The notes under the pieces were generated by a model. That model ran no database searches. It had not been told where the DNA came from and was given only the letters and a program-made list of their open reading frames with translations. The position numbers and the translations under genes were made by a program. Source: Planobispora longispora (GTDB lineage Bacteria; Actinomycetota; Actinomycetes; Streptosporangiales; Streptosporangiaceae). Taken from it: 64,000 nucleotides of DNA. Where the stretch lies: NCBI RefSeq assembly GCF_016863135.1, contig NZ_BOOH01000014.1, positions 1 through 64,000 on the forward strand. Direction: 5' to 3'. Shown piece after piece: positions 1 through 64,000 of the stretch (its first letter is position 1; the number at the start of each line of letters is the position of its first letter).

Positions 1-2367
1 ATGGTCGACCAGCTGTCCAGCTTCGCCGCGGAGGTCACCCGCGTGGCCCGCGAGGTCGGCTCGGAGGGCAAGCTCGGCGGCCAGGCCCGGGTGGAGGGCG
101 CGGAGGGCATCTGGAAGCGCCTCACCGAGAGCGTGAACGAGCTGGCCGGCCGCCTCACCACCCAGGTCCGCGCGATCGCGGGGGTCACCACCGCCGTCGC
201 CCAGGGCGACCTGACCCGCTCGATCAGCATCGACGCCGAGGGTGAGATCGGCGAGCTCAAGGACAACATCAACACGATGGTGTCCGTCCTGCGCGCCACC
301 ACCACGGCCAACCAGGAACAAGACTGGCTGAAGTCCAACCTGGCCCGGATCTCCCGGCTCATGCAGGGGCACCGCGACCTGATGGAGGTCGCCCGGCTCA
401 TCATGAGCGAGCTGACCCCGCTGGTCTCCGCCCAATACGGCGCGTTCTACCTGGCCGGCGCCACCGGCGACCACGACCTGCACCTCATCGCCGGGTACGG
501 CACCACCGCGGCCACCAGCCCCCGCAAGCGGTTCGTCATCGGCCAGGGGATCGTCGGCCAGGCCGCCCTCGAGGGCAGGCGGATCCTGCTGCCGAAGGTC
601 CCCGCCCAGTACCTCACCGTGGACACCGGCCTCAGCACCTCGGTCCCCGCGCAGATCGTCGTCCTGCCGATCCTGTTCGAGAGCCAGGTTCTCGGCGTGC
701 TGGAGCTGGCCGCGTTCGAGGATTTCAGCGAGATCCAGCACGACTTCCTGAACCAGCTCGTCGAGACCATCGGCGTCACCATGAACACGATCATCGCCAA
801 CTCCCGGACCGAGGACCTCCTCACCGAGTCGCAGCGGCTCACCACCGAGCTGCGGGAACGATCCGACGAGCTCCAGCGCCAGCAGGAGGAGCTGCGCCGC
901 TCCAACGCCGAGCTGGAGGACAAGGCCGCGCTGCTGGCCAAGCAGAACCGGGCCATCGAGATCCAGAACTTCCAGATCGAGCAGGCCCGCCGCACGCTGG
1001 AGGAGCGCGCCGAGCAGCTGGTCGTCTCCTCCCGCTACAAGTCCGAGTTCGTCGCCAACATGTCGCACGAGCTGCGCACCCCGCTCAACAGCCTGCTGGT
1101 CCTGGCCAAGCTGCTGACCGAGAACGCCGAGGGCAACCTCACCCCCCAGCAGGTCGAGTTCGCCCGGACCATCCACGGCGCCGGCTCCGCGCTGCTCCAG
1201 CTGATCAACGACATCCTCGACCTGTCCAAGGTCGAGGCCGGGCGGATGGACATCCACCCGCAGCAGATCCCCCTGTCCAAGCTCGTCGACTACTGCGAGA
1301 CCACCTTCACCCCGCTCTCCCAGGACAAGGGCCTGTCGTTCACGGTCGAGGTGGACCCGTCGGTCCCGCAGGAGCTCCGCACCGACGAGCAGCGCATCCA
1401 GCAGGTGCTGCGCAACCTGCTCTCCAACGCGATCAAGTTCACGCCCAAGGGCGAGGTGCGGCTCCGCGTGCTCCGCGCCCAGCCCGGCATCTCCTTCGTG
1501 GACGAGACCCTGCGCGACGCCGAGGACATCCTGGCCTTCGAGGTGGTGGACACCGGCATCGGCATCGCGGCCGACAAGCTGGAGGTCATCTTCGAGGCGT
1601 TCCGGCAGGCCGACGGGACCACCAGCCGCAAGTACGGCGGGACCGGCCTGGGCCTGTCCATCTGCCGCGAGATCGCCCGCCTGCTCGGCGGCGAGATCCA
1701 CGTGGTCAGCGCCGTGGGCCGGGGAAGCACCTTCACCCTGTACCTTCCGGCGGCCTACGGGGGCCCGCTGGCCTCCCGCGACGGCGGCGCGGCGCCCCCG
1801 GTCGCCGACGCCGCCCCGCGCGACGTCGTGGCCGTGTCCACCGGCGTCCTGGAGGAGGGCCCCGAGCTGCCGGAGATCCCGCTGCCCGAGGTCATGCCGC
1901 CCATGCCGCTGCCGCACTTCCCCGAGTACGACGGGCAGGCGTGGACGGGGGAAGATCCGCTCAACAGCGCCAAGATCCTCATCGTGGACGACGACATCCG
2001 CAACGTCTTCGCGCTGACCAGCGTGCTGGAGCGGCACGGCGCCACGGTGGTCTTCGCCGAGAACGGCCGGGAGGGCATCGAGCAGCTGGAACGGAACGAG
2101 GACGTCGCCCTCGTCCTGATGGACATCATGATGCCGGAGATGGACGGCTGGGCGACCACCTCCGCGATCCGGCGGATGCCCCAGTTCGCCGATCTGCCGA
2201 TCATCGCGCTTACCGCTAAGGTCATGCAGGGCGACCGGGAGAAGAGCATCGCCTCCGGCGCCTCCGACTACGTGCCCAAGCCCGTCGACGTCGACCGCCT
2301 GCTGGAGCGTCTGCGCGGCTGGCTCAGCCGTGGCCGGGCGGCCAGTGACACACGTGAAGGGGCGTGA
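1..2367 (+). CDS. hybrid sensor histidine kinase/response regulator (5' end outside window)
   Basis: Autophosphorylating signalling kinase. The visible 788 residues begin inside HAMP-like repeats (about 1-100), so the true start lies upstream. A GAF domain follows (about 115-265), then a long coiled coil (about 270-345), then HisKA with the H-box [10 protein letters not shown] (His about 356). The HATPase carries [15 protein letters not shown] and [11 protein letters not shown]-terminal receiver domain (about 655-775) has VDDD, a phospho-acceptor Asp in [11 protein letters not shown], and a conserved Lys near YVPKP. No membrane segment is visible, so this part is probably cytoplasmic. The family often has many HAMP units in actinomycetes. 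The next response regulator begins 3 bases after the stop and is the likely partner or phosphate acceptor. The stimulus is unknown. Confidence 0.93.
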
Positions 2368-2370
2368 TCG

Positions 2371-3003
2371 ATGCCCGACAGAGCCAAGATTCTCCTGGTC
2401 GACGACCGCGAGGAGAACCTGATCGCCCTCGAGGCCATCCTCAGTTCCCTCGACCTCGTCCCCGTCCGTGCCCGGTCCGGTGAGGAGGCCCTGAAGGCCC
2501 TGCTCAGCACCGAGTTCGCACTGATCCTGCTGGACGTGCGGATGCCCGGCATGGACGGGTTCGAGACGGCGTCGCACATCAAACGCCGCGAACGCACCCG
2601 GAACATTCCGATCATCTTCCTGACGGTGGTCGACAGCGCGCCCGACTACGCCTTCCGCAGCTACGCCGCCGGCGCGGTCGACTACCTGACCAAGCCCTTC
2701 GACCCGTGGGTGCTGCGGGCCAAGGTCTCGGTCTTCGTCGAGCTGTACAACATGAACCGCCGCCTGGCGGAGCAGGCCGGCATGCTCCGCGAGCGCCTGA
2801 CCGCCGAACTCCCCCCCGGCCGGGCCGGCGACCAGGCCGCCGTGCTGCCCGAGCTCTCACGCCGCCTCACCGCCGTCGAGAGCGAGCTCGCCCGCGTCCG
2901 CGAGCTGGCCCGCAAGTCCAACGACCCCACCCTCACCGGCCCCCTCTCCGATCTCGCCGACCGCCTCAACCACCTCCGTTCCGGCTTCGACGCCCTCACC
3001 TGA
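2371..3003 (+). CDS. stand-alone response regulator with C-terminal coiled coil
   Basis: 210-residue CheY-like receiver. The acidic pair D11/D12, phospho-acceptor D55 (LILLDVRMPG), the switch region and K108 (YLTKPF) are all present. Residues about 115-205 are helical and charged, with no DNA-binding or enzymatic output domain visible. It probably works through protein contacts or as a phosphate sink. It starts 3 bases after the upstream hybrid kinase, so co-transcription and functional pairing are very likely. The ATG lies directly after the kinase stop. Confidence 0.9.
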   Translation: MPDRAKILLVDDREENLIALEAILSSLDLVPVRARSGEEALKALLSTEFALILLDVRMPGMDGFETASHIKRRERTRNIPIIFLTVVDSAPDYAFRSYAAGAVDYLTKPFDPWVLRAKVSVFVELYNMNRRLAEQAGMLRERLTAELPPGRAGDQAAVLPELSRRLTAVESELARVRELARKSNDPTLTGPLSDLADRLNHLRSGFDALT

Positions 3004-3051
3004 GGCCCTCCTCCCCTCCCCGCCCCCGCCGTCCCACCGCCATGGCGCCGC

Positions 3052-3085
3052 TGCCCGGCGCCGCCGTACGGCGTTGCGCCGGGCA
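3052..3085. terminator. bidirectional hairpin between convergent genes
   Basis: 10-base perfect arms TGCCCGGCGC (3052-3061) and GCGCCGGGCA (3076-3085), with a further palindrome CGCCGTACGGCG across the loop. It sits between the convergent response regulator and kinase genes. There is no T-run, as is common for actinomycete hairpins. Confidence 0.6.
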
Positions 3086-3098
3086 GGACGGCCGACGG

Positions 3099-4760
3099 TC
3101 AGGAGGAAGGCGACGGGCGGGGAGAGAGCGGGTTCCACACCCGGGCGGTGCGGTCGTCGCCGCCGGAGACCACCACGGGGCGACCTTGTTGCCCAGGGCC
3201 CACGGTCGACACGACTCCGCCGGTGTGGCCGGTGAACGGCGCGCCGACCGGCTCCCCGGTCGCCAGATCCCAGACCCGCACCGTGCGGTCGTGACCGCCG
3301 GAGACGACCACCGGCCGCCCCTCCAGCTCCGCGACCGCCACCGACGAGACCCCGCCGGCATGGCCGGGGAACGGTGTCCCGATCGGCTCCCCCGTGGTCG
3401 GGTTCCAGACCCGCACGGTCTTCTCGTCACCGGAGACGATCACCGGACGGCCGTCCAGTCGTGCCGCCGCCATCGTCCAGACCGTGCCGCCGTGTTCGAG
3501 TGACACGACGGAGGCGCCGGAAGCCCGGTCAGGGGCGCCGGAGACATCCGGCCGGGACGAGCCGGCAGCGCCGGAAGCGCCGGAAGCGCCGGACCGAGGG
3601 GATCCGGAGACATCCGGCTGCTGGAACCAGACGACCCCGCCGACCAGGAGGAGAGCGGTGACGACGGAGCCCGCGGCCGTCAGCAGGCGGCGCGGGACGG
3701 GACGGGGCTCGGCGGCCGGGCGCTGGAAGCCCGCAGGGAGCCCGCTCCCGGCGCCGACGCCGGTTCCACTTCCGGTGCCAGTTCCGGTCCCGCTTCCGGC
3801 ACCGGCTCCACTCCCGCTCCCGGGCTCCCGGCGGGTGAGCTCGCCGAGCACGTCGGAGACGGCGGGCCGGGCCGCCGGGTCTTTGGCCAGGCAGGCGGCC
3901 AGCAGCGGGCGCAGACGGCCGGGCGTCCCGGTCAGGTCGGGCTCGCGGTTCAGAACGGCGTTCATCACCGCCGCCTGGACGTTCCCGGGGAAGGCCGGGT
4001 GCCCGGTGGCGGCGTACACGATGGTGGCCGCCCAGCTGAACACGTCCGACGCCGGACCGGCTTCCGCCCCGTTGAGCTGCTCGGGCGCCAGGTAGGCCGG
4101 TAAGCCCACCAGTTCCGAGCTCGTGGAGGTGCGGTCGAGCGTCCGGGCGATGCCGAAGTCGATGACCACGGGCCCCTCCGGCCCCATGATCGCATTCCTG
4201 GGCTTGACGTCGCGGTGGACGACGCCCGCCCGGTGGATCGCCTCCAGCGCCGTCAGGGTGGTGACCGCGAGCCGTTCCAGGCCGCTCCCCGCCCGTGGCC
4301 CCTCATCGGCGATCAGGTCGTGCAGGGACGGCCCCGGGATGTACTCGCTGACCAGATAGGGCCGGTCACCGACGATGCCCGCGTCGAGGACCCTGGCGGT
4401 GCAGAACACCGCGATCCTCCGGATGACCTCCGCCTCCCGCAGGAACCGCTCCCGGGCCACGGGATCGGCCGCCATCCTGGCGTGCAGCACCTTGACGGCC
4501 ACCCGGTGGCCCCTCGGCGACTCGGCGAGGTAGACCGCGCCCTGACCGCCCTCGCCCAGCACCCCGGTCAGGCGGTAGCCGCCGATCCGCTCCGGGTCGC
4601 CCGCGCTCAGCGGGCCGGGGCCGGGCACCGCGCGCCTCTCTCCACAGCCCTGCGTCTCTCCGCCACGCCGAGTGCCTCCCTGCTGTCCGGCGCACCGGCT
4701 CACGTGCGGTTCTCCACCCGCCGTGCCCGCATCCGCCGCTCCACCGACCGGCCCTACCAT
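3099..4760 (-). CDS. transmembrane Ser/Thr protein kinase with C-terminal WD40 blades
   Basis: 553-residue Hanks-type kinase. Numbered from the chosen ATG, the kinase domain spans about 62-315: glycine loop GEGGQGAVYLA, K90, HRDVKPRN (D184, N189), DFG at 201-203 and an APE-like LAPEQ. A Gly/Ser/Thr-only linker follows (313-343), then one membrane helix (about 359-378), a Ser/Gly/Ala-rich stretch, and three WD40-like repeats (about 418-553, each with VVSGG..RTVRVW). A cytoplasmic kinase with an extracytoplasmic propeller fragment is inferred. Three blades are too few for a closed propeller, so it may oligomerise. Upstream in-frame codons reach 4973 but would cross into the divergent methyltransferase gene. 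A GTG at 4703 with GGTGGAG upstream is an alternative start. Confidence 0.85.
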   Translation of the reverse strand: MVGPVGGAADAGTAGGEPHVSRCAGQQGGTRRGGETQGCGERRAVPGPGPLSAGDPERIGGYRLTGVLGEGGQGAVYLAESPRGHRVAVKVLHARMAADPVARERFLREAEVIRRIAVFCTARVLDAGIVGDRPYLVSEYIPGPSLHDLIADEGPRAGSGLERLAVTTLTALEAIHRAGVVHRDVKPRNAIMGPEGPVVIDFGIARTLDRTSTSSELVGLPAYLAPEQLNGAEAGPASDVFSWAATIVYAATGHPAFPGNVQAAVMNAVLNREPDLTGTPGRLRPLLAACLAKDPAARPAVSDVLGELTRREPGSGSGAGAGSGTGTGTGSGTGVGAGSGLPAGFQRPAAEPRPVPRRLLTAAGSVVTALLLVGGVVWFQQPDVSGSPRSGASGASGAAGSSRPDVSGAPDRASGASVVSLEHGGTVWTMAAARLDGRPVIVSGDEKTVRVWNPTTGEPIGTPFPGHAGGVSSVAVAELEGRPVVVSGGHDRTVRVWDLATGEPVGAPFTGHTGGVVSTVGPGQQGRPVVVSGGDDRTARVWNPLSPRPSPSS

Positions 4761-4899
4761 GATCCGGAACCATCCGGCCAGAACGGCGACCGCCCGCTCC
4801 CGCCTTTCCGCCTCCCGTACGGCCCGCGCCCGCACGGCCCGCCGTACGGGATGGGCGGTGGCGCGTTGACGGGGGCCACGAGGCGGGAGAAGTTGGGGT

Positions 4900-5550
4900 A
4901 TGACTGATTGGCGGCGTGCCGGGCTGGTCCCCGTGGTGTACGACGTCGGGGTCGAGCACGAGCGGATCGGCACGATGGGCGGCAGGCTGCTGTGGGGAGC
5001 GGATCTGCGCCGCTTCTACCGCGGCATCGAGGAGCTGCGGACGCTCGTGGACGGCGGGCACGTGCTCGACGTCCCCTGCGGTGGGGGCATCGCCTTCCGG
5101 GGATTGCCGAAGAAGGGCCCCTACCGTTACGTGGCGCTCGACCTCTCCCCGGTGATGGTGGGGCGGGCACGGGCCAACGCGGCGCGGAACGGGCTACGGG
5201 AGATCGTCTTCCTGCGGGGGGACGTGTCCGCGCTGCCCCACCCCCCGGACGCCTTCGACCTGTGCGTCAGCTACTTCGGCCTGCACTGCTTCCCCGATCC
5301 GGCGGCGGCCCTGGCGGAGATGGGCCGCGTCCTGCGGCCCGGCGGGCGGTTGCGGGGAACCTCGATCGTGCGCGGGGGCGGCCTGCGCCAGGATGCGATC
5401 ATCTCGCTGTTCCGGCGGGTCGGGGCGTTCGGGACCGTGGGGACGGCGCAGGAGTTGTCGTCCTGGCTCTCCGCCGGCGGGTTCGACGACATCGACGTCG
5501 ATCGCGACGGCGCCGTCGCGTTCTTCTCCGCACGGCGCGCCTTCGGATAA
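4900..5550 (+). CDS. class I SAM-dependent methyltransferase
   Basis: 216-residue Rossmann-fold methyltransferase. SAM-binding motif I is VLDVPCGGG (about 55-63), with an acidic residue in VALDLSP and FDLCVSYFGLHCFPDP as motif IV. The Methyltransf_11 pattern fits UbiE/Coq5-like enzymes, but the substrate cannot be read from sequence. GGCGGGAGAAG precedes the ATG. It is transcribed alone, divergent from the kinase and convergent with the NYN gene. Confidence 0.85.
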   Translation: MTDWRRAGLVPVVYDVGVEHERIGTMGGRLLWGADLRRFYRGIEELRTLVDGGHVLDVPCGGGIAFRGLPKKGPYRYVALDLSPVMVGRARANAARNGLREIVFLRGDVSALPHPPDAFDLCVSYFGLHCFPDPAAALAEMGRVLRPGGRLRGTSIVRGGGLRQDAIISLFRRVGAFGTVGTAQELSSWLSAGGFDDIDVDRDGAVAFFSARRAFG

Positions 5551-5551
5551 C

Positions 5552-5578
5552 CGGCGGGCCGTGTGCCGGGGCCCGCCG
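5552..5578. terminator. hairpin between convergent genes
   Basis: 9-base perfect arms CGGCGGGCC (5552-5560) and GGCCCGCCG (5570-5578) lie directly after the methyltransferase stop and before the NYN stop, so they could serve both strands. Confidence 0.6.
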
Positions 5579-5582
5579 CGGG

Positions 5583-6911
5583 TCAGCGGCGGGCCTGCTC
5601 CAGGGCGTCCCAGAACCCCCGGCGCAGGGCGTGGCGGACCTCGTCGTGGAGGAGGAAGTCGATCGGCAGGGAGGAGCCCTGCAGGAGGCGGGCCTCCAGG
5701 TCGGAGGGCATGCGCGGCTTGCGGGCCAGGACCGCCTCCAGCCACAGGGCCGGGGCGTCCTTGGCCACGGACTCGCCGAAGTCGTGGCCCTCGGTGTGCG
5801 CGGCCTTCACCGCGTCCGCCAGCGTGGTCGTGCCGCCCGTGGCGGCGTTCTGGATCGGGACGGGGGCCGCCTGCGGGCCGGTGTAGGGGCCGGCGGGCTG
5901 CGGGCCCGTGTAGGGGCCGACGGGCTGGTAGCTCGCCATGGCCCCGGTGCCGCCCGAGGAGTACGGCGCGGAGGATCCGGAAGAGCCCGAGGAGGCCGAG
6001 GAGGCCGAGGAGGCCGAGGAGTACGGCGAGGCCGTGGACATCGGGCCGGTCGGGTTGCTGTGACCCGCGGGCGGGGAGGGCGCCGAGGAGGCGGCCGGGG
6101 GCGCGGCGGACGAGGACGGCGGAGCGGGCGGGGCGGCCGGGGACGGCTCCTGGGAGTAGCCCGGGTAGGCGGGCAGCGCGGGAGGAGAGGCGCTGGACCT
6201 GGACGTCTGGACCGGTGAGGCGGGGGCGACGGGGGTGATGCCGTTGCTCGGCGTGGCGCCGGACGAGATCGCGTTGCCGAGCGGGGCGGGGGCGCTCAGC
6301 GGGGTGGAGCCGGTCACGGCCTGGTGGCCGTTGTTCGCCGCGGAGCCGTTGCCCAGCGCCGGGAGCTCGGTGACGCCGGTGTTCAGGGTGACGTACGGCC
6401 GCAGGTGGCCGCCGCTCATCTCGATCAGGTCGTCGCACTCCTGGCGGAGGGAGCGGGAGACGGCCCAGCCGCCGTCGGCGGCGATGTGCACCAGGGTGAT
6501 CCGGATGCCGAGGTCCTGGGCGTCGCAGACGACCTGGGCCAGGTCCTCGTCACCGCTGACCACCACGGCGTCGCAGATCGCGTTGTTGCGGGCGAGCGTC
6601 ATCAGGTCGCGGTGGACCTGGGCGTCCACACCCTCGCGGCGGCCCGGGCGGATGCGGGACAGGCGGAGTTTGAGGCCGGGGATGTCGGCCAGGGCGTCGT
6701 GCTCGGGGGTGTGGCGGCCCTCGACGGTCGCCTCGTACCAGTAGCAGCGCAGCGCCGGCAGCCCGGTGCGCTCTCTGGACAGATCGGTGAGGAGCTGGAT
6801 GAGGCCCGGGTAGTCCCAGGCGACCGCCTCTCGGCGACGGGTCCCGTGCACGGCCATCGCGCCGTCCGCCAGAAGGTAGCCAGCGTCCACGAACAGCGCG
6901 CAGCGATCCAC
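5583..6911 (-). CDS. NYN-domain (LabA/DUF88-like) protein with low-complexity tail
   Basis: 442-residue protein. Residues 1-175 form a PIN-like NYN domain with acidic active-site candidates D9 (FVDAGYLL), D96 (GVDAQVHRD), D102 and D121/D123 (VVSGDEDL). NYN proteins are putative metal-dependent RNases. Residues about 185-370 are Pro/Ser/Ala/Gly-rich, with short repeats such as SSASSASSAS and GPYTGPQ, and look disordered. A conserved-looking charged end (about 375-442) follows. The start is GTG, read from the codon just after AAAGGGCGG, a suitable ribosome-binding site. The RNA target is unknown. Confidence 0.8.
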   Translation of the reverse strand: MDRCALFVDAGYLLADGAMAVHGTRRREAVAWDYPGLIQLLTDLSRERTGLPALRCYWYEATVEGRHTPEHDALADIPGLKLRLSRIRPGRREGVDAQVHRDLMTLARNNAICDAVVVSGDEDLAQVVCDAQDLGIRITLVHIAADGGWAVSRSLRQECDDLIEMSGGHLRPYVTLNTGVTELPALGNGSAANNGHQAVTGSTPLSAPAPLGNAISSGATPSNGITPVAPASPVQTSRSSASPPALPAYPGYSQEPSPAAPPAPPSSSAAPPAASSAPSPPAGHSNPTGPMSTASPYSSASSASSASSGSSGSSAPYSSGGTGAMASYQPVGPYTGPQPAGPYTGPQAAPVPIQNAATGGTTTLADAVKAAHTEGHDFGESVAKDAPALWLEAVLARKPRMPSDLEARLLQGSSLPIDFLLHDEVRHALRRGFWDALEQARR

Positions 6912-7116
6912 GCGACACCGCCCTTTCTACGCGGCCCGACCCTACGGCTCAGACATGCTCGAGAACGCCCTGAGAGACCGGGCAGGCAGCCCTTCCTCAG
7001 GGTAATCAAGCAACTGATCGTCCGAAGGTGAATCCTGACGATTCCACCATCGCCCGACCATCCGCCGGAGCGTTTACGCAGACCGTACCAGTTCGTCCCG
7101 TTCTTGAAACCGTTCA

Positions 7117-9762
7117 TTACGAACGGGCCTGCACGTGCACCGCAGCCACTCCGAACAGCAGGGCGTCGCGGCGGCTGCTCACTCTCAGCACCGGGGCGCG
7201 ACCGAGGGAAGCCCGGAAGTCGTCGACGTCCACCCCGGGGGTCGAACGGGTGCCCAGCGCCCCCGTGGCGGAGCCGTCGAAGACGTCGCCCGGGTCACGG
7301 CTCCCGCCCTCCGGCCGGAGCGCGCCGCGTCCCAGCGTCACGCGGTCTCCCCGCACGCCGGCCTCGCCGTCCCAGGTCACCAGGCTGATCCGGGCGGGCG
7401 CGGCGTTCGTCAGCCCGCCGAGCGGGACCTGCGCCGGCGTCGCGCGGCCGACCGCGGTGACGGTGTCGACGACGACCGCCTGGCTGTACGGCCGCCGCGG
7501 ATCGGCGGCGATGACCACGAGGCTCCATCCGGCGTACCGGGCGGCCCTGCCCCGCACCGGGACGTCGGCCACCCAGTAGCGGCCCCTGAGCCGGTGCACC
7601 AGCCGGGTCACGTCGGCGAACGCCTGGTACGCCCGGCCGGTCGGCAGCCTCCGCTCCGCCGTCCGCGCGGCCCTCACCCGGGTGTAGCGCTCGTCTCCGG
7701 GCGCCTTGAACTTGACGTGCCCGGAGGCCGGCGCGCTCGCCGACCAGTAGAGCCCGGCCCAGACGATCCTGCTGCGCTTGGGCAGCACCAGCCGCGCCGC
7801 GCTCGAACTCTTCGTCGACGGATCCCGGTCCAGGTCGAGAGGGCGCGTCAGGCCGCTGGAGCGCGCCGGACCCGAGCGTGTCGGGCCGGTGGAACGCCTC
7901 GGGCCGGTGGGCGCGCGCGTCAGAAGGGTGTTGCCGATCGCGGCGGTGGTCACCCGGCCGTCGGTGGCGAAGCGCGCCGGGGCCCCGGCGGCCCGCACCC
8001 CGCCCGCCGACGTGGCCGTCGTCCTCGTGTCCCCCGCGGTGATCCGGACCGAGGACGTCCCGCCCTCGGCGGCCTCCGGCGAGACCAGCACCCGCAGGAA
8101 GATCGCGGTGGACCGGCCCGCCGCCAGCGGCCCCCGGACGCAGCGCGCGCCCGCGGGCGCCGCCCGGCAGGACCAGCCGTCGACCGTGCCGACGGGTCCG
8201 TTGCGCACCCCGGCCGGCCCCGGGTCGGCGGGGCGCGCGTCGGCGAGCCCGGCCCTGGCGGGACCCCCTTCGGCGGGCTCCGTGCCGTCACGCCCCGCAT
8301 CCGCCCAGGCCCGCCCGGCCGCCGTGCTCACACCGGCCGCCGTGCTCATGCCGGTCGCCGTCCTTCCATCGGCGGAGGCGGTCACCACGACCGGACCGGC
8401 CAGCGCGACGGGGCCGACGGCGGAGATCGTCCGGTTCCGTCCCGCCGTGGGGAGCAGCGTCACCCCGTCCGGGAAGATGACGCGCGCCACGAGCCTCCCG
8501 CTCCGGTCCGTGCCGGCGTTGCGCAGCCGTACGGCCACCATGCCCGGCTCGGACCTGACCAGCGCGCCGAGCGTGTCGATCCGGGCGACCAGGCGCGGAG
8601 CGGGGGCGGAGTCCGGCCCGGGACGGGGGGCCGGCTCCGAAGGCCGGCCGAACGGCGGGACCACGACCACGGACCTGTGGGGATCCGGCGTCCCCTCCCG
8701 TGAGGACCCCGGATCGCCCGGCGACGGCGTGCCGTCCGGCAGCGACGGGACGTCCGAAGGCGACGGGGCGTCCGGGCCGGGTTGCGCGACGATCGGCGCG
8801 GGTATCGGGGTGGACGTGTGGGCCGGGCTGAACAGCGCCGGGTCGCCCATCGCCGTCACCACCAGGGCCACGGCCACGGTGAGCGCGACGGCGGCGCCGA
8901 CGGTCGCGGCGATCTGCTGCCACCTGCCGGGCTCCCGCCCCCACCCGATCACGCCGCCGAGGAGCCCTCCGCCGCGGTCGTTCCTGCCCAGCGCCGTGAG
9001 ATATCCGCTCAGGGTGGGGCCGGCGATGAGGGGACCGACGATGACGCGCAGGCCCTGGCTGACGTCGTTCAGCTCCATGAACACGACGCGGCAGTCCGCG
9101 CAGTCCGCCACGTGCCGGTCGACGGAGCGGCTCTCGCGCTTGGCCAGCCCGCCCCGGACGTAGGCGCCCATCTTCGCCAGCACCGAACGGCATCCGTGCC
9201 GGGGCGCGCCGGCGAGGTGGGCGCGCAGGCACGCCTGGCGCAGCCCTTCCAGCGCCTGGCAGGCGAACGCCGCCACGGCGTCCTGCGGCAGGCCGAGGAG
9301 GATCGCGATCTCGGCGGGCGAGGCCCGTTCCACCTCGGTGTGCCACAGGACCAGCTGCCACCGCTCGGGCAGCGAGAGGAAGGCCCTGGCGACCAGCGAG
9401 CGCTCCAGGCCGGTCAGCGCGGGGTCCACGAACGGCACACCGGGGTCGAAGAGCTCGATCTCGGTCCCGGCGCCGTGCCCGCCCTCGTTCCGTCCGCGCT
9501 CGTAGAGCGTACGGCGCAGCGCGGTGAGCAGGTACGGCCGGAAGGACTCCCGGGGGCCGCCGTCCCGCCTGATCAGGTCGAGGAGTCTGGTGAACGTCTC
9601 CGCGACCACGTCCTCGACCTCGGCGGGCGTGTGGACGAGTTGCCTGGCCAGAGCCCGTGCCGCGGCCACGTGCCGCTCGTAGAGGCCGACATAGGCCGCC
9701 GCGTTCCCGCCTCTGATCGCGGCGAGCAGCCCGGCGTCCCCTTGGAGCATGTCCATACTCAT
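7117..9762 (-). CDS. ECF-like sigma factor fused to zinc finger, membrane helix and secreted domain
   Basis: 881 residues. Region 2-like sequence (about 15-90, AEVEDVVAETFTRLLDLIR) and region 4-like sequence (about 120-180, LPERWQLVLWHTEVERASPAEIAILLGL) form a sigma-70 ECF core. A zf-HC2-like motif H217-x3-C221-x2-C224 (HVADCADC), usual in anti-sigma factors, comes next. A membrane helix (about 284-305), a Pro/Ser-rich stalk and a large extracytoplasmic part follow. The extracytoplasmic part holds an Ig-like segment (LRNAGTDRSG) and a C-terminal DUF3344-like segment (IVWAGLYWSA). ECF groups with such C-terminal membrane extensions are known in Actinobacteria, and no separate anti-sigma gene is adjacent. 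The ATG at 9762 follows GTGAGGTCACA. An in-frame GTG at 9792 is a weaker choice. Confidence 0.82.
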   Translation of the reverse strand: MSMDMLQGDAGLLAAIRGGNAAAYVGLYERHVAAARALARQLVHTPAEVEDVVAETFTRLLDLIRRDGGPRESFRPYLLTALRRTLYERGRNEGGHGAGTEIELFDPGVPFVDPALTGLERSLVARAFLSLPERWQLVLWHTEVERASPAEIAILLGLPQDAVAAFACQALEGLRQACLRAHLAGAPRHGCRSVLAKMGAYVRGGLAKRESRSVDRHVADCADCRVVFMELNDVSQGLRVIVGPLIAGPTLSGYLTALGRNDRGGGLLGGVIGWGREPGRWQQIAATVGAAVALTVAVALVVTAMGDPALFSPAHTSTPIPAPIVAQPGPDAPSPSDVPSLPDGTPSPGDPGSSREGTPDPHRSVVVVPPFGRPSEPAPRPGPDSAPAPRLVARIDTLGALVRSEPGMVAVRLRNAGTDRSGRLVARVIFPDGVTLLPTAGRNRTISAVGPVALAGPVVVTASADGRTATGMSTAAGVSTAAGRAWADAGRDGTEPAEGGPARAGLADARPADPGPAGVRNGPVGTVDGWSCRAAPAGARCVRGPLAAGRSTAIFLRVLVSPEAAEGGTSSVRITAGDTRTTATSAGGVRAAGAPARFATDGRVTTAAIGNTLLTRAPTGPRRSTGPTRSGPARSSGLTRPLDLDRDPSTKSSSAARLVLPKRSRIVWAGLYWSASAPASGHVKFKAPGDERYTRVRAARTAERRLPTGRAYQAFADVTRLVHRLRGRYWVADVPVRGRAARYAGWSLVVIAADPRRPYSQAVVVDTVTAVGRATPAQVPLGGLTNAAPARISLVTWDGEAGVRGDRVTLGRGALRPEGGSRDPGDVFDGSATGALGTRSTPGVDVDDFRASLGRAPVLRVSSRRDALLFGVAAVHVQARS

Positions 9763-9903
9763 TGTGACCTCACGATTACCCAGCGTTGCCACGCGGGTTC
9801 ATTCCGCACTCCATGCCAGGGCTAAACCGGGATGGGCTCTTTACCTCGCCGGCACCTCGCCGGCCGGTCCCGGGGCGGCGCGGGCCCGCCGCCCGAGCGG
9901 CCC

Positions 9904-9909
9904 TAATCT
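9904..9909 (+). promoter_or_regulatory. -10 element for leaderless pyrE
   Basis: TAATCT followed by 7 bases and then the pyrE ATG at 9917, with no Shine-Dalgarno sequence. Transcription would begin at or next to the start codon. Confidence 0.6.
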
Positions 9910-9916
9910 TGTCGGC

Positions 9917-10453
9917 ATGAGCGATCGCGAGAGCCTGCTGACCGAGATCAAGAAGAAGGCGGTGGTGCACGGCAAGGTCGTGCTGTCCTCCGGCAAGGAG
10001 GCGGACTTCTACATCGACCTGCGCCGGATCACCCTCGACGGGACGGCGGCGCCGCTGGTGGGCCGGGTCATGCTCGACCTCACCGAGGACCTGGACTACG
10101 ACGCGGTGGGCGGGCTGACCCTGGGCGCCGACCCGGTCGCGGCGGCCATGCTGCACGCGTCGGCGGCCCGGGGCCGCGCGCTCGACTCCTTCGTGGTCCG
10201 CAAGGCGCAGAAGGCGCACGGCATGCAGCGCCGGATCGAGGGGCCGGAGGTCGCCGGGCGCCGGGTCCTGGTGGTGGAGGACACCTCCACCACCGGCGGC
10301 TCCCCGCTGACGGCGGTGGAGGCGCTGCGCGAGGCGGGCGCGGAGGTCGTGGCGGTGGCCACGATCGTGGACCGGGGGGCCGCCGCCGCCGTCGACGGGG
10401 CCGGTCTGCCGTACCTGACCGCCTACACCCTGGAGGACCTCGACCTGGCCTAG
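9917..10453 (+). CDS. pyrE: orotate phosphoribosyltransferase
   Basis: 178-residue cytosolic enzyme. It joins orotate to PRPP to make OMP in pyrimidine biosynthesis. The PRPP loop is RVLVVEDTSTTGGSP (about 116-130), and the N-terminal KVVLSSGKEADFYIDLR is typical of PyrE. The length matches short actinobacterial PyrE proteins. The reading frame extends upstream to 9749, but that part has no similarity to the family. The ATG at 9917 sits 7 bases after a TAATCT box, consistent with a leaderless mRNA. It is divergent from the sigma factor gene. Confidence 0.95.
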   Translation: MSDRESLLTEIKKKAVVHGKVVLSSGKEADFYIDLRRITLDGTAAPLVGRVMLDLTEDLDYDAVGGLTLGADPVAAAMLHASAARGRALDSFVVRKAQKAHGMQRRIEGPEVAGRRVLVVEDTSTTGGSPLTAVEALREAGAEVVAVATIVDRGAAAAVDGAGLPYLTAYTLEDLDLA

Positions 10454-10603
10454 AGGCCCGCGAGAACGCCCCGGAGCTCGGGAAGCGCCCTGGGGACCTG
10501 CGAGAACATCCCGGAGGCCGGGGCGGGCGCCCGGCCGGTCCGCTCGCCGGGGACGGTGAGGCGACTCGCGAGGACAGAGAGACCACTCGCGGGGACGGTG
10601 AGG

Positions 10604-11014
10604 TCACTCGCGGGGGACGGTGAACTCCTGCCGTTCCCCGACCTTGCCCGGAGGGTGCTCGGCGCCGTTGACGCGGACGCGGACGGCCGACGCGTCGGTC
10701 AGCACCACGTCCACCTTGTCGTCGAAGGACTGGGCCTGCTCCCCCCGGGTCATCTCCCGGTCGAACAGCACATCCCCACCGGTGACCTTCAGAAAGACCG
10801 TCGGGCAGCGTTCCTGCACGCACTCGACGAACACCGTCGGGGCCCGCGAGGGCGAGTCGGAGGGGGCGGAGAGGGGCTTGGTCGCGGGCGGGGTCGCGGA
10901 GCCCGCCTCGGGCTCCGCGCCGAACCCGCCGGTCAGCGAGATGGCGCCCAGCACGATCAGGGCGAGCAGACCCAGCGCTCCCAGTACGGCGAGCGCGAGG
11001 CGGGCGATGCCCAT
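10604..11014 (-). CDS. single-pass membrane protein with DUF4115-like (RodZ C-terminal) domain
   Basis: 136 residues: one N-terminal membrane helix (about 4-26, rich in Leu/Ala/Val), a Pro/Ser-rich linker, and an extracytoplasmic beta domain. The ending FDREMTRGEQAQSFDDKVDV...VRVNGAEHPPGKVGERQEF resembles the RodZ C-terminal DUF4115 fold. It has a Cys pair (VECVQERCP). The cytoplasmic HTH of true RodZ is missing, so this is a stand-alone DUF4115-like protein of unknown role. The start at MGIARL is chosen because the helix follows directly; upstream in-frame sequence only encodes the 21-base repeat. Confidence 0.65.
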   Translation of the reverse strand: MGIARLALAVLGALGLLALIVLGAISLTGGFGAEPEAGSATPPATKPLSAPSDSPSRAPTVFVECVQERCPTVFLKVTGGDVLFDREMTRGEQAQSFDDKVDVVLTDASAVRVRVNGAEHPPGKVGERQEFTVPRE

Positions 11015-11088
11015 CGGATCAGACCTGTGGCGTCCCACACGGTGGAGGGTAGCGGTAGGTGAGGAGGTCTCACGACCACCCCCGCCTT

Positions 11089-11151
11089 TTCCGTCTGAGG
11101 GCAGATCCGTTCCGTCTGAGGGCAGATCCGTTCCGTCTGAGGGCAGATCCG
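11089..11151. repeat. three perfect 21-bp tandem repeats
   Basis: Three identical head-to-tail copies at 11089-11109, 11110-11130 and 11131-11151, with core CCGTCTGAGGGCAGATCC. They lie between the divergent DUF4115-like gene and the aldolase gene. A mini-tandem repeat or clustered operator are both possible. Confidence 0.9.
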
Positions 11152-11256
11152 CCGGGCAGGAGCTACCCGGGCGGGTAGGAACCAGGAATACTGGCCCGGG
11201 GGCCACGCGTCGCCGGGCCCGCCGATCCGCAGCCGACGTCTCCAGGGAGATGACAG

Positions 11257-12279
<1,023 letters not shown>

Positions 12280-12381
12280 GCGGCGTTCCGCGCAGGACAC
12301 CACGTAGCATCAAGCTCGACCGGGGCGTGCCCGGACGGATCCCGCCTCCGCCGCGAATCCGCCGGGCGCGCTTCGCCGTCC

Positions 12382-12429
12382 CTCCCGCCGGTCCGGGCCG
12401 CCTCCCCGCGCGGCCCGGACCGGCGGGAG
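12382..12429 (+). terminator. 20-bp hairpin after the aldolase gene
   Basis: Perfect 20-base arms at 12382-12401 and 12410-12429 with an 8-base loop; the inner arm bases are CCGGGCCGC/GCGGCCCGG. It lies about 100 bases after the fba stop. There is no T-run. Confidence 0.75.
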
Positions 12430-12520
12430 ACGGGCGGGAGACCGGCGCGGGACCGCGCCCCGTCCGGGGCCGGCCGCGGCGACTCCCGGGGCCGATCTTG
12501 GCTCGACGCAGGCCACAGGA

Positions 12521-12526
12521 TAGGAC
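12521..12526 (+). promoter_or_regulatory. promoter of the DUF3151 gene (probably leaderless)
   Basis: TTGGCT-like -35 near 12498, a 17-base spacer, TAGGAC at 12521, then 6 bases to the ATG at 12533. There is no Shine-Dalgarno sequence. The -10 lacks the usual final T. Confidence 0.45.
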
Positions 12527-12532
12527 TTCAGT

Positions 12533-12949
12533 ATGGAATCGCACGAGAACCTCCTCGCCGGACCACCGCCCACCCTCCTGCCGGACACCCCGGAGGCCAG
12601 GGAGGCGCTGGAGCAGAGCGACAAGGCGTCCGACGTCGCCGCGCGCTTTCCCTCCTACTCCGCGGCGTGGGCCGCGCTCGCGGACGAGTACTTCGCCGCC
12701 GGGCACGCCGTGACGTCGTACGCGTTCGCCCGCACCGGCTACCATCGGGGGCTGGACCAGCTGCGCCGGGCCGGGTGGAAGGGCCACGGTCCCATCCCCT
12801 GGGACCACGCGCCCAACCGCGGCTTCCTGCGCTGCCTGTTCGCGCTGTCCCGGGCCGCCCTGGCGATCGGCGAGAAGGACGAGGCGGAGCGCTGCGCGCA
12901 GTTCCTGCGGGACTCCAGCCCCGAGGCCGCGGCGGAGCTCGGCGGCTGA
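12533..12949 (+). CDS. DUF3151 family protein
   Basis: 138 residues matching the actinobacterial DUF3151 pattern: PDTPEAREALE near the start, FPSYSAAWAALADE, AYAFARTGYHRGLDQLRRAGWKG, and GFLRCLFALSRAAL. The function is not known. The family is commonly found next to purA or aldolase genes in actinomycetes, and that context holds here. The last 28 bases of the gene belong to a 36-base sequence that is copied again just downstream. Confidence 0.85.
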   Translation: MESHENLLAGPPPTLLPDTPEAREALEQSDKASDVAARFPSYSAAWAALADEYFAAGHAVTSYAFARTGYHRGLDQLRRAGWKGHGPIPWDHAPNRGFLRCLFALSRAALAIGEKDEAERCAQFLRDSSPEAAAELGG

Positions 12950-13001
12950 CACAGGGATCCCGGCTCCGAGGCCGCGGCGGAGCCCGGCGGCTGACACAGG
13001 G
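12921..13001. repeat. 36-bp direct repeat spanning a stop codon
   Basis: 12921-12956 and 12966-13001 are identical except for one base (T/C), with a 45-base period. The first copy includes the DUF3151 C-terminus and its TGA. The second is an untranslated echo. Confidence 0.85.
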
Positions 13002-13032
13002 TCACCGGAGAGCCGTCGCAGCCTGGAGAAAC

Positions 13033-13052
13033 CTCCCGTCCTGTGACGGGAG
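13033..13052. other. 8-bp hairpin upstream of purA promoter
   Basis: CTCCCGTC-CTGT-GACGGGAG. It is followed at 13062-13076 by a second inverted repeat CCCGAC-CTC-GTCGGG that abuts the proposed -10. The first could end DUF3151 transcription. The second could be an operator. Confidence 0.5.
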
Positions 13053-13076
13053 ATCCCCTTTCCCGACCTCGTCGGG

Positions 13077-13082
13077 TATTCT
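13077..13082 (+). promoter_or_regulatory. proposed purA -10 box
   Basis: TATTCT, matching TANNNT, about 66 bases before the purA ATG. If used, the mRNA would begin near 13089 and immediately contain the terminator-like hairpin at 13096-13130. No clear -35 was seen. Confidence 0.4.
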
Positions 13083-13095
13083 CTCCTCGCAAGAG

Positions 13096-13130
13096 CCCCT
13101 GTCGCGATTGCGCCAGGGGTTTTCGTTTTT
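13096..13130 (+). terminator. intrinsic terminator or attenuator in front of purA
   Basis: CCCCTG (13096-13101) pairs with CAGGGG (13114-13119), with an inner CGC-GATT-GCG stem. It is followed by a T-rich tract (TTTTCGTTTTT) that is rare in this GC-rich DNA. Only 17 bases separate the tract from the purA ATG. It could terminate DUF3151 transcription, or act as an attenuator in the purA leader. Confidence 0.65.
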
Positions 13131-13147
13131 GCAGTGGGAGACTAACG

Positions 13148-14431
13148 ATGCCGGCTGTCGTTCTCTTCGGCGCCCAGTGGGGCGATGAAGGCAAGGGTAA
13201 GGCCACCGACCTGCTCGGCGACCAGGTTGACTACGTCGTCCGATACCAGGGCGGCAACAACGCGGGCCACACGGTCGTCATCGGCGACCAGAAGTACGCC
13301 CTGCACCTGCTCCCCACGGGAGTGCTCTCGCCGAACGTCATCCCGGTCATCGGCAACGGCGTCGTCATCGACCCCGGCGTGCTGCTGAGCGAGATCGAGG
13401 GGCTGGAGGCCCGCGGGGTCTCCTCCGAGCGACTGCTGATCTCCGCCAACGCGCACCTGATCATGCCGCACCACAAGGCCATCGACAAGGTCAGCGAGCG
13501 TTACCTCGGCAAGGCGCGGATCGGCACGACGGGCCGGGGCATCGGCCCGGCCTACGGCGACAAGATCTACCGGATGGGCATCCGGGTCCAGGACCTGCTC
13601 GACCCGGGCATCCTGCAGAAGAAGATCGAGATCGCCCTCGGCGAGAAGAACCAGATCCTCACCAAGATCTACAACCGGCGCGGGCTCGACCCGGCCCAGG
13701 TCCTGGAGGAGTACCTCGGCTACGCCGAGCGCCTGCGCCCGCACATCGCCGACACCTCGCTGATCCTGAGCCGGGCGCTGGACGAGGGCAAGGTCGTGCT
13801 GCTGGAGGGCGGGCAGGGCAACCTGCTCGACATCGACCACGGCACCTACCCGTTCGTCACCTCCTCCTCGCCCACCTCGGGCGGCGCCTGCACCGGCGCG
13901 GGCATCCCGCCCACCCGCCTCACCCGCGTGATCGGCATCCTCAAGGCGTACACCACGCGCGTCGGCTCCGGCCCCTTCCCCACCGAGCTCGACGACGAGA
14001 TGGGCGAGTGGCTGCGCACCACCGGCGGCGAGTACGGCGTGACCACCGGCCGCAACCGCCGCTGCGGCTGGTTCGACGCGGTCATCGCCCGCTACGCCAC
14101 CCGGATCAACGGCGTCACCGACTTCTTCCTCACCAAGCTGGACGTGCTGTCCGGCCTGGAGAAGATCCCGGTCTGCGTCGCCTACGAGGTGGACGGCGTG
14201 CGTCACGACGAGATCCCGATGACCCAGACGGACTTCCACCACGCCACGCCGGTCTACGAGGAGTTCCCCGGCTGGCAGGAGGACATCTCCGGCGCCAAGT
14301 CCTTCGAGGACCTGCCCGCCAACGCCCGGGCCTACGTCAAGGCCCTGGAGGAGATGAGCGGGGCCCCGATCTCGGCCATCGGCGTCGGCCCCGGCCGCAC
14401 CGAGACCCTCCAGCTCCGCCCGCTGATCTGA
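13148..14431 (+). CDS. purA: adenylosuccinate synthetase
   Basis: 427-residue cytosolic GTP-dependent enzyme. It converts IMP and aspartate to adenylosuccinate in the first committed step to AMP. The N-terminal [16 protein letters not shown] loop, the GGNNAGHTV segment, [14 protein letters not shown] and [13 protein letters not shown] are all diagnostic. The length is standard. GTGGGAGACTAACG precedes the ATG. The gene lies directly behind a terminator-like structure, which suggests regulated read-through. purD and purC are a few kilobases downstream. Confidence 0.97.
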
Positions 14432-14464
14432 TCCTGCCCGGTCCCTGTCCGATCCTTGGATCAC

Positions 14465-14498
14465 ATTCCCCGCATGCGGCGCGCCGCATGCGGGGAAT
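14465..14498 (+). terminator. 34-bp perfect palindrome after purA
   Basis: A completely self-complementary 34-base sequence (ATTCCCCGCATGCGGCG and its reverse complement, with no spacer) 33 bases after the purA stop. It probably acts as a transcription terminator. Its end is 16 bases from the -10 of the next gene. Confidence 0.7.
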
Positions 14499-14514
14499 CC
14501 GGGTCTGTTGTCGG

Positions 14515-14520
14515 TAAAGT
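14515..14520 (+). promoter_or_regulatory. -10 element for leaderless GDPD gene
   Basis: TAAAGT, 6 bases before the GTG at 14527. No Shine-Dalgarno sequence is present. Confidence 0.55.
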
Positions 14521-14526
14521 CCCCCT

Positions 14527-15453
14527 GTGCCTGCCGAGATTCACGGTCACCGGGGAGCCCGAGGGCTCCGCCCGGAGAACACGCTGCCCGGTCTCGCCCA
14601 CGCCCTCGAACTGGGCGTCCACGCGCTGGAGTTCGACGTCGCCATGACGGCCGACCGGCGCCTGGTGCTCACCCACGATCTCACCGTGTCCCAGGTGACC
14701 AGCGCCGACACCCGCCCGGCCTTCCGCGGCGACCCCCTGTTCCCCTACGTGGGCCGGCCGGTCGGCTCGCTCACCCTGGCGCAGCTGCGCACCCTCGACT
14801 GCGGCGTACGGCTCCCGCTCCATCCCGGCGACCGCTTCGCCGCGACCCAGATGCCCGTGCCGGACACCCGGATGCCGACGCTGGGGGCCGTGCTGGGCCT
14901 GGTGGACGCCTACGGCGCCGACGGCGTGCGCCTGCACGTGGAGCTCAAGTCCGACCCCACCCGCCCGGACCTGTCCGCCGATCCGCGCGAGTTCACCGAG
15001 ATGGTGGTCGCCGAGCTCGACCGGCACCGCAGGCTCGGCGGCGCGGCGATCCTCAGCTTCGACTGGCGCGTCCTGCGGATCGCGCGGGAGCTGGCCCCCG
15101 CGACGCAGCGCTACGCGCTGATCGAGCTGGACACCCTGGACGGCGTCTGGCTGGACGGCCTGGACCTGGCGGACTTCGACGGCGACGTCCCGGCCGCCGC
15201 GGCGGCGGCCGGGGGCACCACGGTCTCGCCCGAGCACGTGATGGTGGACGAGCGGTTCGCCCGGCAGGCGGAGCGGGCCGGGCTGCCGGTGGCCCCGTGG
15301 ACGGTCAACGAGCCCGCCAGGGCCGCGGAACTGCTCGACCTGGGCGTGGCCGGGATCGTCACCGACTACCCCGACCGGATGCGCGAGCTGTGGGCGGGGC
15401 GGGGACTGCCCCTCCCCGCCCCGATCACCGCCCGGCGCGCCGTCGGCGTCTGA
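14527..15453 (+). CDS. glycerophosphodiester phosphodiesterase
   Basis: 308-residue GDPD-family TIM-barrel enzyme. It hydrolyses glycerophosphodiesters to glycerol 3-phosphate and an alcohol. The hallmark HGHRGARGLRPENTLPG occurs at the N-terminus (catalytic His and metal Glu), followed by LEFDVAMTADRRLVLTHD (metal ligands and second catalytic His). HVELKSD and a C-terminal PWTVNEPARAAELLDLGVAGIVTDYPD complete the pattern. There is no signal peptide, so it is probably cytoplasmic. The GTG start is set by the upstream TAAAGT box. Confidence 0.92.
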   Translation: MPAEIHGHRGARGLRPENTLPGLAHALELGVHALEFDVAMTADRRLVLTHDLTVSQVTSADTRPAFRGDPLFPYVGRPVGSLTLAQLRTLDCGVRLPLHPGDRFAATQMPVPDTRMPTLGAVLGLVDAYGADGVRLHVELKSDPTRPDLSADPREFTEMVVAELDRHRRLGGAAILSFDWRVLRIARELAPATQRYALIELDTLDGVWLDGLDLADFDGDVPAAAAAAGGTTVSPEHVMVDERFARQAERAGLPVAPWTVNEPARAAELLDLGVAGIVTDYPDRMRELWAGRGLPLPAPITARRAVGV

Positions 15454-15469
15454 CGGCGTCCGCGGCTTC

Positions 15470-16588
15470 CTACAGCCAGCCGTTGCGGCGGAAGCCCCGG
15501 TAGAGCAGCGAGCAGACCAGCACCATGACGCCGATCACCGCCGGATAGCCGTAGACGGAGTTCAGCTCCGGCATGTGGTCGAAGTTCATCCCGTAGATGC
15601 CGGCGATCATCGTGGGGACGGCCATGATGGCGACCCACGAGGAGATCTTCCGCATGTCCTCGTTGGCGAGGGCGTTGGAGCGGGCGAGCGCCGCCTGCAG
15701 GACGGAGTTGCACAGCTCGTTGGACGACTCCACCTGCTCGCAGACGCGGGCGAGGTGGTCGACGACGTCGCGGAAGTACTCCCGCATCTCGGAGGGGATC
15801 ATCCGGCGCTGCGCCAGGGTGGACAGCGGCGCCTGGAGCGGGGTGACGGCCCGCTTCATCTCGATCATCTCGCGCTTGAGGTTGTAGATCCGGCCGATGT
15901 CCCGGGCGCTGACGTCGGCGAAGACCATGGCCTCCACGTCCTCCAGCTCGGTCTGCATCTCGTCGGCCACGTGCAGGTATTTGTCCACGACGTGGTCGGC
16001 GATGGCGTGCAGCACACCGGTCGGGCCGCGGTTGAGCAGCTTGGGCTTGTCCTCCAGGCGCTCGCGCACCAGCGACAGCGGGCAGTACTCGCCGTGCCGC
16101 ACGGTCACCACGAAGTCGGGGCCGACGAACACCATGATCTCGCCGGTGCCGATGACCTCGCTGGTCGCGGTCAGCTCGGCGTGCTCCAGGTAGGCGATGG
16201 TCTTCAGGACCACGAACAGGGAGTCGTCGTAACGTTCCACCTTGGGCCGCTGATGCGCCTTGACGGCGTCCTCGACGGCGAGCGGGTGCAGGTCGAAGAC
16301 CTCGGCCAACCACTCGACCTCGGGGGCGTCGGGCTCGTGCAGGCCGACCCAGACGAAACCGTCGGCCTTCTCCTTGCCGGCGTTGTGCTCGCGGACGAGC
16401 TCCAGGGCGTCGGGGATGCCCAGAGCCTCGACCTTCTTGCCGCCGATGTAGGCGGCGTACTCGACGAGTGAGTCGCTCGGCGGGACGCAGGCGCTCCCGC
16501 GCCGGTCACGCATCATGGGAGCGGAAATGTGAGGAATACGGGCAGCACGTGCGTGCTTGATACGAGGAAACAGGAGCGAGGAGCGCAT
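15470..16588 (-). CDS. corA: CorA-type Mg2+/Co2+ channel
   Basis: 372-residue CorA family membrane protein forming a pentameric divalent cation channel. A large N-terminal cytoplasmic domain leads through the long stalk helix (DEMQTELEDVEAMVFADV...) to two C-terminal membrane helices. The signature YGMNFDHMPELN is the GMN selectivity loop, and the tail RGFRRNGWL is basic. The ATG at 16588 is preceded by GGGAAGG. A further ATG pair at 16513-16516 lacks a ribosome-binding site. It is convergent with the GDPD gene. Confidence 0.92.
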   Translation of the reverse strand: MRSSLLFPRIKHARAARIPHISAPMMRDRRGSACVPPSDSLVEYAAYIGGKKVEALGIPDALELVREHNAGKEKADGFVWVGLHEPDAPEVEWLAEVFDLHPLAVEDAVKAHQRPKVERYDDSLFVVLKTIAYLEHAELTATSEVIGTGEIMVFVGPDFVVTVRHGEYCPLSLVRERLEDKPKLLNRGPTGVLHAIADHVVDKYLHVADEMQTELEDVEAMVFADVSARDIGRIYNLKREMIEMKRAVTPLQAPLSTLAQRRMIPSEMREYFRDVVDHLARVCEQVESSNELCNSVLQAALARSNALANEDMRKISSWVAIMAVPTMIAGIYGMNFDHMPELNSVYGYPAVIGVMVLVCSLLYRGFRRNGWL

Positions 16589-17032
16589 AACATGCCTTCC
16601 CGCCCGATCCGGCACTTCTCTGCGCGCGACGCGATGTCACCTCAGTTCGAATCAGGAATGCGCGCAAGACCGATCGGGCACCGATGCGGAGTGGTTGAGA
16701 GGGCGCACGGGCAGCGTGCGCGAGCACGTACTGCTGGGATCGCCAGAGGACATTCCCAAACCACCTCCAATCGGCAGCGGGCACACAAAGTCGTACGAAT
16801 CTATCACAGGATAGAAGTACGGCTCCCAGGGTACTCCCAGCTCCGGGCCCCCGACCGGAAACTCGTCACTTCAGCCCTGTATGTCCCGCCCACGCCTCTC
16901 CGCCGGCCCCGACGCCCGCTCCCGCCGCCCCGCGCCGCCTCCTCCGATGGCGCCGGTACGGCGACGCCTCGCACAGACCCCTCCGGCGCCGCCGTACGGT
17001 GAGACGCCCGACGGCCGTCCACAGCCCTCCAC
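16589..17032. other. 444-base intergenic region between corA and purD
   Basis: No gene could be supported. It carries the divergent promoters. A perfect small inverted repeat TCTATC-ACAG-GATAGA lies at 16800-16815, and on the minus strand a TAGATT box overlaps it, facing corA. A TTCGAATC stretch near 16645 resembles a tRNA T-loop but does not fold into a tRNA. The corA mRNA leader could be about 200 bases long. No known riboswitch fold was recognised. Confidence 0.5.
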
Positions 17033-17038
17033 TAGGCT
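17033..17038 (+). promoter_or_regulatory. -10 element for leaderless purD
   Basis: TAGGCT, 7 bases before the GTG at 17046. No Shine-Dalgarno sequence is present. Confidence 0.6.
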
Positions 17039-17045
17039 CTTCGGC

Positions 17046-18284
17046 GTGCGCGTTCTCGTAATCGGATCCGGCGGGCGTGAGCATGCCCTGTGCCGGTCGC
17101 TGGCAGCAGACCCCCAGGTCACCGAGGTCCACTGTGCTCCCGGAAACGCCGGGATCGCGCGGGTGGCGACCCTTCACCCGGTGACCCCGACCGACCCGGC
17201 CGCGGTCGCGGCCCTGGCCCTGGAGCTGGGCGCCGACCTGGTCGCGGTCGGCCCCGAGGCGCCGCTGGTGGCCGGGGTCGCCGACGCGGTCCGGGAGGCG
17301 GGCGTCCCCTGCTTCGGCCCCTCGGCCCGGGCCGCCATGCTCGAGGGCTCCAAGGCCTTCGCCAAGGACGTCATGACCGCCGCGGGCGTGCCCACCGCGC
17401 GCTCCCGCACCTGCGCCACCCCCGGGGAGGCCGCCGCCGCCCTGGACGAGTTCGGCGCGCCGTACGTGGTCAAGGACGACGGTCTGGCGGCCGGCAAGGG
17501 CGTGGTGGTCACCGACGACCGCGACGAGGCGCTCCGGCACGCCGCCGCCTGCGAGCGGGTCGTCATCGAGGAGTTCCTGGACGGCCCCGAGGTGTCGCTC
17601 TTCGCGCTCTGCGACGGGAGCACCGCCGTCCCGCTCCAGCCCGCCCAGGACCACAAGCGCGCCTACGACGGCGACGCCGGCCCCAACACCGGCGGCATGG
17701 GCGCCTACACCCCGCTGACCTGGGCCCCGGAGGGCCTGACCGAGCAGGTCATGTCCGAGACCGTCATCCCGACGGTGACCGAGCTGGCCCGGCGCGGCAC
17801 GCCGTACACCGGGGTGCTCTACGTGGGGCTGGCCCTGACCGCCAAGGGCCCGAAGGTGATCGAGTTCAACGCCCGCTTCGGCGACCCGGAGACCCAGGTC
17901 GTGCTGGACCGCCTCCAGACCCCGCTGGCCGGCCTCCTGCTCGCCTGCGCCGAGGGGACGCTGGACGCGTTCGGGCCGATCTCCTACCGCGGCGGCGCGG
18001 CGGTGACCGTGGTGGTCGCGGCGGAGAACTACCCGGACACCCCGGTCAAGGGCGACGTGATCGAGGGCCTCGCGGAGGCGGACGAGGTCGAGGGCGCCTA
18101 CGTGCTGCACGCCGGGACCGCCTTCGACGGCGACCGGATCGTCTCCAGCGGCGGCCGGGTGCTCAGCGTGGTCGGCGCCGGCCCCGACGTGGCCGCCGCC
18201 CGTGACGCCGCCTACGAGGCGGTCGGCCGCATCCGCCTGCGCGGCTCCCACCACCGCACCGACATCGCCCACCAGGCGCTGTAG
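17046..18284 (+). CDS. purD: phosphoribosylamine-glycine ligase (GARS)
   Basis: 412-residue ATP-grasp enzyme. It joins phosphoribosylamine and glycine in step 2 of purine synthesis. The N-terminal VLVIGSGGREHAL, HCAPGNAG, the ATP-grasp core FAKDVMTAAGVPTA and VVKDDGLAAGKGV, and EFNARFGDPETQ (metal ligands) are diagnostic. GTG is chosen because it begins the Rossmann strand directly and lies 7 bases after TAGGCT. The longer in-frame extension to 16881 has no family similarity. Confidence 0.96.
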   Translation: MRVLVIGSGGREHALCRSLAADPQVTEVHCAPGNAGIARVATLHPVTPTDPAAVAALALELGADLVAVGPEAPLVAGVADAVREAGVPCFGPSARAAMLEGSKAFAKDVMTAAGVPTARSRTCATPGEAAAALDEFGAPYVVKDDGLAAGKGVVVTDDRDEALRHAAACERVVIEEFLDGPEVSLFALCDGSTAVPLQPAQDHKRAYDGDAGPNTGGMGAYTPLTWAPEGLTEQVMSETVIPTVTELARRGTPYTGVLYVGLALTAKGPKVIEFNARFGDPETQVVLDRLQTPLAGLLLACAEGTLDAFGPISYRGGAAVTVVVAAENYPDTPVKGDVIEGLAEADEVEGAYVLHAGTAFDGDRIVSSGGRVLSVVGAGPDVAAARDAAYEAVGRIRLRGSHHRTDIAHQAL

Positions 18285-18345
18285 CGGCGGGCCCGGGGCG
18301 TCCGCGGCGCGGACACCCCGGCCGTCTCCCGGACGCCGTCGTCGG

Positions 18346-18376
18346 GGCGCCGGCTTCCACGGAGGAATCCGGCGCC
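18346..18376 (+). terminator. hairpin after purD
   Basis: GGCGCCGG (18346-18353) and CCGGCGCC (18369-18376) are perfect 8-base arms, 61 bases after the purD stop. There is no T-run. Confidence 0.45.
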
Positions 18377-18457
18377 TGCGCACCGGCCGCCGATGCCGCC
18401 GGACCGGGGAACGGCTCCGGAGCCTTCCCCTCGTCGAAGAGGTCTAGACCCTCCTGG

Positions 18458-18463
18458 CAGACT
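18458..18463 (+). promoter_or_regulatory. possible -10 for leaderless purC
   Basis: CAGACT, 6 bases before the GTG at 18470. It fits only the A2 and T6 positions of TANNNT, so it is weaker than the others. There is no Shine-Dalgarno sequence. Confidence 0.35.
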
Positions 18464-18469
18464 TGGTCC

Positions 18470-19306
18470 GTGAAGCACCTGCACTCCGGCAAGGTCCGTG
18501 ACCTCTACCAGACCGACGACGGCCTGCTCCTGATGGTCGCCTCGGACCGCATCTCGGCCTTCGACCACGTCCTGACCCCCGACATCCCGGACAAGGGCGC
18601 GATCCTCACCCAGATGTCGCTGTGGTGGTTCGAGCAGCTGGCCGACGTCGTGCCCAACCACGTGGTGGCCCCCGGCCCCGACTCGCGCAGCGTGTTGTGC
18701 AGGCCGCTGCGGATGGTCCCGGTGGAGTGCGTCGCCCGGGGCTATCTGACCGGCTCCGGGCTCATCGACTACCGCCGCGACGGCGAGGTCTCCGGGGTGC
18801 GGCTGGAGCCCGGCCTGGTGGACGGGTCCCGGCTCCCCGAGCCGATCTTCACCCCCTCGACCAAGGCGGCCGTCGGCGAGCACGACGAGCCCATCAGCTT
18901 CGAGCGGGTCGTGGCGGAGGTCGGCGCCGACACGGCCGAGGAGCTGCGCCGGATCACGCTCGCCGTCTACCGGCGCGGCGCGGAGATCGCCCTGGAGCGG
19001 GGGATCATCCTGGCCGACACGAAGATCGAGCTGGGCTGGGACGCCGACGGCGCGCTGACCCTCGGCGACGAGGTGCTGACCCCCGACTCCTCCCGCTTCT
19101 GGCCGCTCGACCAGTGGGAGCCCGGCCGTTCGCAGCCCTCCTTCGACAAGCAGTACGTCCGCGACTGGCTCACCTCTCCGGCGTCCGGCTGGGACCGCGC
19201 CTCGGGTGAGGCTCCGCCCCCTCTCCCGGATGACGTGGTAGAACGCACTCGCGACCGATACGTGGAGGCTTACGAGAAACTGACTGGTCAATCCTTCAGG
19301 GGGTAG
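18470..19306 (+). CDS. purC: SAICAR synthase
   Basis: 278-residue phosphoribosylaminoimidazole-succinocarboxamide synthase. It adds aspartate to CAIR with ATP in purine synthesis. Diagnostic stretches are HSGKVRDLYQ, VASDRISAFDHV, RPLRMVPVECVARGYLTGSG, ILADTKIELGWD and DEVLTPDSSRFW. It follows purD in the same direction but after a hairpin, so it probably has its own promoter. The GTG start gives the expected N-terminus. Confidence 0.96.
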   Translation: MKHLHSGKVRDLYQTDDGLLLMVASDRISAFDHVLTPDIPDKGAILTQMSLWWFEQLADVVPNHVVAPGPDSRSVLCRPLRMVPVECVARGYLTGSGLIDYRRDGEVSGVRLEPGLVDGSRLPEPIFTPSTKAAVGEHDEPISFERVVAEVGADTAEELRRITLAVYRRGAEIALERGIILADTKIELGWDADGALTLGDEVLTPDSSRFWPLDQWEPGRSQPSFDKQYVRDWLTSPASGWDRASGEAPPPLPDDVVERTRDRYVEAYEKLTGQSFRG

Positions 19307-19421
19307 TTCCTCCCCGAAGTGCCAGGTTCAGAAGGTGCGCAACGGCTACTGTTGGGCCGACGCTCAGGCTGCCGCCCTCGTCGCACGATTCCCACCTCTC
19401 CATTTCCAAGGAGCATGACGC

Positions 19422-20690
19422 ATGGTCCGTTACCGCGTGCGCGGTGGCAACGCACTGCGCGGAACCGCCTTCATCCAGGGCGCCAAGAACGCCGTGCTGC
19501 CGATGATCGGCGCGGCACTGCTGGCGGCCAGGGGCCGTACGGTGCTGCGCAACGTCCCGATCATCGAGGACGTACGGCGCGCGGTGGAACTGGCCGAGGC
19601 CGTCGGGGCCAAAGTCGAGCTCCACGAGAAGGAGCGCACCCTGGTCATCGACGCCTCGGAGCTGACCAGCCCGGTCCTGCCCGCGCAGATCGCGCGCCGC
19701 TTCCGCGGCTCGGTGCTGTTCGTCCCGGCGCTGCTGCACCGCCTCGGCGAGGCGGTCATCGAGGGCGTGGGCGGCTGCAACCTCGGCAGCCGCAACCTCG
19801 ACTTCCACTACCTCGGCTACAAGCGCCTGGGCGCCGTGGTCAACGAGGGCGACGCCGTCATCCACGTCAAGGCCGCCGGGTTCACCGGCGCGACCCTGTA
19901 CCTGGACACGCCTTCGCACACCGGCACCGAGAACCTGATCATGGCGGCCTCCCTGGCGCGCGGCACCACCGTGATCGAGAACGCGGCACTGGAGCCCGAG
20001 GTCCTCGACGTCATCGACATGCTGACCCGGATGGGCGCGAAGATCAGCGGCGGCGGCACCGGGTTCATCACCGTGGAGGGCGTGGAGGAGCTGCACGCCG
20101 TCGAGCACACCGTGATGCCCGACCGGCTCGACGCGGGCGTGTTCGCCATGGCGGCGGCCATCACCGGCGGCGAGGTCAACCTGGTCGGCGCCGACCTCGA
20201 CCACCTCGGTGTGGTCCGCTACAAGCTGGAGCAGATGGGGGTGGAGTTCGCCGACCACGGCGCGGTGCTCCACGTACGCCGGGACCGCCCGCTCCGCCCG
20301 ATCAACGTGATCACCGACACCTACCCCGGTTTCGCCACCGACCTCCAGTCGCCGATCATGGCGATCGCCTGTCTCGCCGACGGCGCCAGCTACATTCATG
20401 AGCGCATTTTCGACGGGCGGTTCGCATTGGCCAGCGAACTCAACAAGATGGGCGCCGACATCGAGGTCAAGGAGAACAGCGCGGTCGTGCGGGGCGCGAC
20501 GCCGCTGCGCGGGACCGAGGTGACCGCGCACGATCTCCGTTCCGGAATCGCCCTCGTCCTCGCGGGCCTCGCCGCCGAAGGCGAAACGGTGATCGAGTCC
20601 GGCTATCTCATCAACCGGGGCCACTCATATCTCGCCGAGCGCATGCAGGCGCTGGGCGCCGATGTGGAGCAGGAGATTTCTGCGCCATAA
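19422..20690 (+). CDS. murA: UDP-N-acetylglucosamine 1-carboxyvinyltransferase (MurA homologue)
   Basis: 422-residue EPSP-synthase-fold enzyme. It transfers enolpyruvate from PEP to UDP-GlcNAc, the first step of peptidoglycan precursor synthesis. K22-N23 (GAKNAVLP), C119 (the fosfomycin-target Cys in GGCNLGSR), R124, D127 and H129 keep the spacing of E. coli C115/R120/D123/H125. TDTYPGFATDLQ and DLRSGIALVLAG are the other active-site loops. The usual RPVDLH reads RNLDFH here, so this is a somewhat divergent member. AAGGAG precedes the ATG. It stands outside a cell-wall cluster and could be a second copy. Confidence 0.9.
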   Translation: MVRYRVRGGNALRGTAFIQGAKNAVLPMIGAALLAARGRTVLRNVPIIEDVRRAVELAEAVGAKVELHEKERTLVIDASELTSPVLPAQIARRFRGSVLFVPALLHRLGEAVIEGVGGCNLGSRNLDFHYLGYKRLGAVVNEGDAVIHVKAAGFTGATLYLDTPSHTGTENLIMAASLARGTTVIENAALEPEVLDVIDMLTRMGAKISGGGTGFITVEGVEELHAVEHTVMPDRLDAGVFAMAAAITGGEVNLVGADLDHLGVVRYKLEQMGVEFADHGAVLHVRRDRPLRPINVITDTYPGFATDLQSPIMAIACLADGASYIHERIFDGRFALASELNKMGADIEVKENSAVVRGATPLRGTEVTAHDLRSGIALVLAGLAAEGETVIESGYLINRGHSYLAERMQALGADVEQEISAP

Positions 20691-20914
20691 TCAACGGGTT
20701 TCATCCGTCGAGAACTGCGACTACCTGTGTAAATGGTGGGATTCACGGGTTTAGCGCCACCGGTTGGCCACTGGTGGACAGAAAATCGGGCGTGACATTA
20801 TGGCCCCCACGAGCGATCGTTCCAAAAGAGAGCCGAAATCATCGGACGGCAGGATGGGAACGAACATTGGTAGAGCGGGTCGAAGAAGCTCCACGAGTGT
20901 CACGCCCGGGTGCC

Positions 20915-22204
20915 ATGACACCGGATCTCACTATCGGTGTGGTGGGCCCTCATGATCTCGTCGAGCGAGTGATGCTGATGGGTCATGCGGCGGCGCCTCT
21001 CCCCTGCCGCCTCGTGGCCGCCGCCTACCGGGACGAGCAAGAGGCCCCGGACAAGGTCACCCGGCTGGGGGCGGGCGTGGACGCCTGCCTGTTCGCCAGC
21101 CCGGTCCCCTACGATCTGGCCCGGCGCTCGGGGGTGCTGACCATGCCGGCGACGTACGTTCAGCTCGGCGGGGCCGCGCTGATCGCCGCGCTGGCGCGGG
21201 CGGCGCTCGACGAGCGGATCGACCCCCGCCGGATCAGCGTGGACGTGCTGGGCCGGGCGGACGTCGAGGAGGCCTACGCCGACCTGGGGTTGCCGGTCGA
21301 GAATGTGCACAGCCGCGACGAGCCGGGCGCCACCGGCACGATCGCGGCCTTCCACGAGCGGCTGGCCCGCCAGGGCGCCACCAGCGGGGCGCTCACCTGC
21401 CTGTCCGCGGTCGCCGACCGCCTGCGGGCGGCGGACGTCCCGGTGGTCAGGGTCCGGCCGACCTCCGCCGCGGTCCGCACGGCGCTGCACACCGCCGCCC
21501 TGCTCGGCGCGCACCACCGGCTGGAGGAGTCGCAGCTGACGGTGGTCCTGGTGGAGGTGCCGACGCTGCGCGAGCCGGTCCGCCGGGCCGCGCCGCGCCA
21601 CTGGCGCGACGAACTCCGCCTCTCGCTCCACCGCCTGCTGGTGCAGGAGGCGAACCGGATCAACGCGACGGTGACCCCGATCGACGACCACAGCTACATG
21701 GTCATCGCCACCCGGGGCTCGGTCGCCTCGGCCACCGAGGGTTTCCGGGTGCTGCCGTTCGCCGCGCGGGTGCGGGAGGAGCTGGGGCTGGCGGTGGAGG
21801 TCGGCGTCGGCATGGGACGGACGACCCATGACGCCGAATCCCACGCGAGGGCCGCGCTGGCCCGCACCCAGGCGGGCAAGCAGGCGCAGGGCTTCGCGGT
21901 GGACCGCGAGGGCCGGGCCTTGATCCCGGCGCCCAGGACGCCCCCGCACGGCACCGGGGCGGTCCGGCCCAAGGGCGTGGAGGTGCTGGCCCGGCTGGCC
22001 GCGAAACTGGAGAGCGGGGACACGGTGGTGGACGCGGAGAGCGCGGGCAAGATGCTCGGCGTCACCTCCCGTACGGCACGGCGACTGCTGCGCACGCTGG
22101 TGGACGAGGGACTCGCGTGGCCGCTCCCGCCGAACCGCACCCCCCAGCCGGGCCGTCCCCGGCAGCTCTACCGCCTGATCGTCGAGAAGCTCAGCAACCG
22201 GTAG
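20915..22204 (+). CDS. transcriptional regulator with GGDEF-like domain and C-terminal HTH
   Basis: About 429 residues. The N-terminal part (TPDLTIGVVGPHDLVERVM) resembles a Rossmann or periplasmic-binding-like fold. A middle domain ends in VEVGVGMGRTTHDAESHARAALARTQ, recalling the degenerate GGDEF/cyclase-like domains of CdaR/PucR regulators. The C-terminus (about 370-425) holds a winged HTH (AGKMLGVTSRTARRLLRTLVDEGLAW). It is cytoplasmic, and the ligand is unknown. The start is uncertain: ATG 20915 begins the conserved fold, GTG 20897 is possible, and neither has a good ribosome-binding site. The 224 bases upstream are less GC-rich and probably hold the promoter. Confidence 0.65.
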   Translation: MTPDLTIGVVGPHDLVERVMLMGHAAAPLPCRLVAAAYRDEQEAPDKVTRLGAGVDACLFASPVPYDLARRSGVLTMPATYVQLGGAALIAALARAALDERIDPRRISVDVLGRADVEEAYADLGLPVENVHSRDEPGATGTIAAFHERLARQGATSGALTCLSAVADRLRAADVPVVRVRPTSAAVRTALHTAALLGAHHRLEESQLTVVLVEVPTLREPVRRAAPRHWRDELRLSLHRLLVQEANRINATVTPIDDHSYMVIATRGSVASATEGFRVLPFAARVREELGLAVEVGVGMGRTTHDAESHARAALARTQAGKQAQGFAVDREGRALIPAPRTPPHGTGAVRPKGVEVLARLAAKLESGDTVVDAESAGKMLGVTSRTARRLLRTLVDEGLAWPLPPNRTPQPGRPRQLYRLIVEKLSNR

Positions 22205-22307
22205 AAGCTCGGCGACCGGTGGAAGTCCGGCGACCGGCACGAGCATCACGACGCACGGCAGGAGAGCCACGGCGCACGGGAGGTCCGTCAGGTCAGAGCA
22301 GAACGCA

Positions 22308-23882
22308 TCAGACCACGTCGAAGTCCGCCATCATCGCCATGTCCTCGTGTTCGAGGTTGTGGCAGTGCATCATGTAGCGGCCCCGGTAGCCCTCGAAGCG
22401 GACCAGCGTGTCCACGACCTCGTAGGGCCGGACGTCCACGGTGTCCTTCCAGCCCGCGTCGGTCGGCGCGGGCGGCCCGCCGTTGCGCGCGAGCACCTGG
22501 AAGCGGGCCAGGTGGACGTGGACCGGGTGGTGGAAGTCGCCGGTGAACCGCCACAGCTCGGTGGTGCCCAGGCGCGGCGTGGCCAGCGGGACTCCGGGGC
22601 GGTACGGCCGCCCGTTGATCGTCCAGGACCCGCCGCCGCCCTGACCGGTCCGGCGGAAGTCGAAGAGCCGGGTCGCGACGGCCGCCGAGCGGTCGGGCGG
22701 ATCGACCCGGCTCAGCCGTCCCGGGACCGCGCTGTCGTCGCGGGCCCTGCGGACGACGCGGAAGCGCATGACGCCGCGGGCCGGACCGGTCCCCAGGGTG
22801 TTGACCAGGGTCACCTCGGTTCCGACGGGATGGGCGGAGAAGTCCACGACCACGTCGAACCGCTCGCCGGGCGCCATCGTGACGGCCTCGTGCGCCACCG
22901 GCGCGGCGAGCAGCCCCTGGTCACCGCCGACCTGGACGAACCCGCCGCCGGGAGTCAGCGCCAGCCGGTAGCGGCGGGCGTTGGAGGCGTTGAGCAGCCG
23001 GAGCCGGTACCGGGCGGCGTCCACCTCCAGCACCGGCCACGGCGCCCCGTTGACCAGGATCACGTCGCCCTCGACGCCCTCCATGTAGGCGTCCTCCACC
23101 CCGGGGGTCACCAGCAGGCTCCGGTCGCGTGACGGGTAGCGGAACGAGCCGTCCTCCTCGAAGGCCCGGTCGCAGATCATCAGCGGGATGTCCCGCTCGC
23201 CCTTCGGCAGCGGCAGGGCGTCGTCCTCGTCGTCGCGGACCAGGAGGAACCCGGCCAGCCCGCGCCACACCTGCGGCGCGGTGAAGTCCATGCGGTGGTC
23301 GTGGTACCAGAGCGTGGCGGCCCGCTGGTCCAGCGGGTAGACGTAGTCCTTGGCCCCGGGGTGGAGGGTCCACAGCGACGGGTCGTGGTGGGCGTGCGCC
23401 CCGGGCGCCGGGCGGAACCCCCGGCCCCGGGCCACCACCAGGTCGGTGGGGTAGCCGTCGGAGCCGGGCGGGGTGACCCCGCCGTGCAGGTGCGTCGAGG
23501 TGGGCACGGGCAGCTCGTTGCGGACCCGCACGACGGTACGGTCACCGCGGCGCAGGTCGAAGGTCGGCCCGGGGAAGGTCCCGTCGTATCCCCACACCTC
23601 GGTCAGGACACCCGGGACGATCTCCACCTTGGCCGCGCGCTGGACCACCTCGTAGTGGCCGGGCCGCACGGGACGCGCCGTCGCGGGGACGGGCAGCGGA
23701 ACGGTGAACGGCCGGGGCAGCGGCAGCGCGCTCGTCAGGGTCTCCCCGGAGACCTCGGCCGTCAGGAAGCCGCCCGCGCCGCCGCATCCGGCGGCCGCGA
23801 GCCCGGCGCCGCCGAGCAGTCCGAGGAAGCCGCGACGGGAGACGCGGTAGGGGACGCGATGGGGAACGTGACGGGAGATCAC
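22308..23882 (-). CDS. Tat-exported multicopper oxidase
   Basis: 524-residue three-domain copper oxidase (CotA/CueO/bilirubin-oxidase type). The twin-arginine signal SRRGFLGLLGGAGLAAAGC (R16-R17) also has a lipobox-like end (C33). All four copper motifs are present: HLHG (H131, H133), WYHDH (H194, H196), HHPVHVH, and HCHNLEHEDMAMM (H506-C507-H508, H512, axial M517). It oxidises a substrate such as Cu(I), Mn(II) or phenolics while reducing oxygen to water; the substrate is not readable. The GTG start overlaps the stop of the upstream membrane protein gene (GTGA), so translation is coupled. The NarL-type two-component system is divergent. Confidence 0.92.
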   Translation of the reverse strand: MISRHVPHRVPYRVSRRGFLGLLGGAGLAAAGCGGAGGFLTAEVSGETLTSALPLPRPFTVPLPVPATARPVRPGHYEVVQRAAKVEIVPGVLTEVWGYDGTFPGPTFDLRRGDRTVVRVRNELPVPTSTHLHGGVTPPGSDGYPTDLVVARGRGFRPAPGAHAHHDPSLWTLHPGAKDYVYPLDQRAATLWYHDHRMDFTAPQVWRGLAGFLLVRDDEDDALPLPKGERDIPLMICDRAFEEDGSFRYPSRDRSLLVTPGVEDAYMEGVEGDVILVNGAPWPVLEVDAARYRLRLLNASNARRYRLALTPGGGFVQVGGDQGLLAAPVAHEAVTMAPGERFDVVVDFSAHPVGTEVTLVNTLGTGPARGVMRFRVVRRARDDSAVPGRLSRVDPPDRSAAVATRLFDFRRTGQGGGGSWTINGRPYRPGVPLATPRLGTTELWRFTGDFHHPVHVHLARFQVLARNGGPPAPTDAGWKDTVDVRPYEVVDTLVRFEGYRGRYMMHCHNLEHEDMAMMADFDVV

Positions 23883-24439
23883 GCGTCCTCCGTCCGCAGG
23901 CCATACCAGGCCCACCCGGTCAGCGCGGCGGAGACGCCGAAGATGGTCACCCCGAGCGGGAAGTGCGCGGCGAGGACGCGTTCCTGCCCGAGCACGACCT
24001 GGAGCGTCTCGGCGACCGCGAGCGCGGCGGTCGCCCCGGCGGGCCAGGCCGGTCCCCGGCCCGGACGCCGCAGCAGGACCGCGGCCACCAGCTGGCACAA
24101 GAGCATGGCGGCGGTGAACCCGCCGTTGTCGCGGTGCCACAGGAGCATGTCCACGTCGCCGGTGACGAACAGCCCCGCCAGAACCGCCTGACCGAACACG
24201 CCGAGCAGATGCAGGACGGCGGTGGAGCGCAGCGACCAGACGGCCCAGCCGGGTGCGCGGGTACGGCCGGCCGGTGCACCGGGTGTGCGCGTGCGGTCGT
24301 CGGGTGCGCGGGTACCGCGAGCCCGCGCCGCGGAGGGTGGGACGCGGCCCTGCGTTCCAGGGGGTGGGACGCGGCCCTGCGCTCCAGGGGATGGGACGCG
24401 GCCCTGCTCCGCGGAGGGTGGGATCTTCATGACCGCCAT
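23879..24439 (-). CDS. four-helix membrane protein coupled to the multicopper oxidase
   Basis: About 186 residues. A cytoplasmic-looking N-terminus contains three 9-residue repeats QGRVPxPGx. Four hydrophobic helices follow: VLHLLGVFGQAVLAGLFVTG, GFTAAMLLCQLVAAVLL, ATAALAVAETLQVVLGQ and LGVTIFGVSAALTGWAWYG. There is no recognised catalytic motif. The 4-base GTGA overlap with the oxidase suggests the two work together, perhaps as an electron or anchoring partner. The start is unsure (ATG 24439 or 24430), with no clear ribosome-binding site. The Arg/Pro repeats look like recent expansion. Confidence 0.65.
   Translation of the reverse strand: MAVMKIPPSAEQGRVPSPGAQGRVPPPGTQGRVPPSAARARGTRAPDDRTRTPGAPAGRTRAPGWAVWSLRSTAVLHLLGVFGQAVLAGLFVTGDVDMLLWHRDNGGFTAAMLLCQLVAAVLLRRPGRGPAWPAGATAALAVAETLQVVLGQERVLAAHFPLGVTIFGVSAALTGWAWYGLRTEDA
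24338..24418. repeat. three 27-bp tandem repeats inside the membrane-protein gene
   Basis: Units begin at 24338, 24365 and 24392, with shared core TGGGACGCGGCCCTGC. Translated on the minus strand they give the QGRVP repeats. The 27-base period keeps the frame. Confidence 0.85.
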
Positions 24440-24485
24440 GGTGGTGCGACGCCGCCGGGCGGTCGTCGGACCGGCGACGGCACTT

Positions 24486-24511
24486 CGCCGTACATCCGGG
24501 GATGTACGGCG
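24486..24511. promoter_or_regulatory. operator-like inverted repeat in divergent promoter
   Basis: CGCCGTACATC (24486-24496), CGGG, GATGTACGGCG (24501-24511): perfect 11-base arms between the divergent oxidase operon and the sensor kinase. It is a good candidate site for the NarL-type regulator at 25830 or for a copper regulator. Confidence 0.55.
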
Positions 24512-24593
24512 CGGCCGTACGGGGCCCGGATACACCCCGGGATGCAGGCGCGGTCTCGTTCCCCGGCCGGTGGGCGCGGCCGGCCCGGTGGCC

Positions 24594-24599
24594 TACCGT
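24594..24599 (+). promoter_or_regulatory. -10 element for leaderless sensor kinase
   Basis: TACCGT, 7 bases before the GTG at 24607. No Shine-Dalgarno sequence is present. Confidence 0.55.
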
Positions 24600-24606
24600 T
24601 TCAGCT

Positions 24607-25833
24607 GTGAGGCTGGTGAAGATCGTGAATACCTGGCAGGCCTGGAGAGCCGACGCGCTGATCGCCGCGGTCGTGCTGGCGCTGGGCGTCGCGGACACCT
24701 ACGGGCGGCTGTCCGCCTCGGGGCTGGTCGAACGGCCCCTGGACACGGCTGGTCTCGCGCTGCTCCTGGTGTCCTCGCTCGCGCTGGCGTTCCGGCGCGG
24801 CGCCCCCGTGCCGGTCGGGGTGATCGCGGTGGGCTGCGGCATCGCCTACTACGGCGCCCGGTATCCGGGCGTCTTCGCCACCGGGCCCGCGCTGGTCTCG
24901 ATCTACACGGCGGCGGTCCTCGGACGGCGCCGCCTGGCGATCGTGCTGGCCGTCGCGCTCGCCGTGGGCGTCTCCGTCCCGGTCGCGCTCGCCGAGGGCG
25001 ATCCGGAGCCCGGCGGCCTCACCCTGCTCAGCGGCTGGCTGATGGCCGCGGTCGTGGTCGGCGAGATGGTCCGCAACCGCCGCGCCTACGTCCGCGAAGT
25101 CGAGCGGCGGGCCGCCGAGGCCGAACGCACCCGGGAGGAGGAGGCGCTGCGCCGGGCGGGCGAGGAACGCCTCTGGATCGCCCAGGAGCTGCACGACTCG
25201 CTCACCCACGCCATCTCGGTCGTCAACGTCCAGGCGTCGGTCGCCCTCCAGACGTTCGATCACCGGCCAGAGCTGGCCCGCGCGGCGCTGACCGCCATCA
25301 AGGAGGCCGGCCACGAGGCCATGGACGAGCTCCGCGCCACCCTCGGCGTGCTCCGGCAGGCCGAGCCGGACGGCGAGGCGGGCCTGGCCCGGCTGCCCCG
25401 CCTGGTGGCCAGGACCGAGTCCGCCGGACTGCCGGTGAGGACGGTCGTCGTCGGCGCGCGGCGGGAGCTCCCCGCGGAGGTCGACCGGGCCGCCTACCGC
25501 ATCGTCCAGGAGGCGTTCACCAACGTGCTGCGGCACGCCGGGGCCGCGTCGATCACGCTGACGACCGAGTATCGTCCCGGCATGATCGTGCTGGGTGTCG
25601 AGGACGACGGGACGTCACGCCCCGGGGAGACCGGGAACGGGATGGGGCTGATCGGGATGCGCGAGCGCGCGGTCGCCGTCGGCGGGTCGTTCACCGCCGG
25701 GCCGCGGCCGGGGGGAGGCTTCGCCGTACGGGCCGAACTGCCCGCTGCCGCAGGGGTCGAGCCGTCGGCTGCCGTAAGGGCTCCAGGGGTCGCGGGCCCC
25801 GCGGGGGCCGAGCTTCCGGTGGGGCATCCGTGA
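24607..25833 (+). CDS. NarL/DesK-type sensor histidine kinase
   Basis: 408-residue membrane kinase. Four or five N-terminal hydrophobic segments (about 15-150) are followed by a coiled coil and HisKA_3 with ELHDSLTHAISVV (H196). The HATPase includes AAYRIVQEAFTNVLRHAGA, VEDDG and GNGMGLIGMRERA. No large extracytoplasmic loop is visible, so it may sense a membrane-linked signal. The GTG start is set by the TACCGT box; the longer upstream frame is not membrane-like. The stop overlaps the regulator start (GTGA). Divergence from the multicopper oxidase suggests it controls that operon. Confidence 0.88.
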   Translation: MRLVKIVNTWQAWRADALIAAVVLALGVADTYGRLSASGLVERPLDTAGLALLLVSSLALAFRRGAPVPVGVIAVGCGIAYYGARYPGVFATGPALVSIYTAAVLGRRRLAIVLAVALAVGVSVPVALAEGDPEPGGLTLLSGWLMAAVVVGEMVRNRRAYVREVERRAAEAERTREEEALRRAGEERLWIAQELHDSLTHAISVVNVQASVALQTFDHRPELARAALTAIKEAGHEAMDELRATLGVLRQAEPDGEAGLARLPRLVARTESAGLPVRTVVVGARRELPAEVDRAAYRIVQEAFTNVLRHAGAASITLTTEYRPGMIVLGVEDDGTSRPGETGNGMGLIGMRERAVAVGGSFTAGPRPGGGFAVRAELPAAAGVEPSAAVRAPGVAGPAGAELPVGHP

Positions 25834-26492
25834 TCCGGGTGGTGCTCGCCGACGACCAGCCGCTGATCCGCGCCGGGTTCCGGGTGCTGCTGGAGATGGC
25901 CGGCGACATCTCCGTCGTCGGCGAGGCGGGCGACGGGGGCGGGGCCGTCGAGCTCTGCCGCGCGCTGCGGCCGGACGTGGCGCTGCTGGACGTCAGGATG
26001 CCGCTGCTCGACGGGATCCAGGCCACCCGGAGGATCGGCGCCGACCCCGGGCTGGACGGGGTGCGCGTGGTGATCCTGACCAACTACGCGCTCGACGAGT
26101 ACGTCTTCGCCGCGCTGCGCGCCGGGGCCAGCGGCTTCCTCCTCAAGGACATCGAACCGGCCGACCTGCTGCAGTCGGTGCGGGTCGCCGCCCTCGGCGA
26201 GGCCCTGCTCTCGCCCTCGGTGACCCGCCGGCTGATCGAGGAGTACGTCTCCACCCCGCCCCGGCCCGTGCCCGGGCCCGGTCTGGAGCGGTTGACCGAC
26301 CGCGAGCGCGAGGTGCTGGCCCTGATCGCGACCGGGATGTCCAACGAGGAGATCGCCCTGCACCTGACCATCAGCCAGGCCACCGCCAAGACCCACGTCA
26401 GCCGGATCATGGGCAAGCTGGGCGCCCGCGACCGGGCCCAGCTGGTCGTGCACGCCTACGAGTCCGGGCTGGTCGTCCCGGGGAGCCGCTGA
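25830..26492 (+). CDS. NarL/LuxR-family response regulator
   Basis: 220-residue two-domain regulator. The receiver has D8/D9, phospho-acceptor D54 (ALLDVRMPLLDG), T84 in VILTNY and K106 (FLLKD). The C-terminal LuxR HTH runs LTDREREVLALIATGMSNEEIALHLTISQATAKTHVSRIMGKL. It begins with a GTG overlapping the kinase stop by four bases, so the two form one transcription unit. The likely targets are its own divergent promoter region and the oxidase operon. Confidence 0.92.
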   Translation: MIRVVLADDQPLIRAGFRVLLEMAGDISVVGEAGDGGGAVELCRALRPDVALLDVRMPLLDGIQATRRIGADPGLDGVRVVILTNYALDEYVFAALRAGASGFLLKDIEPADLLQSVRVAALGEALLSPSVTRRLIEEYVSTPPRPVPGPGLERLTDREREVLALIATGMSNEEIALHLTISQATAKTHVSRIMGKLGARDRAQLVVHAYESGLVVPGSR

Positions 26493-26524
26493 AGCCGGCC
26501 GGGGCGCGGCGACGCCGGTTCGGG

Positions 26525-26612
26525 GCGCGCCTCCGGGGTCGCGTCTCCGGGGTCGCGTCTCCGGGGTCGCGTCTCCGGGGTCGCGTCTCCGGGGTCGCGT
26601 CTCCGGAGACGC
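26525..26612. repeat. six 14-bp tandem repeats ending in a palindrome
   Basis: The unit TCGCGTCTCCGGGG is repeated at 26539, 26553, 26567 and 26581. A degenerate copy lies at 26525 and a variant copy at 26595. The last copy continues into the perfect palindrome GCGTCTCCGGAGACGC (26597-26612), which may serve as terminator of the two-component operon. Confidence 0.9.
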
Positions 26613-26698
26613 GGGCCCGGCGGGGCGCGTGCTCCGGACCTGGCCGGAGAGCCGTCTCAAGGACCGATATCCGCGAGCGGAATGTCAGCCTTGACCGG

Positions 26699-26704
26699 TA
26701 TTGT
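26699..26704 (+). promoter_or_regulatory. -10 element for EamA transporter gene
   Basis: TATTGT, 8 bases before the ATG at 26713. No Shine-Dalgarno sequence is present, so a leaderless or near-leaderless mRNA is likely. Confidence 0.45.
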
Positions 26705-26712
26705 CATGTGTC

Positions 26713-27669
26713 ATGAGCCCTGACACTGCTGACAAGCGCGCGTCCCTCCTCGTCTGGGGCGCTCTGGCGATCGTCTACGTGGTGTGGGGATCCACCTATC
26801 TCGGCATCATGATCACAATCGAGACGATCCCGCCGCTGACCAGCGGGGCCATGCGGTTCGCCGTGGCCGCCCTGGTCCTGGCCGCCGCGGTCCTGCTGTT
26901 CGGCGGGCCGAAGGCGTTCCGGATGACGTGGAAGGAGTTCTGCGGCGCCGCGGTGGTCGGGCTGCTCCTGCTGACCGCGGGCAACGGCATGGTCGCCCTG
27001 GCCGAGCAGCACATCTCCAGCGGGCTGGCCGCGCTCCTGGTCGCCTCGGTGCCGCTCTGGCTGGTGATCTTCCGGATCGTCACGCGGGACCGGCCGCGGG
27101 TGCTCACGCTGACCGGGGTGCTCGTCGGTTTCGCCGGAGTCGCCGCGCTCTCGCTGACCGGCGGGAACGGCGCCGGGACCACCGCGGGCATCGTGATCAT
27201 CCTGCTCGCGTCGCTGTCCTGGTCCATCGGGTCGTTCCTGTCCTCGCGCATCCCGATGCCCGCCAACCCCTTCGCCGCGAGCGCGATCGAGATGGTGGCG
27301 GGCGCGGCCGGACTGGCGGCGACGGCCACGGTGATGGGCGAGCGGCTGGACCTCGCCGCCGTCTCCGGCCGCTCCTGGGCGGCGCTGGCCTACCTGATCC
27401 TGATCGGCTCGCTGGTCGGCTTCACGTCCTACGTGTGGCTGCTGGGCAACGCGCCGATCTCGCTCGTCTCCACCTACGCCTACGTGAACCCGGTCGTGGC
27501 GGTCGTCCTGGGCGCGCTGATCCTGAGCGAGCCGGTGACCGTCCCGATGCTGGCGGGCGGCCTGGTGATCGTCGTCGGCGTCGCACTGGTCGTCTCCACC
27601 GAGCGCCGCAGGCAGCCCGCGCCCGCGGACGGGGAGCCGGTGGTCGCGGAGGCCACGAGCACGGCGTGA
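26713..27669 (+). CDS. EamA/DMT-family metabolite transporter
   Basis: 318-residue inner-membrane protein with about ten hydrophobic helices in two EamA repeats. The first starts ALAIVYVVWGSTYLGI, the second near GIVIILLASLSWSIGSFL. The C-terminal VSTYAYVNPVVAVVLGALILSEPVT is typical of the RhaT/YdcZ-like drug/metabolite superfamily. It probably exports amino acids or other metabolites, with substrate unknown. The reading frame opens earlier with TTG at 26701, but the ATG fits the promoter and gives a proper N-terminus. It is convergent with the aminotransferase gene. Confidence 0.88.
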   Translation: MSPDTADKRASLLVWGALAIVYVVWGSTYLGIMITIETIPPLTSGAMRFAVAALVLAAAVLLFGGPKAFRMTWKEFCGAAVVGLLLLTAGNGMVALAEQHISSGLAALLVASVPLWLVIFRIVTRDRPRVLTLTGVLVGFAGVAALSLTGGNGAGTTAGIVIILLASLSWSIGSFLSSRIPMPANPFAASAIEMVAGAAGLAATATVMGERLDLAAVSGRSWAALAYLILIGSLVGFTSYVWLLGNAPISLVSTYAYVNPVVAVVLGALILSEPVTVPMLAGGLVIVVGVALVVSTERRRQPAPADGEPVVAEATSTA

Positions 27670-27719
27670 CGGGCCGCCCGGCCGGGGAGCGATGTCCCGG
27701 CCGGACGATCTCAAGGCGG

Positions 27720-28781
27720 TCAGGCGCCCCTGAAGGCGGCGGCCGCCGCGAGGAAGGTGTCGTTGGCCTCCGGGCTGCCGATGGAGATCCGCGCGCCCTC
27801 GCCCGCGAACGGGCGCACCGCGACGCCCTCGGCCGCGCACGCCGCGGCGAAGTCCAGCGTGCGCTCGCCCAGCCGGAGCCAGACGAAGTTGGCCTCGGTC
27901 GCGGGCACCGTCCAGCCCTGGGCGATGAGGGTCTCGCGGACCCGGGTGCGCTCCTTGACCACGGCCTCGACCCGCTCCAGCAGCTCCTCCTCGGCGGCCA
28001 GGGAGGCGACCGCGGCGGCCTGGGCCAGGTGGTTGACCGCGAAGGGCACCATCGTCTTCCGCACGGCGGAGGCCACCGGCTCGTTGGCGATCAGGTAGCC
28101 GACCCGGAGCCCGGCCAGGCCGTACGCCTTGGAGAACGTCCGCAGCACCGCCACGTTCGGCCGGTCGCGGTAGACCGTCAGGCCGTCGGTGACGTCGGCG
28201 TCCCGCACGTACTCCCGATAGGCCTCGTCGAGCACGACGAGCACGTTCTCCGGGACCCGGTTCAGGAACGCCTCCAGCTCGGCCGCGTGCACGGCCGTGC
28301 CGGTGGGGTTGTTCGGGTTGCAGACGAAGACCATCCGGGTCTCCGGGGTGATCGCCTCGGCCATGGCCTCCAGGTGGTGGGTCTCCTCCACCAGCGGGAC
28401 CCGGACCGAGGTCGCCCCGGCCAGGTCGGCCAGGAGCGGGTAGGCCTCGAAGGACCGCCAGGCGTAGACCACCTCGGCGCCCGGCTCGCTGACGGTCTCG
28501 AAGAGCTGCTGGGCCACGGTGACCGAGCCCGCGCCGAGCGCGACGTGCTCGGCCGGCACGCCGTACCGCTCGGCGATGGCGTCGGTCAGCTCGGTCGCCG
28601 CCGGGTCCGGATAGCGGTGGATCTCCGTCGCCGCCTTCGCGATCGCCTCGACGACCGAGGGCAGCGGGTCGTAGGGGGATTCGTTGGAGGACAGCTTGTA
28701 GGACCGGCCGTCGGCCGACACCACGGCCTTGCCCGCCTTGTAAGCAGGCATTGTGTCCAGGATCGCGCGGAAACGAGGCAT
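27720..28781 (-). CDS. pat: HisC-family aminotransferase (Pat-like)
   Basis: 353-residue PLP-dependent fold-type I aminotransferase. [19 protein letters not shown], the cofactor-binding [21 protein letters not shown], and the PLP lysine in [15 protein letters not shown] are clear. The length and N-terminal pattern fit the actinobacterial Pat/HisC2 group (aromatic amino acid or histidinol-phosphate transaminase). No his operon is nearby, which favours the aromatic role. A TAAAGT box lies 6 bases before the ATG, so the mRNA may be leaderless. Confidence 0.88.
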
Positions 28782-28787
28782 GGCCTT

Positions 28788-28793
28788 ACTTTA
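28788..28793 (-). promoter_or_regulatory. -10 element for leaderless aminotransferase gene
   Basis: TAAAGT on the minus strand, 6 bases before the ATG at 28781. Confidence 0.5.
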
Positions 28794-28841
28794 GAGGAGC
28801 GGGCGGATGGGGCATCATCCTGCAAGACTGGAGGTGAGAGC

Positions 28842-29534
28842 ATGCCCGACCGGGAGGACGACGTGAGCGCCGCGCCGCTGTCCGAGACCGATTGGCTCAT
28901 CCTGGATCCGGGCCTTCCGGATCCGCTCATTCCTGATCCGCTTGAGGAGCCGCCGTCGCCCTCGGACTCCGTCCCCGACTGGCTGATCCCGCCGGAGCGC
29001 GGCTTCACCGCCGGTGACCTGGACAGACTTCGCGGGCTCCCCCCGCACACCGAGCTGATCGATGGCACTCTCGTCTTCGTGAGCCCCCAGACCCGTTTCC
29101 ACACGCGCATGCTCTCCCTGCTGGAGCGGGCGCTGAGCACGGCAGCACCCGCCCATATGCGAGTGGAGCGGGAGATGACGGTGAAGCTGGGGCCGCGCCA
29201 GCGCCCCGAGCCCGACGTCGTCGTCCTTCATGCGCACGCCGCCACCGATCCGATGTGCACCTTCTACGAAGCGGCCGACGTCCTGCTCGCCGTCGAGGTC
29301 GTCTCGGAGGAGTCGGCGGAGCGCGACCGCAAGCGCAAGCCCCAGCTGTACGCCGAGGCGGGCATCCCCCACTTCTGGCGGGTCGAATACGAAAACGACT
29401 GCCCCGCCGTGTACGTCCACGAACTCGATCAGGCCGATGGCGTCTACCGGCTCACCGGGACCCACCGCGAGCGGTTGACGCTCTCGCTTCCCTTCGAGGT
29501 CGACATCGATCTGACGGAGGCCACCCGGACCTGA
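28842..29534 (+). CDS. Uma2-family (DUF820) putative restriction-endonuclease-fold protein
   Basis: 230 residues. An acidic Pro-rich N-terminus (about 1-55, with DPGLPDPLIPDPLEEP) precedes a PD-(D/E)xK nuclease-like Uma2 fold. Features are HTELIDGTLVFVSPQTRFHTRML, EPDVVVLH, and AVEVVSEESAERDRKRKPQLYAEAGIPHFWRVE. The D...E-x-(V/K) core residues are present, with the usual Lys in RKRKPQLYAEAG. These genes are often abundant in actinomycetes and their role is unsettled. GGAGGTGAG precedes the ATG. The stop abuts the stop of the convergent RiPP-operon exporter gene with no gap. Confidence 0.85.
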   Translation: MPDREDDVSAAPLSETDWLILDPGLPDPLIPDPLEEPPSPSDSVPDWLIPPERGFTAGDLDRLRGLPPHTELIDGTLVFVSPQTRFHTRMLSLLERALSTAAPAHMRVEREMTVKLGPRQRPEPDVVVLHAHAATDPMCTFYEAADVLLAVEVVSEESAERDRKRKPQLYAEAGIPHFWRVEYENDCPAVYVHELDQADGVYRLTGTHRERLTLSLPFEVDIDLTEATRT

Positions 29535-31385
29535 TCACTGGTGGGCCAGCAGCCACGACAGGCGGCTGCCCGGGTCGGCGGCCAGGTCGGCGAAGGCGCC
29601 CTGCTCGGTGACCCGGCCCTCCTCCAGGACCACGACGTGGTCGGCCCTGCGGATGGTGGACAGCCGGTGGGCCACGACCAGGGTGGCCCGGCCCCCGGTC
29701 CCGTCCTTCCGGTGATCCTCGCCCCCGGCCTGCCGCCGTCCCGCGCTCGCGGCCTCCAGAGCCTCGGCGAGGCGGGCCTCGTTCTCGGCGTCGAGGTTGG
29801 CGACGGCCTCGTCCAGCACCAGGACCGGCGCGTCCACGACCAGGGCGCGGGCGACCGCGACCCGGGCGCGCTGGCCGCCGGAGAGGGCGACGCCGCGCTC
29901 CCCGACGACCGTGTCCAGTCCGTCGGGGAGCTCCCCGGGGCCGATCTGCGCGTCGCGCAGCGCCTCCTCGACCGGAGCGCCGGGCGCGCCCAGGCGGACG
30001 TTCTCCGCCAGGGAGCCCGCGAACAGGTGCACGTCCTGGGGCACGACGGTGACCAGCCGCCGCAGGTCGGCGTCGGCGAGCTCGCTCAGCGGGATCCCGC
30101 CCACGGTGATCCGGCCGTGGTCGGGGTCCCAGTACCGCAGCAGCAGCGAGACGCAGGTCGACTTGCCCGCCCCGGACGGGCCGACGAGCGCCACCGTCCG
30201 GCCGGGCCGTACGGTGAACGACACCCCGCGCAGGACCTCGGGCCCGTCGGGGGTGTAGCGGAAGCGCACGTCCTCGAAGACCACCTCGCCCTCCAGCGGC
30301 GGTCGCGGCGCGGCGGGCTCGGTCACGTTGGGCGGGGCGGCGACCAGGGCGTGGACCCGCCCGGCCGCGGCCCGCAGCGTGCCGTACTCCTTCAGCAGCA
30401 GCGCCACCTGCGAGGCCGGGCCGAGGGAGGCCGCGGCCAGCACCATCGCGACCGGCCCGTGGGCGACCGCCAGCTCGCCGGAGCGGACCAGCGCGGCGAC
30501 CAGGAGCAGGGTCCCGGCGGCGGCGACGGCCAGCAGCGCGTCGGTGAGCGCGGCCTCCAGGCCGCCCCGGGAGGCGTTGGCCGCCTGCGCCCGCGCGAGC
30601 CGGCGGGTCTTGGCGGCCAGCAGGTCCCGCCGCCGCTCCAGCGCGCCGAACGCGGTGATCTCCCGCAGTCCCTGCACGGTGTCCACGACGTCGGAGGTGA
30701 GCTCCGCGGTGGCCGCGCGCAGTTCCTCGCCGTGCCGGGAGGAGGTCCTGCGGAGCCAGAACGGCACGGTCAGCACGCACAGCGCCAGCGGGAGCGAGAC
30801 CGCCGGCAGCACCGGGTCGAGCAGGGCCGCCCCCGCCACCCCGCAGACGAGCACGGTCGCCGCGGTGATCAACTGGGCCAGGGTGTGGGCGAACAGCCAC
30901 TCCAGGGTCTCGACGTCGGACAGGACGGCGGCCGACAGGTCCCCGCTGCGCCTGCCGAGCAGCCGGGCGGGGGCGATGCGGGCCAGCGCGTCGTAGACCC
31001 GGCCGCGCAGCCGCGCCAGCACGAGGTAGGCCAGGTCGTGCGCGACGTACATCTCCCACCAGGTGGCGAGGGTGACGACCGCCACCAGCCCGCCCAGCAC
31101 TGCGGCCGCCATGTCCAGCGGGGCCGCCTGCCCCGCGACCGTCCGGCCGAGCAGCCAGGCCCCGGTGACGGCGGCGGCCAGAGCCGCGGTCTGGCCGAGC
31201 AGGTTGGACAGGAGCGTGGCGGCGAACGCCCGCCGGTGCCCGGCGACGGCCGAGGCCAGCCAGACCATCGGGTGAGCGCCCGCGCGCGGGTCGCCCCCGG
31301 GCGGCGGGGCGGCCGTGCCGTCCGGGAGCGGCGGCCGGTCCGCGGCGGTCTTCTCCGGGGAGGGGGTCGGGACACCGGCGGTCAT
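29535..31385 (-). CDS. ABC exporter subunit (CydC-like), last gene of RiPP operon
   Basis: 616-residue fused membrane-ATPase subunit. About six helices (45-330) precede a nucleotide-binding domain. Motifs are Walker A GPSGAGKST, Q-loop VVPQDVHLF, signature LSGGQRAR, Walker B VLVLDEAVANLD, and H-loop VVAHRLST. It resembles CydC of the CydDC thiol exporter, but no cytochrome bd genes are nearby. A Gly/Asp/Arg-rich insertion lies between the D-loop and H-loop. The ATG overlaps the previous subunit stop (ATGA), so the two make a heterodimer. Export of the modified peptide is inferred from operon position. Confidence 0.87.
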   Translation of the reverse strand: MTAGVPTPSPEKTAADRPPLPDGTAAPPPGGDPRAGAHPMVWLASAVAGHRRAFAATLLSNLLGQTAALAAAVTGAWLLGRTVAGQAAPLDMAAAVLGGLVAVVTLATWWEMYVAHDLAYLVLARLRGRVYDALARIAPARLLGRRSGDLSAAVLSDVETLEWLFAHTLAQLITAATVLVCGVAGAALLDPVLPAVSLPLALCVLTVPFWLRRTSSRHGEELRAATAELTSDVVDTVQGLREITAFGALERRRDLLAAKTRRLARAQAANASRGGLEAALTDALLAVAAAGTLLLVAALVRSGELAVAHGPVAMVLAAASLGPASQVALLLKEYGTLRAAAGRVHALVAAPPNVTEPAAPRPPLEGEVVFEDVRFRYTPDGPEVLRGVSFTVRPGRTVALVGPSGAGKSTCVSLLLRYWDPDHGRITVGGIPLSELADADLRRLVTVVPQDVHLFAGSLAENVRLGAPGAPVEEALRDAQIGPGELPDGLDTVVGERGVALSGGQRARVAVARALVVDAPVLVLDEAVANLDAENEARLAEALEAASAGRRQAGGEDHRKDGTGGRATLVVAHRLSTIRRADHVVVLEEGRVTEQGAFADLAADPGSRLSWLLAHQ

Positions 31386-33133
31386 GCGGGGATCTCCTGG
31401 GCGGTGACGAGACGGGTGTAGGCGCCGCCGGCGGCGAGCAGGTCGCCGTGGCCGCCGGACTCGGCCACCGCGCCGTCGGCCAGGACGACGATGTGGTCGG
31501 CGTCCCGGACGGTCGACAGGCGGTGGGCGATGACCAGGCAGGTACGGCCGTTCCGGGCGCGGGCGAGGGCCCGGGCGATGACGGCCTCGCCCCGGGCGTC
31601 CACGTGCGAGGTCGCCTCGTCCAGCACCAGGAGCGGCGCGTCGGCCAGGAGCGCGCGGGCGAGCGCGACCCGCTGGCGCTGGCCTCCGGAGAGCGTGGCG
31701 CCGCGCTCGCCCAGCACGGTGGCGTAGCCGTCCGGCAGGGCCGCGATGAAGTCGTGGGCGCCGGCGTCCCGGGCGGCGGCCGCCAGTTCCTCATCGGTGG
31801 CGCCGGGCCGGGCCAGGCGGAGGTTGTCGGCGACCGTGCCGTGGAAGAGATAGGTGTCCTGGGCGACGACGGCGATCTGCGCGCGCAGGGCGGCGAGGGT
31901 GAGGGTGCGGATGTCGACGCCGTTCAGGGTGACCCGGCCGTGCTGGGGGTCCAGGTGGCGCAGGAGCAGCGAGACGCAGGTGGACTTGCCCGCCCCGGAC
32001 GGGCCGACCAGGGCGACGGTCCGTCCCGGCTCGGCGGTCACGCTGACGTCCCGTACGGCGGGCCGCTCCCGCCCCGGATAGGTGAAGGTGACGCCCTCGA
32101 AGCGCAGTTCCGGGGCGCCGCCCCCGGCCCGTCCCGGCAGGGCGGCGAGGGTACCGGTGTCCGGCGCGGCGGGCCGGGCCGACAGGAGGTCCTCGATGCC
32201 GTCCACCGCGGTGATCCCGAGATACCCGGCGTGCCAGTACTCGGAGAGGTTCTTCACCGGCCGGAAGCACTCCACCGCCACCATCAGGACCGCGAACACC
32301 TCCCAGGCGCCGGGTCCGGGGGTTCCGGCGCCCGGCGCGGCGAACGCCGCGGCCGCGGCCAGCACGGCGCCCGCCGTACCGGCCTGGATCAGGAACGCGC
32401 TCACGCCCGTCTCCACCAGCGAGACCTTGAGCTGGCGCATCGTCGTCTCGTACAGCTCGCGCGCCCGCGTGGCCAGCCGTGCGCCGACCCGGCCCACCGC
32501 GCCGAACGCCCGCAGCGTCGCCATGCCCTGCATGGCCTCCAGGTAGTCGGAGGCCAGGTCGGCGAAGGCCGTCCAGCGGGTACGGCCGCGGCGCAGCAGC
32601 GTGGCGTCCCAGAACCGGGGAATGATCAGAACCCCCGCGACCGCCGCGCCGAGCACGGCCGCCGCCGTGGGGTTGACCGTGGCCAACCAGGCGACCAGGA
32701 CCGTCGGCACGGTGAAGGTGATCACCACCTGCGGGAGGTAGCGGCTGAAGTACGGGTCGAGTCCCTCGACGCCGTCCACCAGCGTGGTCTGCGTCTGCCC
32801 GGTCCTGGTCCCGGTGAGATGGGCCGGTCCCAGCTCGCCGAGCCTGGTGATGAGCCGGTCCCTCAGTTTCGCCCGGATGAGCGCCCCCGCCCACACGGTC
32901 GCCGTCTCCCGCAGCCAGATCAGGGCCGCGCGCGCGGCGATGACCGCGAAGGCCCACAGGAGAAGCGTCACCGCCTCGTCCCAGCGGCCCCGGGCCAGCG
33001 CGGCGAGCGAACCCGCCAGCAGCAGCGCCTGGGCCGCGTAGGCCGAGGAGACCGCCAGGCCGAGACCGACGCACACCGCGATCGGCCCCTTGACGTCTCC
33101 GGCGAGCTGGATCAGCCTCCGATGAACGATCAC
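31382..33133 (-). CDS. ABC exporter subunit (CydD-like)
   Basis: 583 residues. Six membrane helices (about 15-300, starting RLIQLAGDVKGPIAVCVGLGLAV) are followed by an ATPase domain. It carries GPSGAGKST, VVAQDTYLF, LSGGQRQR, LLVLDEATSHVD and VIAHRLST, so both catalytic sites look intact. GTG is chosen because it overlaps the stop of the SagB-type gene (GTGA); the longer upstream frame is only the opposite-frame image of that gene. It pairs with the CydC-like subunit. In other bacteria CydDC exports cysteine or glutathione; here the cargo is probably the cluster product. Confidence 0.87.
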   Translation of the reverse strand: MIVHRRLIQLAGDVKGPIAVCVGLGLAVSSAYAAQALLLAGSLAALARGRWDEAVTLLLWAFAVIAARAALIWLRETATVWAGALIRAKLRDRLITRLGELGPAHLTGTRTGQTQTTLVDGVEGLDPYFSRYLPQVVITFTVPTVLVAWLATVNPTAAAVLGAAVAGVLIIPRFWDATLLRRGRTRWTAFADLASDYLEAMQGMATLRAFGAVGRVGARLATRARELYETTMRQLKVSLVETGVSAFLIQAGTAGAVLAAAAAFAAPGAGTPGPGAWEVFAVLMVAVECFRPVKNLSEYWHAGYLGITAVDGIEDLLSARPAAPDTGTLAALPGRAGGGAPELRFEGVTFTYPGRERPAVRDVSVTAEPGRTVALVGPSGAGKSTCVSLLLRHLDPQHGRVTLNGVDIRTLTLAALRAQIAVVAQDTYLFHGTVADNLRLARPGATDEELAAAARDAGAHDFIAALPDGYATVLGERGATLSGGQRQRVALARALLADAPLLVLDEATSHVDARGEAVIARALARARNGRTCLVIAHRLSTVRDADHIVVLADGAVAESGGHGDLLAAGGAYTRLVTAQEIPA

Positions 33134-34275
33134 TTCGCATCCCTCCCCGGCCCCGCCGGGCCGCCCGCGTCCGTCCCGGATCCGACCCCGTCGTCCCTGT
33201 GGGCGCCGTTGGCTCCGTTGGCCCCGTCCCGGCAGGCTCCGTCCCCGCCGGGTCCCACGACGGCGCCGTGCACGATCACGCGCTCCCCCGGCGTCCCGCC
33301 GAGCGCGGCCCCCAGGTCGGCCTCCCCCCAGCTGCCGATCGCCCTGGCCCGCAACCCCCGGGCCTGGGCCAGCAGCAGCACCCGGTGCACGGCCATCCCG
33401 GCCCGCAGGCACGCCACCCGGTACGCCAGCCATCCCGTCCTCTCCGCCGCCGCGTGCGGGGTCGTGTAGAGCAGCACGGCCGCGGCGTCGGCCAGGAAGG
33501 GCTGGCCATGGGCCCATACGGCGAGGGCCGGGCGGGCGTCCCCCCGGCCGACGAGTCCGGTCGCGTCGTACAGCCCGTCCGGCAGGGCGGCGACCAGGCG
33601 GGTGCCCGCCAGCAGCGGCGCGGGATCGACCTCGCCGGTGAACGGCGGGAACGCGCTCCTGCGCCTCGTGATCGTCTCGGTCTCGACGTGGGCCGTCTCG
33701 GGCGCCTCCCAGACCGCGTCCCGGGTTCCCGGGCCGAGGCGGGCCAGATCCGGGTGGGACCACGACCGCGCCGCGCCGCGGCGCCTCCCGGCCTCCGCGA
33801 GCGCCGGGGGCGGGCCGTCCCCCACCCAGGCCGCCGCCAGCGGGTATCCCTCGACCGGCCCGGTGAGCCGCTCCAGCGTCGAGCCGTCCGTCTCCAGCAG
33901 GACCCGGCAGCCGACCCCGAGCACGGCCGCCGCGGCGGCGACCGCTCCCAGCGCGTGGCCGAGGTCGAGCAGGAGGCTGGGCAGGCTGCGGGAGCCGTAC
34001 TTGCGCTCCGTGCGCTCCGGGACCAGGGCCAGGACGATCAGTGCCCCGCCGGCGGGCGCCGGGCCGCTGCCCCGCCCGGTCAGGTCGTCGCCGAGCGGGT
34101 CGTAGAAGAAGCGGCCGCCCGAGGTCAGGACGTGGGCGTCGACCGGGTAGCGCGCTCCCGCCGAGGGCACCCGGCGCAGCCGTACGGATCCCACCGCGGG
34201 ACCGGCCGCCGCCAGGGACAGGCGCAGGAGTTCCCGCAACGTCGAAGTCCTCACGGCGTCCTCAGAAGTCCTCAC
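33130..34275 (-). CDS. SagB-type azoline dehydrogenase
   Basis: 381-residue nitroreductase-fold flavoprotein. In azole RiPP pathways it oxidises thiazolines and oxazolines to thiazoles and oxazoles with FMN. The motif VPSAGARYPVDAHVL (about 36-50), the KYGSRSLPSLLLDLGHALGAVAAAAAVLG helix and the second nitroreductase-like segment GWLAYRVACLRAGMAVHRVLLLAQARGL are typical. The Gly/Ala/Asp-rich C-terminal tail (about 350-381) looks disordered. GTG 34275 is 7 bases after the YcaO stop. A second in-frame GTG at 34254 arises from a 21-bp duplication. It overlaps the next ABC gene. Confidence 0.85.
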   Translation of the reverse strand: MRTSEDAVRTSTLRELLRLSLAAAGPAVGSVRLRRVPSAGARYPVDAHVLTSGGRFFYDPLGDDLTGRGSGPAPAGGALIVLALVPERTERKYGSRSLPSLLLDLGHALGAVAAAAAVLGVGCRVLLETDGSTLERLTGPVEGYPLAAAWVGDGPPPALAEAGRRRGAARSWSHPDLARLGPGTRDAVWEAPETAHVETETITRRRSAFPPFTGEVDPAPLLAGTRLVAALPDGLYDATGLVGRGDARPALAVWAHGQPFLADAAAVLLYTTPHAAAERTGWLAYRVACLRAGMAVHRVLLLAQARGLRARAIGSWGEADLGAALGGTPGERVIVHGAVVGPGGDGACRDGANGANGAHRDDGVGSGTDAGGPAGPGRDAK

Positions 34276-34285
34276 GGCGTCCTCA
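34244..34285. repeat. 21-bp perfect tandem duplication at YcaO/SagB junction
   Basis: Two identical 21-base copies (34244-34264 and 34265-34285). The duplication spans the YcaO stop codon and the SagB start, giving two GTG start candidates each preceded by GAGGAC. Confidence 0.85.
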
Positions 34286-35617
34286 CAGGTGCGGGGGCGG
34301 GGCCAGGGTGATCTCGGGCAGCGGCCGGGTCCACCGGGGGGAGGCCAGGTAGGGGTAGGCGGCGGGGCTGTTGGGAAGCAGGCCGCTCACCGCGACCCGC
34401 GCCACCCGCAGCGGCGTCTCGGCGATGTCCCGGGTGGTCAGGTCGACGACGACGATCCGGTGGCCGGACAGCGCGGCGAAGGGATCGGCGCCCGCCGGGA
34501 TCTCGTCGACGCCGACGGTCCCGGCCGCGGGACGGGTGAACCGGCGCAACATCGGATGCATGCGCTCGTCGAGCCAGACCTGGGCCTGGGCGGCGAGGTC
34601 GCGGACCGCGGCGAAGTCCTCGCCCACGTCGTCCAGGTAACGCCGGTCGGCCCGCCACGGCAGGTAGGCGTGCCTGGCCAGGATGCCGCGCTTCATCGCC
34701 TCGAAGGCCGCGCCGTCCTCCGACAGCAGCCCTCGCGAGGCGATCCACACCTGCACCGCCTCCATGGCCGCCTTGTGGCAGGCCTCGGCGGGGTCGCTGC
34801 GGCAGGCGAACCCGGCCGCGGCGATGCGGAGCTCCGGATCGTAGGCGAGAGCCGCGATCACCGGCACCCCCTGCCCTCCCGGGACCTCGACCAGGCTCAG
34901 CTCCAGCCGGGACCCGGCCCACGCCTCGCGCAGCCCCGGCACCGAATCGACGCCGATTCCCCGGGCGGGCAGGTCGAGCCCCCACCACAGGGTGACGGCG
35001 TCCCGCTCGACGACCTCCAGCAACGCCCGGCGGGCGGCGTCGGCCAGGCCCACGCCGCAGGCGACGCCCGCGTAGTTGAGATGGTGGTGGCGGGGCTCGC
35101 GGCGCCGGGGGCCCTGGTGCCAGTTGAGGTACGTCCACGAGCCGGGGACCAGGCAGGGCACGCCCCGGATCCCGTCTCCTCCCGCTGCGGGCCCTGCGGC
35201 GTCGAGCTCGACGCCCTCCGCCCAGAGGATCTCCTCGCCCTCGGCCCACGGCCGGTAGGGGAAGGCCGTCCTGCCGTACTGCTCGGGCGCGAATCCCGGC
35301 AGGTCCTGCGGGCCCAGGTGCCGCACGCCCCGCCGGACCAGCTCGGCGACGCTCGCCCGGCGCAGGTCCGCGGGGATGTTGTTGCCGCAGTAGCGCTCGA
35401 CGGCCTCGCCGACGGCGGCCCGCCGGGCGCTCTCCTCGTCGCCGAACGACGTCCCGGCGGCCACCTGGTCGGCGAGCCAGACGCCGACCCTGCGCGTGTC
35501 GGACACCTCGGCGATCAGGCAGCGGTAGGAGTCGGGCATGCCGTCCAGGCGCGGGTAGGGCACGATCCGGCGGATCACGCCGCACACCGGGTCGACGAGC
35601 GCCTCTGGCGTGATCAT
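34283..35617 (-). CDS. YcaO-domain cyclodehydratase (TOMM D-protein type)
   Basis: 444 residues. YcaO enzymes activate a peptide amide with ATP so that Cys, Ser or Thr side chains cyclise to azolines. The ATP/Mg motifs are visible: SFGDEESARRAAVGEAVERY (E71-x2-E74-R75) and RALLEVVERDAVTLWW (E201, E204). The C-terminus ends in APPPHL, Pro-rich but not a strict PxPxP. The leader-binding partner is a separate gene two positions upstream, so C and D proteins are split. The start ATG shares one base with the hydrolase stop (TGATG). Confidence 0.9.
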   Translation of the reverse strand: MITPEALVDPVCGVIRRIVPYPRLDGMPDSYRCLIAEVSDTRRVGVWLADQVAAGTSFGDEESARRAAVGEAVERYCGNNIPADLRRASVAELVRRGVRHLGPQDLPGFAPEQYGRTAFPYRPWAEGEEILWAEGVELDAAGPAAGGDGIRGVPCLVPGSWTYLNWHQGPRRREPRHHHLNYAGVACGVGLADAARRALLEVVERDAVTLWWGLDLPARGIGVDSVPGLREAWAGSRLELSLVEVPGGQGVPVIAALAYDPELRIAAAGFACRSDPAEACHKAAMEAVQVWIASRGLLSEDGAAFEAMKRGILARHAYLPWRADRRYLDDVGEDFAAVRDLAAQAQVWLDERMHPMLRRFTRPAAGTVGVDEIPAGADPFAALSGHRIVVVDLTTRDIAETPLRVARVAVSGLLPNSPAAYPYLASPRWTRPLPEITLAPPPHL

Positions 35618-37281
35618 CAGGGAGCCTCCTGGAGCTCTTTGACGGGATCGGCGGTCCACGCCGGATCCGGGACGACCGGGAGGAGGAGCCGGGCTCCGGT
35701 GACGCTCCGGGCGGACGGGAGCAGCGTGCGGGCGGTGAGCGGATCCTCGGCGGTGTGCGGGTGGCGCACGTGGAGGGGGAAGTGGTGCCCGGCGACCTCC
35801 ACGCGCAGCCGGGCGCCCTCGGGGAAGCGGTGCACGATCGTCGGCAGGCTGAGCCGCTGGAGACCGGCCCGGTCCCGCCCGGCGGCCGTACGGCCGGGAC
35901 GCGGGCCCACGGCGTCGTGATCACCGGGGCGCAGGCCGCCGTCTTCATGGTCACCGGAGCTCAGGCCACCGCCTTCATGGTCGGCCACCGCGTGGCCGAG
36001 CTGGACGGCCCTGCCGTCGGGGTGCTCCTCCGCCAGCCGTACGGCCCAGTGGCCCTCCCCGATTCCGGCGAAGGTCACCGCCGGCCGGCCCGCCACCGTG
36101 ACCGCCCGCTCGAACGGATCCGTACGGAACACGACGACATCGGCCCTTCCCGCGTCGGAGGTGACGTCCACCGGTCCCATCCGCGAGGGGAACGGGTCGC
36201 CGGGGTCCGCGACGAACGCGCCGCCGCCGGGAAGGTCCATCTCGGCGATCCGGGTCCCCGGCCACTCGTCCCCGTGATCCCGGACCTGACCGACTGGGGT
36301 CCGTGCCCCCTCGCCTCCGGTGGCCCGGATCCGCCGGAGCCACGGAGGTTCCCCGGGCCCCTGCCCCGCCAGCCAGCGGTCGTCGCCCTCGGCCGCCAGC
36401 AGCACGGTCGAGGGCGGGTCGCCCGCCAGGAGGCGGTCGATCCACGTCATGATCAGCCGGGCCGCCGGCACCCGGTGTCCGGGGGCGATCGGCCGGTCGC
36501 CGTTGCGCTCCCGGTTCACCAGGCCGAGGTCGTGCTGCCACGCCCCGACGACCAGCGTGCGCGGCCCGCGCGCCCGGCGCCACAGGTCCACCGCGTCGTC
36601 CAGGAACGGGTCGTGCAGCCCGGCGACGCTGAGCAGCGGCACCCGCACGTCGGCGCGCGGAGGCGCCGGATCACGCCAGGCGCGCTCCCATCCGGGGAGC
36701 GGCACGCCGAGCCGGGCGGGCAGGTCGGTGACGGGCAGGTGCCGCAGGGCGTCCGGGTCGTCGGCGATCCTGGTGTCGAGCAGGCCCACGCGCTCGGTGC
36801 GTCCGTCGCCGTAGGTCGTCCACCACCAGGCATGGGAGTACAGCTTCGGCACCCCTCCCGGCTCCCTGGCGACGGCCCCCAGCGCGGGCACCGCCGAGAT
36901 CACCCCGGCGACGCCCTCCGGCTCCCCGGCTGCCGCCTCGACCGCGCAGAACGCCCCGTACGACGACCCGTAGAGGATCACCCGTCCGTCGCACCACGGC
37001 CGGCCGAGCACCCACCGCAGCAGTTCCCGCCCGTCCTCGCGCTCGTGGACGTACGGCTCCCACCGTCCGCCGGACTCGTACCGGCCCCGGACGTCCTGGA
37101 CCACCGCCGCGATCCCGCGCCGCGCCCACCCGTGCGCCTCCGCCAGGTGCCGTGTCCTGCCGTACGGCGTGCGCATCACGATCACCGGGTGCCGCCCGTC
37201 CGCGGAGGGGAGCACGGCATCGGCCACCAGTTCCGTCCCGTCGTGGCCGGGGACCCGCACCGCGCCGTGGAGCACGGTCAT
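35617..37281 (-). CDS. CocE/NonD-type hydrolase (X-Pro dipeptidyl-peptidase-like) in RiPP operon
   Basis: 554 residues. An alpha/beta-hydrolase core has the candidate triad S107 (GSSYGA), D224 (GLHDPF) and H250 (VVGAWQHD). A C-terminal jelly-roll domain follows, the CocE/X-Pro peptidase layout. There is no signal peptide, so it is probably cytoplasmic. Its place between the leader-binding and YcaO genes, with ATGA and TGATG overlaps, implies a pathway role such as leader trimming; the precursor contains several X-Pro sites. An insertion of DHEGGGLSSGDHEDGG-type repeats (about 435-470) looks like a recent expansion. Confidence 0.85.
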   Translation of the reverse strand: MTVLHGAVRVPGHDGTELVADAVLPSADGRHPVIVMRTPYGRTRHLAEAHGWARRGIAAVVQDVRGRYESGGRWEPYVHEREDGRELLRWVLGRPWCDGRVILYGSSYGAFCAVEAAAGEPEGVAGVISAVPALGAVAREPGGVPKLYSHAWWWTTYGDGRTERVGLLDTRIADDPDALRHLPVTDLPARLGVPLPGWERAWRDPAPPRADVRVPLLSVAGLHDPFLDDAVDLWRRARGPRTLVVGAWQHDLGLVNRERNGDRPIAPGHRVPAARLIMTWIDRLLAGDPPSTVLLAAEGDDRWLAGQGPGEPPWLRRIRATGGEGARTPVGQVRDHGDEWPGTRIAEMDLPGGGAFVADPGDPFPSRMGPVDVTSDAGRADVVVFRTDPFERAVTVAGRPAVTFAGIGEGHWAVRLAEEHPDGRAVQLGHAVADHEGGGLSSGDHEDGGLRPGDHDAVGPRPGRTAAGRDRAGLQRLSLPTIVHRFPEGARLRVEVAGHHFPLHVRHPHTAEDPLTARTLLPSARSVTGARLLLPVVPDPAWTADPVKELQEAP

Positions 37282-38141
37282 GCGGACCTCCGGGGCTCGA
37301 CGGGGGGCAGCGGCAGGATCGGGTGGTCCGTCACCGTCAGTTCCACGCTGTCGACCAGCCGCAGCCTCCGCGCCCCGGTCACCGCGCGGCGGCCCGCCCC
37401 GTCCGCCCGGGCCACCTGATCCGCCAGGTCGGCGGCCAGGACGGCGGCGACGAAGGCGGCCTGGGCGGGGCCGATCGGGGAAGGGCCCCTGCGGCGTTCC
37501 TCCCCGGAGGCCGTCCAGTAGGCCAGCAGGTGTTCGGGGGACTCGCTGGCCGCCAGGCGACGGGCCCGCACGTCGGCGTGGGTGACGTCGTCCGGGCCGA
37601 GGGCGACGGGCTCGACCACGATGGTGGCGCCCTCGACCGAGCAGCGCTGCCAGGCGATCCCGCGCCGGGTGAGCAGGGCGTCGAGCGATGTCCACTCCGC
37701 GGGCGGATGGCCGTCGCAGCACCAGGTCACGGCCGCGTAGCCGGTGGGCACGGGCTCCGTGTCGGAGGGCGCGGCGGGGACGGGCGCCCCGCCGGGCGCG
37801 TCCGCACGCAGGCCGTCAACACGCAGGCCATCCGCACAGCCGTCCACACGGAGAACGTCCGTGCGCAGGACATCCGCTCCCATCCGGCCGAGCAGCTCGC
37901 CCAGCGCGGCGGCGATCGCTCCCTCGCCCACGACCGCCACGGGGCCGGGCCACCGCAGCGGCTCCCGGTCGGTGACCAGTCCTCTGGCCTCGAACGCGCC
38001 GAGGGTCTCCCGGTCCATGAGGTCCGGGTCCTCGCCGAGCTCCCGGTTGACGCGGAGGAACTCTCCGGAGGGCGTTCTCAGCACCGTCTCACCGGCCACC
38101 GGAAAGATCTCCACGCCTGGCGCGAAGGTCCGCAGCGCCAT
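37278..38141 (-). CDS. TOMM leader-peptide-binding E1-like protein (C-protein type)
   Basis: 287 residues. The N-terminal 5-60 (FAPGVEIFPVAGETVLRTPSGEFLRVN..., with ETLGAFEARGLV) looks like the PqqD-like RiPP recognition element. A Rossmann strand-loop PVAVVGEGAIAAAL (about 68-80) leads an E1/ThiF-like domain lacking recognisable catalytic Cys or zinc CxxC pairs. Such proteins bind the leader peptide and present it to YcaO. Residues about 93-115 are a repetitive LRxDxLRVDG run. ACAGGAGA precedes the ATG. The stop overlaps the hydrolase start (ATGA). It follows the precursor gene after a 63-base gap with a hairpin. Confidence 0.78.
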   Translation of the reverse strand: MALRTFAPGVEIFPVAGETVLRTPSGEFLRVNRELGEDPDLMDRETLGAFEARGLVTDREPLRWPGPVAVVGEGAIAAALGELLGRMGADVLRTDVLRVDGCADGLRVDGLRADAPGGAPVPAAPSDTEPVPTGYAAVTWCCDGHPPAEWTSLDALLTRRGIAWQRCSVEGATIVVEPVALGPDDVTHADVRARRLAASESPEHLLAYWTASGEERRRGPSPIGPAQAAFVAAVLAADLADQVARADGAGRRAVTGARRLRLVDSVELTVTDHPILPLPPVEPRRSA

Positions 38142-38160
38142 CGGCTCTCCTGTCTGCGAA

Positions 38161-38197
38161 GGGAGCGCCGCGCATCCCGAGAGACACGCGGCACCCC
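38161..38197 (-). terminator. hairpin between precursor and biosynthetic genes (partial terminator)
   Basis: Arms GGGAGCGCCGCG (38161-38172) and CGCGGCACCCC (38187-38197) pair over about 11 positions with two G-U pairs and a 14-base loop. It lies between the peptide gene stop and the leader-binding gene. This placement is common in RiPP operons, where it raises precursor over enzyme mRNA. Confidence 0.55.
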
Positions 38198-38204
38198 ACA
38201 GGGA

Positions 38205-38324
38205 TCAGGCCTCGTCGTCGAACAGGTCGGCGACGAGGGCGTGGTTGCAGGTCGGGTGAGCCGCCGCCGCGGGGGCGGGGTTCACGATCGCCGAGAACAC
38301 CGGCACGTCGTCGTAGGACTCCAT
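38205..38324 (-). CDS. candidate RiPP precursor peptide, 39 residues
   Basis: First gene of the operon, with a near-perfect ribosome-binding site (AGGAGGTAGCCC before ATG). The 39-residue product has an acidic/hydrophobic N-terminal half (S3, Y4, D5, D6, V9, F10, S11) and an N15-P-A-P-A4 stretch. The C-terminal part is H23-P-T25-C26-N-H28 followed by acidic residues (D33, D36, D37, E38). The only Cys (C26) and its neighbour T25 are the natural cyclisation sites, flanked by two His. The AAAA run may mark the leader/core border. It matches no known bacteriocin core that I recognise. Assignment rests on size, position and neighbouring maturation genes. Confidence 0.72.
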   Translation of the reverse strand: MESYDDVPVFSAIVNPAPAAAAHPTCNHALVADLFDDEA

Positions 38325-38380
38325 GGGCTACCTCCTGAGATTTCTGGACTTTTGCGCTCTCGGGCCCTTGGCGCGGAGCC

Positions 38381-38386
38381 AGCGTA
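38381..38386 (-). promoter_or_regulatory. -10 element of the RiPP operon
   Basis: TACGCT on the minus strand, about 57 bases before the precursor ATG. The Zur-type box at 38388-38404 lies immediately upstream, between the -10 and -35 positions. Confidence 0.45.
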
Positions 38387-38387
38387 A

Positions 38388-38404
38388 ATGATAATGATTT
38401 TCAT
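38388..38404. promoter_or_regulatory. Zur-type operator, site 1
   Basis: ATGATAATGATTTTCAT, near-palindromic around 38396. It fits the A/T-rich TGAxAATGATTxTCA pattern known for actinobacterial Zur boxes and stands out in GC-rich DNA. It does not resemble the IdeR/DmdR iron box (TTAGGTTAGGCTAACC type). Confidence 0.7.
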
Positions 38405-38407
38405 GTC

Positions 38408-38413
38408 TATGCT
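38408..38413 (+). promoter_or_regulatory. -10 element of the zinc/metallophore uptake operon
   Basis: TATGCT, with transcription expected near 38420. The second Zur-type box (38415-38429) covers the start point, so repressor binding would block it. Confidence 0.5.
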
Positions 38414-38414
38414 T

Positions 38415-38429
38415 AGAAAATGATTTTCG
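38415..38429. promoter_or_regulatory. Zur-type operator, site 2
   Basis: AGAAAATGATTTTCG contains the perfect 13-base palindrome GAAAAT-G-ATTTTC. Its centre is 26 bases from that of site 1. Confidence 0.7.
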
Positions 38430-38446
38430 TTCTCCTTGGAGGTCAG

Positions 38447-39853
38447 ATGCCCGACAAGCTCGTCGGCCGCGCCGGAGCCGTGGGCCTGCTCGCCCTGGCT
38501 CTGTTCGCCCCCACCGCCGCCGCAGCCGCGTCCGCACCCCCGCACCCCGGCGATCAGGTCACGAGCGGGGAAACCGAAGCCGCCCGGGCCGCCTCGCCCG
38601 GAGCGACGGACCAGGCTTACGACACCCGGACGGGAACCGGGTCCCGCCTGGTCGTCGCCGACCCCGCCGCGAGCCAGGTGCACATCTACGCGATCCCGTC
38701 CCACCGCAGGGCCGCCACCATCACCGGCCGGACCCCGTCGAGCCACGCCGGCATGCTCTCCCTGCGCGACGGCCGGGTGCTCTTCGTCGACGAGACTCAC
38801 CACGAGCTCGTCGCCCTGCAGGTGACGGGCGTCCCCCGGATCGTCGGCGCGGTCCCGCTGCCCGAGGGGGAGGTCACGCACATCGCCGTCGACCCGGCCA
38901 ACCGCTACGCCGTCGTGGCCGCGGCCGAGGAGCACGACCACGAGGAGGAGTCCCAGGAGACCGGCGAGGAGGAGGGGCACGGCATCCTCACCCTCGTCGA
39001 CCTGCGCACCTACGCGCCCTCCAGCGTCGAGGTGCACAGCGGCCACCCCGGCGTCATGCTCGGCGGGGAGCCCTTGACCGTCCTGCACCGCAACGACGCC
39101 GACAACACGCTGGAGACCTTCCCCGTCTCAGCGATCCTGGCCGGTGCGGGCGGCCACCTGGAGCCTTCCTCCAGCGTCCCGACCGGGGCCGCCGGGCACG
39201 GCGAGGCCCTGGCCGGCGACCTGGCGATGACGGCGACCGACGCCGGTCTCGACACGGCCCGGCTCCGGGCGGGCTCCCTGACCCCGGTCAGGACCGTGCC
39301 CTGGCCCGCGGAGACCGGTCGCGCCTTCTACGTGCGGCTGAGCGCCGACGGACGGAACCTGGTCACCTACACCTCCAACGAGTCCGGCGACGACTGGCAG
39401 AACTGGCTGCACGACGCCTTCCTCGTCGACCCGGCCACCGGCCGGTCCGTCACCACCCGCCTGGGCTCCGGGTTCCTGTTCCGGTTCGGACTGTCCGACC
39501 GGTACGCCGGTTACGTGCTCCAGCAGCCGGGCGGGGACAAGGTCTCCTTCGTCGACGTCCGTCCCGGCTCGTCGCACTACGGAAAGATCACCGCGAACGT
39601 CCAGCTCGGCTCCCTGCCGGGCGGACCGGCCGTCGGCTCGTCCCCCTGGGGCACGCAGGGCCGCCGGATCGCGCTGGACCCCACCGGCGCCCTCGCCTAC
39701 GTCAGCGGCGGCGGCACCGGGCGGATCAGCGTGATCTCCCCCGACCACGGCCGGACCGTGGGCGCCATCACCACCCCCACCCGGCTGGACGGCGGCGGCG
39801 CCCTGACCGTCGTCACCCCCGGCCGGTCCGACGCCGACACCGTCGGCCGCTGA
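38447..39853 (+). CDS. aztD: secreted AztD-like zinc metallochaperone (beta-propeller)
   Basis: 468 residues. The signal peptide (LVGRAGAVGLLALALFAPTAAAAA) is followed by repeated beta-propeller strands (RLVVADPAASQVHIYAIP, GRVLFVDETHHELVALQV, RYAVVAAAEEHDHEEE). The His/Asp/Glu-rich loop (about 161-179) is typical of AztD, which passes zinc to a cognate ABC binding protein. The C-terminal AYVSGGGTGRISVISPD is another blade. GGAGG precedes the ATG at 38447; an ATG at 38420 lies inside the operator and is unlikely. As first gene of the uptake operon behind Zur-type boxes, a zinc role is well supported. Confidence 0.8.
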   Translation: MPDKLVGRAGAVGLLALALFAPTAAAAASAPPHPGDQVTSGETEAARAASPGATDQAYDTRTGTGSRLVVADPAASQVHIYAIPSHRRAATITGRTPSSHAGMLSLRDGRVLFVDETHHELVALQVTGVPRIVGAVPLPEGEVTHIAVDPANRYAVVAAAEEHDHEEESQETGEEEGHGILTLVDLRTYAPSSVEVHSGHPGVMLGGEPLTVLHRNDADNTLETFPVSAILAGAGGHLEPSSSVPTGAAGHGEALAGDLAMTATDAGLDTARLRAGSLTPVRTVPWPAETGRAFYVRLSADGRNLVTYTSNESGDDWQNWLHDAFLVDPATGRSVTTRLGSGFLFRFGLSDRYAGYVLQQPGGDKVSFVDVRPGSSHYGKITANVQLGSLPGGPAVGSSPWGTQGRRIALDPTGALAYVSGGGTGRISVISPDHGRTVGAITTPTRLDGGGALTVVTPGRSDADTVGR

Positions 39854-39866
39854 GGAGCACGGCAGC

Positions 39867-40937
39867 ATGCTGCGTAGATTCCCCTCCGGCAGGTTCCCCT
39901 CTGCCAGGTTCTCCTCCCGCAGGTTCCCGTCCGGTGGATTCGTGCCCGCCCTCCTCCTCGCCGCCCTGCTGAGCGGATGCGGCGCCGGAGCCTCCCCCTC
40001 GCAGGAGGCCGGGGCGACGGCATCGGGCGCGCCGAAGACGACCGCTGCGGCATCGGGCGCGCCCGCCGTCCAGGTCACCCCGGTGACGGCCGCGCTGACC
40101 GTCACCGACCCGGCGGGCAAGCAGGTCACCCTCACGAAGAAGCCGGAGCGGGTCGTCTGCCTCACCGGCCTCTGCGACGACATGCTCGTCGAGCTCGGCC
40201 TCACCCCCGCCGCGACGACCACGCCCAAGCTCCTGGCCCGCCCCGACTACCTGGGCGCCGCCGCCGGACGGGTCCCGGTCATCCCGGGCAGCTTCGGCGG
40301 CGAGGACGTCGCGAAGATCGCCGAGCAGCGGCCGGACCTGGTCATCGGGCTCGCCGGGGTGCACGACCAGCTCAGGACCGCGGTGGAGAAGTTCGCCCCG
40401 CTGTGGGTGGTGGAGGTCAAGAGCTACGAGGACTCCGTCGGCTACCTGCGCGCCCTCGCCCGGCTCACCGACCGGGGCGCTCAGCAGGCCGGGGCCGAGC
40501 TGAGGTTCCGTACCAAACTGGCCGAGGGCACGGCCACCGCGAAGGCCCGGAAGCTCGACGGCACGACCGTGCTCGCCATGTACGGCGGAAGCTCGGTGGG
40601 CGTGAACACCACCGACGACGTGCTCGGCGACTTCATGTCGGAGTTCTTCTCCTACCCCTGGCCCAGCAAGGGAGGCGGCTTCGAAACCGCTCAGGCCTAC
40701 AGTGTGGAGGAGATCCTCGCCAAGGCGCCTGATGTGATCTTCATCCAGTCCTTCACCTTCGGCCCCGACTCCAAGACGGTGACGGAGACGCTCAAGGACA
40801 ACCCCGTGTGGAAGCGGGTCCCCGCCGTGGCCAACGACAGGGCCTTCGAGGTCCAGCCCGAGCTGTGGGCCTCCGGCCGCGGGACGAGGGCCTTCGGCAT
40901 CATCCTCGACGAGGCCCTCGCCAAGGTCGCCGGTTGA
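39867..40937 (+). CDS. FecB/FepB-type metallophore-binding lipoprotein
   Basis: 356 residues. The lipoprotein signal (PALLLAALLSGC, C38) has an unusual Arg/Phe/Pro/Ser repeat in front. The helical-backbone class III binding fold begins VTDPAGKQVTLTKKPERVVCL, with EDVAKIAEQRPDLVIGL and VEEILAKAPDVIFIQ as in siderophore/cobalamin binders. The fold binds chelates rather than bare zinc; free-zinc ZnuA proteins look different and carry His-rich loops. It probably captures the metal-loaded product. GAGGAG lies 12 bases before the ATG. A GTG at 39942 would give a very short signal. Confidence 0.87.
   Translation: MLRRFPSGRFPSARFSSRRFPSGGFVPALLLAALLSGCGAGASPSQEAGATASGAPKTTAAASGAPAVQVTPVTAALTVTDPAGKQVTLTKKPERVVCLTGLCDDMLVELGLTPAATTTPKLLARPDYLGAAAGRVPVIPGSFGGEDVAKIAEQRPDLVIGLAGVHDQLRTAVEKFAPLWVVEVKSYEDSVGYLRALARLTDRGAQQAGAELRFRTKLAEGTATAKARKLDGTTVLAMYGGSSVGVNTTDDVLGDFMSEFFSYPWPSKGGGFETAQAYSVEEILAKAPDVIFIQSFTFGPDSKTVTETLKDNPVWKRVPAVANDRAFEVQPELWASGRGTRAFGIILDEALAKVAG
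39876..39935 (+). repeat. four 15-bp tandem repeats in the binding-protein leader
   Basis: Imperfect units AGGTTCCCCTCCGGC at 39876, 39891, 39906 and 39921 encode RFPSG/RFPSA/RFSSR/RFPSG. Confidence 0.8.
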
Positions 40938-42028
40938 GCCAGGCGTCACCTCCCCGCGTCACCGCCCCGCCCGGAGGCGCGCGCGGACGCCTGTCCGCAG
41001 GCCCGCGCACAGGACGGCGCGCCGTCCTGATCGTGGCGGCGGCCGTCGCCGTCCTGGCCCTGGCCGCCGTCTGCCTGGGGCAGCCGGTGATCCCGCCGCA
41101 CCGGCTGCCCGCCGTGCTGGGCGACCGGGCCTCGGTGGAATTCGTGGTGCTGTGGGAGCTGCGGGTGCCCCGGCTCGCCGTCGCCGTCTTCGGCGGCGCG
41201 GCGATCGGGGCGGCCGGGCTGCTGCTGCAGGAGGCTCTGCGCAACCCGCTGGCGGTCCCGGAGCTGCTCGGGGTGTCCTCCGGGGCCGCGCTGGCGGTGG
41301 CGGTCTGCGTGGTGTGGGCGCTGCCGGTGCCGTACGGGCTGCACCCGCTGCTCGGACTGGCCGGCGCGGCCGGCGGCGGGGCGCTGTGCCTGGTCGCGGC
41401 CCGCACCGCGCGCAGCGCCTCGGCGACGCTGCTGGTCGGCGCCGCGGTCTCCACCGCGATCCAGGCGCTGCTGCTGGCGGTGATGGCCACCGCCGAACGC
41501 ATCCAGTACGACATGTTGTTCCGCTACCTCGTCGGCAGCCTGACCGGCGTCATGTGGGAGCAGGCCGCGCACGTGCTGCCCTGGTCCCTCCTCGCGATCC
41601 CGCTGGTGGTCCTCTGCGTGCCGGTGCTCGGGCTGCTGCGGCTCGGCGACGACACCGCCGCCGCTCTCGGCAGCCGGGTGAGCCGTGCCCGGCTGGGCGT
41701 GCTGGCCGTGGCCTCGCTGCTGATCGGATGCGTGACCGGACCGTGCGGGCCGCTGGCATGGGTGGGGTTCGTCGCGCCGCTGCTGGCGCGCCGGCTGCGG
41801 CCCCGCGGCGAGGCCGGGACGTGGCTGCCCTGGTCGGCCGCGCTCGGCGCGCTGGTGGTCCTGGCCGCCGACCTGGTGGCCCGGCTCGCCCTCGCCCCGG
41901 TGGAGACGCCGCTCGGCGCGTGGACCGCCCTGCTCGGCGTTCTGGCGGGGGCCGTCCTGCTGCGCGGGGAGGCGGCGCGTCCGCGCACGGCCGCGGCGCG
42001 GGACGGACGAGCGGGGGGATCGCGGTGA
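40934..42028 (+). CDS. FecCD-family permease (first)
   Basis: 364 residues. It belongs to the BtuC/FhuB/FecCD family of chelate importers, with about nine to ten helices. Family stretches are WELRVPRLAVAVFGGAAIGAAGLLLQEALRNPLAVPELLGVSSGAALAV and GPLAWVGFVAPLLARRL, the ATPase contact. The best start is TTG overlapping the lipoprotein stop (TTGA), with no ATG or GTG before the first helix; this is unusual but consistent with coupled translation. It pairs with the next permease to form a heterodimer. Confidence 0.85.
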   Translation: MSQASPPRVTAPPGGARGRLSAGPRTGRRAVLIVAAAVAVLALAAVCLGQPVIPPHRLPAVLGDRASVEFVVLWELRVPRLAVAVFGGAAIGAAGLLLQEALRNPLAVPELLGVSSGAALAVAVCVVWALPVPYGLHPLLGLAGAAGGGALCLVAARTARSASATLLVGAAVSTAIQALLLAVMATAERIQYDMLFRYLVGSLTGVMWEQAAHVLPWSLLAIPLVVLCVPVLGLLRLGDDTAAALGSRVSRARLGVLAVASLLIGCVTGPCGPLAWVGFVAPLLARRLRPRGEAGTWLPWSAALGALVVLAADLVARLALAPVETPLGAWTALLGVLAGAVLLRGEAARPRTAAARDGRAGGSR

Positions 42029-43011
42029 GACGGCTCGCCTCGATCCTGGTGATCGCCCTGCCCGCGACCGTGCTGGCGCACCTGCTGGCTCCCGGCATCG
42101 GGGACCTGGGCACGCTGCTGGGACCCGCCGGCACCCTGGAGCACCGGATCATGTGGGAGCTGGGCGTGCCCCGGCTGCTGGCCGCGCTGCTGACCGGTGC
42201 GGCGCTCGGCGTGTCCGGGCTGGTCCTCCAGCTCACCCTCCGCAACCCGCTGGCCGCCCCCGAGCTGACCGGGGTCAACCCCGGCGCGGTGCTGGGCATC
42301 CTGACCGGGCTGACGTTCGGGCTGTTCCCGGCCGACTCCGCGGGCGGCGCGCTGGCCGCCGCGCTCGCCGGGAGCGCCCTGGGCGGGTCGGCGACCTGGC
42401 TGCTCACCTCCCGGGACCCCGGCAGGGCCGTCGTGTACGGCCTGCTCGGCAGCGCGCTGCTGGCCGGGCTGGTCACCCTCCTGCTGGCCTACCAGCCCAG
42501 CCGCTTCGGCAACGCGTTGCGCTGGCTCGTCGGGTCGGTCCAGGGGCGGGTCTGGGAGCACCTGGGGTTCACCTGGTGGTGGATCACCGGATGGATCCTG
42601 CTGATCTGGGCCGGATCGGCGGTGCTCGGCGTGCTCGCCCCCGGCGACGACCACGCCGCCGGGCTGGGCCTGCGCCCGGGAGCCGCCCGCGCGGCGGCGC
42701 TGACGGCGGCGACCGCGCTGGCGGCGGGCGCGGCGAGCCTGGCCGGGGCGGTGGCCTTCGTCGGCCTGGTCGTCCCGCACGCGGCCCGGTGGCTGGCGGG
42801 GGCCGACCCGAGGAGGACCGTGCCGGTGGCGGCCGTCGCCGGGGCCGCGGCGATCGCCGGCGCCGACGCGGTCGCCCAGTTCGCCGACCGCCTGATGGCC
42901 GGCGCGGAGGTCACCCAGCGGCTGGGTGTCCCCACCGGCGTGGTGACCGCCCTGGCGGGAGCCGCCGTACTGGTGACCGTGGCGCGCAGGGCCGCCCACG
43001 TCCCCGGGTGA
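42025..43011 (+). CDS. FecCD-family permease (second)
   Basis: 328 residues with the same fold: WELGVPRLLAALLTGAALGVSGLVLQLTLRNPLAAPELTGVNPGAV near the start and GAVAFVGLVVPHAARWLAGADPRR near the end. The GTG start overlaps the first permease stop (GTGA). Two permeases with one ATPase and one lipoprotein make a complete metallophore-type importer. Confidence 0.9.
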   Translation: MRRLASILVIALPATVLAHLLAPGIGDLGTLLGPAGTLEHRIMWELGVPRLLAALLTGAALGVSGLVLQLTLRNPLAAPELTGVNPGAVLGILTGLTFGLFPADSAGGALAAALAGSALGGSATWLLTSRDPGRAVVYGLLGSALLAGLVTLLLAYQPSRFGNALRWLVGSVQGRVWEHLGFTWWWITGWILLIWAGSAVLGVLAPGDDHAAGLGLRPGAARAAALTAATALAAGAASLAGAVAFVGLVVPHAARWLAGADPRRTVPVAAVAGAAAIAGADAVAQFADRLMAGAEVTQRLGVPTGVVTALAGAAVLVTVARRAAHVPG

Positions 43012-43030
43012 TGACGACGACAGGAGAGAG

Positions 43031-43882
43031 ATGACCGGGATGATCGCTGTCAGCGGGCTGGAGTTCGGCTACGGGGACCGCACGGTGCTCGACGGGATCG
43101 ATCTGACCGTCGGGCACGGCGAACTCGTCGCGCTGGTGGGTGTGAACGGCTGCGGCAAGAGCACCCTGCTACGGCTCATCGCGGGGCTGCTGACCCCGCG
43201 CCGGGGCGCCGTCCGCCTCGACGGGACGGACCTGGCGAGCCTGTCCCGGCGGGAGGTGGCCCGGCGGCTGGCCGTACTGCACCAGGCCCTGGCGCCCGTC
43301 CCCGGCCTGACCGTGCGCCAGCTCGTACGGCAGGGCGGATACCCGCACCGGGGCCCGCTCGGCATGCTCGGCGCGCCCGGCGACGGGGTGGCCGAGGAGG
43401 CGATGGAACTCACCGGGGTGGCCCACATGGCCGACCGGGTGCTGGACACCCTCTCCGGCGGGGAGCGCCAGCGGGTACGGCTGGCGCTGGCCGTCGCCCA
43501 GCGCAGCCCGATCCTGCTGCTGGACGAGCCGACCGCCCACCTGGACGTCCGCCACCAGCTGGAGGTGCTCGCGCTGGTCCGCCGGTTGCGCGACAGCCGG
43601 GACCTCACCGTGCTGGCCGTGCTGCACGAGCTGGACCACGCGGCCCGCTTCGCCGACCGGATCGTCGCCCTGGCCGGCGGACGTGTCGCCGCCGACGGCC
43701 CGCCCCGCGAGGTCGTCACCGAGGAGTTGCTGGCGGCCGTGTTCGGGGTGCGGGGGCGGGTGGTGTACGACGAGCGCAACGACGCCCCCCACTGTTTCCT
43801 GGACCACCCGCTCGACGGGGCCCGCGCCCCCGCCGTCCCCGACCCCGCCGCCCCAGACCCCGAGCCCGCAGTCGCTCCTTGA
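43031..43882 (+). CDS. metallophore-type ABC transporter ATP-binding protein
   Basis: 283 residues (FepC/BtuD type). Walker A GVNGCGKST, Q-loop region LAVLHQALAP, signature LSGGERQR, Walker B ILLLDEPTAHLD and H-loop VLHELDHA are intact. AGGAGAGAG precedes the ATG. The Pro/Asp-rich C-terminal tail (about 262-283) is extra to the family. It is the last gene of the uptake operon and convergent with the Nudix regulator. Confidence 0.92.
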   Translation: MTGMIAVSGLEFGYGDRTVLDGIDLTVGHGELVALVGVNGCGKSTLLRLIAGLLTPRRGAVRLDGTDLASLSRREVARRLAVLHQALAPVPGLTVRQLVRQGGYPHRGPLGMLGAPGDGVAEEAMELTGVAHMADRVLDTLSGGERQRVRLALAVAQRSPILLLDEPTAHLDVRHQLEVLALVRRLRDSRDLTVLAVLHELDHAARFADRIVALAGGRVAADGPPREVVTEELLAAVFGVRGRVVYDERNDAPHCFLDHPLDGARAPAVPDPAAPDPEPAVAP

Positions 43883-43890
43883 GTGAGCGG

Positions 43891-44565
43891 TCAGTCCTTG
43901 AGCGAGCGGAGCATCGGGGGGTGCAGCAGCTCCGCCGGGCCGCGGCGGTAGAGCTTGGCGGGGCGGCCGCCGTCGCGGGTGGTGGTCCGCCCGGTCGGGA
44001 TGAGGAAGCCCTCGGCGTTGGTGACCTTGCGATGGAAGTTGCGCGGGTCCAGGGACCGGCCCCAGACGATCTCGTAGACCCGGCGCAGGTCGGCGACGGT
44101 GAACTCGGCCGGGCAGAAGGCGGCCCCCAGCGAGCTGTACTCCAGCTTGGCGCGGGCCCGCTCGATGCCGTCCACCATGATGCGGCGGTGGTCGAAGGCC
44201 ATCGTCGCCAGGTCCTTGACCGGCTGCCAGCTCATGTGCGCCTCCCGGGAGGCGGGCAGATCGGGGGCGAGACCCAGATAGGCGACGCTCAGCACGCGCT
44301 GGCGGGGGTCGCGGTCGGGGTAGCCGTACGTCTGGAGCTGCTCCAGGTGGACCGGGGCGCCGGGCAGGCCGGCCCGCTCGGCGAGAACCCGGGCGGCGGC
44401 GGCCGGCAGATCCTCGTCGAGCTGGATGAAACCGCCCGACAGGGCCCAGCGCCCTTCGTAGGGCGGCTTGTCCCGCAGCCAGACGAGCGCGCTCAACTCC
44501 TGCCCCCGCACCGTGAGGACGACCAGGTCCACGCTGACGGGGACGCGCGGCACAGGAGAGGTCAC
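43891..44565 (-). CDS. NrtR-like Nudix-fold transcriptional regulator
   Basis: 224 residues. The Nudix-like domain (about 5-140) has a decayed Nudix box (GGFIQLDEDLPAAAARVLAERAGL, where the usual REUXEE reads RVLAER). A C-terminal winged helix (FTVADLRRVYEIVWGRSLDPRNFHRKVTNAEGFLIPTG) matches NrtR. NrtR proteins sense ADP-ribose compounds and repress NAD genes, but no NAD gene is adjacent here. A GTG at 44565, 7 bases after TAACGT, is preferred over the GTG at 44574. Confidence 0.82.
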   Translation of the reverse strand: MTSPVPRVPVSVDLVVLTVRGQELSALVWLRDKPPYEGRWALSGGFIQLDEDLPAAAARVLAERAGLPGAPVHLEQLQTYGYPDRDPRQRVLSVAYLGLAPDLPASREAHMSWQPVKDLATMAFDHRRIMVDGIERARAKLEYSSLGAAFCPAEFTVADLRRVYEIVWGRSLDPRNFHRKVTNAEGFLIPTGRTTTRDGGRPAKLYRRGPAELLHPPMLRSLKD

Positions 44566-44572
44566 GGCAGGC

Positions 44573-44578
44573 ACGTTA
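44573..44578 (-). promoter_or_regulatory. -10 element for leaderless NrtR-like gene
   Basis: TAACGT on the minus strand, 7 bases before the GTG at 44565. Confidence 0.5.
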
Positions 44579-44584
44579 CACCGG

Positions 44585-46435
44585 TCACAGGGATATGCGG
44601 ACGTGCAACGGCTCGGCCGCCTCGCGCCCGTCGGGCCCGGTGACCCGGATCCGCACCCAGGCGTCGGCGGGCACCTGGGTCCAGTCGAAGGGCACCCACG
44701 CCGTCGTCATCCCGGCGGGCGTGCCCTCCGGCGGCGGCGCGAGGTTCACCCCGGCGACCTCGACCGTCCTGGGCGTCTGCCCCTCCCAGCCGATCTCCGC
44801 CTTCGTCCCCATGGGGATGTTGTATCCGCGGATCTCTATGCCGTCCTGGATGTCACGCGGGAGCCGTACGGCGTCCACCGGGATGGGCCGGTCGTGGTCG
44901 CGGGCGATCTCCTCGGCCAGCGACGGGGTTCCCGGGGCGGCGCAGGTGAAGAAGTCGCTCCACATGTAGGAGACGACCTTGGAGACGTAGCGGCCGACCT
45001 GGGTGACGGCCCGGTCGAGCCGTTCCTTGTCCGTGCGCCCCCGGGTCCCGGTGCGGGTGCCGCAGGGCTCGGCCCCGGAGGGCTCGAACGCCTCGACGTT
45101 GGCCCACAGCTGCACGTCGTAGCCCTGCTCGACCATCCGGGTCCGGGCCGCGGCCATCTCCCGGTAGTAGTCGCGGGTCGAGCCGTGATAGGCGTCGCCG
45201 TTGTCCAGGCCCTCCCCGACCACCGGCCGGAGCCGCTCGTCCACCGGTTCGTCGCGCTCGTCCGGCCAGAACAGCCCGACCTTGCCGGTGCCCCGGCTGT
45301 CCTGCGGCGCGACGATGCCGACGCCGGTCCTGGCCAGCGCCTCGAACCCGGCGGCCACCTCCCTGGGGGTGGCGCTGAACGCCTTGTCCTTGCGCGCCTC
45401 CAGGTAGGGGCTGACCAGGATCGGCTTGTCCGGCATCACCTGCTGGACGATCTCGTGCTGGGAGGCGTAGACCTTGAGCGTCGGATTGTCCTTGGCCGCG
45501 ACCTCGGGGTCGTCCGAACCGGAGTAGGCCATGTCGCGCATCTGGAGCTCGAACGGCTGGTAGAAGCCGCCGAGCGAGGCGCGGCCCTGGAAGCGGTTGC
45601 CGTAGTCCTGCAGGATGCGCCGGGTGAGCGTGGTGAGGGTCTCGACGCCGCGCTCGGAGGCCCGGGTGGCCTGGCCCGGGTCGCGCGGGGCCAGCGGCAG
45701 CGCGGGGAAGACCTTCATGCCGAACTGGTCGCCGAGGTCGAGCAGCTCGGTGAGGCTGTCCTCCTTCGCGGCGGCGATCAGGATCACGTGGTAGGCCCGG
45801 CCTCGGGAGCGGAGGTTCTCGCAGGTGGCGTCGTCGCTGCCGTCCTCGGGAGCGATGATCCGGTAGAAGACGGTGTCGTCGTCCACCTCGATCTTCTTCT
45901 CCACCTCGGGGCAGCGGAAGACGCCGGGCCCGAACGCCTCGTCGGTCCGGTAGACGAACGTCCAGCTGATCCGGTTGCCCGGGTTCAGCGCCGCCAGGTC
46001 GCGTTCGGCCGCGGCCACGCAGGGCACGCCGTCCTCCTCGCACGGCGCGTAGCGGTTGTCCACCGCTCCTTCCTTGTCGAGGACCTTGCCCTCCTCGTCG
46101 ACCTGCCGGGCCTGCAGGCCCCAGCCGATCCGGATCACGGTGTCGCCGCCGACCTGGTGGATGGCGCGGAACTGTCCGCGCCAGGTGCAGTGGTCGGCGG
46201 TCGGGATGAGCCAGTAGCCCGTCACCGCGTACGGCGCCTTCACCGCCGTGTCGAACGTTCCACACGGGTCGGTGAACGCGCTGACCGCGGGGGTGGGCGA
46301 GGCGGCCGGGGCGGAGGGGGAGGCGATCGGCGAGCTGTCACTGGAGGGAGTGGAGTCGTCGGGCGGCAGAACCAGCATGACCGCCGCCACAGCGGCGAGG
46401 ATCGCCACGCCGAGCAGAGCCGTGAACCAGCGCAC
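44585..46435 (-). CDS. secreted or membrane-anchored DUF4434-like protein
   Basis: 616 residues. One N-terminal signal-anchor helix (FTALLGVAILAAVAAVMLVL) is followed by a Ser/Pro-rich linker (about 25-50). A TIM-barrel-like DUF4434 region lies in the middle (FGMKVFPALPLAP, GRASLGGFYQPFELQMRDMA, KPILVSPYLEARKD, GVGIVAPQDSRGTGKVG, DVQLWANVEAFEP). A small beta domain forms the C-terminus. DUF4434 is placed among glycosidase-like folds but its activity is unknown. It sits next to the polysaccharide locus and may act on that polymer. The GTG at 46435 lies 7 bases after TAGTGT. Confidence 0.78.
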   Translation of the reverse strand: MRWFTALLGVAILAAVAAVMLVLPPDDSTPSSDSSPIASPSAPAASPTPAVSAFTDPCGTFDTAVKAPYAVTGYWLIPTADHCTWRGQFRAIHQVGGDTVIRIGWGLQARQVDEEGKVLDKEGAVDNRYAPCEEDGVPCVAAAERDLAALNPGNRISWTFVYRTDEAFGPGVFRCPEVEKKIEVDDDTVFYRIIAPEDGSDDATCENLRSRGRAYHVILIAAAKEDSLTELLDLGDQFGMKVFPALPLAPRDPGQATRASERGVETLTTLTRRILQDYGNRFQGRASLGGFYQPFELQMRDMAYSGSDDPEVAAKDNPTLKVYASQHEIVQQVMPDKPILVSPYLEARKDKAFSATPREVAAGFEALARTGVGIVAPQDSRGTGKVGLFWPDERDEPVDERLRPVVGEGLDNGDAYHGSTRDYYREMAAARTRMVEQGYDVQLWANVEAFEPSGAEPCGTRTGTRGRTDKERLDRAVTQVGRYVSKVVSYMWSDFFTCAAPGTPSLAEEIARDHDRPIPVDAVRLPRDIQDGIEIRGYNIPMGTKAEIGWEGQTPRTVEVAGVNLAPPPEGTPAGMTTAWVPFDWTQVPADAWVRIRVTGPDGREAAEPLHVRISL

Positions 46436-46442
46436 GTTCAGG

Positions 46443-46448
46443 ACACTA
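46443..46448 (-). promoter_or_regulatory. -10 element for leaderless DUF4434 gene
   Basis: TAGTGT on the minus strand, 7 bases before the GTG at 46435. Confidence 0.55.
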
Positions 46449-46561
46449 CCGTTCTCGTGATCAGAGCGATGTAAGGAAGCCCGGCGCACCGGACGCGCGG
46501 ACCGCTCGGGCGGCCGGGAGGGACGCCGGGACCGTGCCAGGCGTGCGAGCCGCGCACGGCG

Positions 46562-47650
46562 TCAGTCCTTGACCCCCGCCCATGCCTCCAGCTGGGCGAC
46601 GAAACGGCGGGCCGAGTTCGGCCAGTGGTGGTTGGCACGGGCCGCCGCATACCCTCGAGCGCCCTGGGCATGCCGCTCCTCGACGTCGTCTCTGAGAGTG
46701 AGCACGGCCTGGGCCACCGCCTTGGGGTCCCGCCAGGGCACGACCATCCCGCTGCTGTAGCGCTCGACCAGCTCCACCGCGCGCGGCGAGGGAGTCGTGA
46801 TCACGGGAATGCCGTGGGCCATGTACTCCACGATCTTCGTGGGCATGGAGTGCCGGTAGTTGGGCTCGTCGTGCAGGAGCGACAACCCGGCCAGCGCGCC
46901 GTCGAGCCGCTTGAGCGCCTCGTCGTTGGGCATGAAGTCGCGCCACTCCAGCAGGCCCTCGGTGACCGCCTCGTTCAGCGCGGGCCGCGACTGCGGGTCG
47001 GCGTAGCCGATCAGCTCGACCGCCACCCGGTACGGCTGGAGCAGGCGGGCCACCTCGATGGCCTCGCGCACGCCCCGCGCCTCCGACAGCCAGCCGAGGT
47101 AGACGATGCGGTCGTCGCCCGGCGCGACCACGTCGTCGGGCACCCACGTCTCGTTCGGCACCACCAGGTGCGCCTGGCGGAACCTCCCGGCGTAGGCGCT
47201 CTCGGCCAGCAGCAGGTGCAGGTGACGCTCGGCCGTGCCCTCCAGGAGGCGGGCCATGAACCGCACCGGCGGACGCAGGAACGCGGGCAGCCAGGGCTTG
47301 AGCGACAACGTCGCCGGGGTGTCCTCGTGCACGTCCCAGACCACCGGGGGGCGCTTGCGCACGCCCGCCACGGCGAGCAGCAGCTCGGGGTCGTGGATCA
47401 CGACCAGGTCGACCTGGTCGCGCATGCGCCTGAACACCTTGCGCGCGGCGCGCACGGCCGCCAGCCGCCTGCGCTCCGCCGCGCGGGGCAGGTCGATGCC
47501 GTTCACCCAGGGTCGCGCCATGACGCCGCGCGCGGTGTACGGCGCGGCATACGTGACCTCATGACCGGCATCCACCAGCGCCCGGATCTGCCGGTGCAGG
47601 ATCCGGGCGTCCTCGGGGTGATGCACCACCGTCATGACGAGCACGTGCAC
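46562..47650 (-). CDS. GT4-family glycosyltransferase
   Basis: 362-residue GT-B fold enzyme. The N-terminal domain starts VLVMTVVHHPEDARILHRQIRALVDAGHEVTYAAP. The donor-binding C-terminal domain has RIVYLGWLSEARGV and SMPTKIVEYMAHGIPVITTP, with the conserved Glu. It transfers a nucleotide-sugar to a growing polysaccharide; donor and acceptor are unknown. It lies 20 bases downstream of wecC. The GTG start follows AAGGGG at about 10 bases. Confidence 0.88.
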   Translation of the reverse strand: MHVLVMTVVHHPEDARILHRQIRALVDAGHEVTYAAPYTARGVMARPWVNGIDLPRAAERRRLAAVRAARKVFRRMRDQVDLVVIHDPELLLAVAGVRKRPPVVWDVHEDTPATLSLKPWLPAFLRPPVRFMARLLEGTAERHLHLLLAESAYAGRFRQAHLVVPNETWVPDDVVAPGDDRIVYLGWLSEARGVREAIEVARLLQPYRVAVELIGYADPQSRPALNEAVTEGLLEWRDFMPNDEALKRLDGALAGLSLLHDEPNYRHSMPTKIVEYMAHGIPVITTPSPRAVELVERYSSGMVVPWRDPKAVAQAVLTLRDDVEERHAQGARGYAAARANHHWPNSARRFVAQLEAWAGVKD

Positions 47651-47670
47651 TGCGCGCAGCCCCTTCGTCG

Positions 47671-48933
47671 CTAGAGCCGCTCGACGCGTTCACCCTCGGC
47701 GAGCACGCCTCGGGTGTCGAGCACGAGCTTGCCGTGGTCTTCGATGACCGTCAGGTCGAAGGCGGCGTGCTGCTGGAGCAGCAACGTGATGTCCGCCTCG
47801 GCGACCGCCGTGGAGAGGTTCTCCTCGCGCGGCACCGGGGTGCCGTCCACCGCCCACTCCTTGACGTAGGGGTCGACGAAGGCCAGATCGGCGCCGAGCT
47901 CCAGCAGCGCCCGCGCGACCGGCAGGGCCGGGGTCTCGCGCTCGTCGGCGATGTCGGGCTTGTAGGTGACGCCGAGCATCAGCACCTTGGCGCCGTTCAC
48001 GGCCTTCTTGTGCCGGTTGAGCAACCGCTGCGCGCGGGCCACCACGTAGGACGGCATCCGCTCGTTGATCTCCTGGGCCAGCTCCACGAACCGGAACGGG
48101 TAGCCCAGCTTGCGCACGGTGTAGGACAGGTAGGACGGGTCGACCGGGATGCAGTGGCCGCCCACGCCCGGCCCGGGCAGGAACTTCTGGAAGCCGAACG
48201 GCTTGGTGGCCGCCGCCTCGATGGACTCCCAGAGGTTGATGCCGAGCTCGTCGCAGAAGATCGCCATCTCGTTGACGAGGGCGATGTTGACGTGCCGGTA
48301 GGTGTTCTCCAGCAGCTTGGCCATCTCGGCCTCGCGGGTGCCGCTGACGGGCACGACCTGCTCGATGAACTGCGCGTAGAACGCGGTGGCCACGTCGCGG
48401 CAGGCGCCGGTGTAGCCGCCGACGACCTTGGGCGTGTTGCGCAGGCCGAACTTGGGGTTGCCCGGGTCGATGCGCTCGGGCGAGAAGGCGAGGTGGAAGT
48501 CCTTGCCCGCGGTGAGCCCGGAGGACTCCAGCAGGGGACGGGCGACCTCGTCGGTGGTGCCGGGCCAGGTGGTGGACTCCAGGACCACCAGGGCGCCCGC
48601 GCTGAGGTTGCGCGCGACGGTGGCGGTGGCGCCCTCCACGGCGGACAGGTCGGGACGGTGGTCCTCGTCCAGCGGGGTGGGGACGCAGATGACGATGGTG
48701 CGGCTCTGCGCCAGCACGCTCTCGTCCAGCGTCGCCCGGAAGCCCCCGGCCAGCATGTGCTCGAGGTCGGCGTCGGTCAGATCGTCGATGTAGGAGCGGC
48801 CGGCGTTGAGGGCGTCCACCTTGCGGGGGTCGACCTCGAATCCGACGACACGCAGCCCTGCCGCGACGGCCTCCTTGGCCAGCGGCATTCCGACGTATCC
48901 CAGACCGATCACGGCCAGGTCGTAGCCGGTCAC
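47671..48933 (-). CDS. wecC: UDP-N-acetyl-D-mannosamine dehydrogenase-type enzyme
   Basis: 420-residue UDP-sugar dehydrogenase (UDPG/MGDP family). It oxidises C6 in two NAD-dependent steps. The NAD loop is IGLGYVGMPLAKEA. EMAKLLENTYRHVNIALVNEMAIFC and FLPGPGVGGHCIPVDPSYL carry the catalytic Cys, and LMLGVTYKPDIADERETPA is the C-terminal substrate site. Partnership with wecB (2-epimerase) in the same locus supports ManNAcA production rather than glucuronate. GTG at 48933 fits the Rossmann start. GTG 48963 is an alternative behind a TAACCT box (48977-48982). Confidence 0.88.
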   Translation of the reverse strand: MTGYDLAVIGLGYVGMPLAKEAVAAGLRVVGFEVDPRKVDALNAGRSYIDDLTDADLEHMLAGGFRATLDESVLAQSRTIVICVPTPLDEDHRPDLSAVEGATATVARNLSAGALVVLESTTWPGTTDEVARPLLESSGLTAGKDFHLAFSPERIDPGNPKFGLRNTPKVVGGYTGACRDVATAFYAQFIEQVVPVSGTREAEMAKLLENTYRHVNIALVNEMAIFCDELGINLWESIEAAATKPFGFQKFLPGPGVGGHCIPVDPSYLSYTVRKLGYPFRFVELAQEINERMPSYVVARAQRLLNRHKKAVNGAKVLMLGVTYKPDIADERETPALPVARALLELGADLAFVDPYVKEWAVDGTPVPREENLSTAVAEADITLLLQQHAAFDLTVIEDHGKLVLDTRGVLAEGERVERL

Positions 48934-49062
48934 TGGGAGACCCTGGGGACACGGAAACAACACTTCATGGTCGCAAAGGTTATCTCAACTCGGCACAAGC
49001 CACGCCTGATGCAACTAAACGCATGGCAAACATGAGGGTTGTCCATGAATGTCGCCTGGCCG

Positions 49063-50730
49063 TCAGGCGAGAATGGATCTATAGAGGTCACGATAGGTCT
49101 CCGCGATCCGGCTCCATGTGCGCTTGGCGGCCACCTCCGCGCGTCCCGCCTCGCCCATCAGGGCCCGCCGCTCCGGGTCGTCCCGGAGCCCGGCGATCGC
49201 CTTGGCGAGCGCCTCGGGGTCTCCCGGCGGGACCAGCAGCCCCGCGCCGTCCGAGCCCACGAGCTCCGACAGGGCGGGCAGATCGCTGAGCACGACGGGC
49301 TTGCCGAGAGCCATCGCCTCGACGGGTTTCAATGGCGTAACAAGTCGACAAACCCGCAGGTCCTCGCGGGGGCAGACGAAGATGTCGATCGCCGACTGCG
49401 CCTGGAGCGCCTCGTCCGGGCCGACCCTGCCGGGCAGGATCGCGATGTCCGTCAGGCCCAGCGCCTCGACCTGCTCCAGCAGCGCCGGACGCTCCGCGCC
49501 GTCGCCCACGAGCAGCACCTTGACCGGGGCGCCCTGGTCGCGCAGGAGCGCGGCGGCGCTGATCATCGTCGCGAAGCCCTCGTAGGCCACGATGCTGGAC
49601 ACCGAGCCCATGACGATCTCGTCGTCCGCGATGCCGTACGCCGCACGGAAGGCCGCGCCGTCGTAGGAGGCGGTCAGCAGCGCGTCGTCCACCGCGTTGG
49701 GCGCGAGGTGGATCTTCTCCCGCGGCACGCCCCGTTCGACGATCTCGGCGGCCATCGTCTCGGCGAGGGTGACCACGGCGTCGGCGGAGCGCATGATGAA
49801 CGCCTCGCGGTCGCGCTGGAGGACGTGCCGCTGGCTGCCGATCCGCTTGGGGTCGCGGGAGGCCCAGGTCTCCTCCAGGAAGCCCCGGACCTCGTAGACC
49901 ATGGGCGTGCCGGTCCGCTCCCGCACGGCCAGCGCCACCGAGCCGTTGCGGTGGTCGGTGGCGGCGTGGAGGATCTGCGGCCGGAGCGTCCTGACCAGCT
50001 CGGTCACCTCGCCGGCGCCGCGGATCATCCGGCCCTGGCTCTCGAACGGCACATCGCCGCTGGGGAGCAGCCGGTGGTAGGGGATCCCGTCGAGCTCCTC
50101 GTACGGCGTGGCGTCGGCGTGGCCCTGCATCATCGGCCAGCCCCAGCTGGTGACGACGTGCGGGTCCAGGCCCGCGGCCTGCTGCGCGGTGACGATCCGG
50201 TGCGTGCGCACGGTGTAGCCGGCCTGCGTGTACGGCAGAGCGTTGGTGACCAGGTGCATCACCCGCCCCTCGACCCGCTCGCCCACGATCACCTTGGCCT
50301 TGGGCGGGATCGGGTTGGGCTGGATGGCGGCCAGCTCGCCGGCGTAGTAGGCGGCCCGGCGCTTGATGAAGGGGTACTTGCCGTGCGCCTTGAGCACCTC
50401 GGCGGCCTCGGTCATCCGGCCGGCGTCGAAGTGCTCCTTCGCCTCGTTCCACGGTCCCCGGACCATCCGCATGCCGAGCTTGCGCACGACGATCTTGGCG
50501 CGGCGCGCGACGGGCCAGGCGACCTTGCCCACGACGGGGCGCATGCGCGGCGGAAGGGCCTCCGCGGCCGCGTGCGCGACGCGCATGGGGTCGGTCTTGA
50601 CCTTGGTCGCGACGACTCGGGAAACGATGATCGGATGCTGGGCGAACCCCTTGAGGAGGCCGCGGAAACCGGCACGCGCCGACTTCGCGGAAACCTTGGG
50701 GGACTCCGGCCGACTGGCGTCAGGTACCAC
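49063..50730 (-). CDS. GT4-family glycosyltransferase with N-terminal extension
   Basis: 555 residues. A basic helical extension of about 160 residues without recognised domain precedes the GT-B core. The core includes GRVMHLVTNALPYTQAGYTVRTH, VYEVRGFLEETWASR, HLAPNAVD, KVLLVGDGAERP, and LVTPLKPVEAMALGKPVVLSDLP with the conserved Glu. It probably builds a surface polysaccharide. It is divergent from wecB. A TACGGT box sits 7 bases before the GTG, so a leaderless mRNA is likely. Confidence 0.87.
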   Translation of the reverse strand: MVPDASRPESPKVSAKSARAGFRGLLKGFAQHPIIVSRVVATKVKTDPMRVAHAAAEALPPRMRPVVGKVAWPVARRAKIVVRKLGMRMVRGPWNEAKEHFDAGRMTEAAEVLKAHGKYPFIKRRAAYYAGELAAIQPNPIPPKAKVIVGERVEGRVMHLVTNALPYTQAGYTVRTHRIVTAQQAAGLDPHVVTSWGWPMMQGHADATPYEELDGIPYHRLLPSGDVPFESQGRMIRGAGEVTELVRTLRPQILHAATDHRNGSVALAVRERTGTPMVYEVRGFLEETWASRDPKRIGSQRHVLQRDREAFIMRSADAVVTLAETMAAEIVERGVPREKIHLAPNAVDDALLTASYDGAAFRAAYGIADDEIVMGSVSSIVAYEGFATMISAAALLRDQGAPVKVLLVGDGAERPALLEQVEALGLTDIAILPGRVGPDEALQAQSAIDIFVCPREDLRVCRLVTPLKPVEAMALGKPVVLSDLPALSELVGSDGAGLLVPPGDPEALAKAIAGLRDDPERRALMGEAGRAEVAAKRTWSRIAETYRDLYRSILA

Positions 50731-50737
50731 GGTCGTG

Positions 50738-50743
50738 ACCGTA
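50738..50743 (-). promoter_or_regulatory. -10 element for leaderless glycosyltransferase gene
   Basis: TACGGT on the minus strand, 7 bases before the GTG at 50730. Confidence 0.5.
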
Positions 50744-50787
50744 CCATAGGCAACGTTTGCCCCACTCCCTTATGAAAGGCGAGGTCA

Positions 50788-51957
50788 ATGAGGGACTCCG
50801 CCCCTTCGCAGGCGAATCCGGCCCCCGAGAACCCCCTCGTCCTGCACGTGCTGGGCGCCCGTCCCAACTTCGTGAAGGCGGCCCCCGTCGTGCGCGCCCT
50901 CGCCGAACTGGGCGTGCGGCAGGGCATCATCCACACCGGCCAGCACTACGACGCGCTGATGTCGGATGTGTTCTTCGCCGACCTCGGTCTCCCCGAGCCG
51001 GTCGCGAACCTGGGCGTCGGGTCCGGCTCGCACGCCCGTCAGACGGCGGCCCTGCTCACCGGCCTGGAGGAGGTCGTGCTGGAGCACGACCCGGCGCTGG
51101 TCGTCGTCTACGGCGACGTGAACTCGACGCTGGCCGCGATCCTGGTCTGCGCCAAGCTCCACATCCCGACCGCGCACGTCGAGGCGGGCCTGCGCTCCTT
51201 CGACCGGGGCATGCCCGAGGAGGTCAACCGGATCGTCACCGACGCCCTGTCGGACATCCTGTTCGCCACCTCGCCGGACGCCCTGTCCTACCTGGCGAAC
51301 GAGGGCGTGGACCCGGCGCGCGTCCACCTCGTCGGCAACCCGATGATCGACAGCCTGTTCTCCGCGCTCGACCGCCTCGACCCGGCGCCGGTGCGGGAGC
51401 GCCTGAGCCTGCCCGAGCGGTACGGCGTGGCCACCCTGCACCGCCCCGCCAACGTCGACGACCCGGCCTCGGCCAAGGAACTGGTCGACGCCGTCCTGCA
51501 GGTGAGCGAGCGCCTGCCGATCGTGGTCCCGATCCACCCGCGCGGGCGCGAGCGCCTGGCCGCGGCCGGCCTGGTGACCGGGGGGAACCTGCTGATCGTC
51601 GATCCGCTGGGCTACGTGGACTTCCTCTCCCTGGTCCGCGGCGCGTCCCTGGTCGTCACCGACTCCGGCGGCGTGCAGGAGGAGACGACGATGCTGGGCG
51701 TGCCCTGCCTGACGGTCCGGCCCAACACCGAGCGGCCGATCACCGTCACCCACGGCACCAACCGCCTGGTCACCCCGGCCCTGCTCCCGGCCGCCGCCGA
51801 CAAGGCCCTGGCCGACAGCGCGGCGACGCCCTCGGGCGAGCTGCCCCCGCTCTGGGACGGCAAGGCCGGCCCCCGGATCGCCCGGGTGATCGCGGCCTGG
51901 CTCAAGGGGGAGAACCTCTCTCCGGCGTCGCAGGCCGTACCTCCCCAAAACCGATAA
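50788..51957 (+). CDS. wecB: UDP-N-acetylglucosamine 2-epimerase (non-hydrolysing)
   Basis: 389 residues. It interconverts UDP-GlcNAc and UDP-ManNAc. GARPNFVKAAPVVRAL, TGQHYDALMSDVFFADL, VVVYGDVNSTLA, HVEAGLRSFDRGMPEEVNRI, and VVTDSGGVQEETTMLGVPCLTVR with NTERP are hallmark stretches. GAGGT precedes the ATG. The product is the substrate of the dehydrogenase encoded at 47671-48933, so the locus can make UDP-ManNAcA for surface polymer synthesis. Confidence 0.95.
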   Translation: MRDSAPSQANPAPENPLVLHVLGARPNFVKAAPVVRALAELGVRQGIIHTGQHYDALMSDVFFADLGLPEPVANLGVGSGSHARQTAALLTGLEEVVLEHDPALVVVYGDVNSTLAAILVCAKLHIPTAHVEAGLRSFDRGMPEEVNRIVTDALSDILFATSPDALSYLANEGVDPARVHLVGNPMIDSLFSALDRLDPAPVRERLSLPERYGVATLHRPANVDDPASAKELVDAVLQVSERLPIVVPIHPRGRERLAAAGLVTGGNLLIVDPLGYVDFLSLVRGASLVVTDSGGVQEETTMLGVPCLTVRPNTERPITVTHGTNRLVTPALLPAAADKALADSAATPSGELPPLWDGKAGPRIARVIAAWLKGENLSPASQAVPPQNR

Positions 51958-51994
51958 AACCGCTATTTCGGCACGGCTCCCAGGTGGGAAGCCG

Positions 51995-52000
51995 TACTCT
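51995..52000 (+). promoter_or_regulatory. -10 element before the two-domain glycosyltransferase
   Basis: TACTCT, 28 bases before the ATG at 52029. Here the mRNA would have a short leader with AAAGGCG as ribosome-binding site. Confidence 0.4.
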
Positions 52001-52028
52001 GGCACGACCCCGGACAAAGGCGATTCGC

Positions 52029-54101
52029 ATGACTGCCCCCGTGAGTGAAGAGACCCCTGAAGAGCCGGCGTTCCAGCGCCTCGGACCGGTCAACTGGCTG
52101 CCCGAGGAGCGCAAGGTCATCGAGCGCTACGAGGAGCGCGTCCGGGATCTGGAGCGGCGCCTGGCCATCGCCGAGGCCCGCGCGGACTACGCCCAGTGGA
52201 AGCTGGAGTCCACCAAGGTCCAGCGGCCCTACCGGGTGGCCGAGGCCCTGACCGGGTCGAGGGGGGCGCCGGGGCTGGTCCGGCTGCCCGGGAAGCTGAA
52301 GGCCGCGATGCGGCCCCGCAAGGGGCCCCAGGCGCCGCGGCCGGTGGCGGAGGTCGTCGCCGAGCTCGACAACCGCGGCCCGTCGGCGGACGTGCCCCAG
52401 GTGAAGTGGCCGGACGGGCCGATCGTGCGGCCCGACATGAAGGTCGCGGTCATCCTGGACGACTTCTCCCGGATGGCGTTCAAGTACGAGTGGGACCAGA
52501 TCGAGTTCGGGCTGCGCGACTGGCCGGAGATCTTCGCCGAGCGCCGGCCGGAGATGCTCTTCGTGGAGTCGGCCTGGCACGGCAACCAGGGCCGCTGGCG
52601 CTACCAGATGACCGGGACCAACGCGCCCAAGCCCGAGCTGCGCGCGCTGATCGAATGGTGCCGCGAGGAGGGCGTCCCGACGGTCTTCTGGAACAAGGAG
52701 GACCCGCCGAACTTCGACTTCTTCATCGACACGGCCAAGCTGTTCGACTACGTGTTCACGTGCGACGGCGACATGGTGCCGAAATATCGCGAAATCCTGG
52801 GACACGACCGGATCGACGTCCTCCAGTTCGCGGCCCAGCCCCGGGTGCACAACCCGATCCAGGACAAGCAGGGCCGCCTGCACGACGTCGTCTTCGCGGG
52901 CATGTACTTCCGGGACAAGCACCCCGAGCGCCGCGAGCAGATGGAGACCGTCCTCAACCCCATCCGCGAGCTCGGCCTGCACATCTTCGCCCGCAACGGC
53001 ACGGTCGACGAGAAGTACGCCTGGCCGGAGAAGTACGTCCCGCACATCGTGGGCGAGCTGCCGTACGACCGGATGCTGGCCGCGTACAAGATGTACAAGG
53101 TCTTCCTCAACGTGAACTCGGTGCTCGACTCGCCGACCATGTGCGCCCGCCGCGTCTTCGAGCTGTCGGCCTGCTCGACCTCGGTGGTCTCCGGCTGGTC
53201 CCGCGCCATCGAGGAGACCTTCGGCGACCTGATCCCGATCGCCCACGACGAGCTGGAGTCCTACAACCAGGTCCTCCACCTGATCAACAGCCCCGAGCTC
53301 CGCGCCCGCCAGGGCCACCTCGCCATGCGCGAGGTCTTCGACAAGCACCTGTTCTCCCACCGCGTGGACCAGATCCTCCGGCTCCTCGGCAAGCCCGTCA
53401 CGCCGCGGACCCGGTCGATCTCCGTGGTGCTGCCGACCAACCGCGCCTCCCAGATCGAGCACGCCATCTCCTCGGTCGCCCGGCAGGTCCACCGGCCGCT
53501 GCAGCTGGTGATGGTCCTGCACGGCCTGGACATCGACCCGGTCGTCGTCGCCGACAAGGCCCGCATGGCCGGTATCTCCGACGTGGTGGTGCTCGCGGCC
53601 GACCCGTCGATGACGCTGGGCGCGTGCATGAACATGGGGATCGCGGCGGCCGAGGGCGAGCTGATCGCCAAGATGGACGACGACAACCTCTACGGCGAGC
53701 ACTACCTGTCCGACCTCGTCCGCGCGTACGACTACTCCGAGGCCGAACTGGTCGGCAAGGGCGCGCACTACGCCTACTTCGAGAGCCGCAACACCACGAT
53801 GCTGCGCATGCCCGGCCTGGAGCACCGCTACGCCTGGCTGGTCCAGGGCGGCACGTTCCTCGGCAAGGCTGACATGTTCCGCCACTACGGCTTCGAGGAC
53901 GTCACCCGCGGCGAGGACACCCGCCTGGTCAAGCGGCTGCGGGAGGACCGGGTCAAGATCTACTCCGCCGACCGGTTCAACTTCGTCTACTGGCGCAGCG
54001 GCGACCCCTCGATGCACACCTGGCAGCCCGACGACCACAAGCTCACCCGCGGCGCCCAGTTCTCCTTCGTCGGCCACCCCGAGGCCCACGTCATGATCTG
54101 A
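52029..54101 (+). CDS. two-domain glycosyltransferase (DUF3880-like plus GT2)
   Basis: 690 residues. A short coiled coil (about 25-65) and a basic linker come first. A GT-B/DUF3880-like region (about 135-450) has AFKYEWDQIEFGLRDWPEIF, VFWNKEDPPNFDFF, DVVFAGMYFRDKHPERREQM and SPTMCARRVFELSACST. A GT-A domain (about 455-690) starts ISVVLPTNRASQIEHAISSV, with AKMDDDNLYGEHYLSDLV as the metal DxD site. Such fusions assemble repeating surface polymers such as teichuronic-type glycans. There are no membrane helices. It follows wecB in the same direction and is convergent with the LRR gene. Confidence 0.85.
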   Translation: MTAPVSEETPEEPAFQRLGPVNWLPEERKVIERYEERVRDLERRLAIAEARADYAQWKLESTKVQRPYRVAEALTGSRGAPGLVRLPGKLKAAMRPRKGPQAPRPVAEVVAELDNRGPSADVPQVKWPDGPIVRPDMKVAVILDDFSRMAFKYEWDQIEFGLRDWPEIFAERRPEMLFVESAWHGNQGRWRYQMTGTNAPKPELRALIEWCREEGVPTVFWNKEDPPNFDFFIDTAKLFDYVFTCDGDMVPKYREILGHDRIDVLQFAAQPRVHNPIQDKQGRLHDVVFAGMYFRDKHPERREQMETVLNPIRELGLHIFARNGTVDEKYAWPEKYVPHIVGELPYDRMLAAYKMYKVFLNVNSVLDSPTMCARRVFELSACSTSVVSGWSRAIEETFGDLIPIAHDELESYNQVLHLINSPELRARQGHLAMREVFDKHLFSHRVDQILRLLGKPVTPRTRSISVVLPTNRASQIEHAISSVARQVHRPLQLVMVLHGLDIDPVVVADKARMAGISDVVVLAADPSMTLGACMNMGIAAAEGELIAKMDDDNLYGEHYLSDLVRAYDYSEAELVGKGAHYAYFESRNTTMLRMPGLEHRYAWLVQGGTFLGKADMFRHYGFEDVTRGEDTRLVKRLREDRVKIYSADRFNFVYWRSGDPSMHTWQPDDHKLTRGAQFSFVGHPEAHVMI

Positions 54102-54343
54102 CCCCGCCGTCGTGCCGGCGCGGCGCGTGTCCGCGGTTACGGCGTGACCCGGCGCCGCTGTACGGTGCGCGACCCGGGTTCCGGGACGGGCGGGATGGTT
54201 GCCCGGCCGCTTCGGCGGAGTCTTCCGTCCTGGACCGATCCGGTACGGCGGTCGCCTTGTACGGGCCCCTGAGCTTTCCCTTCCATCGAAGACGACGACT
54301 GTGGGACCCGTAACCCCGTGGTGGGCTCGCCTGCCGGCACGAA

Positions 54344-55186
54344 TCAGAAACGCGTGATGTCGGCCAGGCTTCTCAGCGATGCGGGCAGGGCGGTGATCTC
54401 GTTGTGGCACAGGTTGAGGTAGGCGAGATTGACGAGCTCACCCAGCGTTTCGGGCAGGGCGGCCACCTTGTTGTCGGACAGGGCGAGGCTGACGAGGCTG
54501 GTAAGGCCGCCGACCGATCTCGGCAGGGTGGTGAGCTGGTTGTCGAACGCGCGCAACTCGGTGAGCTTGATGAGGTTGCCCAGTGATTCAGGGAGAGCCG
54601 TCAGCCGGTTGTCGCCCACGTACAACCTGGTGAGGCCGGTGAGGTTGCCGAGCGACTCCGGCAGAGCCGTCAGCCGGTTGTCGCTCAGATCCGGGTAGGT
54701 GAGGCCGGTGAGGTTGCCGAGCGACTCCGGTAGAACCTCCAGTTTGTTCCTGCTCAGATCCAGGTCGGTGAGGCAGGTAAGGCGGCTCAGCGACTCCGGG
54801 AAGGTAGTGAACTGGTTGGAGACGAGGCTGAGCCAATCGAGTTCGACGAGGTTTCCCATCGACTCCGGTAGAGCGGTCAACTGGTTGTTGGACGCTGCCA
54901 GCACGTTCAGTTCGGTGAGGCTGCCCAGTGATTCGGGCAGAGCCGTCAGCCGGTTGAGGCTCAGGTCCAGTTCTATGAGGCCGGTGAGGTCGCCTATCCA
55001 CTCGGGTAGGACCGTCAGCCGGTTGTTGTTCAGGTTCAGCTCGGTGACATGGGTGAGGTCGTCGTCCACCGACTCGGGCAACACGTCGATGTGCTGCCAG
55101 GAGAGGTCGAGCACGGTCGACCCGGTGCTCAGGCACCTCTCGATCTCGTCTCTGACGACCTTCTCGTCGTATCCGAGCCTCTTCAA
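54344..55186 (-). CDS. leucine-rich-repeat protein
   Basis: 280 residues, almost entirely 23-residue LRRs (consensus LPESLGNLTGLTxLxLSxNRLTA), about ten copies after a short N-terminal helix. There is no signal peptide or membrane helix, so it is a cytoplasmic interaction scaffold, perhaps a remnant of a larger signalling or effector protein. The best start is TTG behind GGGAGGAG. Base composition is visibly lower in GC than its neighbours and the repeats are highly alike, which suggests recent acquisition or expansion. Confidence 0.8.
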   Translation of the reverse strand: MKRLGYDEKVVRDEIERCLSTGSTVLDLSWQHIDVLPESVDDDLTHVTELNLNNNRLTVLPEWIGDLTGLIELDLSLNRLTALPESLGSLTELNVLAASNNQLTALPESMGNLVELDWLSLVSNQFTTFPESLSRLTCLTDLDLSRNKLEVLPESLGNLTGLTYPDLSDNRLTALPESLGNLTGLTRLYVGDNRLTALPESLGNLIKLTELRAFDNQLTTLPRSVGGLTSLVSLALSDNKVAALPETLGELVNLAYLNLCHNEITALPASLRSLADITRF

Positions 55187-55292
55187 AGCCGCTCCTCCCG
55201 AAGTCGCGCATGTACCTTGATTCGCTCCCGCCGCCTCGTTTCAGGCGTGAGGCGCGCAGGAGAGATTAGGAGTCGCTACTGGTGGGCGGCTT

Positions 55293-55421
55293 GTGGATCA
55301 GTGGGAGACCCACGCCCACTTCGACGAGAAGCAGTTGTCCGCGATCGATCTGGAGATCGCGCTGACCAACTTCTTCAACCGGATCAACCGTGCGATCCGG
55401 GAGCAGGCCGGCAAGACCTGA
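55293..55421 (+). pseudogene. 3' remnant of a carboxymuconolactone decarboxylase/AhpD-like gene
   Basis: Open frame of 42 codons from a GTG, reading VDQWETHAHFDEKQLSAIDL and ending ALTNFFNRINRAIREQAGKT. This matches the final helices of CMD/AhpD-like proteins, where an HF(S/D)E(K/E)xL...NFFNR segment is typical. No N-terminal half or CxxC site precedes it: an in-frame stop lies at 55248. It is most likely a leftover of a deletion beside the LRR gene. The rest of the 316-base gap between the LRR and secreted-protein genes shows nothing else. Confidence 0.5.
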
Positions 55422-55502
55422 TGAGCCGGCCTGCATCCGCGGGGATCCGTCCCACGGATCCGGAGCCTTCGACCCGCCCGGGGATCCGGAGTCCGCACGG
55501 GC

Positions 55503-55925
55503 CTAGTAGATGCGGTACTTCTTGCCGCAGTTCTCGAACTTCCCGGCCCAGCAGGTGTAGGTGTACACCTTCTCGATCCCGTGACCGCTCCAGGTGCCGA
55601 CGGTCTTGCCGTCCCAGGACTTGTTGAACTTGTGCCAGCCGCCGTTCCGGTAGACCTCGAACCACACCCAGCCCTTCTTGCCGCCGACCCGGTCCACGCC
55701 GTACCACTTCGTGTAGACCTTGCCGTGCGCCTTCCAGGTCTTGCCGAAGGTGTAGGCCTTGCGGTCGCCGGAGAAGAACTTGCCCCACTTCACGACCGTG
55801 GTCGCGGCGGAGGCGGCGGGCTGCGCGGCCGGCTGCGCAGCCGCCTGGGCGGCGGCCGGGCCGAGGGTGAGGGCGGTCAGGGCCATCGCGCCGGCCAGGG
55901 CGGCGGTCGTGAGGGTCTTGCGCAT
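55503..55925 (-). CDS. small secreted protein of unknown function
   Basis: 140 residues. A clear Sec signal (RKTLTTAALAGAMALTALTLGPAAAQA) is followed by an Ala/Pro/Gln spacer. A compact 85-residue domain rich in Trp, Tyr, Lys and Gly comes next (KWGKFFSGDRKAYTFGKTW, YTCWAGKFENC). Two Cys near the end may form a disulphide. The ATG at 55925 follows GGAGGAA. I do not recognise the family; a basic aromatic beta protein binding the cell surface is plausible. It is transcribed alone. Confidence 0.7.
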   Translation of the reverse strand: MRKTLTTAALAGAMALTALTLGPAAAQAAAQPAAQPAASAATTVVKWGKFFSGDRKAYTFGKTWKAHGKVYTKWYGVDRVGGKKGWVWFEVYRNGGWHKFNKSWDGKTVGTWSGHGIEKVYTYTCWAGKFENCGKKYRIY

Positions 55926-56148
55926 CGGGATTCCTCCGTTGGTCGGTGCCGCCGGTCCCCCCGGCGGCACCCTGAACGTTAGGGAGAAGCCCGACGATCA
56001 ACTGTGCAGAAATCCACACATCCAGCGTGATCAGCGCCACTCCGCGGGCGGACCCGTCATACCGGGAAAACGTCGTCGCGCGCCTTGACCTCGATATTGC
56101 TTGAGGTTGAACACTGATCGGGACGTTGTCTCGCGAAAGGCGCTCCCC

Positions 56149-57126
56149 ATGCGTGCGATCCAGGTGGCCTCGTTCGGCGGCCCCGATGTCCTGTCCCCCG
56201 TGGAACTGCCCGACCCCGCACCCGGCCCCGGCCAGGTCGTCGTCGGCATGACCGTGGCGGACGTCATCTTCCTCGACACCCTGCTGCGCGGAGGCTGGGG
56301 CCAGGACTTCTTCCCGCGGGAGCTGCCGTACATACCGGGCGGCGGCGGAGCGGGTGAGGTGCTGGAGACCGGTGCGGGGGTGGACCCGGCGTGGGTCGGC
56401 CGGCGCGTGGTCGTACGGACCGGCACCGGCTACGCCGAACGGGTCGTCGCCGACGCCGGAGAGATCACGCCGATCCCCGGCGGGCTGGCCGACGAGACGG
56501 CGGCGGCGCTGGTGCACGACGGCGTGACCGCGCTCAGCCTGGACCGGCTGGGCGCGCCGGAGAAGGGGGAATGGGTGCTGGTGTCGGCGGCGGCCGGCGG
56601 CGCCGGGTCGCTGCTGGTGCAGCTGGCCGTCGACGCCGGTGCCCGGGTGGTGGCCGCCGCCTCCAGTGACGCCAAGCTGGCGCTCGCCCGCGACCTGGGC
56701 GCGGAGGCGACCGTCGACTACACGCGGCCGGACTGGATCGAGCGGGTGCGGGAAGCGACCGGCGGCGGCGCCGCGCTGGTCTACGACGGCGCGGGCGGCC
56801 CGCTCGGCACGGCCGCCGTGGACGCGGTGGCCGACGGCGGCAGGTTCGTCACCTACGGCACCGCCGAGGGTTTCGCCGCCCCCGACCCGGAACTGGTCGC
56901 GCGCCGCGGTATCCGGGTGTTCACCCCGCTGATGGACGGCCCTCCGGACCGGCAGACCGTGGACGGGCTGATGAACCTGGCGCTGGAACGGGCCGCACAG
57001 GGACGGCTCCGGCCCGCGATCGGCGCCGCCTACCCGCTGGAGCGGGCCGCCGACGCCCACCGCGCGCTGGCCGAACGCGCCACGGTGGGCAAGTCGCTGC
57101 TGCTGGTCGGCTCCCGCGACGCGTGA
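56149..57126 (+). CDS. zinc-independent quinone-oxidoreductase-like MDR enzyme
   Basis: 325 residues of the medium-chain dehydrogenase/reductase family. The N-terminal GroES-like domain starts MRAIQVASFGGPDVLSPVELPDPAPGPGQVVV. The NADPH Rossmann segment is VLVSAAAGGAGSLLVQLAVDAGARVVAAASS, and the end AAYPLERAADAHRALAERATVGKSLLLV is typical. No Cys ligands for zinc are present, so it is probably a quinone or enone reductase. AAAGG lies 9 bases before the ATG at 56149. Confidence 0.87.
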   Translation: MRAIQVASFGGPDVLSPVELPDPAPGPGQVVVGMTVADVIFLDTLLRGGWGQDFFPRELPYIPGGGGAGEVLETGAGVDPAWVGRRVVVRTGTGYAERVVADAGEITPIPGGLADETAAALVHDGVTALSLDRLGAPEKGEWVLVSAAAGGAGSLLVQLAVDAGARVVAAASSDAKLALARDLGAEATVDYTRPDWIERVREATGGGAALVYDGAGGPLGTAAVDAVADGGRFVTYGTAEGFAAPDPELVARRGIRVFTPLMDGPPDRQTVDGLMNLALERAAQGRLRPAIGAAYPLERAADAHRALAERATVGKSLLLVGSRDA

Positions 57127-57173
57127 GACGCCTCATGTGAGGCGGCTCAGCCCGTGGACACGGAGCCTGGTGC

Positions 57174-57240
57174 GGGCTCGGGATCGGGCTCGGACGCAGG
57201 CTCGGGCTCGGACGCAGGCTCGGACTCGGGCTCGGGCTCG
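57174..57240. repeat. GGCTCGG-type tandem repeats with perfect 18-bp units
   Basis: Two identical 18-base units at 57186-57203 and 57204-57221 (GGGCTCGGACGCAGGCTC), flanked by shorter partial copies. They lie between convergent genes, with no coding support. Confidence 0.75.
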
Positions 57241-57978
57241 TCAGAAGGGAACCGGCTGGCCGAGCAGTCCGGCGCCGGTGCCGCGGCCGGACAGGATCCG
57301 GCAGAACTCGACGGCGTCGAGGGAGATCTCCTCGCCGCCGTCGCCGCCGCGGAAGTCACCTCCCGCCGGGCCGTGCAGGGTCAGGACGTACGGCCGGCCG
57401 TGGCGGCGCGCCCACTCCTCGACCACGTCGGCCACGATGCGGCCGTCGTGCTCCGGCGTGAGGACCATCTCGCGCCCGGTCGCGCGGGAGATGTCGACGC
57501 GGTGCATCCAGGTGTCGCGGGTGAGGATCACGTCGAACAGGTAGCCCAGCCGCCAGCTCTCCTTGGCGCCGTCGAACTCCTGCGGCGTCGGGATCCGCCG
57601 CAGCGGCGCGGGCAGCCTCCGGCGGGCGCGCGAGGCGCGCGGGGCCGCGCCGGCCAGCCGGTCGAGGAGCTCGCCGCAGGTCAGGTGGGCGCGCTCGGCG
57701 ACCTGCACCTCGGTCATGCCGTCGATGGCGGGCCGGTCGCCCGCCGCCTTGCCGCCGGCGCGCAGGACGTGGACGAACTCCCGCACCGAACACGTGAACT
57801 CCATCATCCCGAGCACGTGGCCGGCCATCGCGCGGACGTCCCAGGCGGGGCAGTCGGTCGGTTCGGACCAGTCGCCGGGACTCAGCGAGCGGGCGAGCTC
57901 GACGAAGCGGTCGTTCTCGGCGGCGGTCATGACCGCCGCATGCCGGTGCTCGATCCGAGGAGCCTGTGTGATGGTCAT
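57241..57978 (-). CDS. mycothiol-dependent maleylpyruvate isomerase-like (DinB-fold) protein
   Basis: 245 residues. The N-terminal four-helix DinB/MDMPI domain reads FVELARSLSPGDWSEPTDCPAWDVRAMAGHVLGMMEF, with the His of AGHVLG. A second metal-ligand segment is FDVILTRDTWMHRVDI, and the C-terminal part is SCP2-like. Members use mycothiol in detoxification or ring-cleavage metabolism; the exact substrate is unknown. The ATG overlaps the TetR stop (ATGA), so the two genes form an operon that the regulator probably controls. Confidence 0.82.
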   Translation of the reverse strand: MTITQAPRIEHRHAAVMTAAENDRFVELARSLSPGDWSEPTDCPAWDVRAMAGHVLGMMEFTCSVREFVHVLRAGGKAAGDRPAIDGMTEVQVAERAHLTCGELLDRLAGAAPRASRARRRLPAPLRRIPTPQEFDGAKESWRLGYLFDVILTRDTWMHRVDISRATGREMVLTPEHDGRIVADVVEEWARRHGRPYVLTLHGPAGGDFRGGDGGEEISLDAVEFCRILSGRGTGAGLLGQPVPF

Positions 57979-58568
57979 GGTTCATCACCTGCTTTCATGC
58001 GTTTCGAGACGTGGGCGAAGTACATCTCCATGGCCTGGTCGATCAGCCGGATCCAGCGATCGCCTCCCGGATCGTTGGAGATCTGCTGGTCGGTCAGGCC
58101 GGTGACCAGGGCGGTCAGCAGGTCCAGCGCCTCCGGGCCGGTGATTCCGATCCCGGCCAGCGTCCGCCGGAGCTCCTCCAGTCCTTCCACGGAGACGGCG
58201 AAGGATTCGGCGGACGGTTCGAACCCCGGAACGGTCCGCTGGAACAGCAGCTGGTAGCGGGTGGGGTTCTCGGTGCAGAAGTCGACGAAGTAGCGGGCGA
58301 TGAGCTTCAGATCGGTCAGCGTGTCGCCGGTCAGCTCGACCTTCGCCTGCCACTCCAGGAACTCCCGGCTGCCCTGCGCGAACATCGCGTCGTAGACGGC
58401 GTCCTTGGAGGCGAAGTACGAGTACAGCGACGGAGGGCGCATCCCCACCCGGTGTGCCACGTCACGCAGGGTCAGCCCCGCCAGGCCTTCGGCGCGCGCG
58501 ATCTCCCACGCCACCCCGAGGATCTCGGCCTTGGTGCTCTGATGACGTTCGGCTTTCCTATCTCTCAT
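57975..58568 (-). CDS. TetR-family repressor
   Basis: 197 residues. The N-terminal HTH is GLAGLTLRDVAHRVGMRPPSLYSYFASKDAVYDAMF, and the C-terminal ligand domain is all helical. AGGAGAAACG precedes the ATG at 58568; the codon at 58583 is upstream of this ribosome-binding site and is rejected. A perfect palindrome overlapping the ribosome-binding site is the likely autoregulatory operator. It is co-transcribed with the downstream DinB-fold gene. Confidence 0.9.
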   Translation of the reverse strand: MRDRKAERHQSTKAEILGVAWEIARAEGLAGLTLRDVAHRVGMRPPSLYSYFASKDAVYDAMFAQGSREFLEWQAKVELTGDTLTDLKLIARYFVDFCTENPTRYQLLFQRTVPGFEPSAESFAVSVEGLEELRRTLAGIGITGPEALDLLTALVTGLTDQQISNDPGGDRWIRLIDQAMEMYFAHVSKRMKAGDEP

Positions 58569-58573
58569 CGTTT

Positions 58574-58592
58574 CTCCTAACACAATTAGGAG
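58574..58592. promoter_or_regulatory. probable TetR operator
   Basis: CTCCTAA-CACAA-TTAGGAG, perfect 7-base arms, immediately upstream of the TetR gene and containing its ribosome-binding site. Confidence 0.65.
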
Positions 58593-58646
58593 TCTCGTAC
58601 GGCGTTAGGCAGCCGTCAAGGGATTCCGCCCATCCCCGGACACGCC

Positions 58647-58689
58647 CGAGCCCTCCGGGTCGTGCGCCGGGCACGATCCGGAGGGCTCG
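58647..58689 (-). terminator. long hairpin after the MFS gene
   Basis: Outer arms CGAGCCCTCCGG and CCGGAGGGCTCG (12 bases) and inner arms TCGTGC and GCACGA with a GCCGG loop. It lies 49 bases after the MFS exporter stop. Confidence 0.75.
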
Positions 58690-58737
58690 GCTCTCGGGTC
58701 AGGAGGTCGCGGACCCGGATCGGGTCACGGCCCGGGT

Positions 58738-60258
58738 TCAGGAGGTCGCGGCCGTGGAGGGCTGCCCCTGCTCGGTGGCCGTACCGGGCTGCGCCGTACC
58801 GGACTGCGCCGCTCCGGGCTTGCCGCCGCGCATCACCAGGAAGGCGAGGAGGGTCGCCGCCAGCACCCCGCTCGCGCAGATCGTGAAGGCGGAGGACATG
58901 GCCGCGGTGAAGGCCTCGCGGGCGGCCCGGGCGATCCCGCCGTCACCGAGGGCGAGCGCGTCGCCGATCGACGACCTGGCCGCCTCGGGCGCGCCGGCGG
59001 GGATGGCGCCGGCGTAGGCGCCGGACAGGATGCTGCCCAGGACGGCGACCCCGAGCGCGGCGCCCGCCTGCTGGATGGTGTCGTTCAGCGCGGAGCCGAC
59101 ACCGGCGTGCTCGGCCGGGATGGTGCCCATCAGGGCCGCGATGGCCGCGGGCATCGCCAGCCCGCCGCCGGCGCCCAGGACGGCCAGCGCGACGGCCGCC
59201 GTCGTGAAGCCGGTGTCCTGCGAGAGGGTGGTCAGCAGGCCGAACCCGGCGGCCATCACGGCCAGCCCGGTGACGACCATGGCCCGGTTTCCGATCTTGG
59301 CGCCGAGGGTGGCGCCGAGCCCGTTGAAGACCAGCGAGGACACGAACATGGGGATGAACGCCAGGCCCGCCTGGGTGGGGGTGTAGCCGAGCACGTACTG
59401 CAGGTACTGGGTGAGGACCAGCAGCAGGCCGCCGTTGCCGACCTGGACCAGGGTGAGGGAGAGGCTGGCGCCGCTGAAGGTGCGATCGCGGAACAGGCGG
59501 AGCGGGACCATCGGGTACGGCGTGCGCAGCTCCCAGACCACGAAGGCGGCCAGGGCGACGACGGTCACGGCCAGGCCGGGCCGGGAGAGCCCGTGCGGCA
59601 GCTCGATGATCGTCCAGACCAGGGCGGTCATGCCGACCACGGACAGGACCACGCCCAGCGGGTCGGGCTTGCTCCACGGCCCCTTGGACTCGGGCATCAG
59701 CGCCAGCGCCGCGATGATCGCCAGCACCGCCACGGGAACGTTGATCAGGAAGACCGCGCCCCACCAGAACCAGGTGATCAGCGCACCGCCCAGGATCGGA
59801 CCGCCGATCAGGCCGAGCATGGCGACCGCGCTCCAGGCGCCCATGGCCTTGCGCCGCTCCTCCTCGTCGAAGACGGTGATGAGGATGGACAGGGTGCTGG
59901 GCATGATCAGCGCTCCGCCGACCCCCATGGCGGTACGGGCGGCGATCAGCTGGGCCGCGTCGGCGGCGAAGGCCGCGGCCAGGGAGGCCACCCCGAACAG
60001 CACCAACCCGATGACCATGATTCTCCGGCGGCCGAACCGGTCCGACAGGCTTCCCGAGGTGAGCAGCAGACCGGCGAAGACCAGGATGTAGGAGTCCAGG
60101 ATCCACTGGATGTCCTGGGCGCCGGCCCCGAGGTCGGCGGCCAGCGGCGGGATCGCCACGGTGAGCACCATGTTGTCGATGACCAGCACCAGCGTGCTCA
60201 GGCACAGCACCACCAGGATCAGCCAGCGGCGCGGGTTGCGGACTTGTGTCGTCTCCAT
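58738..60258 (-). CDS. DHA2-type MFS multidrug exporter
   Basis: 506 residues with about fourteen membrane helices. Motif A lies in GSLSDRFGRRRIMVIG, motif C-like in LGLIGGPILGGALI. The start RRWLILVVLCLSTLVLVIDNMVLTVAIPPLA carries the acidic residue of helix 1 typical of EmrB/QacA-like proton antiporters. The C-terminal tail is Gln/Thr/Gly-rich. GAGAGGT precedes the ATG. It is divergent from a TetR gene across strong inverted repeats, so it is probably drug-inducible. Confidence 0.92.
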   Translation of the reverse strand: METTQVRNPRRWLILVVLCLSTLVLVIDNMVLTVAIPPLAADLGAGAQDIQWILDSYILVFAGLLLTSGSLSDRFGRRRIMVIGLVLFGVASLAAAFAADAAQLIAARTAMGVGGALIMPSTLSILITVFDEEERRKAMGAWSAVAMLGLIGGPILGGALITWFWWGAVFLINVPVAVLAIIAALALMPESKGPWSKPDPLGVVLSVVGMTALVWTIIELPHGLSRPGLAVTVVALAAFVVWELRTPYPMVPLRLFRDRTFSGASLSLTLVQVGNGGLLLVLTQYLQYVLGYTPTQAGLAFIPMFVSSLVFNGLGATLGAKIGNRAMVVTGLAVMAAGFGLLTTLSQDTGFTTAAVALAVLGAGGGLAMPAAIAALMGTIPAEHAGVGSALNDTIQQAGAALGVAVLGSILSGAYAGAIPAGAPEAARSSIGDALALGDGGIARAAREAFTAAMSSAFTICASGVLAATLLAFLVMRGGKPGAAQSGTAQPGTATEQGQPSTAATS

Positions 60259-60298
60259 CGGGACCTCTCAGCGGACGGTGCGTACGTCGTGCTCTTGA

Positions 60299-60333
60299 TG
60301 CGAACACTGTACGCATAGGGAACAGTGTGCGCA
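60299..60333. promoter_or_regulatory. TetR operator candidate 1
   Basis: TGCGAACACTGT (60299-60310) and ACAGTGTGCGCA (60322-60333) match as inverted arms at 11 of 12 positions. They lie close upstream of the MFS gene. Confidence 0.65.
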
Positions 60334-60380
60334 ATGGCGTACGACGTACTCCACCCGTCGCCCCTTCCTGTGAGGCTGCC

Positions 60381-60398
60381 TGTACGCAATTGCGCACA
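60381..60398. promoter_or_regulatory. TetR operator candidate 2
   Basis: TGTACGCAATTGCGCACA, an 18-base near-palindrome (8 of 9 pairs), 34 bases before the TetR ATG. The half-site TGTACGCA also occurs at 60309. Confidence 0.65.
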
Positions 60399-60431
60399 CC
60401 GTGCGCTACCGTGGCCGCGAGAGGAGATCCC

Positions 60432-61160
60432 ATGTCAGCCGAGAAACCGCCCATCCCCTCGGTCTGGGCCCGCCGGCGGCAACGGCGCGACCAGCCGGCG
60501 CTGAGCCAGGACCGGATCGTCTCCGAGGCCGTCCGCCTCCTGGACGAGGAGGGCATGGACGCCCTCAGCATGCGCGGCCTCGGCGCCCGGCTGGGAGCCG
60601 GCGCCACCTCGCTCTACCGGCACGTGGCCAACAAGGACGAGCTCATCGAGCTGGTCGTGGACGAGGTCTACGGCGAGGTGCGGGTGCCCGACGCCGACGG
60701 CGGCCCGGACGCCTGGCGGGCCGCCGTCGCCGAGTGCGCCCACAGCCTGCGCTCGATGATCCTGCGCCACCCCTGGGTGGCCTCCGTGCTCGGCCAGGTC
60801 GGCCTCATCGAGCTCGGGCCGAACCTGACGCGGCAGTCCGAGCGCATGCTCGCCCTCTTCCAGGCGGCGGGCTTCGCCCCCGACGAGGCCGATCAGGCCA
60901 TCAGCGCCCTCATCGCCTACGTCGTCGGGATGACCGTCAACGAGGCGGCCTACCTGTCGATGCTCGCCCGCAGCGGCCGCACCGAGCAGGAAATGGCCGA
61001 GGAACTGCGGGCTGCCGCCCAGCAGGCCGCGCCGGGCCACCCCCTGCTGGAAGCCTGGCGGAACGACGACCCCCGGCAGATCCGCGAGAGGAAGTTCGTC
61101 TACGGCCTCGACCGCCTCCTCGACGGCCTGCAGACCCGGCTCGGCCCCGCCGGGACGTGA
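60432..61160 (+). CDS. TetR-family regulator of the MFS exporter
   Basis: 242 residues. The HTH is MDALSMRGLGARLGAGATSLYRHVANKDELIELVVDEV, and the C-terminal domain is of the TetR_C tetracycline-repressor-like class (AWRAAVAECAHSLRSMILRHPWV). GAGAGGAGAT precedes the ATG at 60432; the longer upstream frame crosses the operators. The divergent exporter and the two operators make this a classic self-contained efflux switch. Confidence 0.92.
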   Translation: MSAEKPPIPSVWARRRQRRDQPALSQDRIVSEAVRLLDEEGMDALSMRGLGARLGAGATSLYRHVANKDELIELVVDEVYGEVRVPDADGGPDAWRAAVAECAHSLRSMILRHPWVASVLGQVGLIELGPNLTRQSERMLALFQAAGFAPDEADQAISALIAYVVGMTVNEAAYLSMLARSGRTEQEMAEELRAAAQQAAPGHPLLEAWRNDDPRQIRERKFVYGLDRLLDGLQTRLGPAGT

Positions 61161-61165
61161 CCGCG

Positions 61166-61209
61166 GGCGGCCCGGCGGGACGTGGCCGGCCGCGGCCCGC
61201 CGGGCCGCC
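61166..61209. terminator. 14-bp hairpin between convergent TetR and SDR genes
   Basis: GGCGGCCCGGCGGG (61166-61179) and CCCGCCGGGCCGCC (61196-61209) are perfect arms directly after the TetR stop and before the SDR stop. Confidence 0.7.
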
Positions 61210-61221
61210 GCCGCCGTACGG

Positions 61222-62028
61222 TCAGACGGCCTTGAGGAAACCGGCGTCGACGGCGAACTCGGCGCCGGTGGTGCTGGCCGAGCGCGGCGAGACGAGCAGG
61301 GCGACCACGTCGGCGATCTCCTGCGGATCCACCAGGCGCCCGGTGGTCAGCTTCATCATCTCCGGCGCCACGCTCTCCATCACGGCGTCGCGGTCGGCGC
61401 CCGTCGCCGCGGCGAGGATGTCGGCCGCGCCGCCCTCCTCGGTCCACCACGCCGTGCGCACCGGCCCCGGGGAGACCGTGTTCACCCGGATGCCCTGGGA
61501 CCCGTACTCCTCGGACAGCGCCTTGGTGAGGGTGTTCAGAGCGGCCTTGGCCGCGTTGTAGTCGACGTTCATCGGGGCGGGCTGCCGCGCGAGGACCGAG
61601 GAGACGTTGACGATCGCGCCGCCGCCCCGCCGGAGCATGAGCGGGACGGCGGCCCGGATCGCGCGGACGGCGGAGAAGAGGTTGAACTCGAACATCTCCC
61701 GCCAGGCGGCGTCGTCCGGAGTCAGGAAGCCGAAGCGCGGCAGGCTCACCCCGGGCGGCGGGCCCCCGGCGTTGTTGACCAGGATGTCCAGCCCGCCGAA
61801 CTCCTCGGCCGCGCGGGCCACGACCCGGCCGGGCGACTCGGGGTCCATCAGATCGACGGGCACGTGCACCAGGTCCGCACCGGCCAGCGCGTCCAGCCCG
61901 GCGGCGGTCTTCCGGGAGGCCGCCACCACGCGGACCCCCTCGGCCAGCAACGTGCGCACCACGGCCAGGCCGATCCCCTTGGAAGCCCCGGTGACGACGG
62001 CCACCTTGCCGGAAAGCTGCATATCCAT
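61222..62028 (-). CDS. short-chain dehydrogenase/reductase
   Basis: 268 residues of the classical SDR fold: cofactor motif TGASKGIG, NNAG, catalytic Ser in IVNVSSVLA, and Tyr-x3-Lys in DYNAAKAAL. SPGPVRTAWW follows. The substrate is unknown; an oxoacyl or alcohol oxidoreductase role is possible. ATG 62028 (a second ATG is at 62022) follows AAGGGA and starts just ahead of the first strand. The upstream extension to 62169 is AT-richer and has no SDR similarity. Confidence 0.88.
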   Translation of the reverse strand: MDMQLSGKVAVVTGASKGIGLAVVRTLLAEGVRVVAASRKTAAGLDALAGADLVHVPVDLMDPESPGRVVARAAEEFGGLDILVNNAGGPPPGVSLPRFGFLTPDDAAWREMFEFNLFSAVRAIRAAVPLMLRRGGGAIVNVSSVLARQPAPMNVDYNAAKAALNTLTKALSEEYGSQGIRVNTVSPGPVRTAWWTEEGGAADILAAATGADRDAVMESVAPEMMKLTTGRLVDPQEIADVVALLVSPRSASTTGAEFAVDAGFLKAV

Positions 62029-62150
62029 AGGAATTTTCCCTTCGCTCTCGTTGTGATCACGAAGGTAGTCCGAGCACTTCCCCGCATACTCGCGGGAATC
62101 AGACGCCCCATTATGGAAGCTTTCGGACATCAATTTTCGGTCGCAAATGA

Positions 62151-62294
62151 GTGATCTACCGCATAACACACAAGATCTGTATCGTCGGCATGCACCACGG
62201 CGGCTACCGCCTGATCGACGTCAAGAGCGGCGACGTCCGCCCCGTGGAGGTCGAGGAGGACGCCGGCCATCCCGTCGTGTTCGGCAGGTTCTAG
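62151..62294 (+). CDS. small hypothetical ORF, possibly a gene remnant
   Basis: 47 codons from GTG, or 34 from ATG 62190. The end reads HHGGYRLIDVKSGDVRPVEV and then EEDAGHPVVFGRF, which looks like real coding sequence with beta-strand character. There is no clear ribosome-binding site. Its stop overlaps the convergent flotillin stop. It may be the end of a truncated gene. I do not recognise it. Confidence 0.3.
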   Translation: MIYRITHKICIVGMHHGGYRLIDVKSGDVRPVEVEEDAGHPVVFGRF

Positions 62295-63787
62295 CCCTCC
62301 GCGGCCTTCTGGGCGACCTCGGGGGTGGAGCCGTTCGGGACGGGGGCGGGGACCGGGGAGCCGCCGTTCAGGAGGGAGCGGGCGAGGCCGAGGCCGGTGC
62401 CGCCGAGGGTCAGGGCCTTGGCCAGCATCTCCTCGATGCCCTGGGCGCCGTTGAGGACGACCATGTGATCCACGTTGCCGAAGGCCTTGGATCCGGCCTC
62501 CACGATCTGCGGCCAGTTCTCGGCGAGCTGCTGGGCGATGACCGCCTCCTGGTTCTCGGTGAGCGCCTCGGAGCGGGCGCGGATCGCCTCGGCCTCCGCC
62601 AGGCCCTTCGCCCGGGCGGCCTCGGCCTCCGCGAGTCCCTGGGCCTTGGCGGCCTCGGCGGCGGCCAGACCGCGGGCCTTGGCGGCCTCGGCCTCGCCGA
62701 GACCGGTGGCCTTGGTCGCCGCGGCGGCGGCCTCACCGCGCAGCCGCACCGACTCCGCCTCGGCCGCCGCGGCCTGCTTGACCTGGGAGGCCTGGGCGGT
62801 GGCGCGGAGCTCGGTCTCGCGGGCCTCGGCCTCGGCCTGGGCGATGCGGGCGTCGCGCTCGGCCTGGGAGAGGGTGACGGTCTCGTACGCCTTGGCGTCG
62901 GCGGGCTTGCGGACCTGGGCCTGGAGACGCTGCTCGGCGAGGGCGGCCTCCAGCTCGGCGGCGCGGGTCTCCTGGACCACGACCTCCTGGCGGGCCGACG
63001 CCTCCGAGAGCGGACCGGCCTGGCGGGCGCGGGCCTGGGCCTGGTCGATCTCGGCCTGGTAGGAGGCCTGCTTGATCTGGGAGTCGCGCCAGGCGGCGGC
63101 CTTGTTCGCCGCGGCGACCTGCTCGGCCTCGGTGGCCTCCTGGTCGCGCTGGGCCTCGGCGATGCGGGCGGCGGATGCGATCTTGGCGGCGTGCGGCTTG
63201 CCGAGGTTGGTGATGTAGCCGGTCTCGTCGTCGATCTCCTGGATCTGCAGGGAGTCGACGATCAGGCCGAGCTTGATCATCTCGTCGGCGGCCGAGGCGC
63301 GGGTCTCACCGGTCAGGCGCTCGCGGTTGAGGATGAGGTCCTCGACGGTCAGGTTGCCGATGATGGAGCGCAGGTGGCCGGTGAACAGCTCGTGGATGGC
63401 GCCGTTCATCGAGTCCTGCTGGTCGAGGAAGCGGCGGGCGGCGTTGGCGATGGAGTGCAGGTCGTCACCGACCTTGTAGATCACGACGCCTTTCACCACC
63501 ACCGGGATGCCCTGCTGGGTGACGCAGGAGACCTGGAGGTTGGCGGCGCGGCTGTCCAGGCGGAGCCTGCGGGCGGTCTGGAAGCCGGGGAGCACGGCCG
63601 TGCCCTTGCCGGTTACGATCTTGAATCCCAGGCTGTCGGCCGTCTCGCTCTTCCCCCGGGCCCCGAGGCCGGAGATGATCAGCGCTTCGTTGGGCTCGGC
63701 CACCCGCCAGATGGCCTTGAACAACATGATGAGGAGAAGGACTGCGGCGAGGACCGCACCCCCGATGATGAAGTACTCCGTAGGCAT
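62291..63787 (-). CDS. flotillin-family SPFH protein
   Basis: 498 residues. An N-terminal membrane segment (FIIGGAVLAAVLLLIMLFKAIW) is followed by an SPFH/band-7 domain (about 30-200, with VVIYKVGDDLHSIANAARRFLDQ and ELFTGHLRSIIGNLTVEDLI). A long Ala/Glu/Arg coiled coil with repeated EAEAARAKGLAEAEAIRA-like units ends in a flotillin tail. It is a membrane-microdomain scaffold. GGAGGTCGCG precedes the ATG at 63787. The NfeD-like gene ends 29 bases upstream, the usual pairing. Confidence 0.92.
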   Translation of the reverse strand: MPTEYFIIGGAVLAAVLLLIMLFKAIWRVAEPNEALIISGLGARGKSETADSLGFKIVTGKGTAVLPGFQTARRLRLDSRAANLQVSCVTQQGIPVVVKGVVIYKVGDDLHSIANAARRFLDQQDSMNGAIHELFTGHLRSIIGNLTVEDLILNRERLTGETRASAADEMIKLGLIVDSLQIQEIDDETGYITNLGKPHAAKIASAARIAEAQRDQEATEAEQVAAANKAAAWRDSQIKQASYQAEIDQAQARARQAGPLSEASARQEVVVQETRAAELEAALAEQRLQAQVRKPADAKAYETVTLSQAERDARIAQAEAEARETELRATAQASQVKQAAAAEAESVRLRGEAAAAATKATGLGEAEAAKARGLAAAEAAKAQGLAEAEAARAKGLAEAEAIRARSEALTENQEAVIAQQLAENWPQIVEAGSKAFGNVDHMVVLNGAQGIEEMLAKALTLGGTGLGLARSLLNGGSPVPAPVPNGSTPEVAQKAAEG

Positions 63788-63816
63788 CGCGACCTCCACG
63801 GCGCGGGAGAGGGGAG

Positions 63817-64000
63817 TCAGACGAGGGCGCGGGCGACGTAGACGGTCCGGGGCGGGAAGTACTCGACGACGACGATGATCGAGCCGACGGTGATCTCCTC
63901 GTCGGGGACGGTGGGATGCGCGTAGAACGCCTCGACGCCCCCGCGGATCGGAATCATCACCTCTCCGACCAGACCAGGGCCGATCTTGCCGGTGACCCTG
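63817..64000 (-). CDS. NfeD-like protein (5' part outside window)
   Basis: The last 60 residues are visible. An OB-fold-like sequence runs RVTGKIGPGLVGEVMIPIRGG, VEAFYAHPTVPDEEITVGSI and IVVVEYFPPRTVYVARALV. Gly-rich turns and the GEV-iP-RGG pattern match NfeD C-terminal domains. NfeD proteins act with flotillins at the membrane, and the flotillin gene follows directly on the same strand. The start and any membrane helices lie beyond the window. Confidence 0.7.
   Translation of the reverse strand, partial: RVTGKIGPGLVGEVMIPIRGGVEAFYAHPTVPDEEITVGSIIVVVEYFPPRTVYVARALV

Follow-up and report, generated by a model that had tools for sequence, protein, structure and literature searches.

A Cys-bearing branch of the streptamidine peptide family, with Zur-type boxes and a chelate-type importer, most likely involved in zinc acquisition

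What does a bacterium do with a very small ribosomal peptide whose genes share a promoter with those of a chelate-type importer? The question arises from a locus of Planobispora longispora that lies in a 64,000-nucleotide stretch of DNA (NZ_BOOH01000014.1, positions 1 to 64,000), referred to here as the window. The original prediction for this locus was that, under zinc starvation, the cell makes, exports, and re-imports an azole-containing peptide that binds zinc, and that such a ribosomal product would be new. The system in fact belongs to a published RiPP family, that of streptamidine (ami), of which it forms a divergent branch. This Cys-bearing, apparently Zur-controlled branch most likely serves in zinc acquisition, a reading that we favor modestly.

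Every gene named in the original prediction is present. On the reverse strand, an AmiA-like precursor peptide of 39 residues (38205..38324, -) is followed by an AmiB-like protein (37278..38141, -), the E1-like or leader-binding partner of the YcaO enzyme. This assignment comes from a fold match to 6gri, a chain of the McbBCD complex (E 1.5e-8), and to TruD-type heterocyclases, and from a family alignment; in the fold search the protein resembles the partner proteins of microcin B17 and the cyanobactins. The AmiC-like S15/CocE hydrolase (35617..37281, -) is probably the leader peptidase. It matches PF02129 (E 1e-40), scores above the cut-off of TIGR00976, and contains catalytic-type motifs. The AmiD-like YcaO protein (34283..35617, -), a cyclodehydratase or amidine-forming enzyme, matches PF02624 (E 2e-40) and is placed by the tree among YcaO proteins tied to the streptamidine precursor family. 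The AmiE-like, SagB-like flavin dehydrogenase (33130..34275, -) matches PF00881 (E 3.4e-13) and falls below the cut-off of the SagB model. Two ABC exporter subunits, AmiT1-like (CydD-like; 31382..33133, -) and AmiT2-like (CydC-like; 29535..31385, -), were assigned by domain matches, curated-model matches, and motifs.

The forward strand carries AmiX (38447..39853, +), a beta-propeller with the AztD fold, a signal-peptide-like N-terminus, and a His/Glu-rich loop, as seen by fold search, alignment, and N-terminus analysis. Next come an AmiF1-like substrate-binding lipoprotein of the chelate type (39867..40937, +; PF01497), two FecCD permeases recognized by domain match and motifs, AmiF2-like (40958..42028, +; start codon provisional) and AmiF3-like (42025..43011, +), and an AmiF4-like importer ATPase (43031..43882, +) recognized by sequence match. 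The window locus thus contains the full ami gene set: the precursor, AmiB, AmiC, AmiD, and AmiE, the FecBCDE-like importer, and two ABC exporter genes.

The family was identified by a match of NF040714 (streptamidine family RiPP) to a Streptomyces relative. Streptamidine itself comes from S. albidoflavus J1074 (PMC8442711; MIBiG BGC0002115; NCBIfam NF040714), whose cluster has the same genes, amiA-E, F1-F4, T1-T2, and X, and the family has been described as >230 BGCs in over 230 species (PMC8442711). Metal import was proposed in that work from the fec genes, that is, the FecBCDE-like amiF1-F4; the partly conserved amiX was labelled either a putative oxidoreductase or hypothetical; and the main text mentions neither "Zur" nor "promoter" nor "AztD" (PMC8442711). 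Besides S. albidoflavus J1074, that work used S. coelicolor M1146 into which the ami cluster had been placed. The novelty originally claimed is thus half right: the family, its fecBCDE-like neighborhood, and the metal-import hypothesis had appeared in print in 2021, and tests of the hypothesis on streptamidine were negative (PMC8442711). The window YcaO protein is 47-55% identical to relatives outside its clade in one comparison, and 49-55% to those listed in the contig scan described below. The window differs from streptamidine in that its importer and AmiX genes diverge from the RiPP genes and that its YcaO protein belongs to a separate clade (support 100/100).

Streptamidine contains an amidine ring without an azole, and its Ser and Thr residues are unmodified (PMC8442711). 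As streptamidine is the sole characterized relative, the azole originally assigned to the product is doubtful and has been set aside. Like streptamidine, the window precursor has a core of six residues built on the plan H-x-[S/T]-x-x-H (HLSATH in streptamidine vs HPTCNH in the window), with an ALV motif after it. The two cores align position by position, and Thr3 of the window core supplies a hydroxyl where streptamidine has Ser3, a residue tied to amidine formation (PMC8442711). Unlike streptamidine, the window core has Pro2, Thr3, Cys4, and Asn5, and its follower is ALVADLF rather than SNALVENPF. Cys4 may add a thiolate or a thiazole, depending on whether it is cyclised. Core plus follower, AHPTCNHALVADLFD, is invariant within the clade, being identical in the window and in Planobispora rosea, Thermoactinospora rubra, and Actinomadura hibisca; two of these other precursors are 69% and 61% identical overall to that of the window. 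A search of 345 genomes of the order detected this precursor type in 4. NF040714 matches three motif-A precursors tested (one from Streptomyces, one from Williamsia, and one from the window's family) and does not match the window precursor or the Thermoactinospora-type precursor. As far as our searches show, this clade with a Cys-bearing HPTCNH core, missed by the curated model, is new.

YcaO matches of E 1e-40 or better occur in 62 of 297 sampled genomes of the window's taxonomic family. Across the phylum, an alignment profile finds matches at E 1e-60 in 5 of 396 sampled genomes, one of which is the window's own; the family is therefore widespread yet uncommon. A scan of contigs, with one genome each for 84,980 species, yielded 203 relatives, and the best 80 were read. 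Streptomyces accounts for most of these 80, with further loci in Planobispora, Thermoactinospora, Actinomadura, Microtetraspora, Streptosporangium, Nocardiopsis, Allonocardiopsis, Longimycelium, Actinosynnema, Williamsia, and Nocardioides. A search of viral contigs found no relative. A precursor is present in 77 of the 80 loci; in the other three (L083, L120, L151), the available sequence starts no more than 1 kb from the YcaO gene. The best 80 of the 203 contain 54 different precursors; examples of their cores are HDSASH, HLSATH, and HASATH, each preceding SNALVENPF. Two flanking His residues are found in nearly all cores, and the window clade adds the Cys. The ALV motif is 100% conserved, a figure partly built in by a search pattern that contained the ALV region.

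In a YcaO tree of 40 rows, the window clade (100/100) groups with a distant, motif-B branch at 93/90; two outgroup rows are long-branched, and two pairs of ids, L035/L138 and L036/L075, each stand for a single locus. This distant branch holds the loci of NF040715 (streptamidine-related RiPP repeat proteins), which we take to be the motif B of the published work. FecCD genes and Zur-like boxes lie near NF040715 precursors in L070, L071, and L073. The core of this type, PALQGPGTNALVH[NT]PF, is repeated twice in L070 and L071 and differs from the window core. An AztD-like gene was not detected in L063-L073.

How firmly is the peptide tied to its importer? Among the best 80 of 203 relatives, FecCD permeases (E 1e-10) occur in all 68 loci of at least 20 kb and in 77 of the full 80; the three exceptions have just 11.4, 8.0, and 3.5 kb of sequence. 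At the same threshold, FecCD is found in 0 of 20 unrelated YcaO loci (each 18-20 kb, from 17 genomes), which were hand-picked, mostly at high-ranked PF02624 places, and represent a sample of those places. Chance linkage to the importer is ruled out by this control. The 68/68 vs 0/20 linkage, new as far as our searches show, provides what a zincophore calls for, a genetically linked, dedicated uptake system. The original prediction turned on whether homologous RiPP operons in other genomes lie with FecCD or AztD genes, and they do: besides FecCD, the 68 loci contain an AztD-like gene in 59, a binding protein in 64, an E1-like protein in 64, a dehydrogenase in 63, and a hydrolase in 68. The corresponding tally of ABC exporters is swollen by ATPases that match one another. 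FecCD is also present in 38 of 40 stretches from the window's family, a set that overlaps the named 80 loci; both misses are short (10.3 kb, and 8.0 kb with a positive companion, L053).

Gene order is also conserved. In 60 of the best 80 of 203 relatives, the genes for the binding protein, both permeases, ATPase, E1-like protein, hydrolase, and YcaO protein are arranged in a single order on the same strand. In 7 of the 80 the window's arrangement recurs, with a divergent importer upstream, and in 8 the importer is downstream. The link is weaker in four Streptomyces loci (L114, L128, L143, L150), because their FecCD proteins are only 33-36% identical to those of the window and lie beyond the exporter, and the binding protein is unmatched. 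An apparent exception in genome G435 (L221, L222) is a plasmid-like contig with FecCD in the adjacent stretch, past the exporter (L224); the chromosomal copy in the same genome abuts the contig start, where its ATPase match is cut off. In L219, a PF01497-type binding protein lies near the contig end, and FecCD was not found in the available sequence.

The two Zur-type palindromes that had been predicted in the shared promoter are located there. They were scored with what we take to be the Zur consensus. Box 1, TGATAATGATTTTCA (38389..38403, strand unassigned), is an exact match to TGAWAATGATTTTCA, the sole exact match in the 8.84-Mb assembly, and box 2, AGAAAATGATTTTCG (38415..38429, strand unassigned), has two mismatches. 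Apart from these two, no 15-mer in the window scores 12/15. Elsewhere in the genome, TGACAACGGTTTTCA ends about 20 bp before the likely znuA start of a ZnuA-ATPase-ABC3-Fur-family operon, and TGGGAACGATTTTCA lies upstream of an L33-L31-L28-S14 operon; operons of both types are textbook actinobacterial Zur targets. Three other Zur-like matches in the genome (C56, C60, C67) fall on open reading frames, for which reason they are taken as chance, and a fourth (C59) is apparently intergenic, with no obvious zinc link.

Across the family, a Zur-type box precedes the precursor in 77 of the 77 named loci with a precursor and upstream DNA (from the best 80 of 203 relatives), a finding that is new as far as our searches show. 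Within the 300 bp scanned, the top 15-mer scores 11-14/15 and begins 64-129 bp before the start codon. In contrast, 8 of 770 shuffles reach 11 and none exceeds it, and coding-sequence controls reach at most 10/15 (1 of the 77 had no sequence). In the window's family, with 900 bp scanned, at least 11/15 is reached in 27 of 28 motif-A-like/Cys loci (vs 1 of 560 shuffles) and in 10 of 11 distant loci (vs 1 of 220). A good box was not found in 2 of these 39 loci, L039 and L072. The two sets lack independence, as L034-L042 of this one also belong to the named set (L034 = L074, L035 = L138, L036 = L075, and others). Where the AmiX and lipoprotein genes diverge from each other, a match of at least 11 lies between or beside the genes in 59 of 59 such loci among the best 80 of 203, a count made without shuffles. 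The shuffles and the conservation rule out chance as the source of the promoter palindromes. From the promoter sequence, Zur would be expected to control both divergent operons. The zinc reading is nevertheless weakened in that Zur-controlled genes need not be zinc importers.

The predicted AztD-like zinc chaperone was borne out at the level of fold, with AztD as the best structural match of the window AmiX. Identity to AztD (PDB 6cmk, 6n01, 6ck1) is 14-16% in structural alignments. The fold search alone found the relationship; AztD was absent from phmmer and profile searches of the PDB with AmiX. As far as our searches show, the recognition of AmiX as an AztD-fold protein is new. AmiX has three invariant His residues, which may or may not correspond to the zinc-site residues His124, His167, and His218 of PdAztD. 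AztD is encoded with a cluster A-I AztABC zinc importer (PMC6689063), whereas AmiX adjoins a PF01497/PF01032 (FecCD) importer.

Two features set the window AmiX apart from that of streptamidine: a His/Glu-rich loop and an N-terminus that resembles a signal peptide. In the alignment, the loop and the strongly hydrophobic N-terminus are confined to the window clade; the other named AmiX proteins, where a start can be assigned, have the first blade at their N-terminus and no segment of this kind. The call is a crude hydrophobicity measure combined with a simple choice of start codon; starts are poorly placed in proteins that include L078, L132, and L144, and L112 has a stop near its start. An alternative start of the window AmiX, at 38420, falls within Zur box 2. 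Apparently, only the window's clade secretes AmiX, which in most named relatives seems to be cytoplasmic, a further difference from AztD. A general role for AmiX as an extracellular chaperone is untenable because AmiX outside the clade, where its start can be placed, lacks the signal-peptide-like N-terminus.

A pathway can be proposed from these parts. When zinc is low, Zur would leave the two boxes and both divergent operons would be turned on. The YcaO enzyme and its E1-like partner would modify HPTCNH at Thr3/Cys4 and/or close an amidine between His1 and Pro2. To judge from homology and the published ami mutants, the S15 hydrolase would then remove the leader, and the CydDC-like pair would export the product. 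Outside the cell, the peptide could capture zinc through His1, Cys4, His6, and/or ring nitrogens. The secreted AztD-like AmiX may give zinc to the peptide or take zinc from it, and the FecBCD-type importer would return the zinc-peptide complex. AmiX would handle zinc outside the cell in the window clade and probably inside it in other clades. For streptamidine, deletion of amiB, C, D, E, or amiF1-F4 abolishes production (PMC8442711); because the amiF1-F4 deletion removes all pathway products, importer and peptide appear to belong to one pathway.

The main counter-evidence, which weakens the zinc reading, comes from streptamidine itself. LC-MS detected no binding of Fe, Co, Cu, Mg, Mn, Ni, or Zn(II), the CAS assay for iron was negative, and an S. 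albidoflavus amiD mutant behaved as wild type under metal starvation (PMC8442711). Searches of the main texts of open-licence papers found no report of zinc binding by any streptamidine-family product, HPTCNH included, and no ribosomal or YcaO zincophore or Zur-controlled RiPP among the matches listed. A tentative possibility, which we think doubtful but worth stating, is that the family peptides are ribosomal zincophores under Zur, with streptamidine a spent fragment left after import and the Cys-core branch a stronger-ligand variant with a secreted AztD-like partner. This would explain why streptamidine binds no zinc, why the dehydrogenase is essential though streptamidine carries no oxidation (PMC8442711), and why streptamidine is lost when amiF1-F4 is deleted. 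The amiF1-F4 deletion may also affect other ami genes, an alternative cause of the loss.

Rather unlikely, in our estimate, is that the product is no chelator at all but a signal or developmental factor, induced through Zur and re-imported in zinc starvation by a Fec-type importer acting on peptides. The absence of metal binding and of a metal-starvation phenotype fits this, and the authors suggested signaling or development (PMC8442711). The strong conservation of the cores also fits, as do the scores of the tested binding proteins, which stay well under the cut-offs of the curated models for siderophores. What speaks for a chelator is the AztD-fold partner, an importer of the FecCD rather than the oligopeptide type, and the two flanking His residues with the Cys of the window clade.

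The usual cargo of FecCD importers is an iron or cobalamin-type chelate, and in NCBIfam the window binding protein comes closest to a ferric-dicitrate model, with a score under that model's cut-off. Sequence does not reveal the choice of metal. The peptides might chelate Cu, Co, Ni, or Fe, being made in zinc starvation so that the other metal replaces zinc. We consider this improbable. Streptamidine was negative by LC-MS with these metals as well (PMC8442711), and the Zur-type boxes and AztD fold indicate zinc.

Machinery of the YcaO/E1/SagB type is common in antibacterial RiPPs and the exporter could also confer immunity, but an antibacterial RiPP induced by zinc starvation, with an unrelated importer, is highly unlikely given that antibacterial or antifungal activity was not detected for streptamidine, that all pathway products depend on amiF1-F4 (PMC8442711), and that the core varies little, unlike that of many bacteriocins. 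Equally far-fetched is a peptide that carries zinc locally, within or at the cell, and loads AmiX without being truly secreted and re-imported: the AmiX proteins without a signal-peptide-like segment would suit it, as would the Nocardiopsis-type loci L037 and L038, where the importer follows the dehydrogenase at the usual place of the exporter and no exporter was seen, but the window AmiX has a signal-peptide-like N-terminus, amiT1-T2 deletion lowers streptamidine (PMC8442711), and most window-family loci have long exporter matches. Together, the Zur-type boxes, the link to a chelate importer, and the AztD fold, all of which extend across genera, leave zinc acquisition, its azole now doubtful and its novelty only partial, better supported than a first reading of the letters could know.

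The proposed system resembles methanobactin, a chalkophore RiPP in which modified residues bind the metal and which has its own importer. Methanobactin binds copper and is made by different enzymes; its biosynthesis is not known to involve a YcaO protein. Coelibactin is an NRPS zincophore. Opines of the staphylopine/pseudopaline type are small bacterial zinc scavengers with their own uptake route, like the system proposed here; neither they nor coelibactin are ribosomal. Scavenging of zinc has been described for the opines (PMC7438024), unlike the streptamidine family.

If the zinc role is true, zincophores would come from ribosomal peptides as well as from opines and non-ribosomal peptides. 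The presence of a Zur-type box at 77 of 77 precursors (from the best 80 of 203 relatives) makes the role of streptamidine directly testable, and the Cys-core branch offers a natural variant for testing the chemistry. The cluster suggests that peptides of the streptamidine family have a role connected with zinc.

In the precursors of L046, L049, L052 and L053, a unit of leader plus core is repeated in tandem, head to tail, inside a single peptide, and every repeat unit carries its own leader segment. In genome G435 (loci L221, L222 and L224), a streptamidine-type cluster is present in two copies, 98% identical over 11 kb. One copy lies on a large contig; the other lies on a plasmid-like contig of 69.6 kb, whose ends are repeats of each other and which encodes ParA- and ParE-type genes. 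Such near-identical clusters on two contigs suggest recent movement.

Within the window, a long open frame (26784-29534, + strand) matches the Uma2 family (PF05685) in its C-terminal portion and overlaps an aminotransferase gene on the opposite strand (27720-28781, -); the real Uma2 gene is probably shorter than this frame. Shortly beyond the importer, a DUF4434 protein gene (44585-46489, -) adjoins a glycosyltransferase gene (46562-47650, -). Elsewhere in the same genome, Zur-type sites lie upstream of znuA (L226:2344-2358) and upstream of an L33-L31-L28-S14 operon (L164:2135-2149), and a further site, matching at 12 of 15 positions, falls within the znuA reading frame (L226:3169).

Two loci from the window's genus, L068 (G087) and L069 (G044), contain FecCD permeases and Zur-like boxes, together with a precursor, MTVKKLKAKARNASVHSSNHATVALAKVAWR, of a branch other than the window's. 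The core type changes inside one genus. The precursors of L063-L069 end in VHSSNHATARSSAIAWR-type cores, and the one tested, from L064, matched neither curated streptamidine model (NF040714, NF040715). These cores are a third type, accompanied by FecCD permeases and Zur-like boxes.
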